From the NCBI RefSeq assembly GCF_001552075.1, contig NZ_BCQM01000003.1, positions 1 to 64,000 on the forward strand: 64,000 bases of DNA, given 5' to 3'. Positions 1-64,000 of the stretch are shown here, piece after piece. The notes beneath the pieces were generated by a model. It worked only from the letters and a program-made list of their open reading frames with translations. It was not told where the DNA came from and searched no databases. How positions within the stretch are numbered: position 1 is the first letter of the stretch; each line of letters opens with the position of its first letter. This DNA comes from Arthrobacter luteolus NBRC 107841 (GTDB lineage Bacteria; Actinomycetota; Actinomycetes; Actinomycetales; Micrococcaceae). Made by a program: the position numbers and the translations under genes.

Positions 1-250
1 CGGCAACGTCCTCGACACCTTCGCCGATGGCTTCCACGGTGCCCGCACCCTCGTGGCCCATCACGGTGGGGGAGGGCAGCTGCCAGTCGCCGTCGAGCAC
101 ATGGCGGTCGGAGCCGCAGACGCCGGAGGCGCCAAGGCGGACAAGGACCGTGCCCGGGCCGGGCGGGGCAACCTCAATGGTGCGGATGTCCAGGCCCGTG
201 GAGGTGCCGTCGTGGATGGCGGCGCGGGCTTTGCGGGGAGCGGGGTTCAT
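1..250 (-). CDS. Zinc-dependent alcohol dehydrogenase, N-terminal part (cut by window edge)
   Basis: Reading leftward from the ATG at 250, the frame encodes about 83 residues of a medium-chain (GroES-like) dehydrogenase. It has the catalytic-zinc Cys in GVCGSDRH and the GHEGAG motif with the second zinc-site His-Glu. The cofactor-binding half lies beyond the window, so the substrate cannot be judged. The start codon overlaps the stop of the upstream permease (ATGA at 247-250), which implies translational coupling. The gene is therefore the third of an operon with the small membrane protein and the NCS1 permease. It probably acts on the imported compound or a product of it. Confidence 0.85.
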   Translation of the reverse strand, partial: MNPAPRKARAAIHDGTSTGLDIRTIEVAPPGPGTVLVRLGASGVCGSDRHVLDGDWQLPSPTVMGHEGAGTVEAIGEGVEDVA

Positions 251-1740
251 GCGGGATCCTTTACTGCGGTTTTTGCTGCGGTGGTGGCTTGGGAAGCAGA
301 TGCTTCCGGTACGTCCCGGAAACCGCCCATGTTCCGCCACTTATAGGCCAGCGACGCGAGCAGGTAGTAGACGGCGCCGGCGAGCAGGGCCGCCGGTAGG
401 GACGCGGTGGTGTAGCTGAAGACCGGAAGGGTCTCCAGCGTGACCGGGTTGTAGATGCTGAGGTAGAACGCGGCACCGGCGGCGACGGCGGCCAGGCCGG
501 CCCAGTTCAGCCCGCCGGAGAAGTGATAACGGCTCGCGGCACCGGGCTTGAAGATGTCCGGCAGGTTGATGTGCTGCCGGCGCAGGATGAAGTAGTCGGC
601 GATGATCGCCCCGCACATGGCGGACAGGAACGCGCCGCTGATGGTCACGAAGACCATGAACTGGTCGTACATAAAACCGGGGAAGAAGGCAAGGATCGCC
701 GGAAGGACAAAGAACCCGGCGCAGAGCAGCGGCCACGGAGCTTTGGCCAGCAGGCTGCCGCTGGCCTGGCGGAGCGCCAGCACGGTCGAGTAGACGATTG
801 ACGAGGTGCTGGTGATGTTCGCGAAGGCGATGAACAGCAGGATCGCCGCACCCAGGATCGGCCCGCCGAAGGGCAGCATCCACACCGTCGGATCGGAGTC
901 GCCGAGGGTGAGCGCGGCGCCCATGCCCACGGCCTGGGCAATGATCGTGGCGACGAACAGGCCGCCGAACGCCGGCCAGAGGGCGGCCTTGGGCGACTTG
1001 GTCAGCCGGGCCAGGGAGCCCATGACCGGGTACCAGGAAACCCCCACGCCGGCGTTGAATTCCACGGCCAGCATGAAGTTCAGCCGGTCGTCTTCGAAGG
1101 GTGCCAGCGGAGAGGCGGTCAGCAGCGCGTCCCAGGAGGTGTTCAGGATCAGGAAGACCATCAGGCCTGCCGTGATGACCACCAGGCCGGGGGCGATGAA
1201 CTTGTTGAACCGGCCGATCATGACCGGGCCGCGGGAGAGGATCCACCAGGCGGCGGCGATCGCGAGCAGCGCCACTACGGTGACCATGACCGATTCCGGA
1301 CCGAAGTCCGTGCCGAACGCTTCGTTGGAGACCTGCGTGACCGCCCGGCCCACCATGATGGAAAGCAGTGAGGACCAGCCCATCTCGGTCACCAGGATGA
1401 CGGTGAACACCAGGATGCCCACGCCAACCAGCCCGAACACGGGCCGCAGCATGGTGTACTGCTCGCCGCCGTGGCGCTGGCTCGACACGACGGAGGCCAG
1501 CACCATAAAGGACAGGCCGATCGCGTTGCCGATGACCATCGCGGCCAGGCCCTGCTGGAAACCGACCAGCAGCGCCGTGGATCCGCCGACCAGGAAGGCC
1601 CAGGTGGCGATGGCCAGGGAGACGTTCACCCAGGTGAACTCGGCGCCGCTCCAGATGCGTTCGCCCTTGAGGAGGGGGAAAGACCCAAGGGAGGCGCTTC
1701 GGGATTCAGCGGGCGCAGCCGTGCGCTTGCCGCCGCTCAC
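247..1740 (-). CDS. NCS1-family permease (cytosine/purine/allantoin/hydantoin type)
   Basis: This 497-residue protein has about twelve hydrophobic segments. The N-terminal signature (LLKGERIWSGAEFTWVNVSLAIATW, residues ~23-47) is typical of the nucleobase:cation symporter-1 family. NCS1 carriers import uracil, cytosine, allantoin, hydantoins or pyridoxine, and the substrate cannot be read from sequence. The GTG start at 1740 overlaps the TGA of the upstream small protein (GTGA), and its own stop overlaps the start of the alcohol dehydrogenase. A C-N hydrolase is transcribed divergently across a shared control region, so import and hydrolysis of an N-containing compound is a reasonable guess. 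Confidence 0.9.
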   Translation of the reverse strand: MSGGKRTAAPAESRSASLGSFPLLKGERIWSGAEFTWVNVSLAIATWAFLVGGSTALLVGFQQGLAAMVIGNAIGLSFMVLASVVSSQRHGGEQYTMLRPVFGLVGVGILVFTVILVTEMGWSSLLSIMVGRAVTQVSNEAFGTDFGPESVMVTVVALLAIAAAWWILSRGPVMIGRFNKFIAPGLVVITAGLMVFLILNTSWDALLTASPLAPFEDDRLNFMLAVEFNAGVGVSWYPVMGSLARLTKSPKAALWPAFGGLFVATIIAQAVGMGAALTLGDSDPTVWMLPFGGPILGAAILLFIAFANITSTSSIVYSTVLALRQASGSLLAKAPWPLLCAGFFVLPAILAFFPGFMYDQFMVFVTISGAFLSAMCGAIIADYFILRRQHINLPDIFKPGAASRYHFSGGLNWAGLAAVAAGAAFYLSIYNPVTLETLPVFSYTTASLPAALLAGAVYYLLASLAYKWRNMGGFRDVPEASASQATTAAKTAVKDPA

Positions 1741-1907
1741 AGCACCATCACCAGCAGTCCGACGAGGCAGAGCGCGACGGCGGTGCCCACGTAGGCGGCG
1801 AGTTCGCGGGTGGTCAGGGCCCGGCGGGACGGGTCCTGATGTTCATCTTCAGCTATTGTGCGCAGGCGGTCGGCCAGCTCGTCACCGCGCGTCGTTCTCG
1901 GGTCCAC
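1737..1907 (-). CDS. Small single-pass membrane protein coupled to the NCS1 permease
   Basis: A GTG start at 1907 with AGGAG four bases upstream opens a 56-residue frame. The N-terminal half is charged (about 30 residues rich in Asp, Glu and Arg). It is followed by one hydrophobic helix (roughly residues 39-56, ending LLVMVL) that runs to the C terminus. The stop overlaps the permease start in GTGA. An ATG two bases upstream (1909) is in another frame and stops after 18 codons. I do not recognise the family. The topology (cytosolic head, one helix) and strict coupling suggest an accessory subunit of the transporter, as known for some solute symporters, but that is inference. Confidence 0.6.
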   Translation of the reverse strand: MDPRTTRGDELADRLRTIAEDEHQDPSRRALTTRELAAYVGTAVALCLVGLLVMVL

Positions 1908-1933
1908 ATGTCTCCTCAGTTCTGAAAACCAAT

Positions 1934-1952
1934 AACCGAATCACATTCGGTT
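1934..1952. promoter_or_regulatory. Perfect palindrome, candidate operator between divergent permease and hydrolase genes
   Basis: AACCGAAT-CAC-ATTCGGTT is a perfect 8-bp inverted repeat with a 3-bp spacer. It lies 27 bp upstream of the small-protein start and about 100 bp upstream of the nitrilase start. Its size and position fit a dimeric repressor or activator controlling both directions. No regulator gene is adjacent. Confidence 0.55.
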
Positions 1953-2050
1953 TGGAGATCATGCTTATGCCTATCATGTGAAGAGTCAACGGTTTTTGTG
2001 ATTGTGACCACCACATGACGTGGCGGCGCATCCGCTGGACAGGAGTGGAA

Positions 2051-2848
2051 ATGGTCCGCATAGCAGTGCTGCAGGCAGGCGCGGAGTTGAATGATCCGGC
2101 CGCGAACCTGGCGTTGATCCGTCGCTTTACGGCCCAGGCGGCCGACGCCGGCGCGCACCTGATTCTGACGCCGGAACTTTTTGCCACCGGTTATGCCCCC
2201 GCCCGGGTCCGCCAGTCCGACGGCGCCGCGATCCGGACGGAGCTGGCGGGGATCGCACGCGGGGCGGGCATCGGCGTCGTCGCCTCCACCGTGGAGGACG
2301 ACGGCGGCACCGGGTACATTTCCGCCTCGCTGTTCGACGGCTCCGGCACGGAGCTGCTCCGCTACCGCAAGGCCCACCTGTTCGGGGACGAGGAACGCGG
2401 TTCCTTCGCTCCGGGTGATGGCGTGCCGCAGGTGGCGGAATTCCAGGGCCTGCGGATTGCCCTGGGAATCTGTTACGACATCGAGTTCCCGGAGTACGCC
2501 CGCTGCGCCGCCCGGGCGGGTGCTGATCTGCTGTGCATTCCCACCGCCGTGCCGGCCACCGGCGACGTCGGGGGGACGCAGCCGCTGCTCACGTACAACG
2601 CGGAACGGATCTCCACACTGCTGGTTCCGGCCCGCGCGCTGGAGAACGGCGTCTACATCGCCTACGCCAACCACACTGCACCGGACTTCACCGGCGCCAG
2701 TGTGATCGCCTCGCCGTACGGCACGCTGCTGGCGGCCGCCGGTGCGGAGGAGGACCTTCTGTTCGCCGACATCGAGGCCGGCGAGGTGCAGCGGGCCCGG
2801 GAAATCAACACCTACGAACACGATGCCCGGCCGGGACTCTACCGGTAG
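2051..2848 (+). CDS. Carbon-nitrogen hydrolase (nitrilase superfamily)
   Basis: This 265-residue cytosolic hydrolase carries the nitrilase-superfamily Glu-Lys-Cys triad in order: Glu in LTPELFATGY, Lys in YRKAHLFG, and nucleophilic Cys in GICYDIEFPE. Family members cleave amides, carbamoyl groups or nitriles to acid and ammonia, and the exact substrate is unclear. ATG 2051 is chosen because AGGAG sits five bases upstream. An upstream ATG at 2015 in the same frame has no ribosome site. The gene is divergent from the NCS1 permease operon and probably shares its regulator, suggesting it processes the imported amide or ureide. Confidence 0.88.
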   Translation: MVRIAVLQAGAELNDPAANLALIRRFTAQAADAGAHLILTPELFATGYAPARVRQSDGAAIRTELAGIARGAGIGVVASTVEDDGGTGYISASLFDGSGTELLRYRKAHLFGDEERGSFAPGDGVPQVAEFQGLRIALGICYDIEFPEYARCAARAGADLLCIPTAVPATGDVGGTQPLLTYNAERISTLLVPARALENGVYIAYANHTAPDFTGASVIASPYGTLLAAAGAEEDLLFADIEAGEVQRAREINTYEHDARPGLYR

Positions 2849-3587
2849 AGCTGGGGGTGGGCCGGGGGCGTGGCCGGTAGCCGGGAGGTGGCTGGGGCGG
2901 AACTGGTGCTGGGGCCGGGAGGTGGCTGGAACCGTGTCGCGCCGTCGGGACCCGGTGCTGGGCGATCGCTCTCCGGGTCGGATGTGGAACCGTCTCGCTG
3001 CGTCGGGGTCCGGAGTCAGGGCGCGGGTGGCGTGATTGCCGTTTCCGGGGCTGTTGCTCCGCTTTGGGAAAAATCCGCCGGGTTGTGATTGATTTCGCTC
3101 CGCTTTGGGAAAATCCTGCCGAACCGTGTCGTGATTTCGCTCCGGTTTGGGAAAACCCTGCCGGTTTGGGAAATCCCTCCGCTGCGCAGGGGAAGGGAAT
3201 TCCCAAACTGGTCGATTTCACCCAATACGGAGGGTTTCGGCAGGGATGGCCAGGTCCGAATCCCGCAGGTAGGTCCGAAGCCGGACCTTCGAAGCCTTGA
3301 GTTGGGAACCTGGCCCCGGATCTTCGAAGCCCGGATCCGTGATCCTGCAGCCCCCCGAAGCAGGCCCCCCGGACCCCCCGGAGCCCGGACCTTCGAAGCC
3401 CTGACCCCGGACCCGCGAAGCCTGACCCCCGGCCCCCCCCGGAGCCTGGAATCTATCCCCCCCCCTGGAGCCCGGCTGGCGGGCCAGCGGGCGGGGCGGC
3501 AGCCGGCCAGGAAGGCACCGAGTTGAGCGCTCCCGGCCCATCCTGACATACTGTTGGCAAACCCCCGAGGGAAGGCTCCACACCCAG
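2849..3587. other. Gene-free, repeat-rich spacer
   Basis: About 740 bp hold no credible gene. The left part is G-rich filler. The middle (3056-3208) is a degenerate 41-42 bp tandem repeat. The right (3240-3480) is a C/G-rich stretch with scattered CCTTCGAAGCC-like units. Open frames across it on both strands are low-complexity and lack family features. Confidence 0.7.
3056..3208. repeat. Degenerate 41-42 bp tandem repeat
   Basis: The core GCTCCGCTTTGGGAAAA occurs at 3056 and 3097 and as GCTCCGGTTTGGGAAAA at 3139, spaced 41-42 bp. A shortened copy starts near 3160, and a partly inverted copy (GGGAATTCCCAAAC) ends at 3208. Together they could fold into a stem. Function unknown. Confidence 0.65.
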
Positions 3588-4043
3588 ATGCAACCCCGTA
3601 CCCTGTTCCGCGCCCTGGCTTTCGCGGAGGCCGTAACCTGGACGCTGCTGATCGCGGCGATGGTGATGAAGTACGGCTTCGGGCAGGACGCCCTGATGGG
3701 CCCGGCCGGCGGCACCCACGGCTTTATCTTCCTGTCCTATGCTGCCAGCACGGTCTTTGTCGGCGTGAATCAGAAGTGGAAGTTCGGCACGATCGTGCTG
3801 GGCCTCGTCACCGCCGTCATTCCCTACGCCACCATTCCGTTCGAGAAGTCCATGGACAAGCAGGGCAAGCTCGACGGCGGGTGGCGCCTGGCTCCCGGCG
3901 GAGACCAGCCCGCCGGCTTCGTGGAGCAGGTGCAGGCCTTCATCCTCCGCCGACCGGTGGTCTCCGTGGTGGGTGTGCTGATCGCGATCGTGGCGGTCTT
4001 CTCCGTGCTGCTTTACCTGGGCCCGCCGGTCGACTTCAGCTAA
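3588..4043 (+). CDS. DUF3817 family integral membrane protein
   Basis: This 151-residue protein has the actinobacterial DUF3817 layout. An N-terminal FRALAFAEAVTWTLLIAAMVMKY helix is followed by a GGTHGFIFLSYA helix, a third helix near residues 65-85, a soluble loop of ~35 residues, and a last helix before the C terminus. Its function is unknown. A GAGGGAAGG purine stretch precedes the ATG. The next gene (AraC regulator) starts 11 bases after the stop, so the two are probably co-transcribed. The family assignment is from the sequence pattern and there is no enzymatic motif. Confidence 0.85.
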   Translation: MQPRTLFRALAFAEAVTWTLLIAAMVMKYGFGQDALMGPAGGTHGFIFLSYAASTVFVGVNQKWKFGTIVLGLVTAVIPYATIPFEKSMDKQGKLDGGWRLAPGGDQPAGFVEQVQAFILRRPVVSVVGVLIAIVAVFSVLLYLGPPVDFS

Positions 4044-4054
4044 GTTCCACGCGG

Positions 4055-5137
4055 GTGCATCCTCCAACCTGGTTCTCGGCCCGGACCAGTCCCGCCGACG
4101 CCTCGGCTGATCGGTTCCGGGACTGGAGCCGGATCATCGGCCATGCCTTCGGCACACAGCAGGCGCTGCCGTTGAAGGACCCGGAAGGATTCTACGGGCA
4201 CTTCCGCCACGCCAGCCTTGGTTCCTACGCGTTGTCCACGGTGGTTTCCGGGCCGGAGGAAGTATTCCACTCCGCCGGCAACGCGCCGGAAAGCGAACCG
4301 TACTTCCATCTCAACTTTCTCGCTTCGGGCAGCGGCGGGCAGGTACGGCAGGGCGGAACGCAAAGCGCCCTCGAGCCTGGCTCATTCGTGCTGACCGATG
4401 CCAACCAGGACTACTCCTTCCGGTTCGACGGACCCATGAAGCTGGTGGTTCTGCATCTGCCCCCGGCCCGGCTCAGGTCTGCCCTTACCGATCCCGGCCA
4501 GGCAACCGCCGTCGCCGCCGCAGGGGACACCCCGGAGTCTGCCCCGCTGCGCGCGCTGCTGGACAGCCTGGCCGCGTCCCCGGCCGGAGGAAACACCTCA
4601 ACACAGTTCCTCGCCAGCGCCGCTGTGGACACAGCCCTGGCCGGGCTGATCCGGGTCCTGGGAACAGAAACAGCAGCAGAAACCACGCGCGAAGCCCACG
4701 TGGGCCGCATCAAGGCGCACATTGAGGGCAACCTGTCCGACCCGGCGATGACCCCGTCCTCCATCGCCAAGGCCGTGCATCTGTCCCTCCGGCAGCTCCA
4801 CAGCGTCTTTGAACCGGAGGGAACCACCGTGGCCAAGTATGTCCTGCAGCGCCGGCTGGACCAGGCTGTGCTGCTCCTGGCTGAGCCACGGCTGCGCAAC
4901 GTCAGCATCAGCGACATTGGCGGCCGGGTGGGATTCGTGGACGCCTCCCACTTCGGCCGGGCCTTCCGCCGCCAATTCGACGCGGCTCCCGGCTCCTTCC
5001 GTGCCGGCCAGTCCCACGCACCCGGCCAGTCCCGCATACCCGGCCAGTCCCGCGCCGGCCAGATCCGCGCCGGCCAGGAGCCCCTGCCCCCGGACCTCGG
5101 CACAAACCGCACTGAGGGGCCAGACGGACCGCACTGA
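4055..5137 (+). CDS. AraC-family transcriptional regulator with repetitive C-terminal tail
   Basis: The protein has about 360 residues from a GTG at 4055; the start is uncertain, with no strong ribosome site. The first ~180 residues resemble the AraC-binding-like sensory domain. The DNA-binding part carries two helix-turn-helix units, one around MTPSSIAKAVHLSLRQLHSVF and the other ISDIGGRVGFVDASHFGRAFRRQF. After the usual family end the protein continues ~45 residues with GQSxxPGQSRxPGQSRAGQ-type repeats, encoded by in-frame repetitive DNA. The tail is probably unstructured. The target genes are unknown; the nearest candidate is the downstream amidase. Confidence 0.85.
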   Translation: MHPPTWFSARTSPADASADRFRDWSRIIGHAFGTQQALPLKDPEGFYGHFRHASLGSYALSTVVSGPEEVFHSAGNAPESEPYFHLNFLASGSGGQVRQGGTQSALEPGSFVLTDANQDYSFRFDGPMKLVVLHLPPARLRSALTDPGQATAVAAAGDTPESAPLRALLDSLAASPAGGNTSTQFLASAAVDTALAGLIRVLGTETAAETTREAHVGRIKAHIEGNLSDPAMTPSSIAKAVHLSLRQLHSVFEPEGTTVAKYVLQRRLDQAVLLLAEPRLRNVSISDIGGRVGFVDASHFGRAFRRQFDAAPGSFRAGQSHAPGQSRIPGQSRAGQIRAGQEPLPPDLGTNRTEGPDGPH

Positions 5138-5202
5138 ATGCACACCGGGATGAGCCGCCGGTCACTAGGATTTCAGCAGGATCGATGCCGAAGCCGTGTC
5201 CG

Positions 5203-5290
5203 GGCCTGGACTGGATTGGCCCGGAGCGGCCTGGACCGGACTGGATTGGCCCGGGCCTGCCCGGACTGGATTGGACCCGCCTGGATTGGA
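5203..5290. repeat. Degenerate repeats of GGACTGGATTGG
   Basis: Four copies of CTGGATTGG, mostly preceded by CCGGA or CTGGA and followed by CCCG or ACCC, fill the gap between the AraC gene and the amidase. It resembles the other intergenic minisatellites of this window. No promoter can be confidently picked within it. Confidence 0.6.
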
Positions 5291-5351
5291 ACAGCCGGCG
5301 TCGATGCCTGCCCCCAACACCGGGGGATAAGGACCGGAAAGAGAATGGCTT

Positions 5352-6731
5352 ATGAAAAACGGCTTCAGCACCCCCTCCATCTCCGCGGCGCGGACGGCCA
5401 TCGATGCCGGTGAAACGTCAGCGGAGGAGTATGCGGACAAGGTCCTGTCGGCCATCGCCGGCGCCAACCGCGGCGCGCTGGTAGCGGTCCGGGATACGGC
5501 AGCTCCGCTGGCCGTTCAGCCGGATCATGAGCCCGGTCCGCTGCAGGGCATTCCAATTGTCGTCAAAGACAACATCCACGTGGCGCACCTGCCCAATACC
5601 GCCTGCACACCTGCCCTGGCTGGATTTGTTCCCGACGCCGATGCCCCGGTTGCTGCGCGCCTGCGGTCCGCGGGGGCCGGCCTTGTTGCCAAAGCCGGCA
5701 TGCATGAACTCTCGCTGGGCGTGACCGGCATCGGGCACGGATTCGGTACGGTGCGCAATGCGGTTGATCCCGCTTTGATGGCAGGCGGCAGCAGCTCCGG
5801 CGTCGCCGTCGCGGTGGCACTGGGCGCCCCCGCCGGACTCGGGACCGACACCGGCGGCTCGGTCCGGATTCCTGCCTCACTGAACGGTGTGGTGGGCTTC
5901 CGCCCCAGCACCGGCCGCTATCCCAGCGGGGGCATCACCCCGCTCTCGGACACCCGCGACACCCCGGGGCCCATCACTCACAGCGTGGCCGATGCTGCCT
6001 TCCTGGATGCGGTCCTGAGCGGTGCGGCTCTGCCCGGTACCGAAACGGAACCGCAGCGGGACGCCGCCGGGCTGATCCTTGGCATTCCGGAGGACCTGGG
6101 GCCATTGGACGCCCGCACTGAAGCTGCCTTTGAGCTCGCCGTCCAGGTCCTGGAGACTGCCGGAGCCAAGCTGGTCGCCATCCCCTCCGGACAGCGCGTC
6201 GGTGCGGAGGCAACCTTCGGCGGCACTATCCTGATTCCGGAAATCCACCGGCTGCTCACCGCGTACCTGGAGCAGTACCGGCCCGGCCTTTCCCTGGCGG
6301 AACTGGCAGCGCAGATCCAGAACCCGCTGGTGCGCGGACTGATGCAGGACCACGTGGTTCCCGAACCCGGCGCCGAGGCCCTGGCAGCACGCCTGGATAT
6401 GCTGGCGGAAGTATCGGTCCTGCGGGAGCAGGAGGCGGAGCTGTTCCGGGAACACCGGCTGGATGCGGTCATTTTCCCCACTACCCCGGCACCGGCAGCT
6501 CCGATTGACCCCGCCGAGACGGTGGAGATTGGCGGCACCAAGGTGTCCAGCTTCGACACCTACACCCGGTTCACCGCCTACGGCACGTTCCTGGGTAATC
6601 CCGGACTGACGATTCCCCTTCCGGTCGGAGCCGGCAAGCTGCCGGTGGGTCTGGGACTCGACGGTCTTTCCGGAGCGGATGCTCAGCTGCTCGCCGTCGG
6701 TGCGGCCGTTGAACGGCTCTTCCAGGCCTAA
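5352..6731 (+). CDS. Amidase signature family protein (indoleacetamide-hydrolase-like)
   Basis: This 459-residue amidase has the Ser-cisSer-Lys triad: Lys in [10 protein letters not shown] (~residue 75), the GGSSSG loop (~144-149), and the nucleophile Ser within [13 protein letters not shown]. It hydrolyses carboxamides to acid plus ammonia, and the family includes indoleacetamide, allophanate and aryl-amide hydrolases. The substrate is not readable here. ATG 5352 is preceded by GGAAAGAG eight bases upstream. The gene stands alone on this strand and ends at a strong hairpin shared with the convergent SDR gene. Confidence 0.88.
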
Positions 6732-6747
6732 GCCACCGGCCCGGTGC

Positions 6748-6770
6748 GGGTGCCGGCGCTGCCGGCACCC
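6748..6770. terminator. Bidirectional hairpin between convergent amidase and SDR genes
   Basis: GGGTGCCGGC-GCT-GCCGGCACCC is a perfect 10-bp stem with a 3-base loop. It ends on the last base of the SDR stop codon. There is no U-tract, as is common for terminators in high-GC actinobacteria. Confidence 0.65.
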
Positions 6771-7624
6771 TAGGCGTGCCGGACGCCGTCGCCGGCCAGG
6801 ATGGCCCGGTATCCCTCACGGAAGGTCGGGTAGCTGAACTCGAATCCGGTGCTGCGGAGCCGGGCATTGGAAAGCCGCCGGTTGCCGCCGCGGCTGGCCC
6901 GGCGTTCCTCCTGGTCTTCCGGTGCGGGACCCAGCGGTACGTGCAGTTCACCGGCCAGGAATTCCAGCACTTCCGCCAGTTCCACTGGTTGGTTGTCCAC
7001 ACCGAGGTACAGCGGCGCGGGATCGGAAACCGCCGTTGTCAGGTGCACGATCGCGGCCGCGGCGTCGTCGCGGTGGATCCGGTTGGTGAGCTGTCCCTGT
7101 CCCGGATCTGTGGTTCCGCTCCGCACCTGGTCGATCAGCCGGGTCCGGCCCGGTCCGTAGATGCCGGCCAGCCGGAGCACGATGGCATCGGGACGGCGGG
7201 AATGCAGCAGGTCCTCCGCTTCGCGGATCACTGCCCCGGTTACCGACGCCGGCGCGGTGGGGGAGTCTTCATCCAGCCAGCCGCCGCCGGCGTCCCCGTA
7301 CACCGCGGTGGAAGAGACGAACAGGATGCGCCCCGGCCGCACGCCGTCGCGCTCCAGGGCATCAAGCACATTCGCCGTGCCGTCCACATAGGCTGCCCGG
7401 TAGGCCGCTTCGGTGCGTTCGTCCGCGGCCACAGCAATGACGACGACGTCGGTGTCCCCCGGTACGCGGGGGAGGGCGCCGGAAAGATCGGCAGCCTGGG
7501 CTTGGAGAGGAGCGGGGATTTTCTCCGGGGAACGGCGCCAGCCCAGCACGGACAAGCCGGCCGCGGCGAACCGCAGGCCGGCTTCCGTACCAAGGTCGCC
7601 GCAGCCGGCAATCAGGACAGTCAT
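6770..7624 (-). CDS. NAD(P)-dependent SDR/epimerase-like protein
   Basis: This 284-residue protein begins directly with a Rossmann strand and the glycine motif MTVLIAGCGDLGTEAG, which is why ATG 7624 is preferred over an in-frame ATG at 7657. A catalytic-type Tyr lies in SSTAVYGDAGGGWLDE and a substrate segment in RLAGIYGPGR. This matches extended SDRs of the YeeZ/NAD-dependent epimerase type, which act on nucleotide-sugar-like or unknown substrates. No operon partner is visible. Confidence 0.8.
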   Translation of the reverse strand: MTVLIAGCGDLGTEAGLRFAAAGLSVLGWRRSPEKIPAPLQAQAADLSGALPRVPGDTDVVVIAVAADERTEAAYRAAYVDGTANVLDALERDGVRPGRILFVSSTAVYGDAGGGWLDEDSPTAPASVTGAVIREAEDLLHSRRPDAIVLRLAGIYGPGRTRLIDQVRSGTTDPGQGQLTNRIHRDDAAAAIVHLTTAVSDPAPLYLGVDNQPVELAEVLEFLAGELHVPLGPAPEDQEERRASRGGNRRLSNARLRSTGFEFSYPTFREGYRAILAGDGVRHA

Positions 7625-7674
7625 GCTCCCAGTCTGCCAGCCCGCCGCGGTCCGCATTCAGTCTGGAGACGTCC

Positions 7675-7892
7675 GCCCTTGGCCGCCCGACGTCCGAACG
7701 GCGGGGAAGGTCCGGCAGCCCAAGCCCGACCCCCGGACGAGTCCGGCAGCCCAGGCCCGCCCCGGACGAGTCCCGACGTCCGAACGGCGGGGGGGGGGGG
7801 GAAGGCCCGGCAGCCCGGCCCGCCCCCGGACGAGTCCGGCAGCCCAGGCCCGCCCCCCGGATGAGCCCGGCAGCCCAAGCCCCTAACCCGGA
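7675..7892. repeat. GC-rich minisatellite with a 13-G run
   Basis: Two near-identical ~32-bp copies containing CCGGACGAGTCCGGCAGCCC occur at 7731-7762 and 7824-7855. A second unit containing GACGTCCGAACGGCGGG occurs near 7689 and 7775. A run of 13 G lies at 7789-7801. The block fills the whole gap between the SDR start and the PfpI stop. Confidence 0.7.
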
Positions 7893-8594
7893 CTAGCCCG
7901 GAAGCGAGGCAGCAACCTGCCGGGCCACGTCCACACTCGACTGCGGGTTCTGGCCGGAAATGAGGTTTCCATCCGTCACGACGAAGCTCTCCCAGGCCGG
8001 CCCGGCTTCCACGATGGCGCCCTTGTCCCGCAGGGCATCAGCAACAAACCACGGCGTGTTGTCACCCGTGCCGCCGCCCAGCTCCTCCTCATTGGTGAAC
8101 ACCGCCATCCGGCGGCCGGAGAACGCGAACCCGCCTTCGGTGGTTTCGGCGCTGAGCAGCGCCGCGGGCCCATGGCAGAACGGTGCGATCAGCAGGCCGG
8201 CGTCGTTGGCCGCAATCAGGATCCGGCCCATGTCCCAGTCGGTGGCCAGATCCGCCATGGGGCCGTGGCCGCCCGGGATGACGACGGCGTCGTACTCCAG
8301 CGGAACCACATCGGCCAGCGGCAGCGGCGCGGCCAGCTCCGGACGCAGCTCCTCCAAATAGGCCCGCAGACTTTCGGCCTTTTCTTCGCCTCCGGCCTGC
8401 TCCGGTGCCAGGCTGACCTGGTCAACCGTGGGTGCCTTGCCGCCGGGCGTGGCGAAGGTGATCCGGTGACCGGCTTCGAGGAGGGTGCGGTGGGCTTCCA
8501 CGAGTTCCTCGGCCCAGAATCCGGTGGGGTGCTTGGAACCGTCCTTCATGGTCAGCGAATCGGCGGCGGAAACGATCATCAGGATGTTGTTCAT
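7893..8594 (-). CDS. DJ-1/PfpI-family protein (type 1 glutamine amidotransferase-like, Hsp31-like)
   Basis: This 233-residue protein has the PfpI/DJ-1 fold signature. VVIPGGHGPMADL forms the oxyanion region, and the nucleophile elbow Cys is in IAPFCHGPAALL. The lid segment near the N terminus (KHPTGFWAEELVEAH) resembles Hsp31 and glyoxalase III proteins, which convert methylglyoxal to lactate or act as protein/nucleotide deglycases. AAGGA lies about seven bases before the ATG. Oxidative or carbonyl stress protection is likely from the family but not shown here. Confidence 0.85.
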   Translation of the reverse strand: MNNILMIVSAADSLTMKDGSKHPTGFWAEELVEAHRTLLEAGHRITFATPGGKAPTVDQVSLAPEQAGGEEKAESLRAYLEELRPELAAPLPLADVVPLEYDAVVIPGGHGPMADLATDWDMGRILIAANDAGLLIAPFCHGPAALLSAETTEGGFAFSGRRMAVFTNEEELGGGTGDNTPWFVADALRDKGAIVEAGPAWESFVVTDGNLISGQNPQSSVDVARQVAASLPG

Positions 8595-8678
8595 GGGTAA
8601 TCCTTCCGGGGGCGTGCGTGTGTGGGGGGATGTGGGGATCAGCGATGGAGGTCTCAGGAATCGTCGGGGGAGGCGATC

Positions 8679-9563
8679 CTAACCGGCGGCGGCGTCGATC
8701 TCCGCGAAGGTCCCGGCATCCAGGGTCAGGTTGCCGGCACCCAGGTTCTCCTCCAGATGGGCAACCGAACCGGTGCCGGGAATCGGCATCATCACGGGCG
8801 AACGCTGCAGCAGCCACGCCAGGGCAACCTGGGATGTGGTGGCACCCAGCTTCTTCGCAGCGGCATCAAGGACGCCGCCGGGCTGGGCGAGTTCCCCCGC
8901 GGAAATCGGTGCCCACGGGATAAATCCAATGCCGTTGGCCGCCGCGTAGTCAAGAACGTCCTCGGACGAGCGGTCGGTGAGGTTGTAGCGGTTCTGCACG
9001 GTGGAGACGGTGAAGTACTTCTCCGCCGTCTTCAGCTGCTCCACACTGACCTGGGAGAGGCCCAGGGCCTTCACCTTGCCCTCCTGCTGGAGGTCCCGCA
9101 GCACCGCGAACTGTTCCTCGGCGTCGACAGTGGGATCGATGCGGTGCAGCTGGAACAGATCCAGGGAATCCACCTTGAGCCTGCGCAGGCTCAGCTCCGC
9201 CTGCTGGCGGAGGTATTCGGGGCGGCCCAGGGGAATCCACTCATCCGGCCCGGTGCGGACAAACCCGGCCTTCGTGGCGACCCGCACCCCGTCAGGGTAG
9301 GGATGGAGGGCTTCGGCAATGATCTCTTCGCTGATGTTCGGGCCGTACGAATCAGCCGTGTCAATGAAGTCAACGCCCAGTTCGACGGCGCGGCGGACCA
9401 CCTCGACAGCGGTGCCGCGGCTTTCAGGTTCGCCCCAGACGCCTGCCCCGACAATACGCATGGCACCGAATCCGAGCCTGCGGACAGTTCCGAGGTCCTT
9501 CAGATCGAGGGTGGCCGGCAGGGTTTGTTCGGTCATTTTGGCTGGTTCAGTCTGCTCAGTCAT
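8679..9563 (-). CDS. Aldo/keto reductase
   Basis: The protein has about 294 residues. The (beta/alpha)8 reductase tetrad is visible: Asp and Tyr in DTADSYG, Lys in VATKAGF, and His in LFQLHRI. The C-terminal NADPH-binding segment reads PIPGTGSVAHLEEN. It belongs to the bacterial AKR group that reduces aldehydes and ketones; the physiological substrate is unknown. The start is uncertain: ATG 9563 is listed, and an in-frame ATG at 9536 gives a protein nine residues shorter. Neither has a clear ribosome site. The next ATG downstream on this strand is the PfpI gene 84 bp further on. Confidence 0.87.
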   Translation of the reverse strand: MTEQTEPAKMTEQTLPATLDLKDLGTVRRLGFGAMRIVGAGVWGEPESRGTAVEVVRRAVELGVDFIDTADSYGPNISEEIIAEALHPYPDGVRVATKAGFVRTGPDEWIPLGRPEYLRQQAELSLRRLKVDSLDLFQLHRIDPTVDAEEQFAVLRDLQQEGKVKALGLSQVSVEQLKTAEKYFTVSTVQNRYNLTDRSSEDVLDYAAANGIGFIPWAPISAGELAQPGGVLDAAAKKLGATTSQVALAWLLQRSPVMMPIPGTGSVAHLEENLGAGNLTLDAGTFAEIDAAAG

Positions 9564-9685
9564 ACCCGGCGCAACCAAATGATCAGCAGGCTTATTCCTA
9601 ACCGGTGCGGTCAATCCGCTTTTGCGGACTGAACCTGACCGCAGATCCCTTGGAGCGTGCAGCAGCCAGGCCTACGATCGCTGGC

Positions 9686-10060
9686 ATGGACTGGAAAATC
9701 GAACTTGTGCCCGTGCCGGTGTCCGACGTCGACGCCGCCAAACACTTCTATGTGAACCAGGTGGGCTTCGCTGACGACTTCGACCAGCGGGTGGACGAGA
9801 ACCTGCGCTTCGTCCAGCTGACGCCGCCCGGGTCTGCCTGCTCCGTGGTGATCGGGGAAGGCACCACGGACATGGTGCCGGGAAGCCAGCGCATCCAGAT
9901 GGTGGTGCCGAGTGCCGCTGACGCCCGGCAGCAGCTGCTGAACGCGGGCGTCGAAACCAGCGAAGTCACGCCGCTGGACTGGGGTACGTTCGTGTACTTC
10001 AGTGATCCGGACGGCAACCAGTGGTCGCTGCAGGAGCTGCCGGCAATCGCTAAGGAGTAG
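9686..10060 (+). CDS. VOC-superfamily (glyoxalase-fold) protein
   Basis: This 124-residue single-domain protein shows the vicinal-oxygen-chelate pattern: PVPVSDVDAAKHFYVNQVGF at the start of the first beta-alpha-beta module and VYFSDPDGNQWSLQEL near the end, with the metal-ligand-type Glu. Such proteins are lyases, dioxygenases or resistance proteins. The function is not predictable. Its last 11 bases overlap the convergent nagB gene. Confidence 0.85.
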   Translation: MDWKIELVPVPVSDVDAAKHFYVNQVGFADDFDQRVDENLRFVQLTPPGSACSVVIGEGTTDMVPGSQRIQMVVPSAADARQQLLNAGVETSEVTPLDWGTFVYFSDPDGNQWSLQELPAIAKE

Positions 10061-10823
10061 GAAGCAGATTAGTCCGGCTGAGCAGATCAGCGCTGAGGCC
10101 AGCCCCGGCGCCGTCGGCCAGCAGGATGGTCACATCGGGATGCAGCTGCAGGATGGACGCGGGAACCTGCTCGGTCACCGGTCCCTGCAGTGCTGCGGCC
10201 AGGGCTTCGGCCTTGGCCGCGCCGCTGGCCAGCAATACCAGTGAACGCGCCGCACGGATGGTCCCCAGCCCCTGGGTCAGTGCCTGGGTGGGAACATCCT
10301 CCAGGGAGGAGAAGAACCGGGCGTTGGCCTGGCGGGTGCTCTCAGCGAGCTGGACAACCCGGGTGCGGGAGTCCAAGGGCGAGCCGGGTTCGTTGAAGGC
10401 AAGGTGCCCGTTGTTCCCGATCCCCAGGATCTGCACGTCCACTCCGCCGGCGGCGGAAATCGCGGCCTCATAGTCAGGGGCGGCCCGTTCCGGATCGGCA
10501 GCCGATCCATCCGGCACTGCCACCTGGCCGGCGTCGAGCCCCAGGGGCTCAACAACCTCCCGGCGGACCACTTCCGCATAGCTTTCGGGATGTCCCGGCG
10601 GCAGGCCCAGGTACTCGTCCAGGGCGAAGGCGCGCAGCGGCGGCAGGTCGTCCCGGCGTTGGGCCAGTGCCCGGTACAGGGACAGGGGGGAGGACCCGGT
10701 TGCCACTCCCAGCACCGGCAGGGCCCCCGGAAGGTGCGCTTTTCGAAGCCGGGACAGCACGGCGTCGGCAGCTGCCCCGCCCAGTTCGTCCAGGGTGGCA
10801 GCCAGATGAATCCGCAGGGTCAC
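10050..10823 (-). CDS. nagB: Glucosamine-6-phosphate deaminase (NagB)
   Basis: This 257-residue protein has both NagB active-site blocks: DEYLGL (Asp-69, general base) and GIGNNGHLAFNEP (His-140, Glu-145). The reaction is glucosamine-6-phosphate to fructose-6-phosphate plus ammonia. The position that is Asp-141 in the E. coli enzyme is Asn here (Asn-138); as I recall, this also occurs in Gram-positive homologues. The GTG start at 10823 overlaps the stop of the amidohydrolase. It is the last gene of the eight-gene operon and feeds the amino-sugar part of the unknown substrate into glycolysis. Confidence 0.88.
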   Translation of the reverse strand: MTLRIHLAATLDELGGAAADAVLSRLRKAHLPGALPVLGVATGSSPLSLYRALAQRRDDLPPLRAFALDEYLGLPPGHPESYAEVVRREVVEPLGLDAGQVAVPDGSAADPERAAPDYEAAISAAGGVDVQILGIGNNGHLAFNEPGSPLDSRTRVVQLAESTRQANARFFSSLEDVPTQALTQGLGTIRAARSLVLLASGAAKAEALAAALQGPVTEQVPASILQLHPDVTILLADGAGAGLSADLLSRTNLLPTP

Positions 10824-11899
10824 GCCGTTCTCTCCTTTTCCAGAATGCCATTGTTGAGGGCACCGTTGTTCAGGATACCCAGCGCACGGGCCAGTTCAGG
10901 ATCGGCCGGGCTCCAGCCGGCAATATCCAGCAGCGCGGCAGCGTTGGCGCCGAAGATTTTCTGCACGTCCACGGGCGGCATACCCATCTCCCAGCAGATC
11001 CTCAGCTGGTCCACCAGGTACCGCCGCGCGTAGCCGCGGGGGAACCAGGAGGAATCCGTGCCGAAAATGATCCGGTCCGGGCCATGGGTTTCGTAGAACC
11101 GCCGGAAGACGTCCTCCAGGGTCAGCTTCTGCGCCATAAACCGCACCCACTGGTTGGAACCGGAGGTATCCACCAGGACGTTCGGGCAGGCCCACATCAG
11201 GAACAACACCTGCTGGACGTGCTGGATTCCGAAGTGGGGAATCACAAAAGTCACATCGGGATGCCGTTTGGCCACCGTTTCCAGCCACGCCGGTTCGATC
11301 ATGGCGTTGTGCGCTATTCCGCCGGCAGATCCGCAGTGACCGAAGTGGATGAGGACCGGCACCTGGTGCTTGGCGGCGACCCGCCACACCGGATCGGCCC
11401 CCGGATCGTCGATGCGGGCGGACATCAGCGGAGCGAACAGCTTCAGTCCGCGCAGCCCGTGTTCCGTGACTGCCCGGTCGAAATCTGCTGCAGCGCCTGG
11501 CGCAAAGGGGTCAGCCATGGCAGCCATGCCCAGGAACCGCCCGTTGCCGCGGGCGGTCAGCCGGCCCATCGCCTCATCGCCGCCGGCAGTGACGAAGGCG
11601 GCGTACTCAACGTGGTGGTGGTCCAGCTCGTCCTGCCAGCGGTCGGCCTCCGCTTCCCAGCCCTGGTCCGCTTCAGCCGGTTCCGGATCGGCGAAGTCCC
11701 AGCTGCGCCGCCACGCGGCGGACATTCCGGCCACTTTGGCGGCCCGCCGGGCTGCTGCCGGGGAGGCGGCTTCGCAGGCGAACTGCCCGCCGGACAGGGC
11801 ACGGGTCAGCGGGTCCTGGGGCATCCGGAAATGCAGGTGAAAGTCGACAATGGAGATGCCCTGGACCACGGGACGGTTCCCGATCCTGGAAACGTGCAT
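10820..11899 (-). CDS. Amidohydrolase_2 family metal-dependent hydrolase
   Basis: This 359-residue TIM-barrel protein has the metal-site HxH in IVDFHLHF near residue 20, a mid-barrel His in VLIHFGHCGS, and the late Asp in IIFGTDSSWFPRG. The family (PF04909) includes decarboxylases, lactonases and sugar-acid hydrolases. The true substrate is unknown. ATG 11899 has GGAAGG upstream. It starts 10 bases after the PfkB kinase and overlaps nagB, so it belongs to the same operon. It could open a lactone or remove an acyl or carboxyl group from the imported conjugate. Confidence 0.8.
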   Translation of the reverse strand: MHVSRIGNRPVVQGISIVDFHLHFRMPQDPLTRALSGGQFACEAASPAAARRAAKVAGMSAAWRRSWDFADPEPAEADQGWEAEADRWQDELDHHHVEYAAFVTAGGDEAMGRLTARGNGRFLGMAAMADPFAPGAAADFDRAVTEHGLRGLKLFAPLMSARIDDPGADPVWRVAAKHQVPVLIHFGHCGSAGGIAHNAMIEPAWLETVAKRHPDVTFVIPHFGIQHVQQVLFLMWACPNVLVDTSGSNQWVRFMAQKLTLEDVFRRFYETHGPDRIIFGTDSSWFPRGYARRYLVDQLRICWEMGMPPVDVQKIFGANAAALLDIAGWSPADPELARALGILNNGALNNGILEKERTA

Positions 11900-11909
11900 A
11901 ACTACCTTC

Positions 11910-12845
11910 CTAGAGCGGCAAAGCCTCGGCCAGCTGCACTGCGGAACGCTGTTCCGGTGCGGTGGCAACGAGTTCGGTGGCGTAGCGGACGGCGGTCCCG
12001 AGTGCCTCTACGGGGGCCGCACCCCGTGCCAGGCAGGTCAGGAACGCAGCGTTGAAACCGTCCCCGGCGCCGGTGCTGTCCACGGGCTCCACCGGCTGGG
12101 CGGGTGAATGGCTCCATTCCCCGCTGGGCAGGGCCAGTCCGGCACCGTCCGGTCCGAGTTTCGCCACCACCAGGGTGCCGGTGGCGGCGGCCAGTTCCAG
12201 GGCCGCTGCCCGCGGGTCCTCGATGCCCGTCAGCCCGGTGAGCTCGTCCGAGTTGGGCAGGAATACGTCCACGCTGCGCAGCACCCCGCGGACCTCGGCC
12301 TGGACGTCACGGGTCCAGCCCTCGGTGGGCCAGCCGGTGTCCAGCACCGTCAGTGCTCCGGCTGCACGGGCGCGGGTGAACAGGCCTTCCAGCGCGGCGC
12401 CGCGGAGCTTGGGCAGCAGGAAGTAGCCGGCGAGCACCACGCAGCGGGCCGCCACGGCCTCCTCCGGAACATCGCCGGCGCCGAGCACCGACATGGCGCC
12501 GAGGGAGGAGATGAACGCCCGGTCACGCCCGGGTGCCTCGACGGCGACTGTCACACCGCTGGGCAGCTGCGGATCCGTGACCAGCAGCGCCCGCAGGTGC
12601 GGCAGATCCAGCTCGGACCGGACCAGGGCGGTGGAGGCATCATTGCCGACCCGGCTGACCAGCGTGGTCGGCTGGCCCAGCCCGGCACACCGCAGGGCGA
12701 GGTTTCCGGCGGAGCCGCCCAGCCGGATGCGGATGTCCGGCACCAGCGCTTCCGTGCCGGGCTCCGGCAGGGACGTAACGCCGGAAACCATGATGTCCAG
12801 GTTGGTATTGCCGACGACCGTCAGATCGTTCCGGACTGCGCTCAC
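11910..12845 (-). CDS. PfkB-family carbohydrate kinase
   Basis: This 311-residue ribokinase-like protein has the N-terminal substrate lid region with IRLGGSAGNLALRCAGLG and the ATP/catalytic signature DSTGAGDGFNAAFL (Asp as general base). It phosphorylates a sugar or sugar derivative with ATP. The GTG start at 12845 overlaps the stop of the lyase gene (GTGA). With NagB downstream, a product such as glucosamine 6-phosphate or a phosphorylated conjugate is plausible. A fructose-amine kinase role is another possibility. Confidence 0.87.
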   Translation of the reverse strand: MSAVRNDLTVVGNTNLDIMVSGVTSLPEPGTEALVPDIRIRLGGSAGNLALRCAGLGQPTTLVSRVGNDASTALVRSELDLPHLRALLVTDPQLPSGVTVAVEAPGRDRAFISSLGAMSVLGAGDVPEEAVAARCVVLAGYFLLPKLRGAALEGLFTRARAAGALTVLDTGWPTEGWTRDVQAEVRGVLRSVDVFLPNSDELTGLTGIEDPRAAALELAAATGTLVVAKLGPDGAGLALPSGEWSHSPAQPVEPVDSTGAGDGFNAAFLTCLARGAAPVEALGTAVRYATELVATAPEQRSAVQLAEALPL

Positions 12846-14332
12846 GCCGCGCCCGCCAGCTGCCGGGCACGGCCGAGCAGAAGCGCCAGGGCAGTCTCCA
12901 GCCCGGTGCGCAGCTCCGCGAACCGGGTGGCCAGCTCCTGCGCGGCCGCCAGCGCGCCGTCGGCTGTCACCTCGACGGCCTTGGTACCCGGGCTGCCTGC
13001 CTGAGTGCGGTCCAGGACGCGTTCCGGCTCCCGGCCGGCCGCGAGCGTCAGGTCTGCCAGCTCGGCACGGATTCCGGCGGCAGCCAGCGCCGCCAGGACC
13101 TGTTCCCGGGTCCAGGAGGTCGGGTCGCCTGTCTTGAAGAGGCGGCCGACGACGTCGTGCGCACCGCGCCAGGGCACGCCGGCTACCGCCAGGGCCTCCG
13201 CGACCGACGTCGTCGTGGCACCGGAGCGGACGATCTCCGCCAGCTCCGGCAGCCGCTGGACCTCGAACTCGGTGAGCAGGCCGTCGAGCATCCGCACGAA
13301 CCGCACCACCCGGTCTCCGGCACGCCACAGATGCTTCTGCACATCGGTGGTCGCATTGTTGGAGTCCTCGTACCAGCCTGAGTTGATATTGGCGTAGGTC
13401 GCGGACATGTCCGCGGCGGCGGCACCGGCCATGGAGACCATGTGTTCCAGGACCACCGGGTTCTTCTTCTGCGGCATGATCGAGGAGCCCTGGGTGTAGG
13501 CGTCGGGGGTGCGGACCCAGCCGAACGTCATCCATTCCAGCAGGACGCGGGAGAACCGGGCGCCGGTGGCGCAGATCCGGGCCTGCGCCGCGGCGAGGCG
13601 CATAAAGTGCTCGGCGCCGGCCACGGCTTCATAGCTGGAGGTAAAGGCAGAGTCGAAACCGAGCAGTTCCCGCAGCGTCTCCGGGTTGATCGGCACATCG
13701 GTTCCGGCGAACGCCGCGGAGCCCAGCGGGGAGACGTTCAGTTCCGCGTAGATGTCCAGGAGTTCGCGCCCCTGGCTGAGCAGCGCTTCGGAGAGGCCGC
13801 CGAGGACGTGGCCGATGGTGGTGGGCTGGGCGGGCCGCCGGTGGGTGAAACCGATGATCAGCTTGTCTGCATGGTCCTTCGCCAGGGCAGCGGCGTCGGC
13901 GGCTGCCTGGACCACCAGATCAGCCTGGTCCAGCAGCTGGCGCCGGAGCACCATCCGGAACGCACCGGCGTCGAGGTCGTTGCGGCTGCGGGCCAGCTGG
14001 ACGTCCAGCTCCGAGGTGGAAATGCCGCAGGCCGCGGCCAGCTGCTGTTCCATGAAGTAGTACGGGTCCTCCACGGAGCCGTCGAAGACATAGTCCTGCT
14101 TGCCGTCGCTGATCCGCTCCCAGAGCGTGAGCAGTCCCTTTTCCAGCCGGGCGGAGCGTTCGCGCGGGAGGATGCCCTCGTCGTCGAGCATCCAGACGTG
14201 GGCCAGGGACGCCTCCACCATTGGCGGGTAGATGAAGGACGCGGCCTCTTCGAAGGCATCCCGCAGGTGGTTGTCCCAGTACACGGACAGCTCGGGCCGG
14301 TCCTGAAGGGCGGGGCGGGGGATGGCGGTCAT
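12842..14332 (-). CDS. Argininosuccinate-lyase-like enzyme (aspartase/fumarase superfamily), atypical
   Basis: The 496-residue protein keeps the superfamily hallmarks: SRNDLDAG near residue 110, the catalytic-type His in FTHRRPAQPTTIGH, and the flexible Ser loop GSSIMPQKKNP. These enzymes split a C-N or C-O bond beta to a carboxylate and release fumarate or a similar enoate. The segment that in biosynthetic ArgH usually reads like EDIHMAIE is here DPYYFMEQQL, and the gene sits in a transport/sugar operon, not with arg genes. I therefore do not call it argH. ATG 14332 follows the permease stop by two bases. Confidence 0.8.
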   Translation of the reverse strand: MTAIPRPALQDRPELSVYWDNHLRDAFEEAASFIYPPMVEASLAHVWMLDDEGILPRERSARLEKGLLTLWERISDGKQDYVFDGSVEDPYYFMEQQLAAACGISTSELDVQLARSRNDLDAGAFRMVLRRQLLDQADLVVQAAADAAALAKDHADKLIIGFTHRRPAQPTTIGHVLGGLSEALLSQGRELLDIYAELNVSPLGSAAFAGTDVPINPETLRELLGFDSAFTSSYEAVAGAEHFMRLAAAQARICATGARFSRVLLEWMTFGWVRTPDAYTQGSSIMPQKKNPVVLEHMVSMAGAAAADMSATYANINSGWYEDSNNATTDVQKHLWRAGDRVVRFVRMLDGLLTEFEVQRLPELAEIVRSGATTTSVAEALAVAGVPWRGAHDVVGRLFKTGDPTSWTREQVLAALAAAGIRAELADLTLAAGREPERVLDRTQAGSPGTKAVEVTADGALAAAQELATRFAELRTGLETALALLLGRARQLAGAA

Positions 14333-14334
14333 AA

Positions 14335-16167
14335 CTATTTCACCGGCTTCAAATCGGGGTTTACGGTTTCGGATGCTGGTCGGGTGCCGGGAAGCGGCAG
14401 CGGGACTGCGGCGGAAGGGATGGGGCCCACCAGCGGGGTTTCCACAGTGGGACGACGGCGGCGGCGCAGCATCGCGGCGATGCCGCCGCTGCCGGGGTTC
14501 TCGAGGCGCTGGGAAATGATCAGCACAATCAGGATCAGCCCCATCTGCAGGGTGCCGTAGGCCGCGGCGGTGCCGAACTCGTTGGAGTAGATCCGGTTGT
14601 AGATCTCCACGGACAGGGGTGCGAAGCGCGCGGGGTAGACAACCACCGAGGCCACGTATTCGCCGAAGCCCTGGATGAACGCCATCAGCGCGCCGGCCAG
14701 GATGCCGCGGTACATCAGCGGAACGGTCACGGTGCGCAGCACGCGCCACGGTCCGGCGCCCAGGTTACGGGCGGCTTCCTCGACGGACGGATCGATCTGC
14801 GCCAGGGCGGCGTTGGCTGACCGGAAGACCAGCGGCAGGAAGCGCACGAAGTAAGCGACGGGCAGGATCCACAGCGAACCGATCAGCACCTGGCCCAGGT
14901 TGAACGGCGTGGGGCTGGCGAACGCGGTGACCAGGTTGACGCCCACCACGGTGCCGGGCAGGGCCCACGGAATCATCACCATCACGTCCAGCAGTCCCTT
15001 GCCGGGGCCTTTCCACCGGGTGACGACCCAGGAGGCGAGCACACCGACGACGGTGCAGGCAATCATGGCGATGAACGCCATCTGGGAGCTGACCAGGATC
15101 GGCCGGAGGGTGGAGGGGTCGGTGAAGATGCGGGCGAAGTTCCCCAGCGTGTACTGGTTCGGTAGGATCTGCACCGTCCAGGAGCCGTCCACGGTGAAGG
15201 CCAGCAGCACGATCACGGCGGCGGGCGCCATGAGGATCAGCACCAGCAGGGTGGAACCGAGGCCGGCGCCGAGCCGGGGGAGCGTGCCGTGGATGACCTT
15301 GACGGCCTGCGGGGTGCCTTTCGAGGCGCTGCGGTGCACGCGCCGGTTCTGGTACCAGCGCATGGCCAGCAGGAAGAGGATGGAGACGATGGAGAGCACT
15401 GTGGACTGGGCCGCCGCCAGCTCGTACGCGCCGGAGGTCCGCGAGGCGACAATCTGCATGGTCAGGGTCTGCACGTTGTAGAACTGCGGCGCGGTGAAGG
15501 AAGCCATGGAGACCATAAAGGTCAGCAGCGCGCCGGAGACCAGGGCCGGGGTCAGCATGGGAAGCAGCACGGTGCGCCACATGGTGAACCGGCTGGCGCC
15601 GAGGTTCAGGGCTGCTTCTTCCATCGACGCATCGGATCCGGCGAGGCCGGAGGAGACCGCCAAATAGAAATAGGGGTACATGGTCATGGTGTGGACCAGC
15701 AGCACGCCGATGACGCCGTTCGCGGAGACCGCACCTGGATCTGCACCGAAGTACTGGGCCAGGAACCGGGGGAGGATGCCGCTTTCCGCGTACAGGAAGT
15801 AGAAGGACACCGCGCCGATCAGCGGCGGCAGGGCCATGGGCAGCATCGCGAAGAGCCGCAGTACGTTCCGGCCGGGAAAATCGAAGCGGGTCAGGAGCAC
15901 GGCCAGCGCGGTGCCGATGACGCCGGTGGTGATCACCGAGACAACGGAGATGCCGACGGACAGGCCCAGGGCCCGGCCGGAGTTCCCGCCGAAGAAACCG
16001 CTGTAGTTGTCCACGCCGCCGTCAACGCTGGTCCGGGCCGTGGCGAACATCGGAATAACGATGTACATCAGCAGGATCAGGACCAGCGGAATGGCCAGCC
16101 AGTAGATGAACCGGTCGGAGGACGTGGTTCCGCTGCGCATCCGCAGCTTCTGCGCGAGGCCGGTCAC
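14335..16167 (-). CDS. ABC transporter permease with two fused membrane domains (AfuB/FbpB type)
   Basis: This 610-residue protein has two tandem binding-protein-dependent permease domains. Each carries an EAA loop: EEAALNLGASRFTMWRTVLLP in the first half and EEAARNLGAGPWRVLRTVTVP in the second. About twelve membrane helices are expected. This one-gene architecture is typical of importers of ferric iron, sugar phosphates and phosphonates (FbpB, AfuB, PhnU classes). The GTG start overlaps the ATPase stop (GTGA). It works with the adjacent ATPase and lipoprotein. Confidence 0.9.
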   Translation of the reverse strand: MTGLAQKLRMRSGTTSSDRFIYWLAIPLVLILLMYIVIPMFATARTSVDGGVDNYSGFFGGNSGRALGLSVGISVVSVITTGVIGTALAVLLTRFDFPGRNVLRLFAMLPMALPPLIGAVSFYFLYAESGILPRFLAQYFGADPGAVSANGVIGVLLVHTMTMYPYFYLAVSSGLAGSDASMEEAALNLGASRFTMWRTVLLPMLTPALVSGALLTFMVSMASFTAPQFYNVQTLTMQIVASRTSGAYELAAAQSTVLSIVSILFLLAMRWYQNRRVHRSASKGTPQAVKVIHGTLPRLGAGLGSTLLVLILMAPAAVIVLLAFTVDGSWTVQILPNQYTLGNFARIFTDPSTLRPILVSSQMAFIAMIACTVVGVLASWVVTRWKGPGKGLLDVMVMIPWALPGTVVGVNLVTAFASPTPFNLGQVLIGSLWILPVAYFVRFLPLVFRSANAALAQIDPSVEEAARNLGAGPWRVLRTVTVPLMYRGILAGALMAFIQGFGEYVASVVVYPARFAPLSVEIYNRIYSNEFGTAAAYGTLQMGLILIVLIISQRLENPGSGGIAAMLRRRRRPTVETPLVGPIPSAAVPLPLPGTRPASETVNPDLKPVK

Positions 16168-17258
16168 GGTGCCACCAGCCAGACCCGGTCCGGGTGCGGC
16201 GCCAGGACTACCGGGTCGCCGGGGGAAACCCGGTCCTCGGAATCCGGCACAGAGACCACCAGGTTGTTGCCATTCCAGTCCACTTCATACACGTTGACCG
16301 CACCGGTGAACTCCGCGGTGCGGACCGTGCCCTTCAGCTCACCGGCACCGTTGGCGGCGGCCGTGCCCGCGTCCCGGAGTACGGCAAAGGACTCCGGCCG
16401 CAGGCTGACCGCTGCCGTGTCCCCGCGGGAAACATCAGCCGACGGAGTGCCGGAAACGCGGGGTGCACGCAGCACGGTGCCGTCCTCCAGCTGGACCTGG
16501 ACGCTGTCTCCGCCGGCTTCCAGGATGGTGCAGGCCAGGACGTTGGAGCGGCCGATGAAGCGGGCCACGAAGGAGGTGGCCGGGCGGTGGTAGACCTCCC
16601 GGGGCGGTGCCACCTGGTGCAGCCGCCCGGATTCAAGGATCGCCACGCGGTCGCTCATGGCCATGGCCTCTGCCTGGTCGTGGGTGACGTAGATGCTGGT
16701 GATGCCCGCGGCTTTCTGGGTGCCGCGGATTTCGGCGCGGGTCTCTTCGCGCAGTTTGGCGTCCAGGTTGGAGAGCGGCTCATCGAGCAGCAGCACCGAT
16801 GGCTGGATCACCAGGGCGCGGGCCAGGGCAACGCGCTGCTGCTGGCCGCCGGAGAGCATGTCGATCCGCCGGTCGGCGTATCCGTTCAGGCCAACCTGCT
16901 CCAGTGCGCGGTCCACGCGCTTGGTTTTTTCGGCACGGGAGGTGCGCCGCACGGAGAGTCCATAGCCGACGTTGGCGCGCACGCTCATGTGCGGGAACAG
17001 TGCGTAGTTCTGGAACACCATGCCGGTGTCACGGCGGTTCGGTGCCATGTTCGTGACGTCCTTGTCATCGAACAGGATGCGCCCGCGGGTGGGCTGGATG
17101 AAGCCGGCAACCATGCGCAAAGTCGTGGATTTACCGCATCCGGAGGGGCCCAGGAGGGTGAAGAACTCGCCGTCTTCAATGGTGAGGTCGAGGTCCGCGA
17201 CCGATGGGGCTGCGCCCGGATAGCGCTTTTCGATTGATTCGAGAAGGACTCGTGTCAT
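16164..17258 (-). CDS. ABC transporter ATP-binding protein (FbpC/PotA class)
   Basis: The 364-residue ATPase has Walker A GPSGCGKST, Q-loop VFQNYALFPHMS, signature LSGGQQQR, Walker B LLLDEPLSNLD and the H-loop VTHDQAEAM. A C-terminal TOBE-type regulatory domain covers about residues 240-360. It energises the fused permease. GGAGAG precedes the ATG. The gene is separated from the binding-protein gene by a strong hairpin, which should make this gene and the downstream genes less expressed than the binding protein. Confidence 0.92.
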   Translation of the reverse strand: MTRVLLESIEKRYPGAAPSVADLDLTIEDGEFFTLLGPSGCGKSTTLRMVAGFIQPTRGRILFDDKDVTNMAPNRRDTGMVFQNYALFPHMSVRANVGYGLSVRRTSRAEKTKRVDRALEQVGLNGYADRRIDMLSGGQQQRVALARALVIQPSVLLLDEPLSNLDAKLREETRAEIRGTQKAAGITSIYVTHDQAEAMAMSDRVAILESGRLHQVAPPREVYHRPATSFVARFIGRSNVLACTILEAGGDSVQVQLEDGTVLRAPRVSGTPSADVSRGDTAAVSLRPESFAVLRDAGTAAANGAGELKGTVRTAEFTGAVNVYEVDWNGNNLVVSVPDSEDRVSPGDPVVLAPHPDRVWLVAP

Positions 17259-17298
17259 GGCTGCTCTCCGCAGAGGTAGGGGGTGAATAGAGAGGGGA

Positions 17299-17325
17299 GG
17301 GCGGGCGGCGTTTCGCCGCCCGCCC
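17299..17325. terminator. Intra-operon hairpin (attenuator or RNA-stabilising stem)
   Basis: GGGCGGGCGGCG and CGCCGCCCGCCC form a perfect 12-bp stem around a TTT loop. It lies between the stop of the binding-protein gene (17337) and the ATPase start (17258), which is the classical place for partial termination or 3'-end protection of the binding-protein message. Confidence 0.7.
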
Positions 17326-17336
17326 CGGGAGGCGTC

Positions 17337-18410
17337 TTAGCCCTTGCCCTTGATGTTCTCGGCCCAGTAGCCGATCCATTCGGTTTCGTTCGTGCCGATC
17401 CGGTCCCAGTCGACGTCCATTTCCTTCAGGTCGAGCTCGGCCAGCCAGGCGGGCTGCTCGGTCATCGCGATGGAGGGGATCTGGTAGTACGTCTCGGACA
17501 GTTCCTTCTGGGTGTCTTCGCTCAGCAGGAATTCCAGGAACGCGTCCGCCGCGTCGGAGGACGGACCGTTCTTGATCTTGGCGACGCCGTCAACCAGCAT
17601 CGGTGCACCGGATTCCGGGACCACCGGGGTGTAGGGAGCGTTCTGGCCATCGATCTGCAGCATGACATCCTGCAGGTTCCACGCGCTGGCGGCTGCTTCC
17701 TGGCGGGTGACGCGCAGGTACAGGTCCGTCGGATTCGCGGCGTAGACCTTGGTGTTGGCGTCCAGCTGGCGCAGCCACTCGTAGCCGGCTTCCGGGGAAC
17801 CGGACTCGTCGTACTTGCGGTCGATCATGGCCGAGTAGATGCTGCGCATGGTGCCGGAGGCCTCCACGTCGCGGATGGCGATCTTGTCTGCCATTTCCGG
17901 GGCAATCAGGTCGTCCCAGTCGGTGGGTGCCTGGTCGGCGGTGAGCATGTCGTGGTTGTAGAAGATCACCTCGGCCAGCTGCATTTCACCCACCCAGAGT
18001 CCGGCCGGATCGCGGAGCTCTTCCGGCACGGCGTCGACGACGGCGTCGGGGGCCGGGGCCAGGATGTCGTCTCCAGCGGCCTGCTTCATCTGCTGGCCGG
18101 TGCCGCCCCACCAGATGTCGCCCTGCGGGTTGGCCTTCTCGGCGCGGATACGTTCCAGTGCTTCCTGCGCGCCGAGGGTCAGGATTTCGACCTTGCCGGC
18201 GTACTCCGGGTTCGCTTCCTCGAAGTCGGCTACGACTGCTTCGGCCAATCCCTTGTCACGGGCGGTGTAAATGGTGAGGGTTCCGCCTTCGGAACCTTCA
18301 GCGCCGCCCGACGGCGATTCGTCCAGTCCACAGGACGAGAGCGCAAGCGCCAGGGCGAGTCCGCCGGCAACGGTGACGAGCGGGCCGCGGATTTTGCGGT
18401 TCAGAGCCAT
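17337..18410 (-). CDS. ABC transporter substrate-binding lipoprotein (AfuA/FbpA class)
   Basis: This 357-residue protein has a lipoprotein signal (ALALALSSCG, Cys ~27). A class-F periplasmic-binding fold opens with TLTIYTARDKGLAEAVVADFEE and QGDIWWGGTGQQM. Family members bind ferric iron, sugar phosphates, phosphonates or other small anions. AAGGAG lies well placed before the ATG. It is the second gene of the operon, after the ROK regulator. The sugar-related partners favour an anionic sugar ligand over iron, but this is inference. Confidence 0.88.
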   Translation of the reverse strand: MALNRKIRGPLVTVAGGLALALALSSCGLDESPSGGAEGSEGGTLTIYTARDKGLAEAVVADFEEANPEYAGKVEILTLGAQEALERIRAEKANPQGDIWWGGTGQQMKQAAGDDILAPAPDAVVDAVPEELRDPAGLWVGEMQLAEVIFYNHDMLTADQAPTDWDDLIAPEMADKIAIRDVEASGTMRSIYSAMIDRKYDESGSPEAGYEWLRQLDANTKVYAANPTDLYLRVTRQEAAASAWNLQDVMLQIDGQNAPYTPVVPESGAPMLVDGVAKIKNGPSSDAADAFLEFLLSEDTQKELSETYYQIPSIAMTEQPAWLAELDLKEMDVDWDRIGTNETEWIGYWAENIKGKG

Positions 18411-18422
18411 GTACTTCTCCTT

Positions 18423-18458
18423 GGTTGTGTAGTGCTGGTGGGTTGTGTAGTGCTGGTG
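18423..18458. repeat. Perfect 18-bp tandem duplication in the ROK-binding-protein gap
   Basis: GGTTGTGTAGTGCTGGTG is repeated exactly at 18423-18440 and 18441-18458, directly upstream of the ribosome site of the binding-protein gene. The repeat could be a protein-binding site or a slippage duplication. Confidence 0.75.
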
Positions 18459-18477
18459 CGGTGGAAAACGGGTGGGA

Positions 18478-19683
18478 TCACCCGGCGGGGGTGATCAGGC
18501 TGGCGGGGTCCTCCAGGACGCGGGCGACGGCGCCGAAAAGGACGGCTTCGACGCCCAGGGAAGCGAAGGTGACCTCCGGTGCGGCCGGCGCTGCGGACCG
18601 GATCCGGTCAGCCAGCCCGGTGCGGGCGTCGTCGTCCAGGCCGATGGCATCACCGGAGAACAGGACCAGTGCCGGGTTCAGGACGCACGCGCAGACGACG
18701 GCAGCCCAGGCCCAGGCATCCAGCACCTCGGTCCGCAGTGCGGCGGCGGCGGGTTCGCTGCAGAGCCGGGGGATCACGTTGGCCTCGCTGACATCCAGGC
18801 CGGCGGTCCGTGCTGCGGCGGCAATGGCCGGGGTGCTCCAGCGTTCCTCGAAGCTGCCGCGGTTTCCGTGCGGCAGCGGGGTGAGGCCGATGGGGAGGAA
18901 TCCGACTTCGCCCGCGGAGCGGGTGGAGCCGTGCAGCAGGCGCCCGCCGCTGAGGATGGTGGCGCCGATTCCCTCCGCGATGTGGATCAGGACCAGATCA
19001 TCGACGCCGGCCGCGGCTCCGGCGCTGCGCTCGCCGAGGGCGATGAGGTTTACGTCGTTCTCCACGGTGACCGGTAGTCCGGTCCGCCGGGCCAGGGCCT
19101 GGGCCAGCTGGGGATCTCCGGCGGCGGCGAAGGCGGGCGCCAGGCTCACGGTGCCGTCCGCGGCGACCACACCGGGCAGCGCGAGGATCAGCCGGGAGGG
19201 GCGGTGGCCGGTAGGTTCACCGAGACCGGCCACGGCGAGGGCAGTGGCGCTGACCGGATCTGCCGGATCGAAGGGGGCGTCCTGGGTGGCCAGCACCCGG
19301 GCGTCGAGGTCAATGAGGCTGGCCCGGATGCGGCCACCGCTGACTTCGGCGACGATCAGCGCGATGGCCGTGCGGTCGAGTTCGACCAGCGTGCGGCGCC
19401 GTCCGCCGGTTGATTCCCGGTGCCCGACCTCGTGGAGGTAGCCCATGCCCTGGAGTTCCTGGACGATGCCGGTGACGGTGGAAGGGCTGTAGCCGGTGAC
19501 TGCCGCGAGGTCCGTCCGGGAGATCGGGCCGGTGCTGAGCAGGGCTCCCATCACGGATTCCACCCGGATCCGGCGCAGTTCGCTGCGTCCGGTAGGCGCA
19601 CTGTTCTGAGCTGCACTGCTCTGGGCTGCGCCGAACTGGGCTGCGCCGTACTGAGCAGCACTGCTCTGTGAGGTGGATGACAT
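18478..19683 (-). CDS. ROK-family transcriptional regulator
   Basis: The 401-residue protein starts with a Gln/Ala repeat (AAQ units, residues 8-29). It continues with a winged helix-turn-helix (~36-90) and a ROK sugar-kinase-like domain with ENDVNLIALGE and the glycine-rich AEGIGATILSGG. The usual zinc site of ROK proteins (CxCGxxGCxE) is replaced by HGNRGSFEE, so the structural zinc is probably absent. It is the first gene of the operon it presumably controls. Its promoter and a 12-bp inverted repeat overlap its own start codon, which indicates autoregulation. The inducer is probably a sugar or amino sugar. Confidence 0.9.
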   Translation of the reverse strand: MSSTSQSSAAQYGAAQFGAAQSSAAQNSAPTGRSELRRIRVESVMGALLSTGPISRTDLAAVTGYSPSTVTGIVQELQGMGYLHEVGHRESTGGRRRTLVELDRTAIALIVAEVSGGRIRASLIDLDARVLATQDAPFDPADPVSATALAVAGLGEPTGHRPSRLILALPGVVAADGTVSLAPAFAAAGDPQLAQALARRTGLPVTVENDVNLIALGERSAGAAAGVDDLVLIHIAEGIGATILSGGRLLHGSTRSAGEVGFLPIGLTPLPHGNRGSFEERWSTPAIAAAARTAGLDVSEANVIPRLCSEPAAAALRTEVLDAWAWAAVVCACVLNPALVLFSGDAIGLDDDARTGLADRIRSAAPAAPEVTFASLGVEAVLFGAVARVLEDPASLITPAG

Positions 19684-19718
19684 TCTTACTTTATACGGTG
19701 AAGAAAGTAAGAATGCAA
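19681..19718 (-). promoter_or_regulatory. ROK promoter with overlapping 12-bp inverted-repeat operator; likely leaderless transcript
   Basis: Reading leftward, -35 TTGCAT (19718-19713), a 17-bp spacer and -10 TATAAA (19695-19690) place the transcription start at or within a base or two of the A of the ATG at 19683. A perfect inverted repeat has arms CATTCTTACTTT (19681-19692) and AAAGTAAGAATG (19704-19715). It covers the -10, the -35 edge and the start codon. There is no ribosome site. This is an autorepression geometry on a leaderless mRNA. Confidence 0.7.
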
Positions 19719-19904
19719 GGAAAAGTTTTGCCGGACGGGCAGGTGTGGGTGCGGCAAGGGCCCGTTATGGCAGGGCCGATCCGCGCTGATCTGCGCTCAT
19801 CCACGGTGATACGGCGGCGGCGGCGGGCGGTCCTGGTCCAGGCCAGTCCCCGGGTTCACTCCGGGATTAAGCCGGGTTCATGCCGGGAGCAGACGGGGGA
19901 ACGG

Positions 19905-19938
19905 CCGAAGGGAGGAACCGGACGGCCCCTCCCTTCGG
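19905..19938. terminator. Hairpin downstream of the FAD/Fe-S dehydrogenase gene
   Basis: CCGAAGGGAGG (19905-19915) pairs perfectly with CCTCCCTTCGG (19928-19938). It lies 25 bases past the stop of the leftward dehydrogenase gene. ATTTT follows on the plus strand, whereas the leftward side has no U-tract. It separates the lactate block from the ROK operon. The rest of 19719-19962 shows nothing else I can name. Confidence 0.6.
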
Positions 19939-19962
19939 ATTTTCCTGCTTCGGTGCGGTTTG

Positions 19963-22773
19963 TTACCGCGTGGCCTCGGCCAGGTACTCCAGGATGTGCC
20001 GGTAGGACTGGCCGGTGGCCTTGCTCATGCCGATCTCGCAGGTGCGGTTCAGGGACGCGTAGCCGTCGAACGTGCGGGCATTGATCTCAGCGGCCTGAGT
20101 GTCCGTCGCGGAGGCGGTGAGTTCGGGATGCAGCAGGCCGCGGTCGCCGGCGAAGGCGCAGCAGCCCCAGCTCGGCGGCACGAACACTTCGCCGCTGACC
20201 GCCGAGGCGATCGTATGCAGGGCGTCATTGGCGCCGAGCTGCGTCGAGGAGCAGGTCGGGTGCAGCGCCAGGGAGCCGAGTTTCGCCGTAACCTCCAGCC
20301 GGGGCAGCACCGTTTCGCTGACAAAGTCCACCGCATCAACGAACCTGAGCCCGGGGTAGACGGGGCTGGATCCGGCCAGCCGCTTCATCGTCTCCAGGCC
20401 TTCGGTGCAGGACGCCGCATCACAGACCACAGGCAGCTCCCCGCCGCCGCTGGCCACCCACAGGTTCGCCAGGACCTTCTCCGTCATGGCTTCGTAGCCG
20501 GCGGTGAATCCCTTGGACTTCCACGGCGTTCCGCAGCACAGGTCGCCGATCCCGTTGGGCACCCGGACTCCGACGCCGGCGCGTTCGCAGAGTTCCAGGA
20601 ACGCGGTACTGGCTCCTTCGCCGCCCTCGGCGGGACCGAACATGGTTCCGATGCAGGCCGGGAAGAACACGGCGACCGGATCCGGGTCCTCCCGCGGGGT
20701 GCGGCGGGTACCGCCGGCCGGCAGCACTGTTTCATAGGACTGGACATTGTCCGCCCCCAGCAGTGCCCGTCCCACGGTGGTCGCCAGCTTGGGCAGGGGA
20801 GCCGGCACAGCCTTGGCCAGGCTCAGGGCCTTGCCGCCCAGGGTGGTCACGGTTCCCCAGTGCCCGGCGGCGGTTTTCCAGCCGGCCCCGGCCACCGGGT
20901 TGGCGTTTTCGGCGCGCAGCCGGCGGACCAGGTCCCCGGTGTTGATCAAAACCGGGCACGCGGTGACACACATACCGTCAGCGGCACAGGTCTGCACGCC
21001 GTCATAGTCGTAGTCGGTGCGCAGCTCTGCAGCCAGGGCGGCGTCCCCGCGGGCCTCGGCCGCCGCGAGTTCCCGCCGCAGCACAATCCGCTGGCGGGGT
21101 GTGGTGGTCAGGTCCTTGCTGGGGCAGACCGGCTCGCAGTAGCCGCATTCGACGCAGCGGTCCACTTCCTCCTCGACGGTGGGTGCGACCTTCAGGTTCT
21201 CGATGTAGGCGCGGGGATCGTCGTTGATGAGGACACCGGGATTGAGCAGGTTCGGCGGGTCGATCAGGGCCTTGACCTCGCACATGATCCCGTAGAGTTC
21301 GTCGCCGTACTGGCGGCGGACATAGGGAGCCATGATCCGGCCGGTGCCGTGTTCGGCCTTCAGCGAGCCGCCTTCACCCAGCACCAGGTCCACCATCTCC
21401 TCGGTGAACGCCTCATAGCGGGCCAATTCTGCCGGGTCGGAGAAGTTCTCATTGAGCATGAAGTGGATGTTGCCGTCCTTGGCATGCCCAAAGATCACCG
21501 AGTCCCGGTAGCGGTGCTCAGTGAAGAGCCGGGCCAGTTCGCCGCAGGTGCGGGCCAGTGACGGCACGGGAACCACGATGTCTTCCAGCAGGGCGTTGGT
21601 GCCGGAGGGACGGGCACCGGCGACCGTGGTGTACAGGCCCTTGCGCAGGTGCCACATCGCTGCCCGGTCCGCCGCCTTGGACGTCATGGCAAATGGAGCG
21701 GCCAGGTGCAGGGAGTCGAAAAGCGGGTGGGAGGCTTCGCGTTTGGCGTCCAGTTCCTCCGCGGTGGCTGCCTGGTGTTCCACCAGCAGGGCCGCGTGCG
21801 CCTGGACGTCAAGGTTGCGCAGTTCCTGGGGAGCATCGGCCGCGAGCTGCGCCACCCGCAGGGACGTGGCGTCCATCAGTTCGATCGTGGCCAGCCCGGA
21901 AGCGGTGAGCTCCGGCAGCGCGGTGGCCGCGGCGTCCAGGGTGTCGAAGAACATCAGGCCGGTGGCGACCTTCGGCAGTGCGGGGATGGTGCGGAACGTT
22001 GCCTGCGCCACGAACCCCAGGGTGCCCTCGCTGCCAATCATCAGGTGGGCCAGGATATCCACCGGGCTCTCGAAGTCCAGGAAGGAATTGAGTCCGTAGC
22101 CCATGGTGTTTTTCATGGAGAACAGCCGGGTGATGGTGGCAACCGAGTGCGGGTTGGCGACGATCCGTCCGCGGAGCCGCAGCAGGCCGTCGAACAGCTC
22201 CGGTTCCAGGGCGCGCAGCCGCTGCTCGGCATCCGGTGCCGCGGTGTCCAGTACGGTTCCGCCGGCAAGGACCAGCACCATGGACTCCAGCGTCCGGTAG
22301 GTGTTGAACTCGGTGCCGCAGGCCATGCCGGAGGAGTTGTTGGCGACTACACCGCCAATCGTGCAGGCGATCTCGCTGGCCGGGTCCGGCCCGAGTTTCC
22401 GGCCGAACGCCGCGAGGCGGGAATTGACTGCCCGCACCGTGGCGCCGGGTGCCACCCGGACCCGGGTGCCGCCGTCGAGCACCTCGATCTCCCGGAAGTG
22501 GTGCCGGGTGTCAATGAGCAGGCTGTCACTCAGTGCCTGGCCGGAGAGGGAGGTTCCGCCGGACCGGAAGGTGGCGGGGATACCGAGCTCCCGGCTGCGC
22601 CGCAGCAGGTCAGCCACCTCAGCGGTGTTCGTGGGTGTGGCCACTGCCTGGGGGATCAGCAGGTAGTGGGAGGCATCATGCGCCATTTTGCGGCGGTCGA
22701 TTTCCCGGGTGCTGATTCCCCCGCTGCCAAGGGCGTTGATTGCTGGGGCTGAAGATTCTGCTGTGACTGACAT
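19963..22773 (-). CDS. FAD-binding and Fe-S-binding oxidoreductase (D-lactate dehydrogenase/GlcD-GlpC fusion type)
   Basis: The protein has about 936 residues. The N-terminal half is a PCMH-type FAD domain (FRSGGTSLSGQALSD, IGGVVANNSSGMACG) with the FAD-oxidase C domain (GHAKDGNIHFMLNE, EHGTGRIMAPY). Then come two [4Fe-4S] ferredoxin motifs (CVECGYCEPVCP, and CAADGMCVTACP with a CxxxxxC variant) and a C-terminal pair of CCG-type cysteine domains (CCGTPWKSKG, WGCCAFAGDRG). This architecture oxidises D-2-hydroxyacids, chiefly D-lactate, to the keto acid and passes electrons to the quinone pool. ATG 22773 has AGGA six bases upstream; a TTG at 22818 is the alternative. It is the third gene after the histidine kinase and response regulator. 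Confidence 0.85.
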   Translation of the reverse strand: MSVTAESSAPAINALGSGGISTREIDRRKMAHDASHYLLIPQAVATPTNTAEVADLLRRSRELGIPATFRSGGTSLSGQALSDSLLIDTRHHFREIEVLDGGTRVRVAPGATVRAVNSRLAAFGRKLGPDPASEIACTIGGVVANNSSGMACGTEFNTYRTLESMVLVLAGGTVLDTAAPDAEQRLRALEPELFDGLLRLRGRIVANPHSVATITRLFSMKNTMGYGLNSFLDFESPVDILAHLMIGSEGTLGFVAQATFRTIPALPKVATGLMFFDTLDAAATALPELTASGLATIELMDATSLRVAQLAADAPQELRNLDVQAHAALLVEHQAATAEELDAKREASHPLFDSLHLAAPFAMTSKAADRAAMWHLRKGLYTTVAGARPSGTNALLEDIVVPVPSLARTCGELARLFTEHRYRDSVIFGHAKDGNIHFMLNENFSDPAELARYEAFTEEMVDLVLGEGGSLKAEHGTGRIMAPYVRRQYGDELYGIMCEVKALIDPPNLLNPGVLINDDPRAYIENLKVAPTVEEEVDRCVECGYCEPVCPSKDLTTTPRQRIVLRRELAAAEARGDAALAAELRTDYDYDGVQTCAADGMCVTACPVLINTGDLVRRLRAENANPVAGAGWKTAAGHWGTVTTLGGKALSLAKAVPAPLPKLATTVGRALLGADNVQSYETVLPAGGTRRTPREDPDPVAVFFPACIGTMFGPAEGGEGASTAFLELCERAGVGVRVPNGIGDLCCGTPWKSKGFTAGYEAMTEKVLANLWVASGGGELPVVCDAASCTEGLETMKRLAGSSPVYPGLRFVDAVDFVSETVLPRLEVTAKLGSLALHPTCSSTQLGANDALHTIASAVSGEVFVPPSWGCCAFAGDRGLLHPELTASATDTQAAEINARTFDGYASLNRTCEIGMSKATGQSYRHILEYLAEATR

Positions 22774-22820
22774 ACGATCCTGATCCGAGACATCGACGGG
22801 GCTTTGGCCCCGGTTCAAAT

Positions 22821-23510
22821 CTAGGCCCGGGACCCGCCTTCAGTGAAATGGTCAGGCCACACGGGAGGCGCAGCCTGCAGATACTGCAGCACGGCCAGGA
22901 CCCGCCGGTGGTCCCCGGCCGCTGGATGGAGGTTCAGCTTGCCGAATATTGAGGTGATGTTCTTCTCCACTGCTCCGGCGGAGAGGAACAGTTCAGCACA
23001 GATGCCGGCATTTGTCCGTCCCTGGGCCATGAGCGCCAGCACCTCGCGTTCGCGCGGGGTCAGGGATTCCAGCCCCGCGTGGCGTCCGGCGCCCATCAGC
23101 TGCCGCACCACCTCCGGGTCCAGCACCGTTTCGCCCGCACGGATGCGTTCTAAAGCGTGGAGGAAATCAGCGACATCCGCCACCCGGTCCTTGAGCAGAT
23201 AGCCGGTGCCGCGGGGCTGGCCGGCGAAAAGCTGCGCGGCGTAGCGGGTTTCAACATACTGGGAGAGCAGCAGGACGCCGATCTCCGGGCGGGTATCCCG
23301 CAGCTGCAGTGCGGCGCGGATCCCTTCATGGGTATGGGTTGGCGGCATCCGGTTGTCCAGGATGACGACGTCGGGCTCGGCGGTTTCCAGCGCTGTGAAC
23401 AGTTCTTCGGCGTCGCCGGCGGCCGCGAGCACCTGGTGCCCGCGGCCGTCCAGCAGTTCGACCAGCCCGGCGCGGAGCAGGGCGGAGTCCTCCGCGATGA
23501 CGATCTTCAT
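22821..23510 (-). CDS. NarL/LuxR-family response regulator
   Basis: This 229-residue regulator has a receiver domain with acidic pocket IAEDSALLRAG, phospho-acceptor Asp-52 in VVILDNRMPP, and a Lys switch in GYLLKDRV. A LuxR-type helix-turn-helix (LTPREREVLALMAQGRTNAGICAELFLS) follows. It lies 53 bases after the histidine kinase and 47 bases before the dehydrogenase, so it is probably the cognate regulator of this two-component pair. The target is unknown; the adjacent dehydrogenase is the first candidate. Confidence 0.92.
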   Translation of the reverse strand: MKIVIAEDSALLRAGLVELLDGRGHQVLAAAGDAEELFTALETAEPDVVILDNRMPPTHTHEGIRAALQLRDTRPEIGVLLLSQYVETRYAAQLFAGQPRGTGYLLKDRVADVADFLHALERIRAGETVLDPEVVRQLMGAGRHAGLESLTPREREVLALMAQGRTNAGICAELFLSAGAVEKNITSIFGKLNLHPAAGDHRRVLAVLQYLQAAPPVWPDHFTEGGSRA

Positions 23511-23563
23511 TCAAGTAGCTTGCCCCACCGGGGCTGCACTTCCGAAACCGGTCAGGAAACGGC

Positions 23564-25240
23564 TCAGGAAAGCGGCAGGAAGACCGTCACCACGGTCGGC
23601 CCTCCGGCCGGAGAGGAAATCCGCATTGTGCCGTCCACCGTCCGGACCCGTTCCGCCAGGCCTGCCAAGCCAGTTCCGGCCCCGGTGCCTGTGCCTTCAC
23701 GTCCCGCACCTGCTGAGCCTGCTGCACCTGCTGCGCCGCCGGTGCCGTTGTCCTTGACGCTGAGCACCATGTCAGCTCCCTCCTCGACCACCAGGATGCT
23801 GACGCGTGAGCCCCCTGAGTGCTTGACAGCGTTGGTCACCAGCTCGGCTACCACGTAGTAGGCAATGGCTTCCACCGCGGGCGAGGGACGGACCTGCAAC
23901 CGGTAGGAAAGGTCGACGGGCAGCGGGGCTGTGGCAGCCAGCGATTCCAGCGCGGTGTCCAGGCCGTCGTTGAGCACGGCCGGGCGGATCCCGCGGGCGA
24001 GGCCGCGCAGGTCTTCCAGGGCTTCCTTGGCCGTGCCGTGGGCGCTGTCCAGGAGATGCTGCAGTTCCGCGGACACTTCGGTGCCGGCCGCCCGGTCCCG
24101 GGCGTCGCCGAGCTTCATGGCGATGGCGACCAGCTGCGCCTGGGTCCCGTCATGCAGGTCCCGTTCAATCCGGGCCAGCCTGGCGTCAGCGGTAGTCACG
24201 GAGCTGCTCCGGCTGGCTTCCAGATCCCGGACACGGTACTGGCCGCCGGTGGGGCCCAGCAGTGCCGCGGCGAGCGATGCCTGCAGGCGGGCCATGCCGT
24301 TGTTGAGCGCTGGCCAGAGCAGGAAGGTGAACAGGACACCCACCGCGAAGTAGGCGGCCTGCCACCAGAAACTGTCAGCGAAGACCCCCGGGAGGATCTG
24401 GCTGCCACGGTGCCAGGTTCCGTCGGCCGCCTGCTGCGGGGGCAGCCACCGGGACCAGAACCAATGCGTCATGCTGCCCAGCCCGGCGACCAGGAAACTG
24501 ATGCTCAGGCAGGCCGCGGTCACCGACGTGACGAAGCTGACGCCCATGTGGGCCAGGGCCCGCCAGCCCGCCGTGTCGCTGAGCCCGGAGCGGAGGAAGC
24601 CGAAGAATCCCGGCCGGGGGGTGAACGGCGGGGGTGCGTCGATCGGACGGCCAAGCAGTGTTGCCGCGAGGGAACGGTTGATGGTTCCCCAGTACCGGGC
24701 GGCAGCCACCATGGCCGCCGGGACGATCAGGCCCACAAAAGTGACCAGGAATGAGGCTCCCAGCGATACGGTGCTCACGGCGTAGGCCAGCGCGAAGGGC
24801 GCCAGCAGCAGCGACAGGCTGTGGTAGCCGAACGCCCGCCAGGTGCTGCTGCGGAAAAACGCCGGGCGGCGTCCTGCTGCCGGCCGGGGTGCCTGGGCAC
24901 GCTGGGAATGCGGTGCGCGCTCGGAATGCGGGATGTGCCGGGGATGCCGCGGGTGCGGGGTGCGCTGAGGGTCCTGCATTGGCCCAGTGTTTTCGGGCTC
25001 AGAGTTTTCGGGCTCATTGTTCCCGGACTCAGCTTTTTCGATGGGCTGGGTCTGCTGGGTGGTGTGCGTGAACTGGGTGGCTTGAGCGACCTGGACGGAC
25101 TGAGTGTACTGAGCGGCCTGCGTGTCCTGCGCGGACTGCTTGTCCTGGCCGGATTGTGTGTACTGAGCGGGCTGCGCCGGGTGGGGGGCGGCAGGCTCAC
25201 CGGACGAGGCGCCGGGATCGGAGGCTTGGGTGGGTGTCAT
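23564..25240 (-). CDS. Sensor histidine kinase (HisKA_3/NarL-partner class) with Gln-rich N-terminal repeat
   Basis: The protein has about 558 residues. The first ~100 are low-complexity, with repeating Gln-x-x-Gln units (QYTQSGQ, QDTQAAQ, QYTQSVQ). About four membrane helices follow with a putative-sensor-like domain. The dimerisation/phosphotransfer helix has phospho-His in RIERDLHDGTQAQLV, and the C terminus is a HATPase_c domain. It signals to the downstream response regulator. ATG 25240 is chosen; a TTG 24 bases upstream is also in frame. The Gly/Ala-rich insert near residue 510 also looks repeat-expanded. Confidence 0.88.
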   Translation of the reverse strand: MTPTQASDPGASSGEPAAPHPAQPAQYTQSGQDKQSAQDTQAAQYTQSVQVAQATQFTHTTQQTQPIEKAESGNNEPENSEPENTGPMQDPQRTPHPRHPRHIPHSERAPHSQRAQAPRPAAGRRPAFFRSSTWRAFGYHSLSLLLAPFALAYAVSTVSLGASFLVTFVGLIVPAAMVAAARYWGTINRSLAATLLGRPIDAPPPFTPRPGFFGFLRSGLSDTAGWRALAHMGVSFVTSVTAACLSISFLVAGLGSMTHWFWSRWLPPQQAADGTWHRGSQILPGVFADSFWWQAAYFAVGVLFTFLLWPALNNGMARLQASLAAALLGPTGGQYRVRDLEASRSSSVTTADARLARIERDLHDGTQAQLVAIAMKLGDARDRAAGTEVSAELQHLLDSAHGTAKEALEDLRGLARGIRPAVLNDGLDTALESLAATAPLPVDLSYRLQVRPSPAVEAIAYYVVAELVTNAVKHSGGSRVSILVVEEGADMVLSVKDNGTGGAAGAAGSAGAGREGTGTGAGTGLAGLAERVRTVDGTMRISSPAGGPTVVTVFLPLS

Positions 25241-25331
25241 GGTTCCATCATTCTCCGCGCTCAAGACCGTTGACTATGGGGTTTTCCCCCGACCTGGCCG
25301 GGGGAGTGCCCTCGGGGCCGGGCACGTGCGC

Positions 25332-26117
25332 TCAGGCCGGGTACTGCGCCTTTTCCGACCGGGCGGTGTGGGACGGCGCCGCCTGGTGCGAGGGGATCTG
25401 GGCGTAGAACCATTCGATGTGGCCGCGGAGCAGGCGGGCAGCAAGGTCGCCGTCACCCGCCGCGACGGCGTCGTAAATCCCGTGGTGCTGTTCACGCAGC
25501 ACAGCCAGGATGGCGGGCCAGTCTTCGAAATTGTCCATCGCCTCCTTGACGTAGCCGCGGATGGCGCCGCTGAGGGAATCCATCATGGTTTCGATCACGG
25601 CATTGCCGGCCAGCGAGCTGAGCTCAACGTGGAACCGCGCATCAAGGGTGTGGAAGGCATCCCGGTCCAGGTCGGGGCGGTCCATGGCCTCCAGCAGGCC
25701 GTGGGCCCGGTCCAGGGCCGCCGCCGTTTCGTCGGTGCGCGGTGCGTTAGCGGCGGCCTCGGCAGCCCAGGTTTCCAGCAGCACGCGGGTCTGCACAATG
25801 TCCGCCACCGGCAGCCGGCTGCTGGCCATATGCAGGCGCAGCGCCGAGGACAGTCCGGCGGACGGTTCGGAGACAATGATGGCGCCGGACTTCGGGCCGG
25901 AACCGGAGGAGGAACGCAGCACGCCCATGGCGTCCAGGATCCGGATGCCTTCGCGGACCGAAGCGCGGGAGATGCCGTAGGTTTCCGCCAGGGTGCGCTC
26001 GCCGGGGAGCTGGTCGCCGAGCTTGATCTCGCCGGACCGCAGGCCCGCTTCGATGTTCTCCAGGAGGAGGTCATAGCTGCGGCGCGGCGGCAGGGGCGCG
26101 GAATCCGTAAGAGTCAC
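25332..26117 (-). CDS. lldR: FadR/GntR-family regulator of lactate use (LldR-like)
   Basis: The 261-residue protein has an N-terminal winged helix (GDQLPGERTLAETYGISRASVREGIRILDAMGVL, residues 38-72) and a C-terminal all-helical FCD ligand domain with metal-ligand-type His residues (ARFHVELS, REQHHGIY, RGHIEWF). Its position beside lldP and lutABC and the TNGTNNNACNA sites in their shared promoter region match LldR, which releases DNA when it binds lactate. Both strand and spacing separate it from lldP by a terminator, so it has its own promoter, not clearly identified in 26118-26292. Confidence 0.85.
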   Translation of the reverse strand: MTLTDSAPLPPRRSYDLLLENIEAGLRSGEIKLGDQLPGERTLAETYGISRASVREGIRILDAMGVLRSSSGSGPKSGAIIVSEPSAGLSSALRLHMASSRLPVADIVQTRVLLETWAAEAAANAPRTDETAAALDRAHGLLEAMDRPDLDRDAFHTLDARFHVELSSLAGNAVIETMMDSLSGAIRGYVKEAMDNFEDWPAILAVLREQHHGIYDAVAAGDGDLAARLLRGHIEWFYAQIPSHQAAPSHTARSEKAQYPA

Positions 26118-26292
26118 TGCAACATCCTTACACGGCAGGCTGGGGGATTCCCCGGCGCCCGCAACAAAGGCGTTCGGCGTCCGTCATGCAGAAAAGGCCG
26201 GCTGCCGGCACGCTCGAAACACCGCCGGCGCCAACCGTAAGTCCGGCGTCGTTCCACCTGTAAGTCCCAGCGGGAAACGGGAAAAGCACGCC

Positions 26293-26350
26293 AAAAAAAC
26301 GGAGCGGCAGGGCCTGTATTCCCCCCAAGGAACACACCCCCTGCCGCTCC
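26293..26350 (-). terminator. Rho-independent terminator of lldP
   Basis: On the leftward transcript a 12-bp stem (GGAGCGGCAGGG arm, 26350-26339, pairing with 26312-26301) encloses a ~26-base loop. A G and seven consecutive U (26299-26293) follow. It is the only textbook U-tract terminator in the window, 40 bases after the lldP stop. Confidence 0.85.
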
Positions 26351-26389
26351 GGCCCAGCGCCGGTGGCGCCGGGAGAACGGGACCGGCCG

Positions 26390-28114
26390 CTACGGGAGCA
26401 TCCAGCCAAGGATCGGCGTGGACTGCAGGTAAACCAGCGTGCAGAGGATCAGCAGCAGGGCCACGCTCCAGCCGACCACCTTGCGCAGCAGGACGGATTC
26501 CTGCCCGTCCAGCTTCACGGCGGTCACCGCGATGGCCAGGTTCTGCGGGCTGATCAGCTTGCCAACGACGCCGCCGGTGGTGTTGGCGGCCACCAGCAGG
26601 TTCGGGTCGATGCCCGCTTCGAGGCCAGCGGTCTGCTGCAGTCGGGCGAAGAGCGCGTTGGCCGAGGTGTCGGAGCCGGTCACGGCTGTGCCGATCCAGC
26701 CCAGGACGGGGGAGAGGAACGCGAAGAAGGCTCCGGTTCCGGCCAGCCAGGTGCCGATGGCCACGGTCTGGCCGGAGAAGTTCATCACGTAGGCCAGGGA
26801 GAGGACGGAGAGGATGGTCAGGCCGGCCCAGCGCATGTTCCACATGGTGCGGCCGATCTCCGCCACACCGTTGCCCACACTCATGCGGTAGCGGCCGCCG
26901 TCGTCGAACTTGGAGTAGACAAAGGAAACAATCAGGCCCGTGATCAGCAGCAGCGTGCCAGGGGTGGAAAGCCAGTTGAACGTGTAGATGGTGGAGGAAA
27001 CGGCGTTGCCGGCCTCGTCCACCAGACGCTCGTGCAGGATCGGCCAGGGAATCTTGATGTCGGTGGAGGCCAGGAAGGCCGGGATATCCACACCCAGCTT
27101 CCAGAGCTTGGCGATGCCGAAGATCACGATGACCAGGAAATACGGGAACAGTGCCAGCCAGGTGCGGGACGGCGTCAGCGAGTCTTCGTCGCGCACGGCG
27201 GTGGCGGTGGAACCGCTGCCGGTGCCCGGGCGGTCAGTGCCGGCGGCGACGAGGGCGGTCAGGCCCATGCGCTCACGGGCGGCGTCGAGTCCGCGGGGCT
27301 GCCAGAAACGCAGGAAGACGACGGCGGCACCCAGGCCGGCGAGGGCGGCAACAATGTCCGTCAGTTCGTAGGAGAAGAAGGTGGAGCACAGGACCTGTGC
27401 CACGGAGAAGGCAACGCCGGTGACGACGGCGGCGGGCCAGGTGTCCTTGACGCCCTTGAATCCGTCGAGGATGAATACCAGGATCAGCGGAACAATAACG
27501 GCCAGCAGGGGTGCCTGGCGTCCCACGACGGCACCGATGTGGTCAGCGTCCAGGCCGGTGAGGTTGGCGGCCGTGGTGATCGGAATGGCCATGGCCCCAA
27601 AGGCGACCGGTGCGGTGTTCGCCACCAGCACGGCGGCTGCTGCCTTCATGGGCTTCAGCCCTAGGGCAACCAGCATGGTGGCCGTAATGGCCACCGGAGC
27701 GCCGAATCCGGCAAGGGCTTCGAGCAGCCCGCCGAAGCAGAACGCCACGAGGATCGCCTGGATGCGGACGTCCCCGCCGCCGATCACGTCGAAGACGCGG
27801 CGCAGGTCCTCGAACCGGCCGCTGACCACGGTGATCTGGTACAGCCAGATCGCCATAATCACGATCCAGACCACCGGGAAGGCACCGAAGACCGCCCCCT
27901 GGGTGGCGGAGAGCAGGGCCAGGCCAGCCGGCATCTTGAATGCCCAGATGGCGACGGCGATGGCCACCACCAGGGAAAGCGCACCCGCAACGTGGGCTTT
28001 CACCTTCACGAACGCCAGGAGGATGAAGAACGTGAGCAGGGGTACGAGAGCCACGATGGCTGACGCGGCGACGCTGCCGGACACCGGATCGGTGCTGGCG
28101 GTGAAGTGATCCAC
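26390..28114 (-). CDS. lldP: L-lactate permease LldP
   Basis: The 574-residue protein has the LldP family pattern of ~13 membrane helices, with motifs EALAGFGAPVAIT, ANTAPVAFGAMAIPI and GWIGTAVTGSDTSANALF. It imports lactate (and possibly glycolate) by proton symport. The GTG start at 28114 has GGAGG six bases upstream. The gene is divergent from lutABC, and the intergenic region holds two LldR-type operators. A second, frameshifted paralogue lies at 39495-41461. Confidence 0.94.
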   Translation of the reverse strand: MDHFTASTDPVSGSVAASAIVALVPLLTFFILLAFVKVKAHVAGALSLVVAIAVAIWAFKMPAGLALLSATQGAVFGAFPVVWIVIMAIWLYQITVVSGRFEDLRRVFDVIGGGDVRIQAILVAFCFGGLLEALAGFGAPVAITATMLVALGLKPMKAAAAVLVANTAPVAFGAMAIPITTAANLTGLDADHIGAVVGRQAPLLAVIVPLILVFILDGFKGVKDTWPAAVVTGVAFSVAQVLCSTFFSYELTDIVAALAGLGAAVVFLRFWQPRGLDAARERMGLTALVAAGTDRPGTGSGSTATAVRDEDSLTPSRTWLALFPYFLVIVIFGIAKLWKLGVDIPAFLASTDIKIPWPILHERLVDEAGNAVSSTIYTFNWLSTPGTLLLITGLIVSFVYSKFDDGGRYRMSVGNGVAEIGRTMWNMRWAGLTILSVLSLAYVMNFSGQTVAIGTWLAGTGAFFAFLSPVLGWIGTAVTGSDTSANALFARLQQTAGLEAGIDPNLLVAANTTGGVVGKLISPQNLAIAVTAVKLDGQESVLLRKVVGWSVALLLILCTLVYLQSTPILGWMLP

Positions 28115-28152
28115 AGGGGACCTCCGGAAAGAGAAGAACTGGCGGGGGAAGT

Positions 28153-28163
28153 TGGTCAGACCA
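28153..28163. promoter_or_regulatory. LldR-type operator 1 (lldP side)
   Basis: TGGTCAGACCA is an exact match to the FadR-subfamily/LldR consensus TNGTNNNACNA and a near-perfect palindrome. It lies 39 bp upstream of the lldP start. A weaker copy, TGGTCAGGCCA, follows at 28167-28177. Confidence 0.7.
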
Positions 28164-28235
28164 CAATGGTCAGGCCATGGAAGTCTAGCGCACCCTTGAC
28201 AAGCGTGTGATCATGGCCACCAGCCGGAGGCCCCC

Positions 28236-28276
28236 TTGGTGTGTTGCGAATAACGTGCCTAGTATTGGTCTGACCA
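28236..28276 (+). promoter_or_regulatory. lutABC promoter with LldR-type operator 2
   Basis: A -35-like TTGGTG (28236-28241), 18-bp spacer and -10-like TAGTAT (28260-28265) precede lutA. The operator TGGTCTGACCA (28266-28276), again an exact TNGTNNNACNA match, starts right after the -10 and covers the expected transcription start. This is a repression geometry. Confidence 0.65.
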
Positions 28277-28312
28277 CACCGGCCCCGGGGACAAGCCCGC
28301 TGAGAGGCAGCC

Positions 28313-29113
28313 ATGAGAATTGCACTATTCGCCACCTGCATCGTGGATGCGATGTATCCACGGACAGCACGTGCCACGGTATCCATCCTGGAGCGGCTGG
28401 GACACGAGGTCGTGTTCCCGTCCGGCCAGGCCTGCTGCGGCCAGATGCACGTGAACTCGGGGTACTTCCCGGAAGCGGTTCCCGTGGTCCGCAACCACGT
28501 CGCTGCATTCGACCCGGCCGGCTACGACGTCGCCGTCGCGCCGTCGGGTTCCTGCGTCGGTTCGGTCAAGCACCAGCACCCGATGATCGCCCGCTCCTGC
28601 GGCGACACCGTGCTGGAGGCCCAGGCCGAAGCCGTCGGTGCCAAGACCTACGAACTCTCCGAACTCCTGACCGACGTCCTGGGCATCACCAACGCTGCCG
28701 AACAGCTGGGCTCCTGGTTTCCGCACAAGGTCACCTACCACCCCAGCTGCCACGGCATGCGCCTGCTGCGGCTGGGCGACCGGCAGCTGAACCTGCTCTC
28801 CTCCGTGGGCGGGATCGAAATGGCCGACCTGCCGGAGGCTGACCAGTGCTGCGGCTTCGGCGGAACGTTCTCGATGAAGAATGCGGACGTTTCCTCCGCC
28901 ATGCTGGCGGACAAAACCGCCAACATCACCTCCACCGGCGCCTCGCTGTGTTCCGGCGGAGACGCCTCCTGCCTGCTGCACATCGGCGGCGGGCTCTCCC
29001 GCGAAGGCGCCAGCGCCACCACCCTGCACTTCGCCGAAATCCTGGCCAGCACCAAGGAAAACCCGGTCTCCGTCACCGGAGAGATCCTCGTCAGCGGAAA
29101 GGCCGGACGATGA
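28313..29113 (+). CDS. lutA: Lactate utilisation protein A (Fe-S subunit)
   Basis: This 266-residue protein has two CCG domains (ACCGQMHVNSG and QCCGFGGTFSMK) that bind Fe-S clusters, as in LutA/LldE/YkgE. With LutB and LutC it oxidises L-lactate to pyruvate. GAGAGG lies five bases before the ATG. The stop overlaps the lutB start (ATGA). Confidence 0.94.
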   Translation: MRIALFATCIVDAMYPRTARATVSILERLGHEVVFPSGQACCGQMHVNSGYFPEAVPVVRNHVAAFDPAGYDVAVAPSGSCVGSVKHQHPMIARSCGDTVLEAQAEAVGAKTYELSELLTDVLGITNAAEQLGSWFPHKVTYHPSCHGMRLLRLGDRQLNLLSSVGGIEMADLPEADQCCGFGGTFSMKNADVSSAMLADKTANITSTGASLCSGGDASCLLHIGGGLSREGASATTLHFAEILASTKENPVSVTGEILVSGKAGR

Positions 29114-30633
29114 GCACCTACCTGGGCATGCCCACCCTGCCGGTCTTCGGGCGCGGCAACCTCAACGCCGTCGAGTCCTTCCCGTCTGCAGCCAAGCGGG
29201 AACTGGGCAACGCCCAGCTCCGCGCCAACCTCGGGCACGCCACCCACACCATCCGCGACAAGCGGCTGCGCGTGGTCGGCGAGCTGCCCGACTGGGAAGA
29301 GCTGCGCGACGCCGGCAGCGCCGTGAAGGAATCCGTCATGGCCCGGCTGCCGGAGCTGCTGGAGCAGTTCGAAGCCAACTTCACCGCCCGCGGCGGCATC
29401 ATCCACTGGGCCCGCGACGCCGACGAAGCCAACGAAATTGTCCGCGACCTGATCCGCGCCGAAGGTGTGGACGAGGTGGTGAAGGTCAAGTCCATGGCCA
29501 CCCAGGAAATCGGCCTGAATGAGTACCTCGAAGAGCAGGGCATCGCCGCCTACGAGACCGACCTCGCCGAGCTGATTGTCCAGCTGGACCATGACAAACC
29601 CAGCCACATCCTGGTTCCGGCCATCCACAAAAACCGTACCCAGGTCCGCGAGATCTTCCTGCGCGAAATGCCCGGCGTGGATCCGGAGCTCACCGATGAC
29701 CCGGCCAAACTGGCCGAGGCCGCCCGCTCCCACCTGCGCCGCAAGTTCCTCTCCGCCAAGGTGGCCGTCTCCGGTGCGAACTTCGCGATCGCCGACGCCG
29801 GCACCCTCGCCGTCGTCGAATCCGAAGGCAACGGCCGGATGTGCCTGACCCTTCCCGAAACCCTGATCACCGTGATGGGGGTGGAAAAGCTGCTGCCGAC
29901 CTGGCAGGACCTCGAAGTCTTTATGCAGCTGCTCCCGCGCTCCTCCACCGGCGAGCGGATGAACCCCTACACCTCCCTGTGGACCGGCGTCACCGAAGGC
30001 GACGGACCGCAGAACGTGCACCTGGTGCTGCTGGACAACGGCCGCAGCGCCGCCCTGGCGGACGAAATGGGCCGCTCTGCCCTGCACTGCATCCGCTGCA
30101 GCGCCTGCATGAACGTCTGCCCGGTGTACGAGCGCACCGGCGGCCACGCCTACGGTTCCACCTACCCGGGACCGATCGGGGCGATTCTCTCGCCGATGAT
30201 GACCGGCATTAAGTCGGAGGAAAACAGCTCGCTGCCGTACGCTTCCTCGCTGTGCGGTGCCTGCTACGACGCCTGCCCGGTGAAGATCAACATCCCGGAA
30301 ATCCTGGTGCACCTGCGCGCCGAGGACGTGGACTCCAAGCGCGGCACCAAAAAGCTGCCCACCCAGATGGATTTGATGATGAAGGGCGCCTCCTGGGCGT
30401 TCTCCCGCGGCCGGAACCTGGGCCTGCTGGAGAAGGGCCTGCCGCTCGGACGGCTGGCCGCCGGCCGGAAGAAGAAAATCACCAAGCTGCCCGGCATCGC
30501 CGCCGGCTGGACACAGAGCCGGGACATTCCCGCACCGCCTGCGCAGTCCTTCCGGGACTGGTGGGCCAAGGAATATCAGGCGGCGCCGGAACACCAGGGC
30601 GGCGCGGCAACGCAGGGGGAGACGAAGGCATGA
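29110..30633 (+). CDS. lutB: Lactate utilisation protein B (Fe-S subunit)
   Basis: The 507-residue protein has an N-terminal LUD-type domain. Two [4Fe-4S] motifs follow in the C-terminal third (CIRCSACMNVCPVYE and CGACYDACPVKINIP). This is the standard LutB/LldF/YkgF architecture. Both ends overlap neighbours by ATGA, so the operon is translationally coupled. Confidence 0.94.
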   Translation: MSTYLGMPTLPVFGRGNLNAVESFPSAAKRELGNAQLRANLGHATHTIRDKRLRVVGELPDWEELRDAGSAVKESVMARLPELLEQFEANFTARGGIIHWARDADEANEIVRDLIRAEGVDEVVKVKSMATQEIGLNEYLEEQGIAAYETDLAELIVQLDHDKPSHILVPAIHKNRTQVREIFLREMPGVDPELTDDPAKLAEAARSHLRRKFLSAKVAVSGANFAIADAGTLAVVESEGNGRMCLTLPETLITVMGVEKLLPTWQDLEVFMQLLPRSSTGERMNPYTSLWTGVTEGDGPQNVHLVLLDNGRSAALADEMGRSALHCIRCSACMNVCPVYERTGGHAYGSTYPGPIGAILSPMMTGIKSEENSSLPYASSLCGACYDACPVKINIPEILVHLRAEDVDSKRGTKKLPTQMDLMMKGASWAFSRGRNLGLLEKGLPLGRLAAGRKKKITKLPGIAAGWTQSRDIPAPPAQSFRDWWAKEYQAAPEHQGGAATQGETKA

Positions 30634-31265
30634 GCGCACGCGAAGAGATCCTGGGCCGGCTGCGGGACGCGCTGCGCGATTCACCGGAGGTCCCGGAGAT
30701 TCCCCGCGGCTACCGCAGTGCCGTTGAGGTCCCGGAAACTGAGCGGATCGCCATGCTCGTGGACCGGCTCGAGGACTACAAGGCCGGAGTCACGGTGCTG
30801 GACGAAGCCGGGATCGGCACCCGGATCGCGGAACTGCTCGACGCCGCAGCGAGCTATGTGGTGCCCGAGGGTATCGACGGCGCCTGGCTGGCAGCTGCCG
30901 ACACCGCCGTCCCCGGCCGGCGCCGGACCGACTCGACCACGGCGCCGCTGAGCGTCGCCGAGCTGGATGCAACAACCGCCGTCGTGACCGGCAGCGCCGT
31001 CTCCGTCGCCGAAACCGGGACGATCATCCTGGACGGCAGCCCCAACCAAGGCCGCCGCGCCATCTCGCTGGTCCCGGACCACCACATCTGCGTGGTCCGG
31101 GCCGCGGACATCACGACCATCCTGCCCGAGGGGCTGCGCCGGCTGGACGGCACCCGGCCGCTGACCTGGATCAGCGGTCCGAGCGCCACCAGCGACATCG
31201 AACTCGAACGCGTCGAGGGAGTGCACGGTCCGCGGACGCTGGACGTGATTATCGTCCGGAGCTAG
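30630..31265 (+). CDS. lutC: Lactate utilisation protein C
   Basis: This 211-residue LUD-domain protein (DUF162) has the conserved VAETGTIILDGSPNQGRR segment. It is the third subunit of the L-lactate oxidation complex and its ATG overlaps the lutB stop. Its own stop codon lies inside the first copy of a 10-bp minisatellite that runs on to the next, convergent gene. Confidence 0.93.
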   Translation: MSAREEILGRLRDALRDSPEVPEIPRGYRSAVEVPETERIAMLVDRLEDYKAGVTVLDEAGIGTRIAELLDAAASYVVPEGIDGAWLAAADTAVPGRRRTDSTTAPLSVAELDATTAVVTGSAVSVAETGTIILDGSPNQGRRAISLVPDHHICVVRAADITTILPEGLRRLDGTRPLTWISGPSATSDIELERVEGVHGPRTLDVIIVRS

Positions 31266-31420
31266 CCGGAGCTGGCCGGAGCTGGCCGGAGCTGGCCGGA
31301 GCTGGCCGGAGCTGGCCGGAGCTGGCCGGAGCTGGCCGGAGCTGGCCGGAGCTGGCCGGAGCTGGCCGGAGCTGACCGGAGCTGACCGGAGCTGACCGGA
31401 GCTGACCGGAGCTGACCGGA
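31261..31420. repeat. 16-copy 10-bp minisatellite joining two convergent stop codons
   Basis: Sixteen uninterrupted 10-bp units: one GCTAGCCGGA, ten GCTGGCCGGA, then five GCTGACCGGA. The first unit supplies the lutC stop codon. The array ends two bases before the ligM-type stop codon at 31423. Adjacent units are near self-complementary (GGCC..GGCC), so the RNA from either strand can form many short stems. No ordinary terminator is present. Confidence 0.95.
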
Positions 31421-31422
31421 GC

Positions 31423-32965
<1,543 letters not shown>

Positions 32966-33028
32966 TGTGTGTGATGCAGAACACATACTGAGCCGCGGGT
33001 CTGCCCGCGACGAAACGAGGAGACACCC

Positions 33029-34018
33029 ATGAGGAAACTGGTTGCAGCAGCGGCAACGGCGGCGCTGCTTGGCCTGACGGCATGCGGATCGGGGTCGCTG
33101 TCGTCCTCAGAGGAGACGGCGGCGCCGGCTTCGGCAGCGGCAGCGGAAGGGCTGACGGCCATCGAGGTGGGGGTGATTCCCATCATCGACGTTGCACCGA
33201 TTTACCTGGGCGTCGAAGAAGGTCTCTTCGAAGCGGAGGGCCTGGACGTCACCCTCACTTTGGCCCAGGGCGGGGCCGCCATTGTGCCGGCAGTGACTTC
33301 CGGCCAGATGGACTTCGGCTTCTCCAACATCACGTCCATGATCGTGGGACGTTCCAAGGGCCTGCCGGTCCAGATGGTCGCACCCGGCGGCAGCTCCACC
33401 GGCGATCCCGATGCGGACTTTGCCGCCGTGATGACCAAACCGGACAGCGGCATTGAAACCACCAAGGATCTTGAAGGCAAGAAGATCGGCGTTAACACGC
33501 TGAACAATATTTCCGACTCCACCATCTCAGAGGCAGTGAAGCAGGCCGGAGGGGATTACGAGAGCATCGAGTACGTCGAAATTCCGTTCCCGGATTTGTC
33601 CGCCCAGCTGGCTGCCGGGACCGTGGACGCGATTGCCGCCGTCGAACCGTTTGTGACCATTGCCAAGGCAGACGGCGCGGTTCCGGTCTTTTCCAACTAC
33701 GCGGAACCGGTGGATGATCTGACGGTGGCGGTCTACTTCGCCTCGGACCAGTACGTTCAGGAGAACCCTGAAACCGTGGAGAAGTTTGTCCGCGCGATCA
33801 AGGCATCGCAGGAATTCGCCGAGCAGAACCCGGACAAGGTCCGTGCCGTACTGCCCAGCTACACCTCGCTGAAGCCCGAGGTCATCGAGCAGCTGACCCT
33901 GCCCAGGTACAGCACCGAGGTGAACAGTGCCTCGGTTGAGGAGGTTGCCCGGATCTCGCTGGACCGCGGGCTGGTCGAGGAGATTCCGGATATGAAAGCA
34001 CTGCTTCCGGCGTACTAA
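33029..34018 (+). CDS. ABC substrate-binding lipoprotein, SsuA/NMT1-like, without its own transporter
   Basis: This 329-residue protein has a lipoprotein signal (LLGLTACGSG, Cys ~20) and an NMT1/SsuA fold: IYLGVEEGLFEAEGLDV, TSGQMDFGFSN and LAAGTVDAIAAVEPF. Ligands in this family include sulfonates, nitrate, taurine, thiamine precursors and aromatic carboxylates. No permease or ATPase gene lies beside it. It shares a divergent control region with the LigM-like gene, so a methoxy-aromatic acid is a plausible ligand (inference). GAGGAGA precedes the ATG. Confidence 0.85.
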   Translation: MRKLVAAAATAALLGLTACGSGSLSSSEETAAPASAAAAEGLTAIEVGVIPIIDVAPIYLGVEEGLFEAEGLDVTLTLAQGGAAIVPAVTSGQMDFGFSNITSMIVGRSKGLPVQMVAPGGSSTGDPDADFAAVMTKPDSGIETTKDLEGKKIGVNTLNNISDSTISEAVKQAGGDYESIEYVEIPFPDLSAQLAAGTVDAIAAVEPFVTIAKADGAVPVFSNYAEPVDDLTVAVYFASDQYVQENPETVEKFVRAIKASQEFAEQNPDKVRAVLPSYTSLKPEVIEQLTLPRYSTEVNSASVEEVARISLDRGLVEEIPDMKALLPAY

Positions 34019-34031
34019 ACCGGCAAGTGCT

Positions 34032-34071
34032 GAACCAACCCGGGTGGGGCCTGCTCGATCCGGGTTGGTTC
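34032..34071. terminator. Bidirectional hairpin between the binding protein and metF-like genes
   Basis: GAACCAACCCGG (34032-34043) and CCGGGTTGGTTC (34060-34071) form a perfect 12-bp stem, 14 bases after the binding-protein stop and 35 bases after the convergent metF stop. Confidence 0.75.
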
Positions 34072-34105
34072 GGGGACGTTCCGTGGGTCCGGGATGTGCG
34101 GGAGC

Positions 34106-34957
34106 CTAGTGCTCCTGGAAATCCCGGACCCATTCCGCTGTGGCCCGCAGCCCGCCGAACGTGTAGAAGTGCAGCTGGACCGTGCCGTGGCGGCCGGGAT
34201 CGTGGGCTGCCGCGAGGTCCCGGAGAAAGCGGTCCGGGCCGGCCGTGCCGAGGAGATTCGTCAGCGAGAACCCGTACTTCTGCGCGATCCCTGCTGAGGA
34301 GCTGACTCCGAACCGGCGGGCGTAGCCGAGCAGCCGCTTGATGCCCGCCGGTCCGGGGACGCCAATGCGGACCGGGATAGTGACCCCGCGCCCGCGCAGT
34401 TCTTCGAGCCAGGCCAGGACCGGGGCGGTGTCGAAGCCGAACTGGGTGATGATGGACGCCTCGAGCCCCTGCTCCTGGAGGGCATCGGCTTTGGCCAGCA
34501 GGGCAGTCCAGAGGGTCCCGCTGCTGATGTCCGGATGCCCCTCCGGGTAACCGGCGATGCTGATGTGCCGGGCACCGTACGCAGCGGGCAGCCCGGAGCG
34601 GATGACGGCGAGCGAGTCTTCATAGGGCCCCATCGGTTCCGACGGGTCACCGCCCACCACGAACAGGTCCTCCACGGCACCGGCATCGGCCAGGGTGCCG
34701 AGGAACTTCTCAAGTTCAGCGGCGGACCCCAGCCGGCGGGCGGAGATGTGCGGCACCGGCACCAGTCCTGCGGATTTCACGGCCGACGCCGCCGCCAGGC
34801 GCATCGGCAGGTCTTCGTTGCCCAGGAAGGTTACGTTCACGCGGGTTCCTGCAGGCAGCACATCCTGCGCCGCCTGCAGCGCCTCAACATCCTTGCCGGT
34901 CATTTCGAGGGAAAAACCGGACAGCAGACTGCCGCCGTCGGGCATGTGTGGGCTCAT
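34106..34957 (-). CDS. metF: Methylenetetrahydrofolate reductase family protein (MetF-like)
   Basis: This 283-residue protein has the MTHFR TIM-barrel motifs: catalytic-type Glu in SGFSLEMTGKD, FVVGGDPSEPMGPY, IAGYPEGHPD and IITQFGFD. Canonical MetF interconverts 5,10-methylene-THF and 5-methyl-THF with FAD. The start at 34957 excludes a repeat-encoded upstream stretch. Beside a LigM-type demethylase its likely task is oxidation of 5-methyl-THF back into the one-carbon pool, as described for ligM-metF operons. Serving methionine synthesis is the alternative. Confidence 0.85.
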   Translation of the reverse strand: MSPHMPDGGSLLSGFSLEMTGKDVEALQAAQDVLPAGTRVNVTFLGNEDLPMRLAAASAVKSAGLVPVPHISARRLGSAAELEKFLGTLADAGAVEDLFVVGGDPSEPMGPYEDSLAVIRSGLPAAYGARHISIAGYPEGHPDISSGTLWTALLAKADALQEQGLEASIITQFGFDTAPVLAWLEELRGRGVTIPVRIGVPGPAGIKRLLGYARRFGVSSSAGIAQKYGFSLTNLLGTAGPDRFLRDLAAAHDPGRHGTVQLHFYTFGGLRATAEWVRDFQEH

Positions 34958-34986
34958 GCCTGCCACCCTAGCCAGCCTGGCCGGGG

Positions 34987-35040
34987 GTGTCCACGAACGG
35001 TGTCCACGACCGGTGTCCACGAAACAGTGTCCAGGAAACG
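34987..35040. repeat. GTGTCCACGAA tandem repeat
   Basis: Four ~13-14 bp units, GTGTCCACGAACG, GTGTCCACGACCG, GTGTCCACGAAACA and GTGTCCAGGAAACG, lie just upstream of the MetF-like gene. Two diverged copies follow near 35076-35105. Any promoter of the gene must lie in or beyond this block. Confidence 0.75.
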
Positions 35041-35162
35041 TGGCCCTGAATAGCCGTGAACGGTGGCCGCCTGCCGTATCCACGTCCCGTGCCCACGAAC
35101 GGCATCCTGGTACACCCGGCGAGCAGCCGCCACCCCTCCGGCCCGGGCGGTGGACTGGCCCG

Positions 35163-36638
35163 CTAGAAGCGTGAGGAGCTGCCCGATCCGCTGAAGCTCC
35201 CGCCGCCGGCACCGTAGCCGCTGGAGGCACCGGAGGAACTCGACGCGGCACTGCGGGCACTGTCGATGCTGCTGTTGCCGGAATGGACACCGGCGCTGAA
35301 CGCGCTGACCGTCCAGATGTAGTTCGGGTAGACGGTGTCCAGGATGCTGGGCCGGTATCCGTCCCGGTAGGTGCGGCGGTGGTTCCGGGTTTCCTCCAGC
35401 GCCTTGCGCATCAGGTCGCGTTCCGCCTGATCCTTGGCTGCCAAGGCGATCACGGTCTCCGAATGGTCCTTGGGCAGTCCGGCCAGTTCCCCGCCAATGT
35501 CCCGGAGCAGGTCCAGGGCAGCTTCCGGCGTGGTGGTGCCGTCCGCGAGGCCAGCGGCCGCCGCCTGGATCCGCTGCCGGCACCCGGCCCGGAAGGCGAG
35601 CAGTGCTGAGGCAGTGGCAGAGTCCTTTCCGGTTTTGCCGGCTTCAAAAACGCCCTCGAGTTTGTCCAGTTCGGCCTGCAGGGGTGCTGCCTGCCGGTCC
35701 CATGCGGCCGGCCAGCCGGGTGCCAGGTTAAGCAGCGTGTTGGTGTCCGCGATGACGTCGTCAATGCCGTCCAGCGCGGCGGCCAGTTCAGCGAATTCCT
35801 CGATGGGCTTCGTGCTGCGCCGCCGCCGGAGGTCCTTGTCCGTAAATACCCGGACCTGGTTTCCCAGTTCTGTCGCGCGGTTGTACCGCGTCCGGAAGGT
35901 CCGGTGCTCTTCCAGCACCTTCGCACCGTAGGAGGAACCTTCGGGAATGGTCCGGGCATTGAGTTCCGTGGCGTCCAGGTCCAGGCTGACGCTGGCATAT
36001 GAGCGTTCCGCGTCCGCGATCAGCTCCCGGTTCTTCCGCAGCCGGCTCCGGCGCACCAGGATCACTGCGATCCAGACGCCGGCGGCGGCAGCCAGGACCA
36101 GCACGCCCAGGAAGATCACCGCAGGATTGAGGTACCAGGGCCGGTTGATGAGTTTCGCAGCCTCTGCGACGGCGGCAATGGTTCCATCGGTCCACTGCGC
36201 GTCGACGAAGTAGCTGGCTGCCTCATCGCGGATGTCCTGGGCGTACTCCCGGTCCAGGTTCCGGTCTTCGCCGAAGTAGGTGCCGATCCAGCGCCCCTCC
36301 GGATCCAGGGTGAAGATGAACATACCGTCGGCCCATTTCTGGCCGTCAGGGCTGATCCATTCGGGATGTTCAGCGCGGGCGAAGCGGAGCGTCTCCGCAT
36401 TCGTGACCGTATCGCCGTCGGAATACTCGGCACCCGGGTCGCCGCGGTAGGTGTAAACAGCCACGGTGGTGGGTTCACGGAACTTGATGTCCGCCAGCGC
36501 CGGAAGCAGCGTGTTCTGGTCGAGCACGCCGGCGGTGTCTTCGACGATGATCTCTTCCGGCCCGACGGCGGCTGCCGGCAGGGCGGGCAGCGCCACCCCT
36601 AAGAACACGGTTATGAGAAGCAGTAGAACACGGCGCAT
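35163..36638 (-). CDS. Secreted/membrane TPM-domain protein (DUF5129-like)
   Basis: This 491-residue protein has an N-terminal signal peptide (LLLLITVFLGVALPALPAAA), then a TPM (YgcG/TPM_phosphatase-like) extracytoplasmic domain starting VEDTAGVLDQNTLLPAL. A central membrane helix lies near residues 155-180. A long helical cytosolic region follows, and a Gly/Ser-rich end (GGSFSGSGSSS). TPM proteins are linked to photosystem repair in plants and to envelope functions in bacteria. The function here is unknown. The next gene (esterase) is 28 bases upstream, possibly co-transcribed. Confidence 0.78.
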   Translation of the reverse strand: MRRVLLLLITVFLGVALPALPAAAVGPEEIIVEDTAGVLDQNTLLPALADIKFREPTTVAVYTYRGDPGAEYSDGDTVTNAETLRFARAEHPEWISPDGQKWADGMFIFTLDPEGRWIGTYFGEDRNLDREYAQDIRDEAASYFVDAQWTDGTIAAVAEAAKLINRPWYLNPAVIFLGVLVLAAAAGVWIAVILVRRSRLRKNRELIADAERSYASVSLDLDATELNARTIPEGSSYGAKVLEEHRTFRTRYNRATELGNQVRVFTDKDLRRRRSTKPIEEFAELAAALDGIDDVIADTNTLLNLAPGWPAAWDRQAAPLQAELDKLEGVFEAGKTGKDSATASALLAFRAGCRQRIQAAAAGLADGTTTPEAALDLLRDIGGELAGLPKDHSETVIALAAKDQAERDLMRKALEETRNHRRTYRDGYRPSILDTVYPNYIWTVSAFSAGVHSGNSSIDSARSAASSSSGASSGYGAGGGSFSGSGSSSRF

Positions 36639-36666
36639 ATTTCGGATCCCCTGGGGTGGTCGGCGG

Positions 36667-37737
36667 CTACGAAGCCGGAGCTGGCGGGACGGTCGGATGT
36701 TGGGCGGTTTCCTCCACGCCTGTGTCCGCGGCGAACACATCCGTGAGGAACTTCTGCGTCTCTTCGAGCACCTCGAAGGCTTCGGGCCGCGGGAACTGGA
36801 ACTGCGCTTCATGCGGCAGGGCAGGGGAGTGCCCGGCGGGCCAGAACCTGCGGGTCACGGGAACACCCAGGGCTTCCAAACGGTCGGCGAACGGCTCGGA
36901 CTGCTGAGCGGTGAGGCCATCGCCGTTGCCGCCGCAGATGAACGCCGGCGGGAAACCGGATGTGGCAGCGGTGAGGACGGACATCTGCTGGGCCGCTGCT
37001 GTCTCGGCGAAGCGCCGGGTTCCGGTGTAGCTCCACAGCGCTGTCCGGAACCCCCAGCCCAGAATCCCGGTCAGCCCGGACAGCGCAGCGAGGTCATAGA
37101 CGCCGCAGTGCAGCACCACACCGCGGAGCTGTTCCGGCGGGAGGGAAGGTGTCAGCCCCAGCGCCGCAGCGTACTCCGGCGACGTCACCGCCGCCGCGAA
37201 CTGGGCCGCGAGCTGGGCGCCGGCTGAGTCTCCGGCCAGGACTATCCGGCCGGCGTCGAGGCCGTACCGGTCTGCGTTGTGCTGCAGGTACCGCAGGGCC
37301 GCACTGAGCTGGTGCAGCGCTCCGGGATACCGGGTGCCCGGTGCCACGGAGTAATCGACGCCGACGGCGGCAGACCCCTGCGCTGCCAGCATCCGCAGGT
37401 ACGGCGCAACGTCCCGGCGCGAGCCCGAGATCCAGGCACCGCCGTGAATCCAGAAGACCACGGGCACCGGCCCGGAGCGTTCCGGCGGGAGGTAGATATC
37501 CAGGCGCCGGGTGCCGCCGTCGTCCTGGTATTTCAATCCCCGGTGTCCGGTGACCTCCGGTGCCTCCAGGGCCATCCGGGCTGCGAGCTGCCGTGCGCCG
37601 CGGTAAAAAACACCGCGGATGAGCAGAGCCGCAGGCCAGGGGCTGGCAACGCAGGCCATGCCAAGGCCTGCGGCTCCGGCCGCGGCACAGGCGGCAATCA
37701 TGGTTGTCCGCACTCTGCGGCCGGGGGAGGGAGGCAC
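36667..37737 (-). CDS. Alpha/beta hydrolase, HSL-type esterase/lipase
   Basis: The 356-residue protein has an N-terminal hydrophobic segment (~residues 14-40, anchor or signal). The hormone-sensitive-lipase motifs follow: oxyanion HGGAW, nucleophile GDSAGA, and a late His in WPAGHSPALP. Substrates are likely short acyl esters. The GTG start at 37737 is uncertain; an ATG at 37701 would start inside the hydrophobic segment. Confidence 0.85.
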   Translation of the reverse strand: MPPSPGRRVRTTMIAACAAAGAAGLGMACVASPWPAALLIRGVFYRGARQLAARMALEAPEVTGHRGLKYQDDGGTRRLDIYLPPERSGPVPVVFWIHGGAWISGSRRDVAPYLRMLAAQGSAAVGVDYSVAPGTRYPGALHQLSAALRYLQHNADRYGLDAGRIVLAGDSAGAQLAAQFAAAVTSPEYAAALGLTPSLPPEQLRGVVLHCGVYDLAALSGLTGILGWGFRTALWSYTGTRRFAETAAAQQMSVLTAATSGFPPAFICGGNGDGLTAQQSEPFADRLEALGVPVTRRFWPAGHSPALPHEAQFQFPRPEAFEVLEETQKFLTDVFAADTGVEETAQHPTVPPAPAS

Positions 37738-37863
37738 GTCCTCAGCCTAGTGGAGCAGGGCCCGGGCCTTCGGTTGCCGTAGAAATGTGTCGTGAATCAT
37801 ATACAATCCTGTTTTAGCCGTTATGGAGCGGACCAGCGTTTCCCCGGAAAGTGGTGCAGTTAG

Positions 37864-38649
37864 GTGCTCGAGAAGCAGACCATTGAAAAGATTGCCGATG
37901 AACTGGTGGCGGCGGGCGCTAACCGCATCCCGGTTCAGCGGCTGACATCCCGGTACCCGGAGATGACGGTGGAGGACTCCTACGCCGTGCAGAACGTGTG
38001 GAGCCAGCGGATGCAGGACAGCGGGCGGAAGCTGGTGGGCCGCAAGATCGGCCTGACGTCCAAGGCGATGCAGGCCGCTACCGGAATCACCGAGCCGGAC
38101 TACGGGGTCATCTTCGACAATATGGTGCTGGAAAACGGCTGCACCGTGCAGTGGGATGCGTATACCCACCCGCGGATCGAGGTGGAGCTCGCGTTTGTGC
38201 TGGGCAAGCCGCTTTCGGGCCCGAACTGCAGCATCTTCGACGTCCTGGACGCCACCGAATATGTGGTTCCCGCCCTGGAAATCCTGGACTCCCGCATCGA
38301 GATGGAAGGCCGCACCATTGTGGACACCATCTCCGACAACGCGGCCATGGGCGCCATGGTGGTGGGCGGGCGCCCGGTCAAGGTGTCCGACGTCGACCTC
38401 CGCTGGGTCGCGGCGCTGCTGTACAAAAACCAGACCATTGAGGAAACCGGTGTCGCGGCCGGCGTCCTGAACCATCCGGCCGCCGGGGTCTACTGGCTGG
38501 CCAACAAGCTGGCCGCCCACGGCACCACCCTGGGCGCCGGCGAAATTATCCTGGCGGGATCCTTCACCCGGCCCATGTGGGTGCACAAGGGAGATACTGT
38601 CCACGCAGACTACGGACAGCTGGGATCAGTGACATGCCGTTTCGAGTAG
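37864..38649 (+). CDS. hpaH: 2-oxo-hept-4-ene-1,7-dioate hydratase (HpaH)
   Basis: The 261-residue protein matches the HpaH/MhpD hydratase family, with GRKIGLTSKAMQ, PRIEVELAFVLGKPL (metal-site Glu residues) and AGSFTRPMWVHKGD. It hydrates the dienoate formed in homoprotocatechuate meta-cleavage. The start is a GTG, as the family N terminus requires, with only a weak ribosome site. A TATACA hexamer at 37800 and an ATCATATACAAT half-palindrome lie upstream. It overlaps hpaI by 16 bases. The upstream ring-cleavage genes are not in the window. Confidence 0.9.
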   Translation: MLEKQTIEKIADELVAAGANRIPVQRLTSRYPEMTVEDSYAVQNVWSQRMQDSGRKLVGRKIGLTSKAMQAATGITEPDYGVIFDNMVLENGCTVQWDAYTHPRIEVELAFVLGKPLSGPNCSIFDVLDATEYVVPALEILDSRIEMEGRTIVDTISDNAAMGAMVVGGRPVKVSDVDLRWVAALLYKNQTIEETGVAAGVLNHPAAGVYWLANKLAAHGTTLGAGEIILAGSFTRPMWVHKGDTVHADYGQLGSVTCRFE

Positions 38650-39446
38650 ACCCGCACACACCGTTCAAGGCCGATCTGGTCCCTGGCAACCGTGCCCGGG
38701 TGGGGATGTGGGCGTGCACCGGTAATCCGCTGGTCACCGAGATCTGCGCCGGTTCCGGCCTGGACTGGCTGCTGATCGACGGCGAGCACAGCATCAACAG
38801 CCTGGAATCGATCAGCGTGCAGCTGCAGGTGGCAGCCGGGTATCCGATCCAGCCGGTGGTCCGGCTGCCGGTCAATGACCAGGTGCTGATCAAGCAGTAC
38901 CTCGACCTCGGTGCGCAGAACCTGCTGGTCCCCATGGTGGACACTGCGGAGCAGGCTGCTGCCGCGGTTGCCGCCGTCCGCTACCCGCCGCACGGTATCC
39001 GCGGGGTGGGCAGTGCACTGGCCCGGGCCTCGCGCTGGAACCGGATCGACAACTACCTGGGGCGGGCCGGCGAAACGGTGACCCTGCTGGTGCAGGTCGA
39101 AACCGCAGCGGCCGTGGCCAACATGGCGGAGATCGCCGCAACGGATGGAGTGGACGGGGTTTTCATCGGCCCGTCGGACCTGGCGGCGTCGATGGGTCAC
39201 CTCGGCCAGCAGGATCATCCCGAGGTGGTTGCCGCCGTCGAGCAGTGCATCCGCACGGCCAAGGAGCTGGGGGTTCCGGTAGGCGTCAACGCATTCGCTG
39301 AGGCCACCGCGCGGCGTTACCTGGACGCCGGGGTGGACTTCATCCTGGTGGGTGCGGACGTTGCTCTGCTGGCCCGCGCGTCTGAGGCGCTCGCGGCCAG
39401 GTATCTGCCGCAGGCGGCTGCCGAAGAAGAGCGCACCAGCTACTGA
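38634..39446 (+). CDS. hpaI: 4-hydroxy-2-oxoheptanedioate aldolase (HpaI)
   Basis: This 270-residue class II pyruvate aldolase has MWACTGNPLVTEICAGSGLDWLLIDGEH, QPVVRLPVND, VQVETAAAV (metal-site Glu) and GPSDLAASMG (metal-site Asp). It cleaves 4-hydroxy-2-oxoheptanedioate to pyruvate and succinic semialdehyde. The ATG lies inside the end of hpaH, with GGATCAGTG upstream, so the two are coupled. Confidence 0.92.
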   Translation: MPFRVDPHTPFKADLVPGNRARVGMWACTGNPLVTEICAGSGLDWLLIDGEHSINSLESISVQLQVAAGYPIQPVVRLPVNDQVLIKQYLDLGAQNLLVPMVDTAEQAAAAVAAVRYPPHGIRGVGSALARASRWNRIDNYLGRAGETVTLLVQVETAAAVANMAEIAATDGVDGVFIGPSDLAASMGHLGQQDHPEVVAAVEQCIRTAKELGVPVGVNAFAEATARRYLDAGVDFILVGADVALLARASEALAARYLPQAAAEEERTSY

Positions 39447-39455
39447 GCCAAGCCG

Positions 39456-39513
39456 CTGGATGATCCCCGGCCAGGCCTCTGGATGATCCCCGGCCTAGCT
39501 GGGGATCATCCAG
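39456..39513. terminator. Hairpin plus direct repeat between hpaI and the second lldP
   Basis: CTGGATGATCCCC (39479-39491) pairs with GGGGATCATCCAG (39501-39513). The right arm encodes the last residues of the convergent lldP copy. A second direct copy of the left arm and adjoining bases lies at 39456-39472, 23 bp upstream. The array probably terminates both genes. Confidence 0.7.
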
Positions 39514-41461
39514 CTCAGCACGGGCGTGGACTGCAGGAAGACGATCACGCACAGCGCCAGCAGGAGGGCGACACTCCAGCCAAAGACCTTCCGGAACAGG
39601 ACGGACTCCTGCCCGCTCATATTCACTGCGGCTGCCGCGATGGCCAGGTTCTGCGGGGAAATCAGCTTGCCCATCACACCACCGCCGGTGTTGGCAGCAA
39701 CCATCAGCTTGGGATCCAGGCCGGCTGCCTGGCCTGCGGTCTCCTGCAGCTTGGCGAACAGGGCGTTTGCGGAGGTGTCGGATCCGGTGACGGCCGTTCC
39801 GATCCACCCGAGAACCGGGGAAAGGAACGCGAAGAACGCTCCCGTTGCTGCCAGCCAGGTGCCGATGGAGATGGTCTGGCCCGAAAAGTTCATGACGTAC
39901 GCCAGCGCCAGGACGCCCAGGATGGTCAGCGTTGCGGACTTCATCCGCTTGGCAGTGAGCCACATTTCCTGCATGGTGCCGCCCATGGTCAGGGGATAGC
40001 GGCCGTGGTCGTCAAACCGTGAGTAGACCAGCGCCACGATCAGCCCGCTGATGAGCAGCAGGGTGCCGGGGCTGACCAGCCACTCGAAGCTGTAGATCGT
40101 GGAGGACTGGGTCTGGCCGTTGGCATCCAGCAGGGCCTCATGCAGCCACGGCCAGGGAATTTCGATGGTGGTTTTGGCGAGGGCTTCGGGGATGTCCACA
40201 CCGAGGGTCCAGAGGTTGGCGATGCCGAAGATGACAATCACCAGGACGTAGGGGAACAGGGCCATCCAACCGCGCGACGGCGTGAGCCGGTCCGCGGACT
40301 GGCCGCCCAGTCCGCCGGTGCCGGCGGTTTTCCCGGTTTCCCGTTCCGCGGCGTGTCCGGCTGCGTGTGCGCCGCGCTGGCCGCCGACATAGTCCGGCGG
40401 CCCTGCGGATTCCCGGCTGCCGGGTCCTCCGCTGCCGGGTCCTCCGGTTTGTCCTGGGCTGCCGCGCGTGCCTGGACTGTCGGGCGCTGCCGACTGGCCG
40501 CCGTCGTGCCCTGAAGCGTGGTCCGGGGAGTACCCTTCCTGCCCGGTCCCGCCGCTTCCCGTGGCGCCCGCCGGCGTCCAGCCGCCGGTCCGGGCCGCTT
40601 CCAGCTCGCCGTGCATCCGGTCCGAAGCCTGCGTCCCGCCGCGCGGCTGCCAGAACCGCAGGAATGCCACGGCAGCAGCCATCGCGACCAGGGACGCGAC
40701 GATGTCTGTGAGCTCGTAGGAGAAGTAGTTGGAGCACAGGAACTGGAAAATGGAGAAGACGACGCCGGTGAACAGGGCTACCGGCCAGCACTCCCTCAGT
40801 CCGCGCCTGCCGTCGAGGATAAACAGCAGGATCAGCGGAACGATGAAGGCCAGGAGCGGGGTCTGCCGTCCGACCACGGCGCCGATTTCATCGCCGGTGT
40901 AGCTGGGAGGTTTGCCGCCGTCGTGATGGGGATGGCCAGTGCGCCGAACGCGACGGGAGCCGTGTTGGCGACCAGCACGGCTGTGGCGGCGCGGATCGGG
41001 GCGATGCCGATGGCCAGCAGCATGGTGACTGTGATTGCGACAGGAGCGCCGAATCCGGCCAGGGCCTCCAGCAGGCCGCCGAAGCAGAAGGCCACCAGGA
41101 GGGCCTGGATGCGGAGGTCTCCGCCTCCGACGGTGTCGAACACCCGGCGGAGATCCTCGAACCGTCCGCTGCGCACCGTGACCTGGTAGAGCCAGACCGC
41201 CATCACAATGATCCACACGACGGGGAACAGACCGAAGGCAGCGCCCTGGGTTGCCGAAAGCAGCGCCAGTCCGACGGGCATGCCAAAGCCCAGGACAGCG
41301 ATGACTAGGGCTGCCACGAGTGCGCAGGCACCGGCTATGTAGGCTTTGGTTTTCGCGAAGGCCAGCAGCAGGAAAAACACCAGCAGCGGGACCAGGGCCA
41401 GAAGTGCGGAAAGGGTAATACTCCCGCCGACTGGGTCTGTAGTTGGGGTGAAGCTCTCCAT
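39495..41461 (-). pseudogene. lldP: Second L-lactate permease (lldP paralogue) with a 1-nt frameshift
   Basis: From ATG 41461 (GGAGG five bases upstream) the frame reads as a normal LldP N-terminal third up to IPITTAANLP. The frame then shifts. The rest of LldP (IGAVVGRQTPLLAFIVPL to WMIPS) continues in the -1 frame to 39495. Adding one base at the CCC/GGG run at 40905-40907 restores a protein exactly colinear with the other copy across this site. The protein also has a ~115-residue Gly/Ser/Pro-rich insert in a cytosolic loop (about 40280-40620) that is only ~35 residues in the intact paralogue. It is either a recent pseudogene or a homopolymer sequencing error. Confidence 0.88.
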
Positions 41462-41674
41462 AAAACCCTCCATGCCGGTTCCAGCGAGGGGCTGTGCCGA
41501 ACCAGCGAAGAGCTGGTCTTGGCGGGCCGGTGCCTGACCGTGGGAGTGGGTGGGAAAAGCGGTATCTGCAGTATTTACAGGGTATGCCGAACGGCCCTCA
41601 CGGTGGATCCCTGCGCGGGATTTGCGGGTGTGGACGGGCTGGAACGTTTTGTGCTGGGCCGGATGGGGGCGTTC

Positions 41675-42214
41675 TTACCAGCCTTTGGCCAGATAGATGT
41701 CCAGGTAGGTGCCGCGGTCGACGTCGAGATCCTCGCGGCGTTCCAGGCCCGCGGCCAGGGCTGTCCGCTGGGAGCCGATGTTGTCCACGGAGGTGTAGGC
41801 GACGATGGGCAGCCCTGGAAGAAGTTCTTCGGACAGACGCACAGCCTCCAGGGCACCCTCCGTTGCCAACCCCTGACCCCAGTATTCAGGGGAGTACCGG
41901 TAGTACAGGTTCAGGGCCGGCCTGCCGCGGATAATCCGGTGGGAGACTCCGGTGAAGCCGATGAGGGTCTGGGGATCCTCCGGGTCGACGACGGTCCAGA
42001 CTCCGAATCCGTGGCGGTACCAGTGCTGCCGGATCTCGTGAAACGTCCGTGCGGATGAGGCCCGCGTGATGGTTGACGGGGCGGGGTGGTGGACGTTGGT
42101 CCGGGGATCGGTATGGAGGTCGATTGCTGCGCTTTCGTCCCTGGCGAGCGGCCGGCGCAGCAGCAGGCGATCTGTACTGACTGGCGACCAGTCTCTGGCA
42201 TTCTGCTCCAGCAT
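41675..42214 (-). CDS. GNAT-family N-acetyltransferase
   Basis: The 179-residue protein has the RimJ/L-type GNAT pattern: STDRLLLRRPLARDE at the start, the acetyl-CoA loop YWGQGLATEGALEAV (Q/R-x-x-G-x-A type), and a C-terminal NIGSQRTALAAGLERRE. The acceptor is unknown. The start at 42214 has no close ribosome site. An AAGGAG-ATG just upstream (ATG at 42229) opens a different frame. Confidence 0.85.
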   Translation of the reverse strand: MLEQNARDWSPVSTDRLLLRRPLARDESAAIDLHTDPRTNVHHPAPSTITRASSARTFHEIRQHWYRHGFGVWTVVDPEDPQTLIGFTGVSHRIIRGRPALNLYYRYSPEYWGQGLATEGALEAVRLSEELLPGLPIVAYTSVDNIGSQRTALAAGLERREDLDVDRGTYLDIYLAKGW

Positions 42215-42673
42215 GGGACCACTCTATCCATGTCTCCTTTTAAGGTGCCCTCCTTTGAACAGAACTTTAGGTGTCCTCCTTTGAGCAGAACGACATTTTT
42301 TTTGGGGGGGGGAGGGATGGGGATGGGGAGGAAGGAGGGGGGGGCAGGGGAGATCGGGGAGCGAGGGGGGCAAGTTTCGTGGCGGGTGGCTGGCTTGGCA
42401 CGCTTGCCGTGCCCTGTAGCGTCGTGCCCCTTCGTCAAGCTGTGACCCGGGCGATGGCGCGGTCTCCGGGGACCCAACTCCACTCGCTTGAGTCTCTTCC
42501 TGAACCCCTTGTCTGGGTCTTTCGCCTGACGCCTTCGCCTGATGCCTTCGCATGACGCCTTCGCTTGACGCCGTCGCTTGACGCCTTCGCCTGGCGTCTT
42601 CGCCTGACGCCTGACTCCTTCGCCTGACTCCTTTCTGGGCTTCTCGCCTGAGCGTCTCGGCTGAAACTCTCGC
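42215..42673. other. Gene-free spacer: duplicated 22-mer, G-quadruplex-prone tract, CCTTCGCCTGACG repeats
   Basis: The left part holds two 22-bp copies (42244-42265 and 42270-42291, 20/22 identical). An 8-T/9-G run at 42296-42312 and a purine tract with many G-runs to ~42375 follow; this plus-strand DNA could form G-quadruplexes. From ~42525 to 42672 it is a degenerate repeat of CCTTCGCCTGACG. No gene can be supported. Confidence 0.75.
42244..42291. repeat. Two 22-bp direct repeats carrying AAAGGAGG on the minus strand
   Basis: Copies start at 42244 and 42270, differing at 2 of 22 bases. Read on the minus strand, toward the GNAT gene, each contains AAAGGAGG, and a third AAAAGGAG follows near 42234-42241. 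This gives three Shine-Dalgarno-like motifs in series before the acetyltransferase. Confidence 0.6.
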
Positions 42674-44536
42674 CTAGAACGGCGGCGGATCTGCGGACGC
42701 CTCCGGGCGGGAAGGACTATCGCCCCACAGAGCGCTGGTCGGCCGCGGAGAGTAGCTGCCCGTCCGAGACTCGTCTGGCGTGAGCGGGAAGCCGGAGCCG
42801 GGCGGACCGTTCAATTCGAGGACAGGTTGGGTGGAGTAGTTTCGTCCGGCAGGGGAGGTCCAGTCGAGTGTTCCGGGTTCGGGTTGGCGAGCTCTCCAGT
42901 AGCCGAGGGACTTGAACCGGTGGTGCTTGGGGCAGAGATGTTCCAGGTTTGAATGTTCGGTGGGACCACCCCGGGACCAGGGCCTGGTGTGGTCGATCTC
43001 AGAACGGGTGACGTTCACCGCGCAGCCGGGGAACCGGCAGGTCCCGTCCCTGGCTTGGAGCCAGCGTTTGAGGCCGGCGGGGATCCGCCGCCTCCTTCCC
43101 ACGGCTAGGATTTCGCCGGAAGCCGGATCCTGCAGCAGTGGTGTCCAGCTCAGGGCCTGCAGGATCATGGTCCGTCCGGCTTCAGCGCTGATCGGTCCGT
43201 ATCCGTTCAGCTCTGCGGGTGCCTGGTCCACACCTGCGAGGGTGTCAGCATTGATCAGCACCATCACCTCTGTCCTTATGCGTGTCCGGGACGGGGACCT
43301 CTGGCGGGAACGGGACTGTTCTGTCCGGGTGGCATCCCTTTTCGCACGGGGAGATGGCTCTGCAAGCGCGTCACTGCGTGCAGGTTCTGCGCCGCGGGGC
43401 CGCGGGGAGTTACCCGCCCGTGGACCGCCGTCGAGCAGGACCGAGGCCAGAGTATCGGCGCGCAACTGGTCTGCGGTCCGGGGGTCGCCGGCGGTCTTCC
43501 CTGCCTTCGCTGCGCCGGACAGCGCCGTGAAGATGGCCTGGCCCTGCTCCGCGGCCAGGAACGCGGTCAAACAGGACATCCCGTCCGGCAGTGCCTCGAA
43601 ACATACCCTCCGTTTCTCCACCGCATCCCGGTGCCGGACCGGAACCGTCTGCGGGAAAAGGGATTCCCGCAGCCGGCGGGCTCTCTTACCGAAACCTGCC
43701 GCCGTCCGGCCTTCCGCCGAGCTGAGCAGATCTGCCTCGAACCGCTGCCTCACACTGCGGCGGGGCTGATCCATGCCGGCCGGAGTGCCGTCTGTCATCA
43801 GCCCGGTATACCCGGAACCCGGGTCATCCGGGCTCAGCAGATTCCGGTCCAATAAGGCCGACTGTGTGTCCCCGTCGGTGCCGGACTCGGTTCCACCGGG
43901 AGGCTGCCGGTCATCGCAGGATCCTCCGTCCTCATCGGTGCCCGCGCCAGTGACTACAAGGGAAGAGGAGTCTGAGCCTGATCCCGTCCTCAAACCTGTG
44001 CCCTCATCGGGGACGTCGAGCAGGTGCTGGGTCTCGTCCAGGATGATCCGCGCGTGCTGGTACCCGATCCGTCCCTCCGCCAGCCGGGCCAGGGTCTGGG
44101 GATGCTCCCGGTTCAACCGGGACGACTCGCTGACCAAACGCATCGCACTCATGTGCGGCAGGTTCAACGCGGCCCCTGCCTCCGCGGCCGCGAGGGACAG
44201 TGCCAAGGACGGATCTTCCCGACCGGCGGCCCGGGCTATGTCACGGGCGAAGAGCTCCTCCAACCTGGCAGCGACTCTGGCCTGCTGGGCCTGCGCCCAG
44301 CAAATCAACACTCCGAACCGCTCCAGAGCGCCAACCGTCTCGGCAAAGCCGAGGACTTCCACCGACCGCAGCGATAACCGCCCATCAAAACCCTCCGGAA
44401 CCCCCGCCGCCGAGGAAACCGCCGCCTGCGGATCAGCACAAAACACCGCAGCCTTGGAACTGTCTAATGCACCGGAGACATCCTCGTTTTCCCGGCGCGA
44501 CGGCCGGGAAAACGGTGTGCTTGACGAGCTGTTCAT
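42674..44536 (-). CDS. DUF222 / HNH endonuclease domain protein (13E12-repeat type)
   Basis: The 620-residue protein has an N-terminal DUF222 helical region, a long variable low-complexity middle (residues ~190-300 and ~380-430) and a C-terminal HNH module. The HNH reads CRFPGC, then EIDHTRPWSRGGPTEHSNLEHLCPKHHRFK, with zinc cysteines and the His-Asn-His residues intact. Such proteins occur in many copies in actinobacteria and may be mobile-element-like nucleases. The function is unknown. The start ATG 44536 has only a weak GGGGT upstream. Confidence 0.88.
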   Translation of the reverse strand: MNSSSSTPFSRPSRRENEDVSGALDSSKAAVFCADPQAAVSSAAGVPEGFDGRLSLRSVEVLGFAETVGALERFGVLICWAQAQQARVAARLEELFARDIARAAGREDPSLALSLAAAEAGAALNLPHMSAMRLVSESSRLNREHPQTLARLAEGRIGYQHARIILDETQHLLDVPDEGTGLRTGSGSDSSSLVVTGAGTDEDGGSCDDRQPPGGTESGTDGDTQSALLDRNLLSPDDPGSGYTGLMTDGTPAGMDQPRRSVRQRFEADLLSSAEGRTAAGFGKRARRLRESLFPQTVPVRHRDAVEKRRVCFEALPDGMSCLTAFLAAEQGQAIFTALSGAAKAGKTAGDPRTADQLRADTLASVLLDGGPRAGNSPRPRGAEPARSDALAEPSPRAKRDATRTEQSRSRQRSPSRTRIRTEVMVLINADTLAGVDQAPAELNGYGPISAEAGRTMILQALSWTPLLQDPASGEILAVGRRRRIPAGLKRWLQARDGTCRFPGCAVNVTRSEIDHTRPWSRGGPTEHSNLEHLCPKHHRFKSLGYWRARQPEPGTLDWTSPAGRNYSTQPVLELNGPPGSGFPLTPDESRTGSYSPRPTSALWGDSPSRPEASADPPPF

Positions 44537-44675
44537 ACCCCAACACTTTCAGCTGCCACCGACATTCCAGGCCCAAAAACGGCCCTTTTTTGCCCCTGCC
44601 ATTACTGGTATTCCAGCCATACATACTCGTCTTTCGTGAGGTGCCTTTGGGAACAGAGTCTTTGGGAACAGATAG

Positions 44676-44697
44676 GAAGCGCCGCGGGCGGCGCTTC
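44676..44697. terminator. Strong hairpin upstream of the HNH gene
   Basis: The arms GAAGCGCCG and CGGCGCTTC enclose a CGGG loop. No U-tract follows on either strand. It may terminate leftward transcripts from the YoaK-type gene before the HNH gene. Confidence 0.5.
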
Positions 44698-44907
44698 GGT
44701 TAAATCGCCACCGTTTTCAGCTGGTCGCCGGCAGAATGCGCGACGGCGGTTGGTCCGGTGATGGGCAGCTCACCCGCACGCTCTCGCTGCAGCCGATATC
44801 ACCACTTCGGCGCTCGTGGACGAACGTGCTGTCCGGCTGTCCGGCTCCCCGGCTCCCCGGCTGCACGATCGGCTGCCGTCGTCCCACGGGCCCCGGCCCC
44901 GTCCACC

Positions 44908-45005
44908 GCCCGACTATCTGTCCGGCCGCTGCGCCCGTCCGCCCGACTATCTGTCCGGCCGCTGCGCCCGTCCGCCCGTCTGGCCCCCGGCCGCTCCGCA
45001 CGTCC
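44908..45005. repeat. 33-bp tandem repeat
   Basis: Two perfect 33-bp copies (44908-44940, 44941-44973), each containing CGACTATCTGTCCGGCCGC, are followed by one diverged copy to 45005. The unit length is a multiple of three but the region is not coding. Confidence 0.85.
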
Positions 45006-45189
45006 GGCCGCCTGGCCTCCGGCCGCTCTGCTCGGCTGCGCCCCGGCGCTCCGCCCGGCCGCGCACCCCGCCCCACCGGCCCAGACCCGGCCCAGGCCCC
45101 ACCGGCCCGCCGCCGCTCCGCCCGCCGCCGCTCCGCCCGGCCGCACGCCCCGCCGCCCCACCGGCCCAACGTCCCCCGCCGGCCCAGAC

Positions 45190-45891
45190 CTACACCTCCA
45201 CGGCTGGCCGGCGGTCCCGGTGGTACCGGACGGATCCCAGAACAGCGACCGTCGTGGAGATCAGCGCCGAAACCGTAAACCCGAGCCACAACCCCACATT
45301 CAGCAGGGCAGCACCAGCAACCGCACCCATCAGAATGAGCGAGATAGCCAAAACCCGCCTGGCCCAAAAGTGGCCGTTTCCGCCGGCCAAGCGGGAATCC
45401 GAAGCCAAGCCGGTGATGGTGGACGTGACGACAACCGTGGAGATCTCCGCGACTTTGAGGTGCCGCGCCGTCGCGGCCTGAATCCCCATCGCCGCTGCCA
45501 TGGACGACGTCGTGACGCTGCCAAGAACGTCAACCGTCTGCACATCAACCAGCGCCGTAAACACGGCCAGCAGCGCTATCCAGCCGGCCACAACCCCCAG
45601 TGATACGGACACCTGCGCGGACCAACCCTCGGCTCCGCGCCGCAGGACCCGGCCTGCCAGGGCCGCCCCGAGCATAAAACACACCAAGGCCAGCGCAGGC
45701 CGAAGGGTTGGGAGGTCTGCCCCGCCGGCAAACGCCATCCCCAGAAGCAGCACATTGCCGGTCATGTTCCCGGTAAAGACCTGATCCAGGCCCAGATAGC
45801 CCAAGGCATCGATCACGCCGGTGGAAAACGTCGACGCCAGCATCAACCAAAGATGGAAGCGTTCCGTGGGTACGGCATTAAGGCGTCGCAT
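45190..45891 (-). CDS. DUF1275 (YoaK) family membrane protein
   Basis: The 233-residue protein has ~6 membrane helices. DUF1275 landmarks are STGVIDALGYLGLDQVFTGNMTGNVLLLG near the N terminus and MAAAMGIQAATARHLKVAEISTVVVTSTITG in the middle. The function is unknown. ATG 45891 is chosen because GGAGGG lies seven bases upstream; an ATG at 45912 has none. It is divergent from ldh across 225 bp in which I see no clear operator. Confidence 0.88.
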   Translation of the reverse strand: MRRLNAVPTERFHLWLMLASTFSTGVIDALGYLGLDQVFTGNMTGNVLLLGMAFAGGADLPTLRPALALVCFMLGAALAGRVLRRGAEGWSAQVSVSLGVVAGWIALLAVFTALVDVQTVDVLGSVTTSSMAAAMGIQAATARHLKVAEISTVVVTSTITGLASDSRLAGGNGHFWARRVLAISLILMGAVAGAALLNVGLWLGFTVSALISTTVAVLGSVRYHRDRRPAVEV

Positions 45892-46116
45892 GCGGATTCC
45901 CTCCGTCGGCATGGTGGCCCAATGTATCTGAGGCAGGCCCGATGAAGGGGAAGGGGACCAGGATTTGGCACGCGCCGGAGCGGATGGGTGAAAGACGCGT
46001 GGCCGCCCGTTTCCGTTCCTCCGGATGGCGCCCGCCGCTGACCCGTTCCCTCGCTGCCGGGCCCGCCCTATAGTGCCTTAAGGGGAACCCTCCAAGGATG
46101 AGCGAGGCTCACAGTC

Positions 46117-47079
46117 ATGGCCAACATCACCACCAGACCAGTCACCAAACTCGGAATCGTCGGAGCAGGAAGTGTGGGGACCGCGCTGGCCTACGCCGCC
46201 CTCATCCGGGAAGCCGCCCGGGAAATCGTCATTTACGACATCGACGCCGCGCGGGCGGAAGCCGAAGCGCTGGACCTCTCCCACGGCACCCAATTCACCG
46301 GCGCCAACACGGTCACCGGCGGCGGGCAGATTGAGGCGATGGCCGGATCCGACGTCATAGTGATCACGGCCGGTGCGCGCCAGAAGCCCGGCCAAACCCG
46401 GCTGGACCTGGCAGCAGCCAATGTGCGGATCATGGAATCGCTGATGCCGCTGCTTATGGAACAGGCGCCCGAGGCCGTCTATGTCCTGGTGACAAATCCC
46501 TGTGACGTCCTGACCGTAGCCGCCCAAAAGATCACCGGCCTGCCGTCCAACCGGATCTTCTCCTCCGGAACCGTGCTGGACACCTCCCGCCTCCGCCTGC
46601 TGGTGGCCCGGTCTGCCCACGTCCTGATGACCAGCGTGCACGCAACGATCATCGGCGAACATGGTGACAGCGAATTCCCGGTCTGGTCCAGTGCGACCAT
46701 TGGGCCCGTGCCCATCCGCGAGTGGCAGATCAGCGGCCGCCAGGTCTTCACCGACGAGCTGCTGGCAGCCATTACAGACGACGTCGTGAACGCGGCTTAC
46801 AAGGTCATCGAAGGCAAGGGTGCCACGAACTACGCGATCGGGCTCGCCGGCGTGAGGATCGTGGAGGCCGTCTTCGAGGCCCAAAACGCAGTTCTTCCCG
46901 TCTCGGCGCTTCTGCGGGGACAGCACGGCATCTCCGGGGTGGCACTGTCGCTGCCCAGCATCGTTGGCTCCGGCGGCGTCTATAAGATGCTGGAAATGCC
47001 GCTCGACGACGGCGAGACACAGGCCCTGCAGGACTCTGCCGAAACTCTGCGCAACAGCCTGCAGACCCTCGGAATCTAG
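46117..47079 (+). CDS. ldh: L-lactate dehydrogenase (NAD-dependent)
   Basis: The 320-residue protein has the Rossmann motif GIVGAGSVGTALAYA, the NAD-selective Asp in IVIYDIDA, the substrate loop GARQKPGQTRLDL (Arg residues), VTNPCDVLT, and the catalytic His in IGEHGDSEFPVWS. It interconverts pyruvate and L-lactate, the soluble counterpart of the LutABC route elsewhere in the window. GAGG lies eight bases before the ATG. It ends just before a 13-G run (47084-47096). Confidence 0.93.
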   Translation: MANITTRPVTKLGIVGAGSVGTALAYAALIREAAREIVIYDIDAARAEAEALDLSHGTQFTGANTVTGGGQIEAMAGSDVIVITAGARQKPGQTRLDLAAANVRIMESLMPLLMEQAPEAVYVLVTNPCDVLTVAAQKITGLPSNRIFSSGTVLDTSRLRLLVARSAHVLMTSVHATIIGEHGDSEFPVWSSATIGPVPIREWQISGRQVFTDELLAAITDDVVNAAYKVIEGKGATNYAIGLAGVRIVEAVFEAQNAVLPVSALLRGQHGISGVALSLPSIVGSGGVYKMLEMPLDDGETQALQDSAETLRNSLQTLGI

Positions 47080-47127
47080 GTTCGGGGGGGGGGGGGAGAG
47101 GGCACTGCGCCACCCGCAGTGCAGGGA

Positions 47128-48276
47128 CTAACCGCCCGTGTAGGCGTAACCCGACGGCACCACCCCGCCCGGCGGCACCACCCCACTCGGCTGCACCCCG
47201 GCGGGTCCGGCGGGCGCCCCGGAGGCTCCGCCAGGCACGGCTGCCGTCCCCGGCACGCCACTCGGCACCGGCCCCACCGCGCCCGTCCCCGGCACCTCAC
47301 CCGGCAACCCATCCGGCCCCACCCCACCCGGCACCCCAGCGGCCGGCTCAACCAGCGCACCATAGGTATCCGGGCGCCGGGTATCGAGGAACGGGAAGAG
47401 CGTGCGCCAATGGGCACACTGGTCCAGATCGAGGTCGGCAATCAGCACCGCCGATTCGTCCCGCGGAGCCTGCACCAGGACCCGGCCGTACGGATCGCAG
47501 ATAAACGAGGACCCGTAGAACGTGACGTTGCCTTCGTTGCCCCACCGGTTCGGGACCACCATAAACAGCCCGTTGGCAACGGCATTGCCCAGGATCACCT
47601 TCTGCCAGATCGGCTGCGTATCGAAGTCCGGGAAATCCGGTTCCGATCCAATCGCCGTCGGATACACCAGTACCTCCGCCCCGCCCAGTGCATACAGCCG
47701 GGCCAGCTCAGGAAACCACTGGTCCCAGCAGCTGGGCAGGCCCAGCCTCGCGCCGTCGAGCTCCGCAGGGGCATGGACCCGGTAGGCATCCGCGGCTGCC
47801 GGGCCGGGCCGAAAATACCTGTCCTCGTAGTACCCGGTGGCAGCCGGTATGTGCAGTTTGTGCGTGCGGGCCAGCAGGCCGCCGTCCGGTGACACCAGGA
47901 TCGCTGTGTTCAGCCCGCGTCCGTCCGGCCCGTCGGCCCGTTCGTACAGCGATGCCTGCACACAGACGTCGTGGCGCCGCGCGGCCGCCGCAGCGAAAGC
48001 GAAGGTTGGGCCGGCGGTGAGGTCCTCGGCAAGGTCCGCCGGACAGCCGTCGGGCAGGGTGTCCGCGGGGTAGCGGGACAGCGTGAGCTCGGGCAGGAAA
48101 ACGACGCCGGCTCCCTGGTCAGCGGCCCGGGCTATTCCGTCGTTGAGCTCTGCTTTCACAGCTTCCGGATCCGGCTGCCAGCGGTGCTGGACCACCCCCA
48201 CCCGCAGTGCCGGCCGGGTACTGGGACCGGTTGCCGCGGGAGAGCGCAGGGCGCCGGTGCGGGTGACCTCGATCAT
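47128..48276 (-). CDS. Carbon-nitrogen hydrolase, N-carbamoylputrescine amidase/beta-ureidopropionase-like, with Pro/Gly-rich tail
   Basis: The 382-residue protein has the nitrilase triad: Glu in FLPELTLSRYPA, Lys in RTHKLHIP, and Cys in GLPSCWDQWFPE. GNAVANGLFMVVPNRWG resembles agmatine/carbamoylputrescine and ureidopropionate amidases. The family domain ends near residue 310. The remaining ~70 residues are a VPG/PSGV/GAP-type low-complexity tail encoded by C-rich repeat DNA that runs to a poly-G tract. GGAGG lies six bases before the ATG. It follows the aldehyde dehydrogenase by 45 bases, in an apparent amine-degradation operon. Confidence 0.83.
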   Translation of the reverse strand: MIEVTRTGALRSPAATGPSTRPALRVGVVQHRWQPDPEAVKAELNDGIARAADQGAGVVFLPELTLSRYPADTLPDGCPADLAEDLTAGPTFAFAAAAARRHDVCVQASLYERADGPDGRGLNTAILVSPDGGLLARTHKLHIPAATGYYEDRYFRPGPAAADAYRVHAPAELDGARLGLPSCWDQWFPELARLYALGGAEVLVYPTAIGSEPDFPDFDTQPIWQKVILGNAVANGLFMVVPNRWGNEGNVTFYGSSFICDPYGRVLVQAPRDESAVLIADLDLDQCAHWRTLFPFLDTRRPDTYGALVEPAAGVPGGVGPDGLPGEVPGTGAVGPVPSGVPGTAAVPGGASGAPAGPAGVQPSGVVPPGGVVPSGYAYTGG

Positions 48277-48321
48277 GCAAAACCTCCAGAAGGTGAAGCA
48301 GCGGGTGGGGGAGGGCCGGAA

Positions 48322-49815
48322 TTACCGGGCCCGGAAGACCGTGTCCTGCCAGTCCTTGTGGGCGGCAGCATCGCGGCTCATCATCACGTGCTTGACGTTG
48401 GTGTATTCCTCGAAGGAGTACATGGACATGTCCTTGCCGAAGCCGGAGGCCTTGTAACCGCCGTGCGGCATTTCGGAAACGATCGGAATGTGGTCGTTGA
48501 CCCAGACGCAGCCAGCCGCGATTTCTTCGCTGGCCCGCAGGGAGCGGGAGAGGTCCCGGGTCCAAGCGGAGGCCGCCAGGCCGTAGGGGGTGTCATTGGC
48601 CAGGGCGATGCCTTCCGCATCCGGGCCGAAGGGCAGGGCGGTCAGCACCGGGCCGAAGATTTCCTCCTGCACAATCTCCGAACTCTGGGCGGCGCCGGCG
48701 ACCAGGGTGGGCCGGTAGAACGCTCCGGCTGCCAGCTCCCCGCCCGGAGCCTCGCCGCCGGCCAGGATCTGTGCCCCTGATTCCCGGGCACGGTTCACAA
48801 AGCCGGCAACCTTGTCCCGGTGCGCGTGGCTGATCAGGGAACCAAGGTCCGTGTCCGGGTCGGTGGGATCTCCCACCACAACGGCGTCCATCAGTTCCGC
48901 CACCCGTGCGGTGAAGGCCTCGAACAGCGGGGCCTGGATGTAGGCGCGGGTCGCTGCGGTGCAGTCCTGGCCGCCGTTGATGATGGATCCGGCAACCGCC
49001 CCGTGCGCGGCGGCCTCGAGGTCGGCGTCGTCGAAGACCACAAACGGAGCCTTGCCGCCGAGTTCCAGATGCACCCGCTTCGCCGTGCGGGCTGCCATGG
49101 CCATAATGTGGCGGCCGACGGCGGTGGATCCGGTGAAGGAGGTCATGGCCACATCCGGGTGGGTCACCAGGGCCTCACCGGCCACGGGACCGGACCCGGT
49201 AACAATGTTGATCACGCCGTCGGGAATACCAGCTGCGGCCGCGGCTTCAGCGAAGATCAGGGACGTACCGGGTGTCAGCTCCGAGGGCTTGAGCACAATC
49301 GTGTTGCCGGCGGCGATGGCGGGGAGGATCTTCCAGCCCGCCATCTGCAGCGGGTAGTTCCATGGGGAGATGGAGCCGATGACACCGATCGGCTCCCGCC
49401 GGACCATGGAGGTTCCGCCGGCACCGTACTCGCCTGCAGCCAGGCCGTGCAGCTGCCGGGCTGCTCCCGCAAAGAAGGATGCGTTGTCCACCGTTCCCGG
49501 CACATCGAATTCCGTGGACATCCGGATGGACTTGCCGGTCTGGGCGGTCTCGAGTTCGGCCAGCACCCCGGCCCGGGCATCGAGTTCGGCGGCCAGCTTC
49601 AGCAGCGCCTCGGCACGTTCGCCGGGGGTCCGCTTGGACCATCCTGCATACGCCTGTTTGGCGGCGGCGACGGCGTCGTTAACGTCTGCGGTGTCCGCGT
49701 AGCGCAGGATCTCGGCAACCGCGCCGGTGGCCGGGTTGATGCGTTTGGCCTCCTCGCCGCTGCCCTGCTGGTAGCGGCCGTTGATGAACTGGTGGCCTTC
49801 GGTGAACTGCTGCAT
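48322..49815 (-). CDS. Aldehyde dehydrogenase, gamma-aminobutyraldehyde type (PatD-like)
   Basis: This 497-residue NAD-dependent ALDH has the catalytic Glu in LELGGKAP, nucleophile Cys in [10 protein letters not shown], and cofactor segments [17 protein letters not shown] and FTGSTAVG. It is closest in pattern to gamma-aminobutyraldehyde/PatD dehydrogenases, which make GABA from putrescine-derived aldehyde. The context of a carbamoyl-amine hydrolase downstream and a putrescine locus 10 kb away supports this. Betaine-aldehyde-type specificity cannot be excluded. Confidence 0.85.
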
Positions 49816-49883
49816 GGTTTCTTACTCCGTGGATCGTGGGGATTCTGGGGTGAAGGTAAACGCTGCCTGGGAGGGCAGGGTGT

Positions 49884-50342
49884 TTAGGACGGCAGGGTCA
49901 GGTAAATCTTGCGGAGGGTGCTGGTGACGGTCCAGCGGGTGCGGGTCCCTGCGGCGAACCGCATCAATGTGTGGGGAGCGAGGTGATGGGTTGAGGCCAC
50001 GGACCCGTCCGCATCGAGGAACTCCACGGTTGCCGTACCGGAGAGCACCACGAAGACTTCTTCGGCTTCGGTGTCATACATCCCGCCCTCGGACATCTCC
50101 CAGACGCCCAGCTCCACGCCGCCGAACAGGCCAAGTTCCTGCAGCCCGGTGGTTGGTGTTCCGGACGCGGTGGCGGAGGCAGCCACCGGTTCGTGGACCA
50201 GGCCAAAGCTGTCCGGGTGGAGAGGGAGGCCGGCGGGAAGAACCGCGCCGGACGCAGGAACTGCGCCGGCGGCATCCCCGGTCTCGGCAAGCCCGGTCTC
50301 TGCAGGCTTCAGGGGAGCGGGGACAGGGGAGGTGTTATGCAT
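49884..50342 (-). CDS. Cupin-domain protein
   Basis: The 152-residue protein has a C-terminal single cupin barrel (GVWEMSEGGMYDTEAEEVFVVLSGTATVEF, then LAPHTLMRFAAGTRTRWTV) after a ~45-residue Ala/Pro/Gly-rich start. Such proteins bind small molecules or metal; the usual metal-site His pattern is only partly present. It lies 68 bases before the aldehyde dehydrogenase, probably in the same operon. Confidence 0.8.
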   Translation of the reverse strand: MHNTSPVPAPLKPAETGLAETGDAAGAVPASGAVLPAGLPLHPDSFGLVHEPVAASATASGTPTTGLQELGLFGGVELGVWEMSEGGMYDTEAEEVFVVLSGTATVEFLDADGSVASTHHLAPHTLMRFAAGTRTRWTVTSTLRKIYLTLPS

Positions 50343-50435
50343 GTGAAGCTGGGTCCGTTCGGTTGGAAGGGTTGATAACGGGTGGGCCTGGCCGGGCCGG
50401 AAGCTCCAGACCAGGAGGCGCCGGGCTAACGAGCC

Positions 50436-52199
50436 TCATACGCTGGTCCTTTGCAGGCGGGAAGCAACGGCGCCGCTGCGGAGGTAAACGGGTTCCCCGG
50501 CCACCATGGCCAGATCCACTCCAACTGCGGCCAGTTCCGGGGCGGGCAGGTCGAAGGGGTTGGCTGAATGGATGGCCAGGTCCGCCGGAGCGCCGGAAAC
50601 CAGGGATCCGCCTGGTGCCCGGTTCAGCCAGGCCGAACCGCCGGTGTAGGCGGCCAGCGCACTTTGCAGTGTCAGCGCCTGGTCCGGCTGCAGTGCCGGA
50701 GCTCCGGGATGGTCCGGGTGGGTCCGGTTGACCGCCACATGGATGGCCTGCCAGGGATCCGGACTGGAAACCGGCCAGTCAGAGCCCATGGCCAGCCGGG
50801 CTCCGGCGGCTTCCAGTCCAGCGAAGGGATACTGCCAGGCTGCCCGTTCGGCGCCGAGCAGTGGAACGGTCAGGTCCCGCATCTGGTCGTCGTTGCAGGC
50901 CCAGAGCGCCTGGGCGTTTACGGTAACGTCCAGTGCGGCAAAACGGGCGACGTCGCCGGGATGGATGATCTGCAGGTGCGCCATGTGATGCCGGTTGCCT
51001 GACGGATGCCGGTTGTCCTTCTGCTGCCTTCCTGCCCCGGAATGTCCGCCGGGGGAATCCGGCCGGGCGGCGCGGGCCGCGGCGATGGCATCGAGCCCGG
51101 TCCGGACCGCGCGGTCGCCGATCACATGCAGATGCAGGTCGAAGCCGGCAGCGTCCAGCGCCACCGCGGCGGCCTGCAGCACGTCGGGGGACAGATACAG
51201 CAGTCCGCGCCCGCCGGTGGGCTCCGGCCCGGCGCAGGGGCAAGGTTTCAGGTACGGGTCCAGCATGGCCGCGGTCTGGTTCTCCGGCACACCGTCGACC
51301 ATGATCTTGGCGCTGACAGTTTGGAAGCCGGCGTCGGCGTTCTCCGCCCGGCGGTCCCGGAAGGAGTCCACCAGCTCCGGGACCGAAGCCACGGACGTGT
51401 CCCGCGGAACCCACAGCGCACCGGTGGCCCGGGCCTTCAGTTTTCCGGACCTGCTCAGGGAACGGTAGGCAGCGGAGGCGTCCGGGTAGCCGCCGTAGCT
51501 GCCCAGGATGGCTTCCTGCCAGCCGGTGACGCCCAGGGAGAACAGGTGCTCCTGCGCGTCCAGGATGCCGGCTTCGAGCAGCCCGTCCGTCACGGGCGGC
51601 AGGAGATGCGCCACCAGGACCATCGCACCTTCGTGCAGGATGCCGCTGGGCTGCCCGCCGGCGCCGCGTTCTATGCGTCCGTCCGCGGGATCGGGGGTGG
51701 AAGCGGTAATACCGGCCAGCTCAAGGGCGCGCGAATTGACCCAGGCGCTGTGGTGGTCGCGGTTGAGCAGGTACACGGGGCGGTGAGGGACGACGGCGTC
51801 CAGCACGGTGCGGCTCGGGTAGCCGCCGGGAAAATCGCCTTTATACCAGCCGCCTCCGGTGATCCACCCGGCGTCGTTCCCGGCAGTGGGAGGCAGAGCG
51901 GCATATTCGGCGATCCGGTCCAGGCAGGCCCGGGCACCGCTGAGCTCCGCCAGGTCGCAGCCCAGCCGCTCCACCCCGGCGTAGGCGGCGTGGATATGCG
52001 CATCGGTGAAACCGGGGGAGATGAGCCGGCCGCCGAGGTCGACGGTCTGGGTGGCGGGGCCGCCCAGCTCCCGGATTTCCGAATCGGTGCCCACCGCGGA
52101 AATCCGGCCGCCGGAGACCGCCACGGAGCTGGCCCCGCGGACCAGCCGCCGGCCGTCGAAGACTGCTCCGGAATGGAAAATCCATTCTGCGTGTGGCAC
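50436..52199 (-). CDS. Amidohydrolase_3 family protein (YtcJ-like)
   Basis: The 587-residue protein has the composite urease-like domain, metal-site HxH in GFTDAHIHAAY, a barrel His in HLHVIGDRAV, and the late Asp in MGSDWPVSSPDP. YtcJ-type proteins hydrolyse N-substituted amino acids or amides; the substrate is unknown. The GTG start at 52199 is chosen because GAGG lies five bases upstream, even though the frame is open further. It is the first gene of the cupin-PatD-amidase operon, with a palindrome ~115 bp upstream. Confidence 0.84.
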   Translation of the reverse strand: MPHAEWIFHSGAVFDGRRLVRGASSVAVSGGRISAVGTDSEIRELGGPATQTVDLGGRLISPGFTDAHIHAAYAGVERLGCDLAELSGARACLDRIAEYAALPPTAGNDAGWITGGGWYKGDFPGGYPSRTVLDAVVPHRPVYLLNRDHHSAWVNSRALELAGITASTPDPADGRIERGAGGQPSGILHEGAMVLVAHLLPPVTDGLLEAGILDAQEHLFSLGVTGWQEAILGSYGGYPDASAAYRSLSRSGKLKARATGALWVPRDTSVASVPELVDSFRDRRAENADAGFQTVSAKIMVDGVPENQTAAMLDPYLKPCPCAGPEPTGGRGLLYLSPDVLQAAAVALDAAGFDLHLHVIGDRAVRTGLDAIAAARAARPDSPGGHSGAGRQQKDNRHPSGNRHHMAHLQIIHPGDVARFAALDVTVNAQALWACNDDQMRDLTVPLLGAERAAWQYPFAGLEAAGARLAMGSDWPVSSPDPWQAIHVAVNRTHPDHPGAPALQPDQALTLQSALAAYTGGSAWLNRAPGGSLVSGAPADLAIHSANPFDLPAPELAAVGVDLAMVAGEPVYLRSGAVASRLQRTSV

Positions 52200-52311
52200 A
52201 GGTACCTCGTATTTCACTCTGGGGTCTATTCCGGTTTGGCCCAGCGCCTTTTCCGGTCCATTTGTGCAGCCAGCGGCACAAAATGAATGGCAATCAAAGG
52301 ATCGGTAAATA

Positions 52312-52326
52312 ATGAATGGCATTCAT
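52312..52326. promoter_or_regulatory. 15-bp perfect palindrome, candidate operator
   Basis: ATGAATG-G-CATTCAT is perfect. A half-copy AATGAATGGCAAT lies 30 bp away (52281-52294). Both are upstream of the amidohydrolase operon. A TetR- or GntR-type dimer would fit; no such regulator is encoded next to it. Confidence 0.55.
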
Positions 52327-52463
52327 GCGGTCAGACTGCTCCTATAAAACGGGAGCTAAGTGACCTTGTCAACGGTGCTGACCAAGTTGCCGGAATGTTT
52401 ACATCCGGGAAACGCAAGGTGGCAGGAAGCCGCCGGATCACTGTCAGCTGCATCCAGCCAGGC

Positions 52464-52512
52464 GCGTGCCGGAGAGCGGGAAGCAGAACCTGCTCCCCGC
52501 TCTCCGGCACGC
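52464..52512 (-). terminator. 17-bp-stem hairpin after the omega-aminotransferase gene
   Basis: GCGTGCCGGAGAGCGGG (52464-52480) pairs perfectly with its complement at 52496-52512 around a 15-base loop. It lies 40 bases past the leftward aminotransferase stop. No U-tract. Confidence 0.75.
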
Positions 52513-52552
52513 CGGGAATCCGCGCAGCTGGTGCGCAGCCCGGACGGAAGGG

Positions 52553-53926
52553 CTACTCCTCGGTGTGGCCGTCCGCGATGTCCAGGACCTCATCCAGGAT
52601 GCCCAGACCGGTCCGGGCTTCCTCGTCGGTGACGTTCAGCGGCGGAACCACATGGATGCGGTTGAAGTTGGCGAACGGCAGCAGCCCGCGTTCCTTGCAG
52701 GCGGCGATCAGCTCGTTCATGGCCGGGCTGGAGCCTCCGTAGGGGGCCAGCGGTTCGCGGGTTCCGCGGTTCTTCACCAGTTCGATGGCCCAGAAGGCTC
52801 CGGTGCCGCGGACCTCGCCCACACTGGGGTGCTTCTCCGCCAGCTGCGCGAGCCCCGGACCAAAAACGTCCGAGCCCAACCGTGCGGCGTTCTCCACCAT
52901 GCCTTCGTCCCGCATGGCGCCGATGGTTGCCACGGCGGCCGCGCAGGCCAGCGGGTGGCCGGAGTAGGTCAGGCCGCCCGGATAGGCGCGGTCGGCAAAC
53001 CCCGCGGCGATTTCGTCGGAAATCGCCACACCGCCCAGCGGTACGTACCCGGAGTTGACGCCCTTGGCGAAGGTGATCAGATCAGGTTCAACACCTTCGG
53101 CATGCTCAATCGCGAACCACTTGCCGGAGCGCCCGAAACCGGCCATTACCTCGTCGGCGATGAACACGATGCCGTGTTTACGGGTCAGTTCGCGGACTCC
53201 GGCCAGGTACCCGGGCGGCGGAACCATGATCCCGGCGGTACCGGGAATGGATTCCAGGACGACGGCGGCAAAGGCAGCCGGGCCCTCAAGCAGGATCAGC
53301 TGCTCCAGGTGTTCCAGCGCCCGCTGGCATTCCTCTTCCTCGGTGGTGGAGTGGAACTGGGTGCGGTAAAGGAACGGTGCGTGGAAATGCACGGTTCCGG
53401 CGTTGCCGTAATCGTTGGCCAGGCGGCGGGGATCCCCGGTGACGTTGATCGCCAGGGCGGTTCCGCCGTGGTACGAGCGGTAGGCAGAGAGCACCTTGTA
53501 GCGCCCGGTGTGCAGCCGGGCCATCCGGACGGCATGCTCAATGGCGTCAGCGCCGCCGTTGGTGAAGAAGATCGTGTCCAGGTTCCCCGGGGTCAGCTCG
53601 GAGACCAGCCGGGCTGCCTCTGAACGTGCGTCATTCACATACTGCGGAGCGATGGTGCACAGCTTCCCGGCCTGCTCCTGGATAGCCGCAACCACCTTGG
53701 GGTGCTGGTGGCCGATGTTGGTATTGACCAGCTGGGAGGAGAAGTCCAGCAGCTTCCGGCCCCTGCCGTCCCAGACGTAGGAGCCTTCGGCCTTGGTGAC
53801 CGTCATGGGGTTGATCTGCTTCTGCGCGGACCAGGAGTGGAAAACGTGCCTGCGGTCCAGCTCATAGGCCCGGCGCCCGGCGGCGAGTTCCTCTTCCGTA
53901 ACCGTGGTTTCGGTGGTGGTGCTCAT
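52553..53926 (-). CDS. Class III omega-aminotransferase (beta-alanine/GABA:keto-acid type)
   Basis: The 457-residue PLP enzyme has FFTNGGADAIEHAVRMAR (phosphate pocket), VIFIADEVMAGFGRSGK-type Asp, and the Schiff-base Lys in TFAKGVNSGYVPLGG. It moves an amino group from an omega-amino acid to pyruvate or 2-oxoglutarate. It is 20 bases downstream of a CoA-acylating malonate/methylmalonate-semialdehyde dehydrogenase. The pair converts beta-alanine to acetyl-CoA, or 3-aminoisobutyrate to propionyl-CoA. Confidence 0.86.
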   Translation of the reverse strand: MSTTTETTVTEEELAAGRRAYELDRRHVFHSWSAQKQINPMTVTKAEGSYVWDGRGRKLLDFSSQLVNTNIGHQHPKVVAAIQEQAGKLCTIAPQYVNDARSEAARLVSELTPGNLDTIFFTNGGADAIEHAVRMARLHTGRYKVLSAYRSYHGGTALAINVTGDPRRLANDYGNAGTVHFHAPFLYRTQFHSTTEEEECQRALEHLEQLILLEGPAAFAAVVLESIPGTAGIMVPPPGYLAGVRELTRKHGIVFIADEVMAGFGRSGKWFAIEHAEGVEPDLITFAKGVNSGYVPLGGVAISDEIAAGFADRAYPGGLTYSGHPLACAAAVATIGAMRDEGMVENAARLGSDVFGPGLAQLAEKHPSVGEVRGTGAFWAIELVKNRGTREPLAPYGGSSPAMNELIAACKERGLLPFANFNRIHVVPPLNVTDEEARTGLGILDEVLDIADGHTEE

Positions 53927-53946
53927 AGTCGGTACTCCTTCGTGTC

Positions 53947-55437
53947 CTAGGCGTTCTGGGGGAATCCGAGGTTCAGGCCGCCGTGGCTCGGGTCGAGCCA
54001 GCGGCTGGTGACCACTTTGCCACGGGTGAAGAAGTGCACACCCTCGGTGCCGTGGGCGTGCGAGTCGCCGAAGAGCGAGTTCTTCCAGCCGCCGAAGGAG
54101 TAGTACGCCATGGGGACCGGGATCGGCACGTTGATCCCGACCATCCCCACTTCCACCTCGTTCTCGAAGCGCCGGGCTGCGCCGCCGTCGTTGGTGAAGA
54201 TCGCGGTGCCGTTGCCGTACTGGTTGGCGTTGATCAGCGCCAGGGCATCGTCGTAGCTGTCGGCGCGGACCACGGAGAGCACCGGGCCAAAGATCTCGTC
54301 GGTGTAGATGGACATGTCCGGGGTGACGTTGTCGAAGAGGGTCGGGCCGAGGAAGAAGCCTTCACCTTCGGCGTCCGGCTCCACCTGGCGGCCGTCCAGC
54401 ACCACGGTGGCACCGGCCGCAACGCCGGCGTCGATGTAGCCTGCCACCTTGTCACGGTGGGCTGCGGTCACCAGCGGGCCCATGTCCGTGCCGCGCAGGC
54501 CGTCACCGATGCGCAGGGTGCGGGTGCGTTCGGCGATCTTGGCGACCAGCTCGTCGGCGATGGGCTCGACGGCGACCAGGGCGGAAATGGCCATGCAGCG
54601 CTCGCCGGCCGAGCCGAAGCCGGCGTTGACGGCGGCGTCGGCCGCCAGGTCCAGATCGGCGTCGGGCAGGACGATCATGTGGTTTTTGGCGCCGCCCAGG
54701 GCCTGGACCCGCTTGCCGGCGGCAGTGCCTTCGCGGTAAACGTACTGCGCGATCGGGGTCGAGCCCACAAAGGAGACGGACTTGATGTCCGGGTGCTGCA
54801 GCAGGGTGTCCACGGCCACCTTGTCACCGTGGAGCACGTTGAACACACCGTCCGGCAGGCCGGCTTCCTTCCACAGTTCCGCCATCCAGTTGGCGGCCGT
54901 GGGGTCCTTCTCGCTCGGCTTGATAACGACGGTGTTTCCGGCGGCGATGGCGACGGGGAAGAACCACATGGGAACCATGGCCGGGAAGTTGAACGGGCTG
55001 ATGATCGCAGCGGGTCCCACCGGCTGGCGGAGGGAGTGCACGTCCACCTTGGTGGAGGCATTCTCGGTGTAGCCGCCCTTGAGCAGGTGCGGGATGCCGC
55101 AGGCAAACTCCACGACTTCCTGGCCGCGGCTGATTTCGCCGAGGGCGTCGTCGAGGACCTTGCCGTGTTCAGCGGTGATGATGGCGGCCAGTTCGGGCTT
55201 GCGTGCGTTCAGCAGTTCGCGGAAGGCAAAGAGGATCTGAACCCGGCGGGCCAGCGACGTGTCGCGCCAGAGCGGGAAGGCAGCGGTGGCGGCGGCGACG
55301 GCGTCATTCACTGTTTCGGCCGAGGCCAGGGCCACCTGGGAGGTGACCTTGCCCGTGGCCGGGTTGGTGACGTCGGCGAGGCGGGTGTCCGAGGGGGCGG
55401 TGAAAGCGCCGTTGATCCAGTGCTGTGTGGTCTGCAC
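53947..55437 (-). CDS. mmsA: CoA-acylating methylmalonate/malonate-semialdehyde dehydrogenase (MmsA)
   Basis: The 496-residue protein matches MmsA (SPFNFPAMVPMWFFPVAIAAGNT, GGAKNHMIVLPDADLD, catalytic Cys in GSAGERCMAIS, GPLVTAAHRDKV). MmsA differs from ordinary ALDH by lacking the catalytic Glu in the LxLGGK position, as seen here (ALGGAKNH). It forms acetyl-CoA or propionyl-CoA, CO2 and NADH. It is the first gene of the operon, divergent from a PucR regulator across ~157 bp. Confidence 0.92.
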   Translation of the reverse strand: MQTTQHWINGAFTAPSDTRLADVTNPATGKVTSQVALASAETVNDAVAAATAAFPLWRDTSLARRVQILFAFRELLNARKPELAAIITAEHGKVLDDALGEISRGQEVVEFACGIPHLLKGGYTENASTKVDVHSLRQPVGPAAIISPFNFPAMVPMWFFPVAIAAGNTVVIKPSEKDPTAANWMAELWKEAGLPDGVFNVLHGDKVAVDTLLQHPDIKSVSFVGSTPIAQYVYREGTAAGKRVQALGGAKNHMIVLPDADLDLAADAAVNAGFGSAGERCMAISALVAVEPIADELVAKIAERTRTLRIGDGLRGTDMGPLVTAAHRDKVAGYIDAGVAAGATVVLDGRQVEPDAEGEGFFLGPTLFDNVTPDMSIYTDEIFGPVLSVVRADSYDDALALINANQYGNGTAIFTNDGGAARRFENEVEVGMVGINVPIPVPMAYYSFGGWKNSLFGDSHAHGTEGVHFFTRGKVVTSRWLDPSHGGLNLGFPQNA

Positions 55438-55594
55438 GAAGGGCTCCTTGGGATGCGGATTGTGGGGTGTCGCGGTTCTGGCTCCATCCTGCCCAAAGGT
55501 GTGACCCGAGGAACATTGGCAGTCTGACAGGAAATACTAGGAAATCTTTACGATGTGTAAGACGCCGCCGCGGGGAGAGGCCTAGACTCGCGGC

Positions 55595-57223
55595 ATGAGC
55601 CTGACCCTGGAAGACGTGCTGCAGCTGGAGGTTGTCGCTGCCGGAGCACCGGAGGTGCTCTCCGGACAGGAGCTTCTGAGCGCTCCCGTGCGCTGGGTGC
55701 ACGTGGCCGAACTTCGCAGCCTGGCAGACCTGCTCGAAGGCGGTGAGCTGGTCCTGACCACCGGTCTGGCGTTCGGAAGTTCAGCCGGGGAAGCCCGGGA
55801 CTATCTGGCCGGGCTGCAGGCTGCCGGAGCTGCCGGGGTCATTGTGGAGATCCCCGCCGGGCGTCCGGCGGACGCTGCAGCCCTGACCGCTGCCGCCGGG
55901 GAAACTGACCTGCCCGTGGTCCGGCTGCACCGCCGGATCAGATTCGTGGAAGTCACCGAAGTGGTGCACCGGCGCATCGTCGCCCGGCAGCTGGAGCAGG
56001 TGGAGAAGGCCAGGGAAGTCCACGAGGTCTTTACGATGCTGAGCCTCCAGAGCGCCGGGGTGCAGGAGATCGTTGACCGCGCCGGGCAGCTGCTGGGGTC
56101 CCCGGTGGTGCTGGAGGACAGTTCCCACCTGGTGGTGGCGTTTGCCCCCGGCCCGGTTCCGCCGCAGGAGCTCCTGCAGGACTGGCAGCGCCGGTCCCGG
56201 GCGGTGCACCGCAGCGGGGAAACCGCCCAGGCGGGGGACGGGAACTGGCTGCAGACCCCGGTGGGCCTCGGCAACCAGTACTGGGGAAGGCTGGTGGTGC
56301 CTCAGGCCCCGCATGCTCCGGAGGCCGCAGCGGAAGCGTCGATGGTCCTGGAACGGGCCGGTCAGGCTCTGTCCATCAACCGGCTTGCCGAGCGGGACCA
56401 GGCGGGCCTGGCCCAGCAGGCCCAGGCCGGCCTGATCCACGAGCTGCGTTCGCCCCGGGGGCCGGAGGACAGCGAGGCACTGACCCGTGCTGCCGCGCTG
56501 GGGCTGCAGCCTTCTCCGGTGTACCTGCCGCTGGTCCTGCAGCTGGACGCCGGTGCCGGCAAGGACCCGATGTCGATGCAGCGCAAGGAACGAGCCCTGC
56601 TGGAAATCCTGGACGGTGTGCTCGCCTCTACCCGCAATTCCGCCCTGGCGGCGGCCCTGCAGACCGGTCAGGTGGCGGTGCTGCTGGCCCTGCCGGCCCG
56701 GATGCTGGAAGACAGTGTGCTGGAACGGCTCTGCGGAGACCTGGCTGAGCGCTCTGCTGCCGCCGCGGAACCGCTGCGGTGGACGGCGGGAGTGGGCCGG
56801 GCGCGGTCCGCACTGGCGGATGCAGCCGCCGGGCTGGATGAAGCGGCCCATGTGGCGCAGACCGCCGGAACCATGCCCGGCAGCGGAAAACGGTATTTCC
56901 GTTCCACCGATGTGCGGCTGCGCGGGTTGCTGGCCCTGCTGCGCGAAGATTCCCGTGCCGTGTCCTTCGCCGCGGCGGAGCTGCGTGGAATCCTGGCGGA
57001 AGGCGCGGAGGAGGACCTGGCGCTGCTGCAGCGCTTCCTGGACTGCGGCGGCAACAAAACAGAGCTGGCCCGCAGCGGCTTCCTGAGCCGGCCCACGCTT
57101 TACTCCCGGCTGGAAAGGCTGGAGGCAAAGCTGGGGGTGTCCCTGAACGATCCGGAGTCCCGGACCTCGCTGCACGTCGCCCTTCTGCTGCGCCAGCTGC
57201 AGTCGCTGCCGGCGGCGGGGTGA
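55595..57223 (+). CDS. PucR-family transcriptional regulator
   Basis: The 542-residue protein has an N-terminal PucR sensory domain (VRWVHVAELRSLADLLEGGELVLTTGL), a GGDEF-like central domain and a C-terminal PucR helix-turn-helix (LDCGGNKTELARSGFLSRPTLYSRLERLEAKLG). It is divergent from mmsA-aminotransferase and probably activates them on an amino-acid or purine-derived signal. No ribosome site precedes the ATG. A TAGACT hexamer (55583-55588) ends six bases before it, compatible with a leaderless message. Confidence 0.9.
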   Translation: MSLTLEDVLQLEVVAAGAPEVLSGQELLSAPVRWVHVAELRSLADLLEGGELVLTTGLAFGSSAGEARDYLAGLQAAGAAGVIVEIPAGRPADAAALTAAAGETDLPVVRLHRRIRFVEVTEVVHRRIVARQLEQVEKAREVHEVFTMLSLQSAGVQEIVDRAGQLLGSPVVLEDSSHLVVAFAPGPVPPQELLQDWQRRSRAVHRSGETAQAGDGNWLQTPVGLGNQYWGRLVVPQAPHAPEAAAEASMVLERAGQALSINRLAERDQAGLAQQAQAGLIHELRSPRGPEDSEALTRAAALGLQPSPVYLPLVLQLDAGAGKDPMSMQRKERALLEILDGVLASTRNSALAAALQTGQVAVLLALPARMLEDSVLERLCGDLAERSAAAAEPLRWTAGVGRARSALADAAAGLDEAAHVAQTAGTMPGSGKRYFRSTDVRLRGLLALLREDSRAVSFAAAELRGILAEGAEEDLALLQRFLDCGGNKTELARSGFLSRPTLYSRLERLEAKLGVSLNDPESRTSLHVALLLRQLQSLPAAG

Positions 57224-57254
57224 CGGTGGAAGGTTCGCAGCGCGTCAGTCCGAG

Positions 57255-58640
57255 CTAGCGGCCCGAGATGAGGTCCGCTGCCTTGGCGATGGGCGACGTC
57301 GTCCGCCGTCCGCGGTTCTCGGCCCGGTCCGCCGCGTAATACGCCGCGTACATTGTTTTCACCCCAAGCCAGCGCAGCGGCTCGGGCTCCCAGCGGCGGA
57401 CCTTCCGGTTGACCCACGGCATCCGGGTCAGTTCGCTGCCGGGGTCCAGGATCAGGTCGCGCAGGGTGCGGGCGGCCAGGTTCGTGGCCGCGACCCCGGT
57501 GCCCACGTAGCCGCCGGCCCAGCCCAGTCCGGTCGCGGAATCCAGGCCAACGGTGGCCTTCCAGTCGCGGGGGACTCCCAGCACGCCGGCCCAGGCATGC
57601 TCGATCCGGGCCTCCGCCGCTGCCGGGAACATATCCCGGAGGAGATGGGTGAGGTTGGTGATGGTCTCCGGCTGGGTGGCGCCGTCGGTGTCGGTGCGGG
57701 AGCCGAACCGGTAGGGCACACCGCGTCCGCCCAAGGCGATCCGGCCATCGGCGGTGCGCTGGGCGTACATGTACGCGTGCGCCATGTCTGCCACGGTGTC
57801 CATGGAGTTCCAGCCGATGTCATCCCACACCGCTGCAGGCAGCGGCTCGGTGGCGATCATGGAGGAGTTCATCGGCAGCCATTCGCGGTGGTGTCCCCGC
57901 AGATTGGCGGTGAACCCTTCGGTGGCGCGGAGGATGTACTTCGCGCTGACGGTGCCTCGCGGGGTGACGGCGCGTCCGGGCAGGATCCCGGTGACGGTTG
58001 TGTTCTCGAAAATGGGCACGCCAAGTGCCTCGACGGCGCGGGCCAGGCCCCGGACCAGGCGCGCCGGATGGATCCGGGCACAGTGCGGGTGGTGGATGCT
58101 GCCCAGTGCGCCGGACACGTTGAGCCGCTGTGCGGTTTCACCGGCGTCGAGCAGCCGGGCTCCCGCCTCCGGCCACTGGGATTCCCCGGCGGCAAACCCC
58201 TGGAGCCGGCCGAGCTGCGCCTGGTTGCGGGCAACGTTCAGTTCCCCGCCCTTGGCGATGCCGGCGTCGATCCCTTCCGCAGCTGCCACCCGGATGACCT
58301 CATTCACGGTGTCATTGAGCAGTTCCTGGAACCTGCCGACCAGGGCACGGCCGTGGGACTTGACGTATTGTCCGCGGCCGCCGGTGATGGAGTTGGTGAG
58401 CCAGCCGCCGTTTCGCCCGGATGCCCCGAACCCGGCGAACCGGGATTCCAGGACCACCACGGACAGGTCCGGGCGGGCCTGTTTCAGGTAATAGGCGCTC
58501 CACAGCCCCGTGTAACCGGCACCGACGACGGCGACGTCCGCTTCCAGATCCCCGTCCAGGCCGGGACGCGGATCCGGAAGGCCGGTTTCGGCAAACCAGA
58601 AGGAGACGTTGCCGTTCACGGGAGCTGTGGAGAGAGCCAT
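57255..58640 (-). CDS. FAD-dependent amine/amino-acid oxidoreductase (PuuB/DadA-like)
   Basis: The 461-residue DAO-fold protein has the dinucleotide motif VAVVGAGYTGLWSAYYL, the second FAD motif FAGFGASGRNGGWL, and a C-terminal GWAGGYVGTGVAATNLAARTL. The pattern is that of gamma-glutamylputrescine oxidase and related enzymes, which oxidise an amine to an aldehyde with H2O2. It starts one base after the aminotransferase stop in the Lrp-aminotransferase operon, so polyamine degradation is likely. Confidence 0.86.
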   Translation of the reverse strand: MALSTAPVNGNVSFWFAETGLPDPRPGLDGDLEADVAVVGAGYTGLWSAYYLKQARPDLSVVVLESRFAGFGASGRNGGWLTNSITGGRGQYVKSHGRALVGRFQELLNDTVNEVIRVAAAEGIDAGIAKGGELNVARNQAQLGRLQGFAAGESQWPEAGARLLDAGETAQRLNVSGALGSIHHPHCARIHPARLVRGLARAVEALGVPIFENTTVTGILPGRAVTPRGTVSAKYILRATEGFTANLRGHHREWLPMNSSMIATEPLPAAVWDDIGWNSMDTVADMAHAYMYAQRTADGRIALGGRGVPYRFGSRTDTDGATQPETITNLTHLLRDMFPAAAEARIEHAWAGVLGVPRDWKATVGLDSATGLGWAGGYVGTGVAATNLAARTLRDLILDPGSELTRMPWVNRKVRRWEPEPLRWLGVKTMYAAYYAADRAENRGRRTTSPIAKAADLISGR

Positions 58641-58641
58641 A

Positions 58642-60057
58642 TCAGAGGTGGTTCAGGCCTTCTGTGAGTACCGAACGCAGGATCGATTCGATCTGGTCGA
58701 ACTCCGGCTGGCCGATGGTCAGCGGCGGTGCGAGCTGGATGACGGGGTCTCCCCGGTCATCGGCACGGCAGTAGAGGCCGGCGTCGTAGAGCGCGGTGGA
58801 AATGTAGCCGCGCAGCAGCCGCTCGGACTCGTCGTCGGAGAAGGTCTCCTTGGTGGTTTTGTCCTTGACCAGTTCAATGCCGTAGAAGTAGCCCTCGCCG
58901 CGCACATCGCCGACGATCGGAAGATCCTTCAGCTTCTCCAGCGTGGCGCGGAAGGCAGGAGCATTTGTCTTCACACGGTTGTTGAGGTCCTCACTGTCGA
59001 AGAGGTCCAGGTTGGCCATGGCGACGGCGGCGGAGACCGGATGCCCGCCGAAGGTGTAGCCGTGGTAGAACGTGGTGTCGCCCTTGGAGAACGGCTCAAA
59101 CAGGCGGTCCGAGGCGATCATGGCACCGAGCGGGGCATAGCCGCTGGTGATGCCCTTGGCACAGGTGATGATGTCCGGCACGTAATCAAAGTCGGTCGAG
59201 GCGAACATCGAACCAATCCGGCCGAAGGCGCAGATGGTCTCATCGGAGACCAGCAGGACGTCGTACTGGTCGCAGATTTCCCGGACCCGTTTGAAGTAGC
59301 CCGGGGGCGGCGGGAAGCAGCCGCCGGAGTTCTGCACCGGCTCCAGGAAAACGGCCGCCACGGTGTCCGGACCCTCGAACTCGATGGCCTCACCGATCCG
59401 GTCCGCAGCCCAGCGGCCGAAGGCCTCCGGGTCCTCCAGGCCGGCGGGGGCCCGGTACTGATTGGTGTTCGGCACCCGGAACGCTCCGGGAACCAGCGGC
59501 TCGAACGGGGCTTTCATATCCGGAATGCCCGTGATGGAAAGGGCACCCTGCGGAGTGCCGTGGTAGGCGACCGCACGGGAGATCACTTTGTGCTTGGTGG
59601 GCTTGCCCGTGAGCTTGAAGAACTGCTTGGCCAGTTTCCACGCGGACTCGACGGCGTCACCGCCGCCGGTGGTGAAGAAGACCCGGTTCAGGTCACCGGG
59701 CGCTCCGGCTGCGAGGCGTTCGGCCAGGTCGATGGCCGGGGGATGGGCGTAGGACCACAGGGGCATAAAGCTCAGTTCGCGGGACTGCCGGGCGGCTGCC
59801 TCGGCCAGTTCTTCCCGGCCGTGGCCCACCTGCACGGTGAACAGTCCGGCCAGGCCGTCAATCAGTTCGTGGCCCCGGTCGTCGTAGATCAGGTGGCCCT
59901 TGCCACGGGTGATGATGGGAACGTTGCCGCCGGATACCGGCCCCGAATGGCGGGCCATGTGCATCCACAGGTGGTCGCGGGCCGCCTGCTGGCGGTCCGT
60001 TCCACGGGGTGTGGTCGACGGCGAGAGGGAGGATGGCTGGACTGTTGTATCGGTCAT
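58642..60057 (-). CDS. Class III aminotransferase, putrescine/polyamine:pyruvate type (SpuC-like)
   Basis: The 471-residue PLP enzyme has FFTTGGGDAVESAWKLAK, LLVSDETICAFGRIG (PLP Asp) and the Lys in TCAKGITSGYAPLGA. The N-terminal DHLWMHMARH and the polyamine-transport context favour a putrescine or diamine donor. Its ATG overlaps the stop of the Lrp-type regulator (ATGA), which shows tight coupling of regulator and enzyme. Confidence 0.86.
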   Translation of the reverse strand: MTDTTVQPSSLSPSTTPRGTDRQQAARDHLWMHMARHSGPVSGGNVPIITRGKGHLIYDDRGHELIDGLAGLFTVQVGHGREELAEAAARQSRELSFMPLWSYAHPPAIDLAERLAAGAPGDLNRVFFTTGGGDAVESAWKLAKQFFKLTGKPTKHKVISRAVAYHGTPQGALSITGIPDMKAPFEPLVPGAFRVPNTNQYRAPAGLEDPEAFGRWAADRIGEAIEFEGPDTVAAVFLEPVQNSGGCFPPPPGYFKRVREICDQYDVLLVSDETICAFGRIGSMFASTDFDYVPDIITCAKGITSGYAPLGAMIASDRLFEPFSKGDTTFYHGYTFGGHPVSAAVAMANLDLFDSEDLNNRVKTNAPAFRATLEKLKDLPIVGDVRGEGYFYGIELVKDKTTKETFSDDESERLLRGYISTALYDAGLYCRADDRGDPVIQLAPPLTIGQPEFDQIESILRSVLTEGLNHL

Positions 60058-60518
60058 CTGGTGCCCCAGTTGTAGGCCTGCTTCCGCAGGGAGAGGTACA
60101 TAAAGGTTTCAGTGCTGGAAACGCCGGGAATGCTGCGGAACCGGTTTACCAGCAGCAGCAGATCCTGGTCGTTTTCGCACACGACTTCGGCCAGCAGATC
60201 GAACGAGCCGGCCGTGACGACGCAATAGTCCACCTGGTCAATGGCTGACACCAGGTCGGCCACCACCAGAACATCTCCGTGGACCTTGATGCCCAGCATC
60301 GCCTGCCGTGGGAAACCCAGCTGCAGGGGATCCGTCACGGCCACAATCTGCATCACGCCGCTGTCTGTCAGTTTCTGGACCCGCTGCCGAACCGCGGCTT
60401 CGGAGAGGCCCACTGCCTTCCCGATCGCGGCATAGGACCGGCGTCCGTCTTCCTGCAGCTGCTCGATGATCGACTTGGAGATGTCGTCGACAGAATGGCT
60501 TCCGGCTGCGGATTCCAT
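60054..60518 (-). CDS. Lrp/AsnC-family regulator of the putrescine locus
   Basis: The protein has about 154 residues. An AsnC-type helix-turn-helix (IIEQLQEDGRRSYAAIGKAVGLSEAAVRQRVQKL) is followed by a RAM ligand domain (VVTAGSFDLLAEVVCEND). ATG 60518 is used, with GGAGG 11 bases upstream; the frame stays open to a TTG at 60575. It heads the operon with the aminotransferase and oxidase and is divergent from the PotD-type gene, so it probably controls both directions. Confidence 0.88.
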   Translation of the reverse strand: MESAAGSHSVDDISKSIIEQLQEDGRRSYAAIGKAVGLSEAAVRQRVQKLTDSGVMQIVAVTDPLQLGFPRQAMLGIKVHGDVLVVADLVSAIDQVDYCVVTAGSFDLLAEVVCENDQDLLLLVNRFRSIPGVSSTETFMYLSLRKQAYNWGTR

Positions 60519-60586
60519 GGCGTTCTTCACCTCCAGGTGCGGATTCACGAGCTCGCGGCGTGCGAGTGGTTGCAATTCAATCTTTT

Positions 60587-60600
60587 ATTTCGTTCGAAAT
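60587..60600. promoter_or_regulatory. Palindrome in the AT-rich Lrp-PotD divergent region
   Basis: ATTTCG-TT-CGAAAT is a perfect 14-bp palindrome in an unusually A/T-rich stretch (60575-60700) between the Lrp-type gene and the polyamine transporter. It is the natural candidate for the Lrp-type protein; a related TTACAACGAAAAG lies at about 60671-60683. Confidence 0.55.
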
Positions 60601-60764
60601 CAAGGCTTTTCGGAACTGAAAACGTGGCTTCAGTGAGGATATTTTTAGGAAACCGTGGTGTAACAAAACTTTTACAACGAAAAGCTTGTAGGCGCGGAAT
60701 TCCGTCTGGCACTATCGATCATCAACACCCGTCCGCAGTGAAGTTGTGCCAGCAAGGAGCCCCT

Positions 60765-61976
60765 ATGTCTAAGCGTCCCGTGACAGATCCAATGCTCAGG
60801 AGCATCATCAACTCCCAGCTGTCCCGCCGCAGGCTGCTGATGGGGGCGGGAGGACTTTCTGTCGCAGGCATGCTGGCCGCCTGCGGGACCGGGGGAGGAA
60901 CGGGCGATTCGTCGTCGAAGCCCAGCCCGGCTGCGGACGTCTCCGATTCCGAGAAGACCGTGAGCTGGGCCAACTGGACGCTGTACCTGGACTACGACGA
61001 CTCCACGCAGAAGTACCCCTCGCTGGAAGCCTTTTCGGCGGCCAGCGGCATCAAGGCCAGCTATTCCGAGGATGTGGACGGCAACGATACCTACTTCGGC
61101 AAGGTCCAGGGCCAGCTTGCGGCCGGCCAGGACATCGGCCAGGACATCGTGACCCTCACGGACTGGATGGCGGCCCGCCTGATCCGCCTCGGCTACACGC
61201 AGGAACTGGACCTGGCGAACATCCCCAACTCCAAGAACCTGCTCGCCACCCTGCAGAACGTGGACTTCGATCCGGGCCGCAAACACTCCCTGACCTGGCA
61301 GTCCGGTTTCGCCGGAATCGCCTGGAACAAAGAGGCCTTCCCCAAGGGACTGAAGAGCGTTTCCGACCTCTGGGCTCCGGAGCTCAAGGGCAGGGTGGAG
61401 GTCCTGGACGAAATGCGGGACACCATGGGCCTGCTGATGCTGGAGAACGGAGTGGACATCACCGGCGACTGGGGAGACGAGGAATTCGATAACGCCCTGG
61501 ACGTCCTCTCCAAGCAGATCTCGGACGGACAAATCCGCCAGGTGAAGGGCAACTCCTATAAGGAGGACCTCATTTCCGGTGATGCCCTGGCCGTCATCGG
61601 CTGGTCCGGCGATATTACCCAGCTGAATTTCGAAGAAGGCGACAAATGGGAGTTTGCCATCCCCGACGCCGGCGGAACCCTCTGGTCCGATAACCTGCTG
61701 GTGCCGATCGGCGCCACGCACAAGGCCAACGCCGAAAAGCTCATGGACTACTACTTTGACCCGGTCAACGCAGCCACGGTGGCTGCCTACGTCAACTTCA
61801 TCTGCCCCGTGGAAGGCGCACGGGAGGCCATGGAGGCCATCGATCCGGAACTGGTCGAGAACCCGCTGATCTTCCCCACGGACGACTTCCTCGCCAACGC
61901 CCATGTCGTGCGCACGCTGACCGCCGATGAAGAGACTGACTACAGCGGCCGCTTCCAGACCGCGATCGGAAACTAA
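60765..61976 (+). CDS. Polyamine ABC transporter substrate-binding lipoprotein (PotD/PotF-like), Tat-type signal
   Basis: The 403-residue protein has a twin-arginine motif (SRRRLLMGAGG) followed by a lipobox (GMLAACG, Cys ~45), so it is probably Tat-exported and lipid-anchored. The mature part shows the spermidine/putrescine-binding pattern (VSWANWTLYLDYDD, DIVTLTDWMAARLIRLGY, LYxxSGFAGIAWN-type segment, AVIGWSGDI). AAGGAG lies five bases before the ATG. It heads the potD-potA-potB operon opposite the putrescine catabolic genes. Confidence 0.88.
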   Translation: MSKRPVTDPMLRSIINSQLSRRRLLMGAGGLSVAGMLAACGTGGGTGDSSSKPSPAADVSDSEKTVSWANWTLYLDYDDSTQKYPSLEAFSAASGIKASYSEDVDGNDTYFGKVQGQLAAGQDIGQDIVTLTDWMAARLIRLGYTQELDLANIPNSKNLLATLQNVDFDPGRKHSLTWQSGFAGIAWNKEAFPKGLKSVSDLWAPELKGRVEVLDEMRDTMGLLMLENGVDITGDWGDEEFDNALDVLSKQISDGQIRQVKGNSYKEDLISGDALAVIGWSGDITQLNFEEGDKWEFAIPDAGGTLWSDNLLVPIGATHKANAEKLMDYYFDPVNAATVAAYVNFICPVEGAREAMEAIDPELVENPLIFPTDDFLANAHVVRTLTADEETDYSGRFQTAIGN

Positions 61977-61981
61977 CGGCG

Positions 61982-63136
61982 ATGAGCACCACAGAACTCT
62001 CCCGGGAATCCGGGGCGGCGGACAAGGGCAGCGGCGCGGACCTGGTCCTGTCCGGAATCACCAAACGCTTCAGCGACTTCACCGCCGTCGACAACCTGGA
62101 CCTGGTGATCCCCTCAGGTTCCTTCTTCGCCCTGCTGGGCCCCTCCGGCTGCGGAAAAACGACGACGCTGCGTATGGTCGCCGGGCTGGAACAGCCCACC
62201 GCCGGCAGCATCAGCCTCGGCGGCAAGGACATTACGGGCACCAGTTCGTACCAGCGGCCGGTCAATACTGTCTTCCAGAACTACGCGCTCTTCCCACACA
62301 TGAGCGTGCTGGACAATGTGGCCTTCGGGCTCAAGCGGCGCAAGGTCCGCGACGCCGATGCCCAGGCCAAGGCTGCCCTTGAACTGGTGGAGCTGAGCCA
62401 CCTGGCAACGCGGCGTCCGGCCCAGCTTTCCGGCGGGCAGCAGCAGCGGGTCGCCCTGGCCCGCGCCGTCGTGAACCAGCCGGCGGTCCTGCTCCTGGAC
62501 GAACCGCTCGGCGCCCTGGACATGAAACTGCGCCGCCAGATGCAGGTGGAACTGAAGAAGATCCAGACCGAGGTCGGCCTGACCTTCGTCCATGTCACCC
62601 ACGACCAGGAAGAGGCCATGACCATGGCCGACACCGTGGCTGTGATGAACCACGGCCAGGTTGAGCAGATGGGCCCGCCGCAGGAACTGTACGACCTTCC
62701 GCGAACAGCATTTGTCGCGAACTTCCTGGGCAAGTCCAACCTCATGCCGGCCACGGTGACCGGAGAAGCCGGTGAGTTCCTCCAGCTGGATGTGGCGGGC
62801 AATGCCCTGACCCTGCTGAAGGACCGGGCCACGGACCACAGCGGCCGGATCCTGGTAGGGATCCGGCCGGAGAAACTGCGGATGGAAGCGGATCTGGCCA
62901 CCTCGGCGCAGGACTCCATCCGGGGCGTGGTCCTGGATGCTTCCTTCACCGGAGCCAGCACGGAGTACCTGGTCGAGGCAGAGGGGATCGGCACGGTTGG
63001 CGTTTTTGCGCAGAACCACGGCGGTGCCCTGTTCGCTGACGGGGACCGGGTCCGCCTGGCCTGGGATCCCACGCACGCCTTCGGGCTCAGCGGAAGCGAG
63101 GACCGGGAGGCCGGAGCCGGAGAGGACGGCCTCTGA
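61982..63136 (+). CDS. potA: Polyamine ABC transporter ATP-binding protein (PotA-like)
   Basis: The 384-residue ATPase has Walker A GPSGCGKTTT, Q-loop VFQNYALFPHMS, signature LSGGQQQR, Walker B LLLDEPLGALD and H-loop THDQEEAMT. A TOBE domain covers ~residues 250-370. It powers the polyamine importer. It starts five bases after the binding-protein stop, and its stop overlaps the permease start (TGATG at 63134-63138). Confidence 0.92.
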   Translation: MSTTELSRESGAADKGSGADLVLSGITKRFSDFTAVDNLDLVIPSGSFFALLGPSGCGKTTTLRMVAGLEQPTAGSISLGGKDITGTSSYQRPVNTVFQNYALFPHMSVLDNVAFGLKRRKVRDADAQAKAALELVELSHLATRRPAQLSGGQQQRVALARAVVNQPAVLLLDEPLGALDMKLRRQMQVELKKIQTEVGLTFVHVTHDQEEAMTMADTVAVMNHGQVEQMGPPQELYDLPRTAFVANFLGKSNLMPATVTGEAGEFLQLDVAGNALTLLKDRATDHSGRILVGIRPEKLRMEADLATSAQDSIRGVVLDASFTGASTEYLVEAEGIGTVGVFAQNHGGALFADGDRVRLAWDPTHAFGLSGSEDREAGAGEDGL

Positions 63137-64000
63137 TGGCGCTGCTGACCGCGGGGAAAGCCACCGGTCCCAGTGCCGCCGAGGAGGAAGCGAGTAAACG
63201 GCGCGGACGGGTCGGTTACCTGCTGATCCTTCCGGGTTTCATTTTCCTGCTCCTGTTCTTCGCACTGCCGGTGGTTTCGCTGCTGGCGACCTCGCTCTAC
63301 GTCAAGCCGGAGGGCGCCGACGTCGGGCAGTTTGTTCCGGCGCTGGAGTTCGGCAACTACCTGGTGGTCCTGCGGGACTACTGGCCGGCGCTGCTGCGAT
63401 CCTTCGGGTTCGCGCTGATTGCCACCGTGGCCGCCCTGATCATCGGTTACCCGATGGCCTACCTGGTGGCTGTCCGGCTGCGGGAGCGGAAGCTGCTCAA
63501 GGGCATCCTGCTGGTGCTGATCATCGCCCCCTTCTTCACCAGCTTCATCCTGCGCACGCAGGCCTGGAAGCAGATCCTGGCGGATGAGGGGCCGGTGGTG
63601 TCGGTGCTCCGGTCGCTGGCCCTGCTGCCGGAGGACGGGCGTCTCACCGCCACGGCGTTCGCCGTGATCTGCGGCCTGACCTACAACTTCCTGCCGTTTA
63701 TGACGCTGCCGATCTACGCCAACCTGGAACGGCTGGATACCCGGCTGATCGAGGCCGGCGGGGATCTGTACGCGAACGGCTTCACCACTTTCCGCAAGGT
63801 CACCTTTCCGCTTTCCCTGCCCGGCGTAATGGCCGGGACCCTGCTGACCTTTATCCCGGCCACGGGCGACTACGTGAACGCGGCGCTGCTGGGCAACAAC
63901 CAGAACACCACCATGATCGGCCAGGTCATCGACTCCCGTTTCTTCCGGGTGGTGGACTACCCGGGCGCCTCCGCCCTGTCCTTCCTCCTCATGCTGGCGA
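63136..64000 (+). CDS. potB: Polyamine ABC transporter permease (PotB-like), cut by window edge
   Basis: From ATG 63136 the frame is open to the window end (288 codons). A charged N terminus precedes a first helix (GYLLILPGFIFLLLFFALP). Several further helices and the EAA loop (IEAGGDLYANGFTTFRKVTFPLSLPG) of the PotB/PotH class follow. A PotC partner would be expected beyond the edge. Confidence 0.88.
   Translation, partial: MALLTAGKATGPSAAEEEASKRRGRVGYLLILPGFIFLLLFFALPVVSLLATSLYVKPEGADVGQFVPALEFGNYLVVLRDYWPALLRSFGFALIATVAALIIGYPMAYLVAVRLRERKLLKGILLVLIIAPFFTSFILRTQAWKQILADEGPVVSVLRSLALLPEDGRLTATAFAVICGLTYNFLPFMTLPIYANLERLDTRLIEAGGDLYANGFTTFRKVTFPLSLPGVMAGTLLTFIPATGDYVNAALLGNNQNTTMIGQVIDSRFFRVVDYPGASALSFLLMLA

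Follow-up and report, generated by a model that had tools for sequence, protein, structure and literature searches.

Eight open reading frames, all on the minus strand, occupy positions 10050 to 19683 of the window, the 64-kb stretch of Arthrobacter luteolus DNA analyzed here, and Pfam profiles place each in the family named by an earlier, sequence-only reading. From the upstream end, they encode a ROK-family transcriptional regulator with HTH and ROK domains (18478-19683; Pfam ROK 3.2e-25, HTH_IclR), a solute-binding lipoprotein of the AfuA/P5PA type (17337-18410; Pfam SBP_bac_6/11 and structure alignments), an ABC transporter ATPase with a TOBE domain (16164-17258; ABC_tran and TOBE_2), a fused ABC permease with two BPD_transp_1 stretches (14335-16167), an ArgH-superfamily lyase (12842-14332; Lyase_1 5.9e-31), a PfkB-family sugar kinase (11910-12845; Pfam PfkB 5.4e-37), an Amidohydro_2 protein (10820-11899; Pfam 3.7e-34) and a NagB-like glucosamine-6-phosphate deaminase (10050-10823; Pfam Glucosamine_iso). 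Four-base GTGA overlaps join the ATPase to the permease, the lyase to the kinase and the amidohydrolase to NagB, and gaps of 2 bases (permease-lyase), 10 bases (kinase-amidohydrolase), 67 bases (ROK-binding protein) and 78 bases (binding protein-ATPase) separate the other genes; the lyase (ATG at 14332) and the amidohydrolase (ATG at 11899) each begin within a longer open frame. The run of eight genes in one direction, with its three overlaps and its 2- and 10-base gaps, is thus confirmed, and its description as one operon is supported.

A pattern scan found a perfect inverted repeat with 10-bp arms, TTCTTACTTT-N11-AAAGTAAGAA, at 19683-19713 (no strand assigned), where it overlaps the ROK start codon; this is the sole match to the pattern in the window. 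In nine other loci (L027, L028, L032, L033, L034, L035, L037, L047 and L054), the top-ranking repeat ahead of ROK is identical or nearly identical to it; it was not the best or was not found in the remaining scanned loci, including L029, L031, L038/L046 and those of Saccharopolyspora, Actinomadura and the fused clade described below (the scan covered all loci except L068, L083 and L084). The repeat is likely the operator of the ROK protein, which itself scores far below the cut-off of the NagC/Mlc-like model.

To assess how far this arrangement is conserved, we compared the locus with 34 further actinobacterial loci and performed whole-genome checks on 35 genomes. The results show that lyase and importer occur together in 32 of the 34 loci, the remaining two being cut by contig ends, and that the order binding protein, ATPase, permease, lyase is kept in every one of the 32 further loci with contig coverage of the four genes, a recurrence indicating that the arrangement is more than chance. 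Orthologs of the binding protein, 53-95% identical, are present in 32/34 loci (the other two, again, are cut by contig ends), the ATPase and the permease in 33/34 each and the ROK regulator in 31/34, and both ROK and the PfkB kinase nearly always accompany the lyase. The amidohydrolase is found in 22/34 loci and NagB in 7/34: NagB is a local addition to the operon and stands outside the universal core, as does, less markedly, the amidohydrolase. The co-conservation on which the sequence-only reading had staked its proposal was therefore found, and the eight-gene set that it took as the unit did not hold. One locus (G445) has importer and lyase without ROK, PfkB kinase or amidohydrolase, which counts against the interpretation proposed below; another (G670) has two other genes between permease and lyase, as well as a creatininase-like gene for which that interpretation does not account.

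The best-scoring NCBIfam model for the lyase is argH (TIGR00838, 9.6e-63), at 212.7 bits against a curated equivalog cut-off of 279.5, and a second, separate ArgH is encoded in the genome of the window (G000:C12:69404-70552). We compared 17 of the 35 known lyase orthologs with 13 ArgH proteins of relatives. The motifs RSRND, TH, AQP and GSSIMPQK-NP, common to 13/13 ArgH, are kept in 17/17 lyases, and RSRND, TH and GSSIMPQK-NP are those of the fumarate-eliminating superfamily that includes ArgH, PurB, fumarase and EDDS lyase. In contrast, the loop PLAYNRDxQE, which is present in 13/13 ArgH and presumably contacts arginine, is replaced by WxEDSNNATTDVQ in 17/17 lyases. The nearest solved structures, 6rx8 and 6g3d, are both labelled argininosuccinate lyase, and we take them to be EDDS lyase. 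Superfamily and retained catalytic motifs suggest that the enzyme beta-eliminates fumarate, and the earlier reading of a lyase of the fumarate-eliminating superfamily other than ArgH is supported.

Lyase and kinase are fused in 10/34 further loci, nine detected by an automatic test and one (L056), in which one ORF spans both domains, missed by it because the kinase match extends one codon beyond the stop. Such single polypeptides suggest that the two enzymes probably act in sequence. In G670, where a PfkB gene was looked for and not found, a kinase-like gene of the ROK family comes after the lyase in its stead, pointing to a hexose-type kinase substrate. A tree of the kinases separates lyase-linked proteins from those of a parallel cassette (see below) into distinct clades with long branches, and is uninformative as to whether the two families are sister groups.

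The importer was assigned by family. The binding protein aligns best to P5PA, 8x1a and AfuA (4r72), rather than to FbpA structures, and the Tyr-Tyr pair of 2pt1, an iron binder whose two tyrosines we take to bind the metal, aligns to Gln-Asp, so that the binding protein lacks the tandem iron-ligand tyrosines. These alignments bear out the proposed AfuA-type assignment and disfavor ferric iron as the ligand, though no more strongly than that, since 8x1a, one of the close matches, carries the label of an iron(III)-compound binder. The ligand may instead be a dicarboxylate anion.

NagB carries the GIGNNGHLAFNEP motif, judged by eye, and scores below both curated cut-offs (209.3 bits against 236.9 for TIGR00502; 281.3 against 326 for NF001684); a second NagB-like gene lies elsewhere in the genome of the window (G000:C4), beside NagA. 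All 10 fused-clade genomes have a NagB over the cut-off elsewhere. Searching the 35 genomes with TIGR00502 gave no NagB match in 6 and only 24-28-bit matches in 4 more. In nine of these 10 NagB-poor genomes, NagB-II-like SIS proteins scored under the curated cut-off, in a search that also picked up all 14 controls; in the three Actinomadura these genes adjoin NagA. NagA matches were found in 35/35 genomes, 14 of them over the cut-off (the gene of the window's genome, G000:C4:105522-106673, scores 209 bits against 225.65), and we thus rejected the idea that the amidohydrolase stands in for a missing NagA. The Amidohydro_2 protein has no NCBIfam match at 1e-3, hence none to the NagA model TIGR00221. 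Its HxH motif, Lys153, His185, His222 and Asp282 are invariant in 12/12 aligned sequences. Its structural model (pLDDT 66) gave no decisive fold match, the 50 Foldseek matches listed being a mixture of decarboxylases, a hydratase, uronate isomerases and proteins of unknown function. It might be a cytoplasmic N-deacylase of the conjugate discussed below, a role only suggested here, the sequence-only reading having given it none.

A divergent exported protein with PIG-L, NEW3 and CBM9 domains is encoded beside 9/10 fused loci and in G670 (10/34 in total). The remaining fused genome, G1077, has none adjoining the locus and none at 1e-100, and the gene is not adjacent in 24/34 loci, including every locus of the window's genus; the window itself contains no such gene. 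These lyase-linked proteins are about 900-1030 aa long, and the zinc-ligand motifs AHPDDE and HGNH are invariant in 10/10. The Pfam PIG-L cut-off is exceeded in 7/7 genes scanned out of the 10, and with the BshB and Mca models the scores fall well short of cut-off (31-46 bits against 182.5 for BshB1 in the 4 genes scanned). According to a 2014 review, the LmbE/PIG-L enzymes identified by then have N-acetyl- or N-acyl-glucosamine core substrates, examples being BshB, which acts on GlcNAc-Mal, and Bca, which acts on bacillithiol conjugates (PMC4101496). Proteins of the PIG-L/NEW3/CBM9 type occur in 37/396 genomes of the order and the lyase in 8/396, which shows that the PIG-L family extends beyond this pathway. 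As neighbors of the locus, PIG-L and amidohydrolase come close to excluding each other, but we did not adopt this as a rule, as G670 carries both and PIG-L homologs are found elsewhere in most Saccharopolyspora and Actinomadura genomes.

Paralogous PIG-L proteins belong to a parallel cassette, with an ABC importer and, in 10/12 and 9/12 loci, respectively, a PfkB kinase and a GH4 glycosidase. This cassette follows the same logic, with the glycosidase replacing the lyase; Brachybacterium G457 carries both. We searched for group-specific residues that could recognize malate. The lyase-linked and GH4-linked PIG-L domains differ consistently at two positions only (Ala versus Leu/Val/Thr, and Ala versus mainly Ser), and the domains thus give no evidence of malate recognition.

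Bacillithiol, made by Bacillota and others, is Cys-GlcN-malate, and glucosaminyl-malate (GlcN-Mal) is its backbone. We propose, with about even confidence, that the operon imports and degrades an acidic glucosamine conjugate, most likely GlcN-Mal with or without an N-acyl group, malate being the acid of a known natural product that would fit. The N-acyl group (cysteinyl or acetyl) would be removed outside the cell by the exported PIG-L protein in fused-lyase lineages or, more speculatively, inside it by the Amidohydro_2 protein in the window's lineage. The dicarboxylate anion would be taken up by the AfuA-type binding protein and ABC importer, and the ArgH-like lyase would beta-eliminate the malyl group as fumarate, releasing the free sugar; after or alternatively before this step, the PfkB kinase would phosphorylate the sugar, giving glucosamine-6-phosphate, which NagB, encoded in this operon or elsewhere in other genomes, would convert to fructose-6-phosphate and ammonia. 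The ROK protein would repress the operon via the palindrome that overlaps its own start codon. A search of the 35 genomes found BshC in none, suggesting that the substrate comes from outside, i.e., scavenging. In favor of the proposal we also count the co-conservation, the fused lyase-kinase proteins, the lyase motifs, the PIG-L neighbors, the parallel cassette and the NagB of the fused-clade genomes; against it we count the 24/34 loci with no adjacent PIG-L, the wider spread of the PIG-L family, its low BshB and Mca scores, the NagB-poor genomes and the NagA matches in all 35 genomes. The amino-sugar end product envisaged by the sequence-only reading is supported; of its two example substrates, glucosaminyl-malate fits, given the exported PIG-L protein beside 10/34 loci, and an Amadori-type aspartate compound fits less well, because PIG-L would have no evident role there.

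The same logic could serve another O- or N-linked amino-sugar conjugate with a malate- or aspartate-like acid unrelated to bacillithiol, such as a piece of surface polysaccharide. CBM9 and NEW3 domains are typical of polymer-acting enzymes, so their presence might suggest a polymeric substrate, which we count against GlcN-Mal, and AfuA-group binders have varied ligands; bacillithiol and its precursors are the only abundant natural compounds of this type known to us, and we regard this reading as rather unlikely. The Amadori compound fructosyl-aspartate, which the lyase would split into fumarate and 1-amino-1-deoxyfructose, to be phosphorylated by PfkB and deaminated by NagB, has the chemistry in its favor, a secondary amine on succinate being the classical ArgH/PurB leaving arrangement. 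PfkB kinases also serve fructoselysine pathways, and the kinase matches the fructoselysine 6-kinase model weakly (31.3 bits, cut-off 247). Set against this, Pfam and NCBIfam searches found no SIS-type FraB/FrlB deglycase beside the kinase among the eight genes, the exported PIG-L protein is left without a role and the pairing of its paralogs with a GH4 glycosidase suggests glycosides, making fructosyl-aspartate improbable.

A pathway that takes up and degrades an aminopolycarboxylate metallophore resembling EDDS or iminodisuccinate would account for the structures nearest to the lyase and for a binding protein in the Fe3+/AfuA group, with 8x1a as a near match. Yet the lyase-fused kinase, together with the presence of NagB or PIG-L in different subsets of loci, indicates a sugar, and the iron-binding tyrosines are replaced, so that we consider a metallophore very improbable. 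It is hardly credible that the lyase is a true ArgH and the operon a side path of arginine or nucleotide metabolism: argH is indeed its best model, but the sub-threshold score, the separate genomic ArgH and the replaced loop led us to reject this candidate.

Returning to GlcN-Mal, we tentatively suggest, with somewhat less than even confidence, that actinobacteria have a dedicated catabolism for the bacillithiol of neighboring Bacillota in which the sugar-malate bond is cut not by a glycosidase but by ArgH-type beta-elimination leaving fumarate, and that the PIG-L, kinase and GH4 cassette does likewise for a different glucosaminide, possibly the GlcN-inositol moiety of mycothiol. The whole pathway is a prediction from genome comparison. 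Among the matches listed in a search of titles and abstract openings, confined to the open-access literature, none dealt with the breakdown of bacillithiol or GlcN-Mal in other bacteria, or with this operon. If true, the pathway would give bacillithiol, reported at 2 mM in growing Bacillus pumilus (PMC4360819), a fate after the death of the producing cell. It would also provide a role for an ArgH paralog with argininosuccinate lyase as its top profile match, reveal a new way of opening a glycosidic link, in which a lyase attacks the aglycone, and allow a family of exported multi-domain PIG-L proteins to be tested for a part as scavenging amidases.

Several systems share parts of this design. 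The importer is of the same binding-protein sequence class and ATPase and permease class as AfuABC-type sugar-phosphate importers, but has a single fused permease and a binder with only about 100-bit profile similarity to AfuA. The lyase has the superfamily, GSSIMPQKxNP loop and RSRND and TH motifs of ArgH (TIGR00838) and EDDS lyase (6g3d, 6rx8), while it is about 30% identical to ArgH, differs in the loop described above and has a sugar kinase, rather than arginine genes, as its linked or fused partner. Fra/Frl operons for fructose-asparagine and fructoselysine likewise combine an importer, a PfkB-family kinase and an amino-sugar-like logic, whereas here a lyase takes the place of the SIS deglycase and the deaminase is of the NagB type. 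The lyase-linked PIG-L proteins share with BshB and Bca the PIG-L domain, AHPDDE and the proposed N-acyl-GlcN substrate class, with weak BshB1/Mca matches, but are exported, carry NEW3 and CBM9 and lie beside a catabolic operon in organisms without detected BshC. Finally, the actinobacterial PIG-L/NEW3/CBM9, ABC importer, PfkB, GH4 and DeoR cassette identified here has in common with the lyase operon the exported PIG-L protein, the sugar importer and the PfkB kinase, and differs in having GH4 instead of the lyase, an NgcE-like binder and, in the Actinomadura copy L072, adjoining iolC/iolE/iolG genes.

Eight ORFs lie on the minus strand at 10050-19683, encoding a ROK regulator, a solute-binding lipoprotein, an ABC ATPase, a fused permease, an ArgH-like lyase, a PfkB kinase, an Amidohydro_2 protein and a NagB-like protein. 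The tight junctions claimed in the sequence-only reading from the ATPase onward, namely three GTGA overlaps of 4 bases, one 2-base gap and one 10-base gap, were all seen, and wider gaps are found at the operon head (67 bases between ROK and the binding protein, 78 between the latter and the ATPase). A perfect 10-bp inverted repeat (19683-19713) spans the ROK start codon, and it, or a near-identical copy, precedes the ROK gene in nine further loci, of the Arthrobacter group and one Cryobacterium. At the distal end, the 3′ end of NagB overlaps convergently by 11 bases (10050-10060) with a plus-strand gene that by eye is glyoxalase-like (9605-10060). The operon also adjoins a lactate-type island (19963-31265), comprising an FAD/4Fe-4S oxidase (19963-22818, Pfam) as well as a GntR-like regulator, an LldP-like permease and Lut-like genes, all three named by eye.

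The lyase orthologs are well separated from ArgH: a search of 148 relatives gave proteins of at least 60% identity in 8 genomes, beyond which the best matches drop to about 34%. At E <= 1e-70 the lyase was found in 14 of the 395 family genomes searched, and a profile at E <= 1e-100 detected it in 8 of 396 from the order and in 2 of 396 from the phylum; all four counts include the window's own genome. A scan of named genomes gave 26 lyase loci, in Arthrobacter, Cryobacterium, Propionibacteriaceae, Brachybacterium, Actinotalea, Tessaracoccus, Galactobacter, Saccharopolyspora, Saccharomonospora, Actinomadura and Helcobacillus. Removal of duplicates left, on recount, 34 loci besides that of the window, all with the lyase since it was the query. 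Contig ends truncate two of them, L030 and L045; upstream of the lyase, the binding protein is present in 32/34, the ATPase and permease in 33/34, and ROK in 31/34, being absent in genome G445 and cut off in the two truncated loci. A PfkB kinase occurs in 31/34, the amidohydrolase in 22/34 (the contigs of L038 and L050 end before its place) and NagB in 7/34. No PfkB kinase was found at the G670 locus, where the lyase is followed by a kinase-like gene of the ROK family, nor at that of G445 (L036), which consists of the importer and lyase alone. Upstream of the latter, on the opposite strand (L036 900-3492), lie LacI-like and ribokinase-like genes (both by eye) and RpiB (Pfam), which could conceivably supply a stand-in kinase. 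In L038 (10494-11300; genome G341, also seen as L046) the kinase is a 63-residue remnant, cut to about 69 codons, followed by a transposase-like ORF, and the operon there seems broken; by eye this ORF resembles an ISL3-type transposase. In G209, an iolC gene (TIGR04382, over cut-off; L033 15771-16757) lies a short way upstream of ROK, possibly by coincidence. Overall, we judge it likely that the operon represents a genuine, conserved unit for the catabolism of an acidic amino-sugar conjugate; the open-access papers listed by our searches included no description of it.

Although argH is the best NCBIfam model for the lyase, its 212.7 bits fall under the cut-off of 279.5, and the window's genome encodes a separate ArgH (G000:C12:69404-70552) in which the ArgH loop is present. 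A comparison of 17 lyases, out of 35, against 13 ArgH sequences showed the motifs RSRND, TH, AQP and GSSIMPQK-NP to be fully conserved in each set, and the ArgH loop PLAYNRDxQE, which we take to be arginine-contacting, to be replaced by WxEDSNNATTDVQ in 17/17 lyases. The nearest solved structures are 6rx8 and 6g3d, presumably both EDDS lyase. Taken together, the kept catalytic motifs, the replaced loop and these structural neighbors suggest that elimination chemistry is probably retained, with a leaving group that is probably not arginine. In 10/34 loci (L049, L051-L053, L055, L056, L065, L050, which is open at the contig end, and those of G1077 and G1094) lyase and kinase form a single ORF of about 795-870 codons, which is strong evidence that they act in consecutive steps. 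No amidohydrolase was found at these fused loci, the L050 contig ending short of its place.

A divergent PIG-L gene adjoins the lyase loci L049, L050, L051, L052, L053, L055, L056 and L065 and those of G1094 (L084) and G670 (L068/L085); none adjoins the fused locus of G1077 (L083), and none was found in that genome at 1e-100. The product, of about 900-1030 aa, has an N-terminal export signal followed by PIG-L, NEW3 and CBM9 domains. By eye, a Tat-like S/T-RRxxL motif is present in 8 of the 9 N termini read (those of all the genes but L050), and L085 has a plain signal. Pfam on seven of the ten genes placed PIG-L and CBM9 over cut-off in 7/7 and NEW3 in 6/7, the exception being L065 (22.2 vs. 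a cut-off of 24.4); the other three were assigned by 57-59% full-length identity. In L065, from Helcobacillus, the gene (1827-4618) is split over two overlapping frames, one with the PIG-L domain and one with the NEW3 and CBM9 part, which is a frameshift or sequencing error. A review (PMC4101496) gives N-acetyl- or N-acyl-glucosamine cores as the substrates of the LmbE/PIG-L enzymes identified up to 2014, among them BshB, acting on GlcNAc-Mal, and Bca, acting on bacillithiol conjugates. The PIG-L neighbor thus links an N-acyl-glucosamine conjugate to the pathway without relying on NagB.

As a search of seven genomes from the window's genus found no full-length PIG-L/NEW3/CBM9 homolog, a natural guess is that Amidohydro_2 is a putative internal N-deacylase. 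Its invariant residues (HxH, Lys153, His185, His222 and Asp282; 12 sequences aligned), read against known metal-ligand patterns, would suit a metal hydrolase. Against the guess, amidohydrolase and PIG-L are both present in G670 and in most Saccharopolyspora and Actinomadura, NagA matches occur in 35/35 genomes, and structure comparison gave matches that are not specific. In the divergent G670 operon, a creatininase-family gene (L068 6947-7987) lies between permease and amidohydrolase.

To our knowledge, the natural glucosaminide whose aglycone is able to leave as fumarate is glucosaminyl-malate. It is part of bacillithiol, given as Cys-GlcN-malate in PMC4360819, and we regard bacillithiol-derived glucosaminyl-malate as about as likely as not to be the compound. 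The search for BshC detected it in Bacillus subtilis and two other controls but in none of the 35 genomes, from which a foreign origin of the compound would follow. As for the end of the pathway, all ten fused-clade genomes have NagB over the curated cut-off elsewhere in the genome. Across the 35 genomes, a NagB match is absent in 6 and reaches only 24-28 bits in 4 more; nine of the ten encode SIS proteins of NagB-II-like type at 160-214 bits, above the 130-143 bits taken to be GlmS and below the cut-off of 430, evidence that is weak because 14/14 control genomes also match, none over cut-off. Such SIS genes adjoin NagA in the three Actinomadura, and neither NagB nor a NagB-II-like SIS match was found in G453 (Cryobacterium). 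The window's genome has a second NagB-like gene, at G000:C4 beside a NagA-like gene, which makes the operon NagB an extra copy.

PIG-L proteins of similar length and type occur in 37/396 order genomes (E <= 1e-100), a wider spread than that of the lyase-adjoining ones. We examined 12 such loci away from the lyase, four in genomes with the lyase elsewhere (L069, L070, L072, L074) and eight chosen from the 37 genomes (L096-L103), with ORFs selected by a composition heuristic and with L071 and L073 outside the GH4 count. A GH4 glycosidase is near PIG-L in 9/12 (none was found in L101, L069 or L070), a common PfkB kinase in 10/12 (L072, L074 and L096-L103, the L072 copy being the query) and NgcE-like binders in 9/12. 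A sister cassette recurs in L072, L074 and L096-L103, made up of an exported PIG-L/NEW3/CBM9-type protein, an NgcE-like ABC importer, a PfkB kinase, GH4 and DeoR. It possibly serves glucosaminyl-inositol (mycothiol) or chitobiose-type scavenging; the GlcN-inositol of mycothiol, which inositol genes at one locus would fit (Actinomadura L072, with adjacent iolC over cut-off and iolE and iolG both below), is a lead only. Brachybacterium G457 carries one PIG-L gene in a lyase cassette and one in a GH4 cassette. Both cassettes thus share an exported PIG-L, an importer and a kinase, to which one adds a glycosidase and the other the lyase, a plan suggesting that sugar and aglycone are separated by the lyase.
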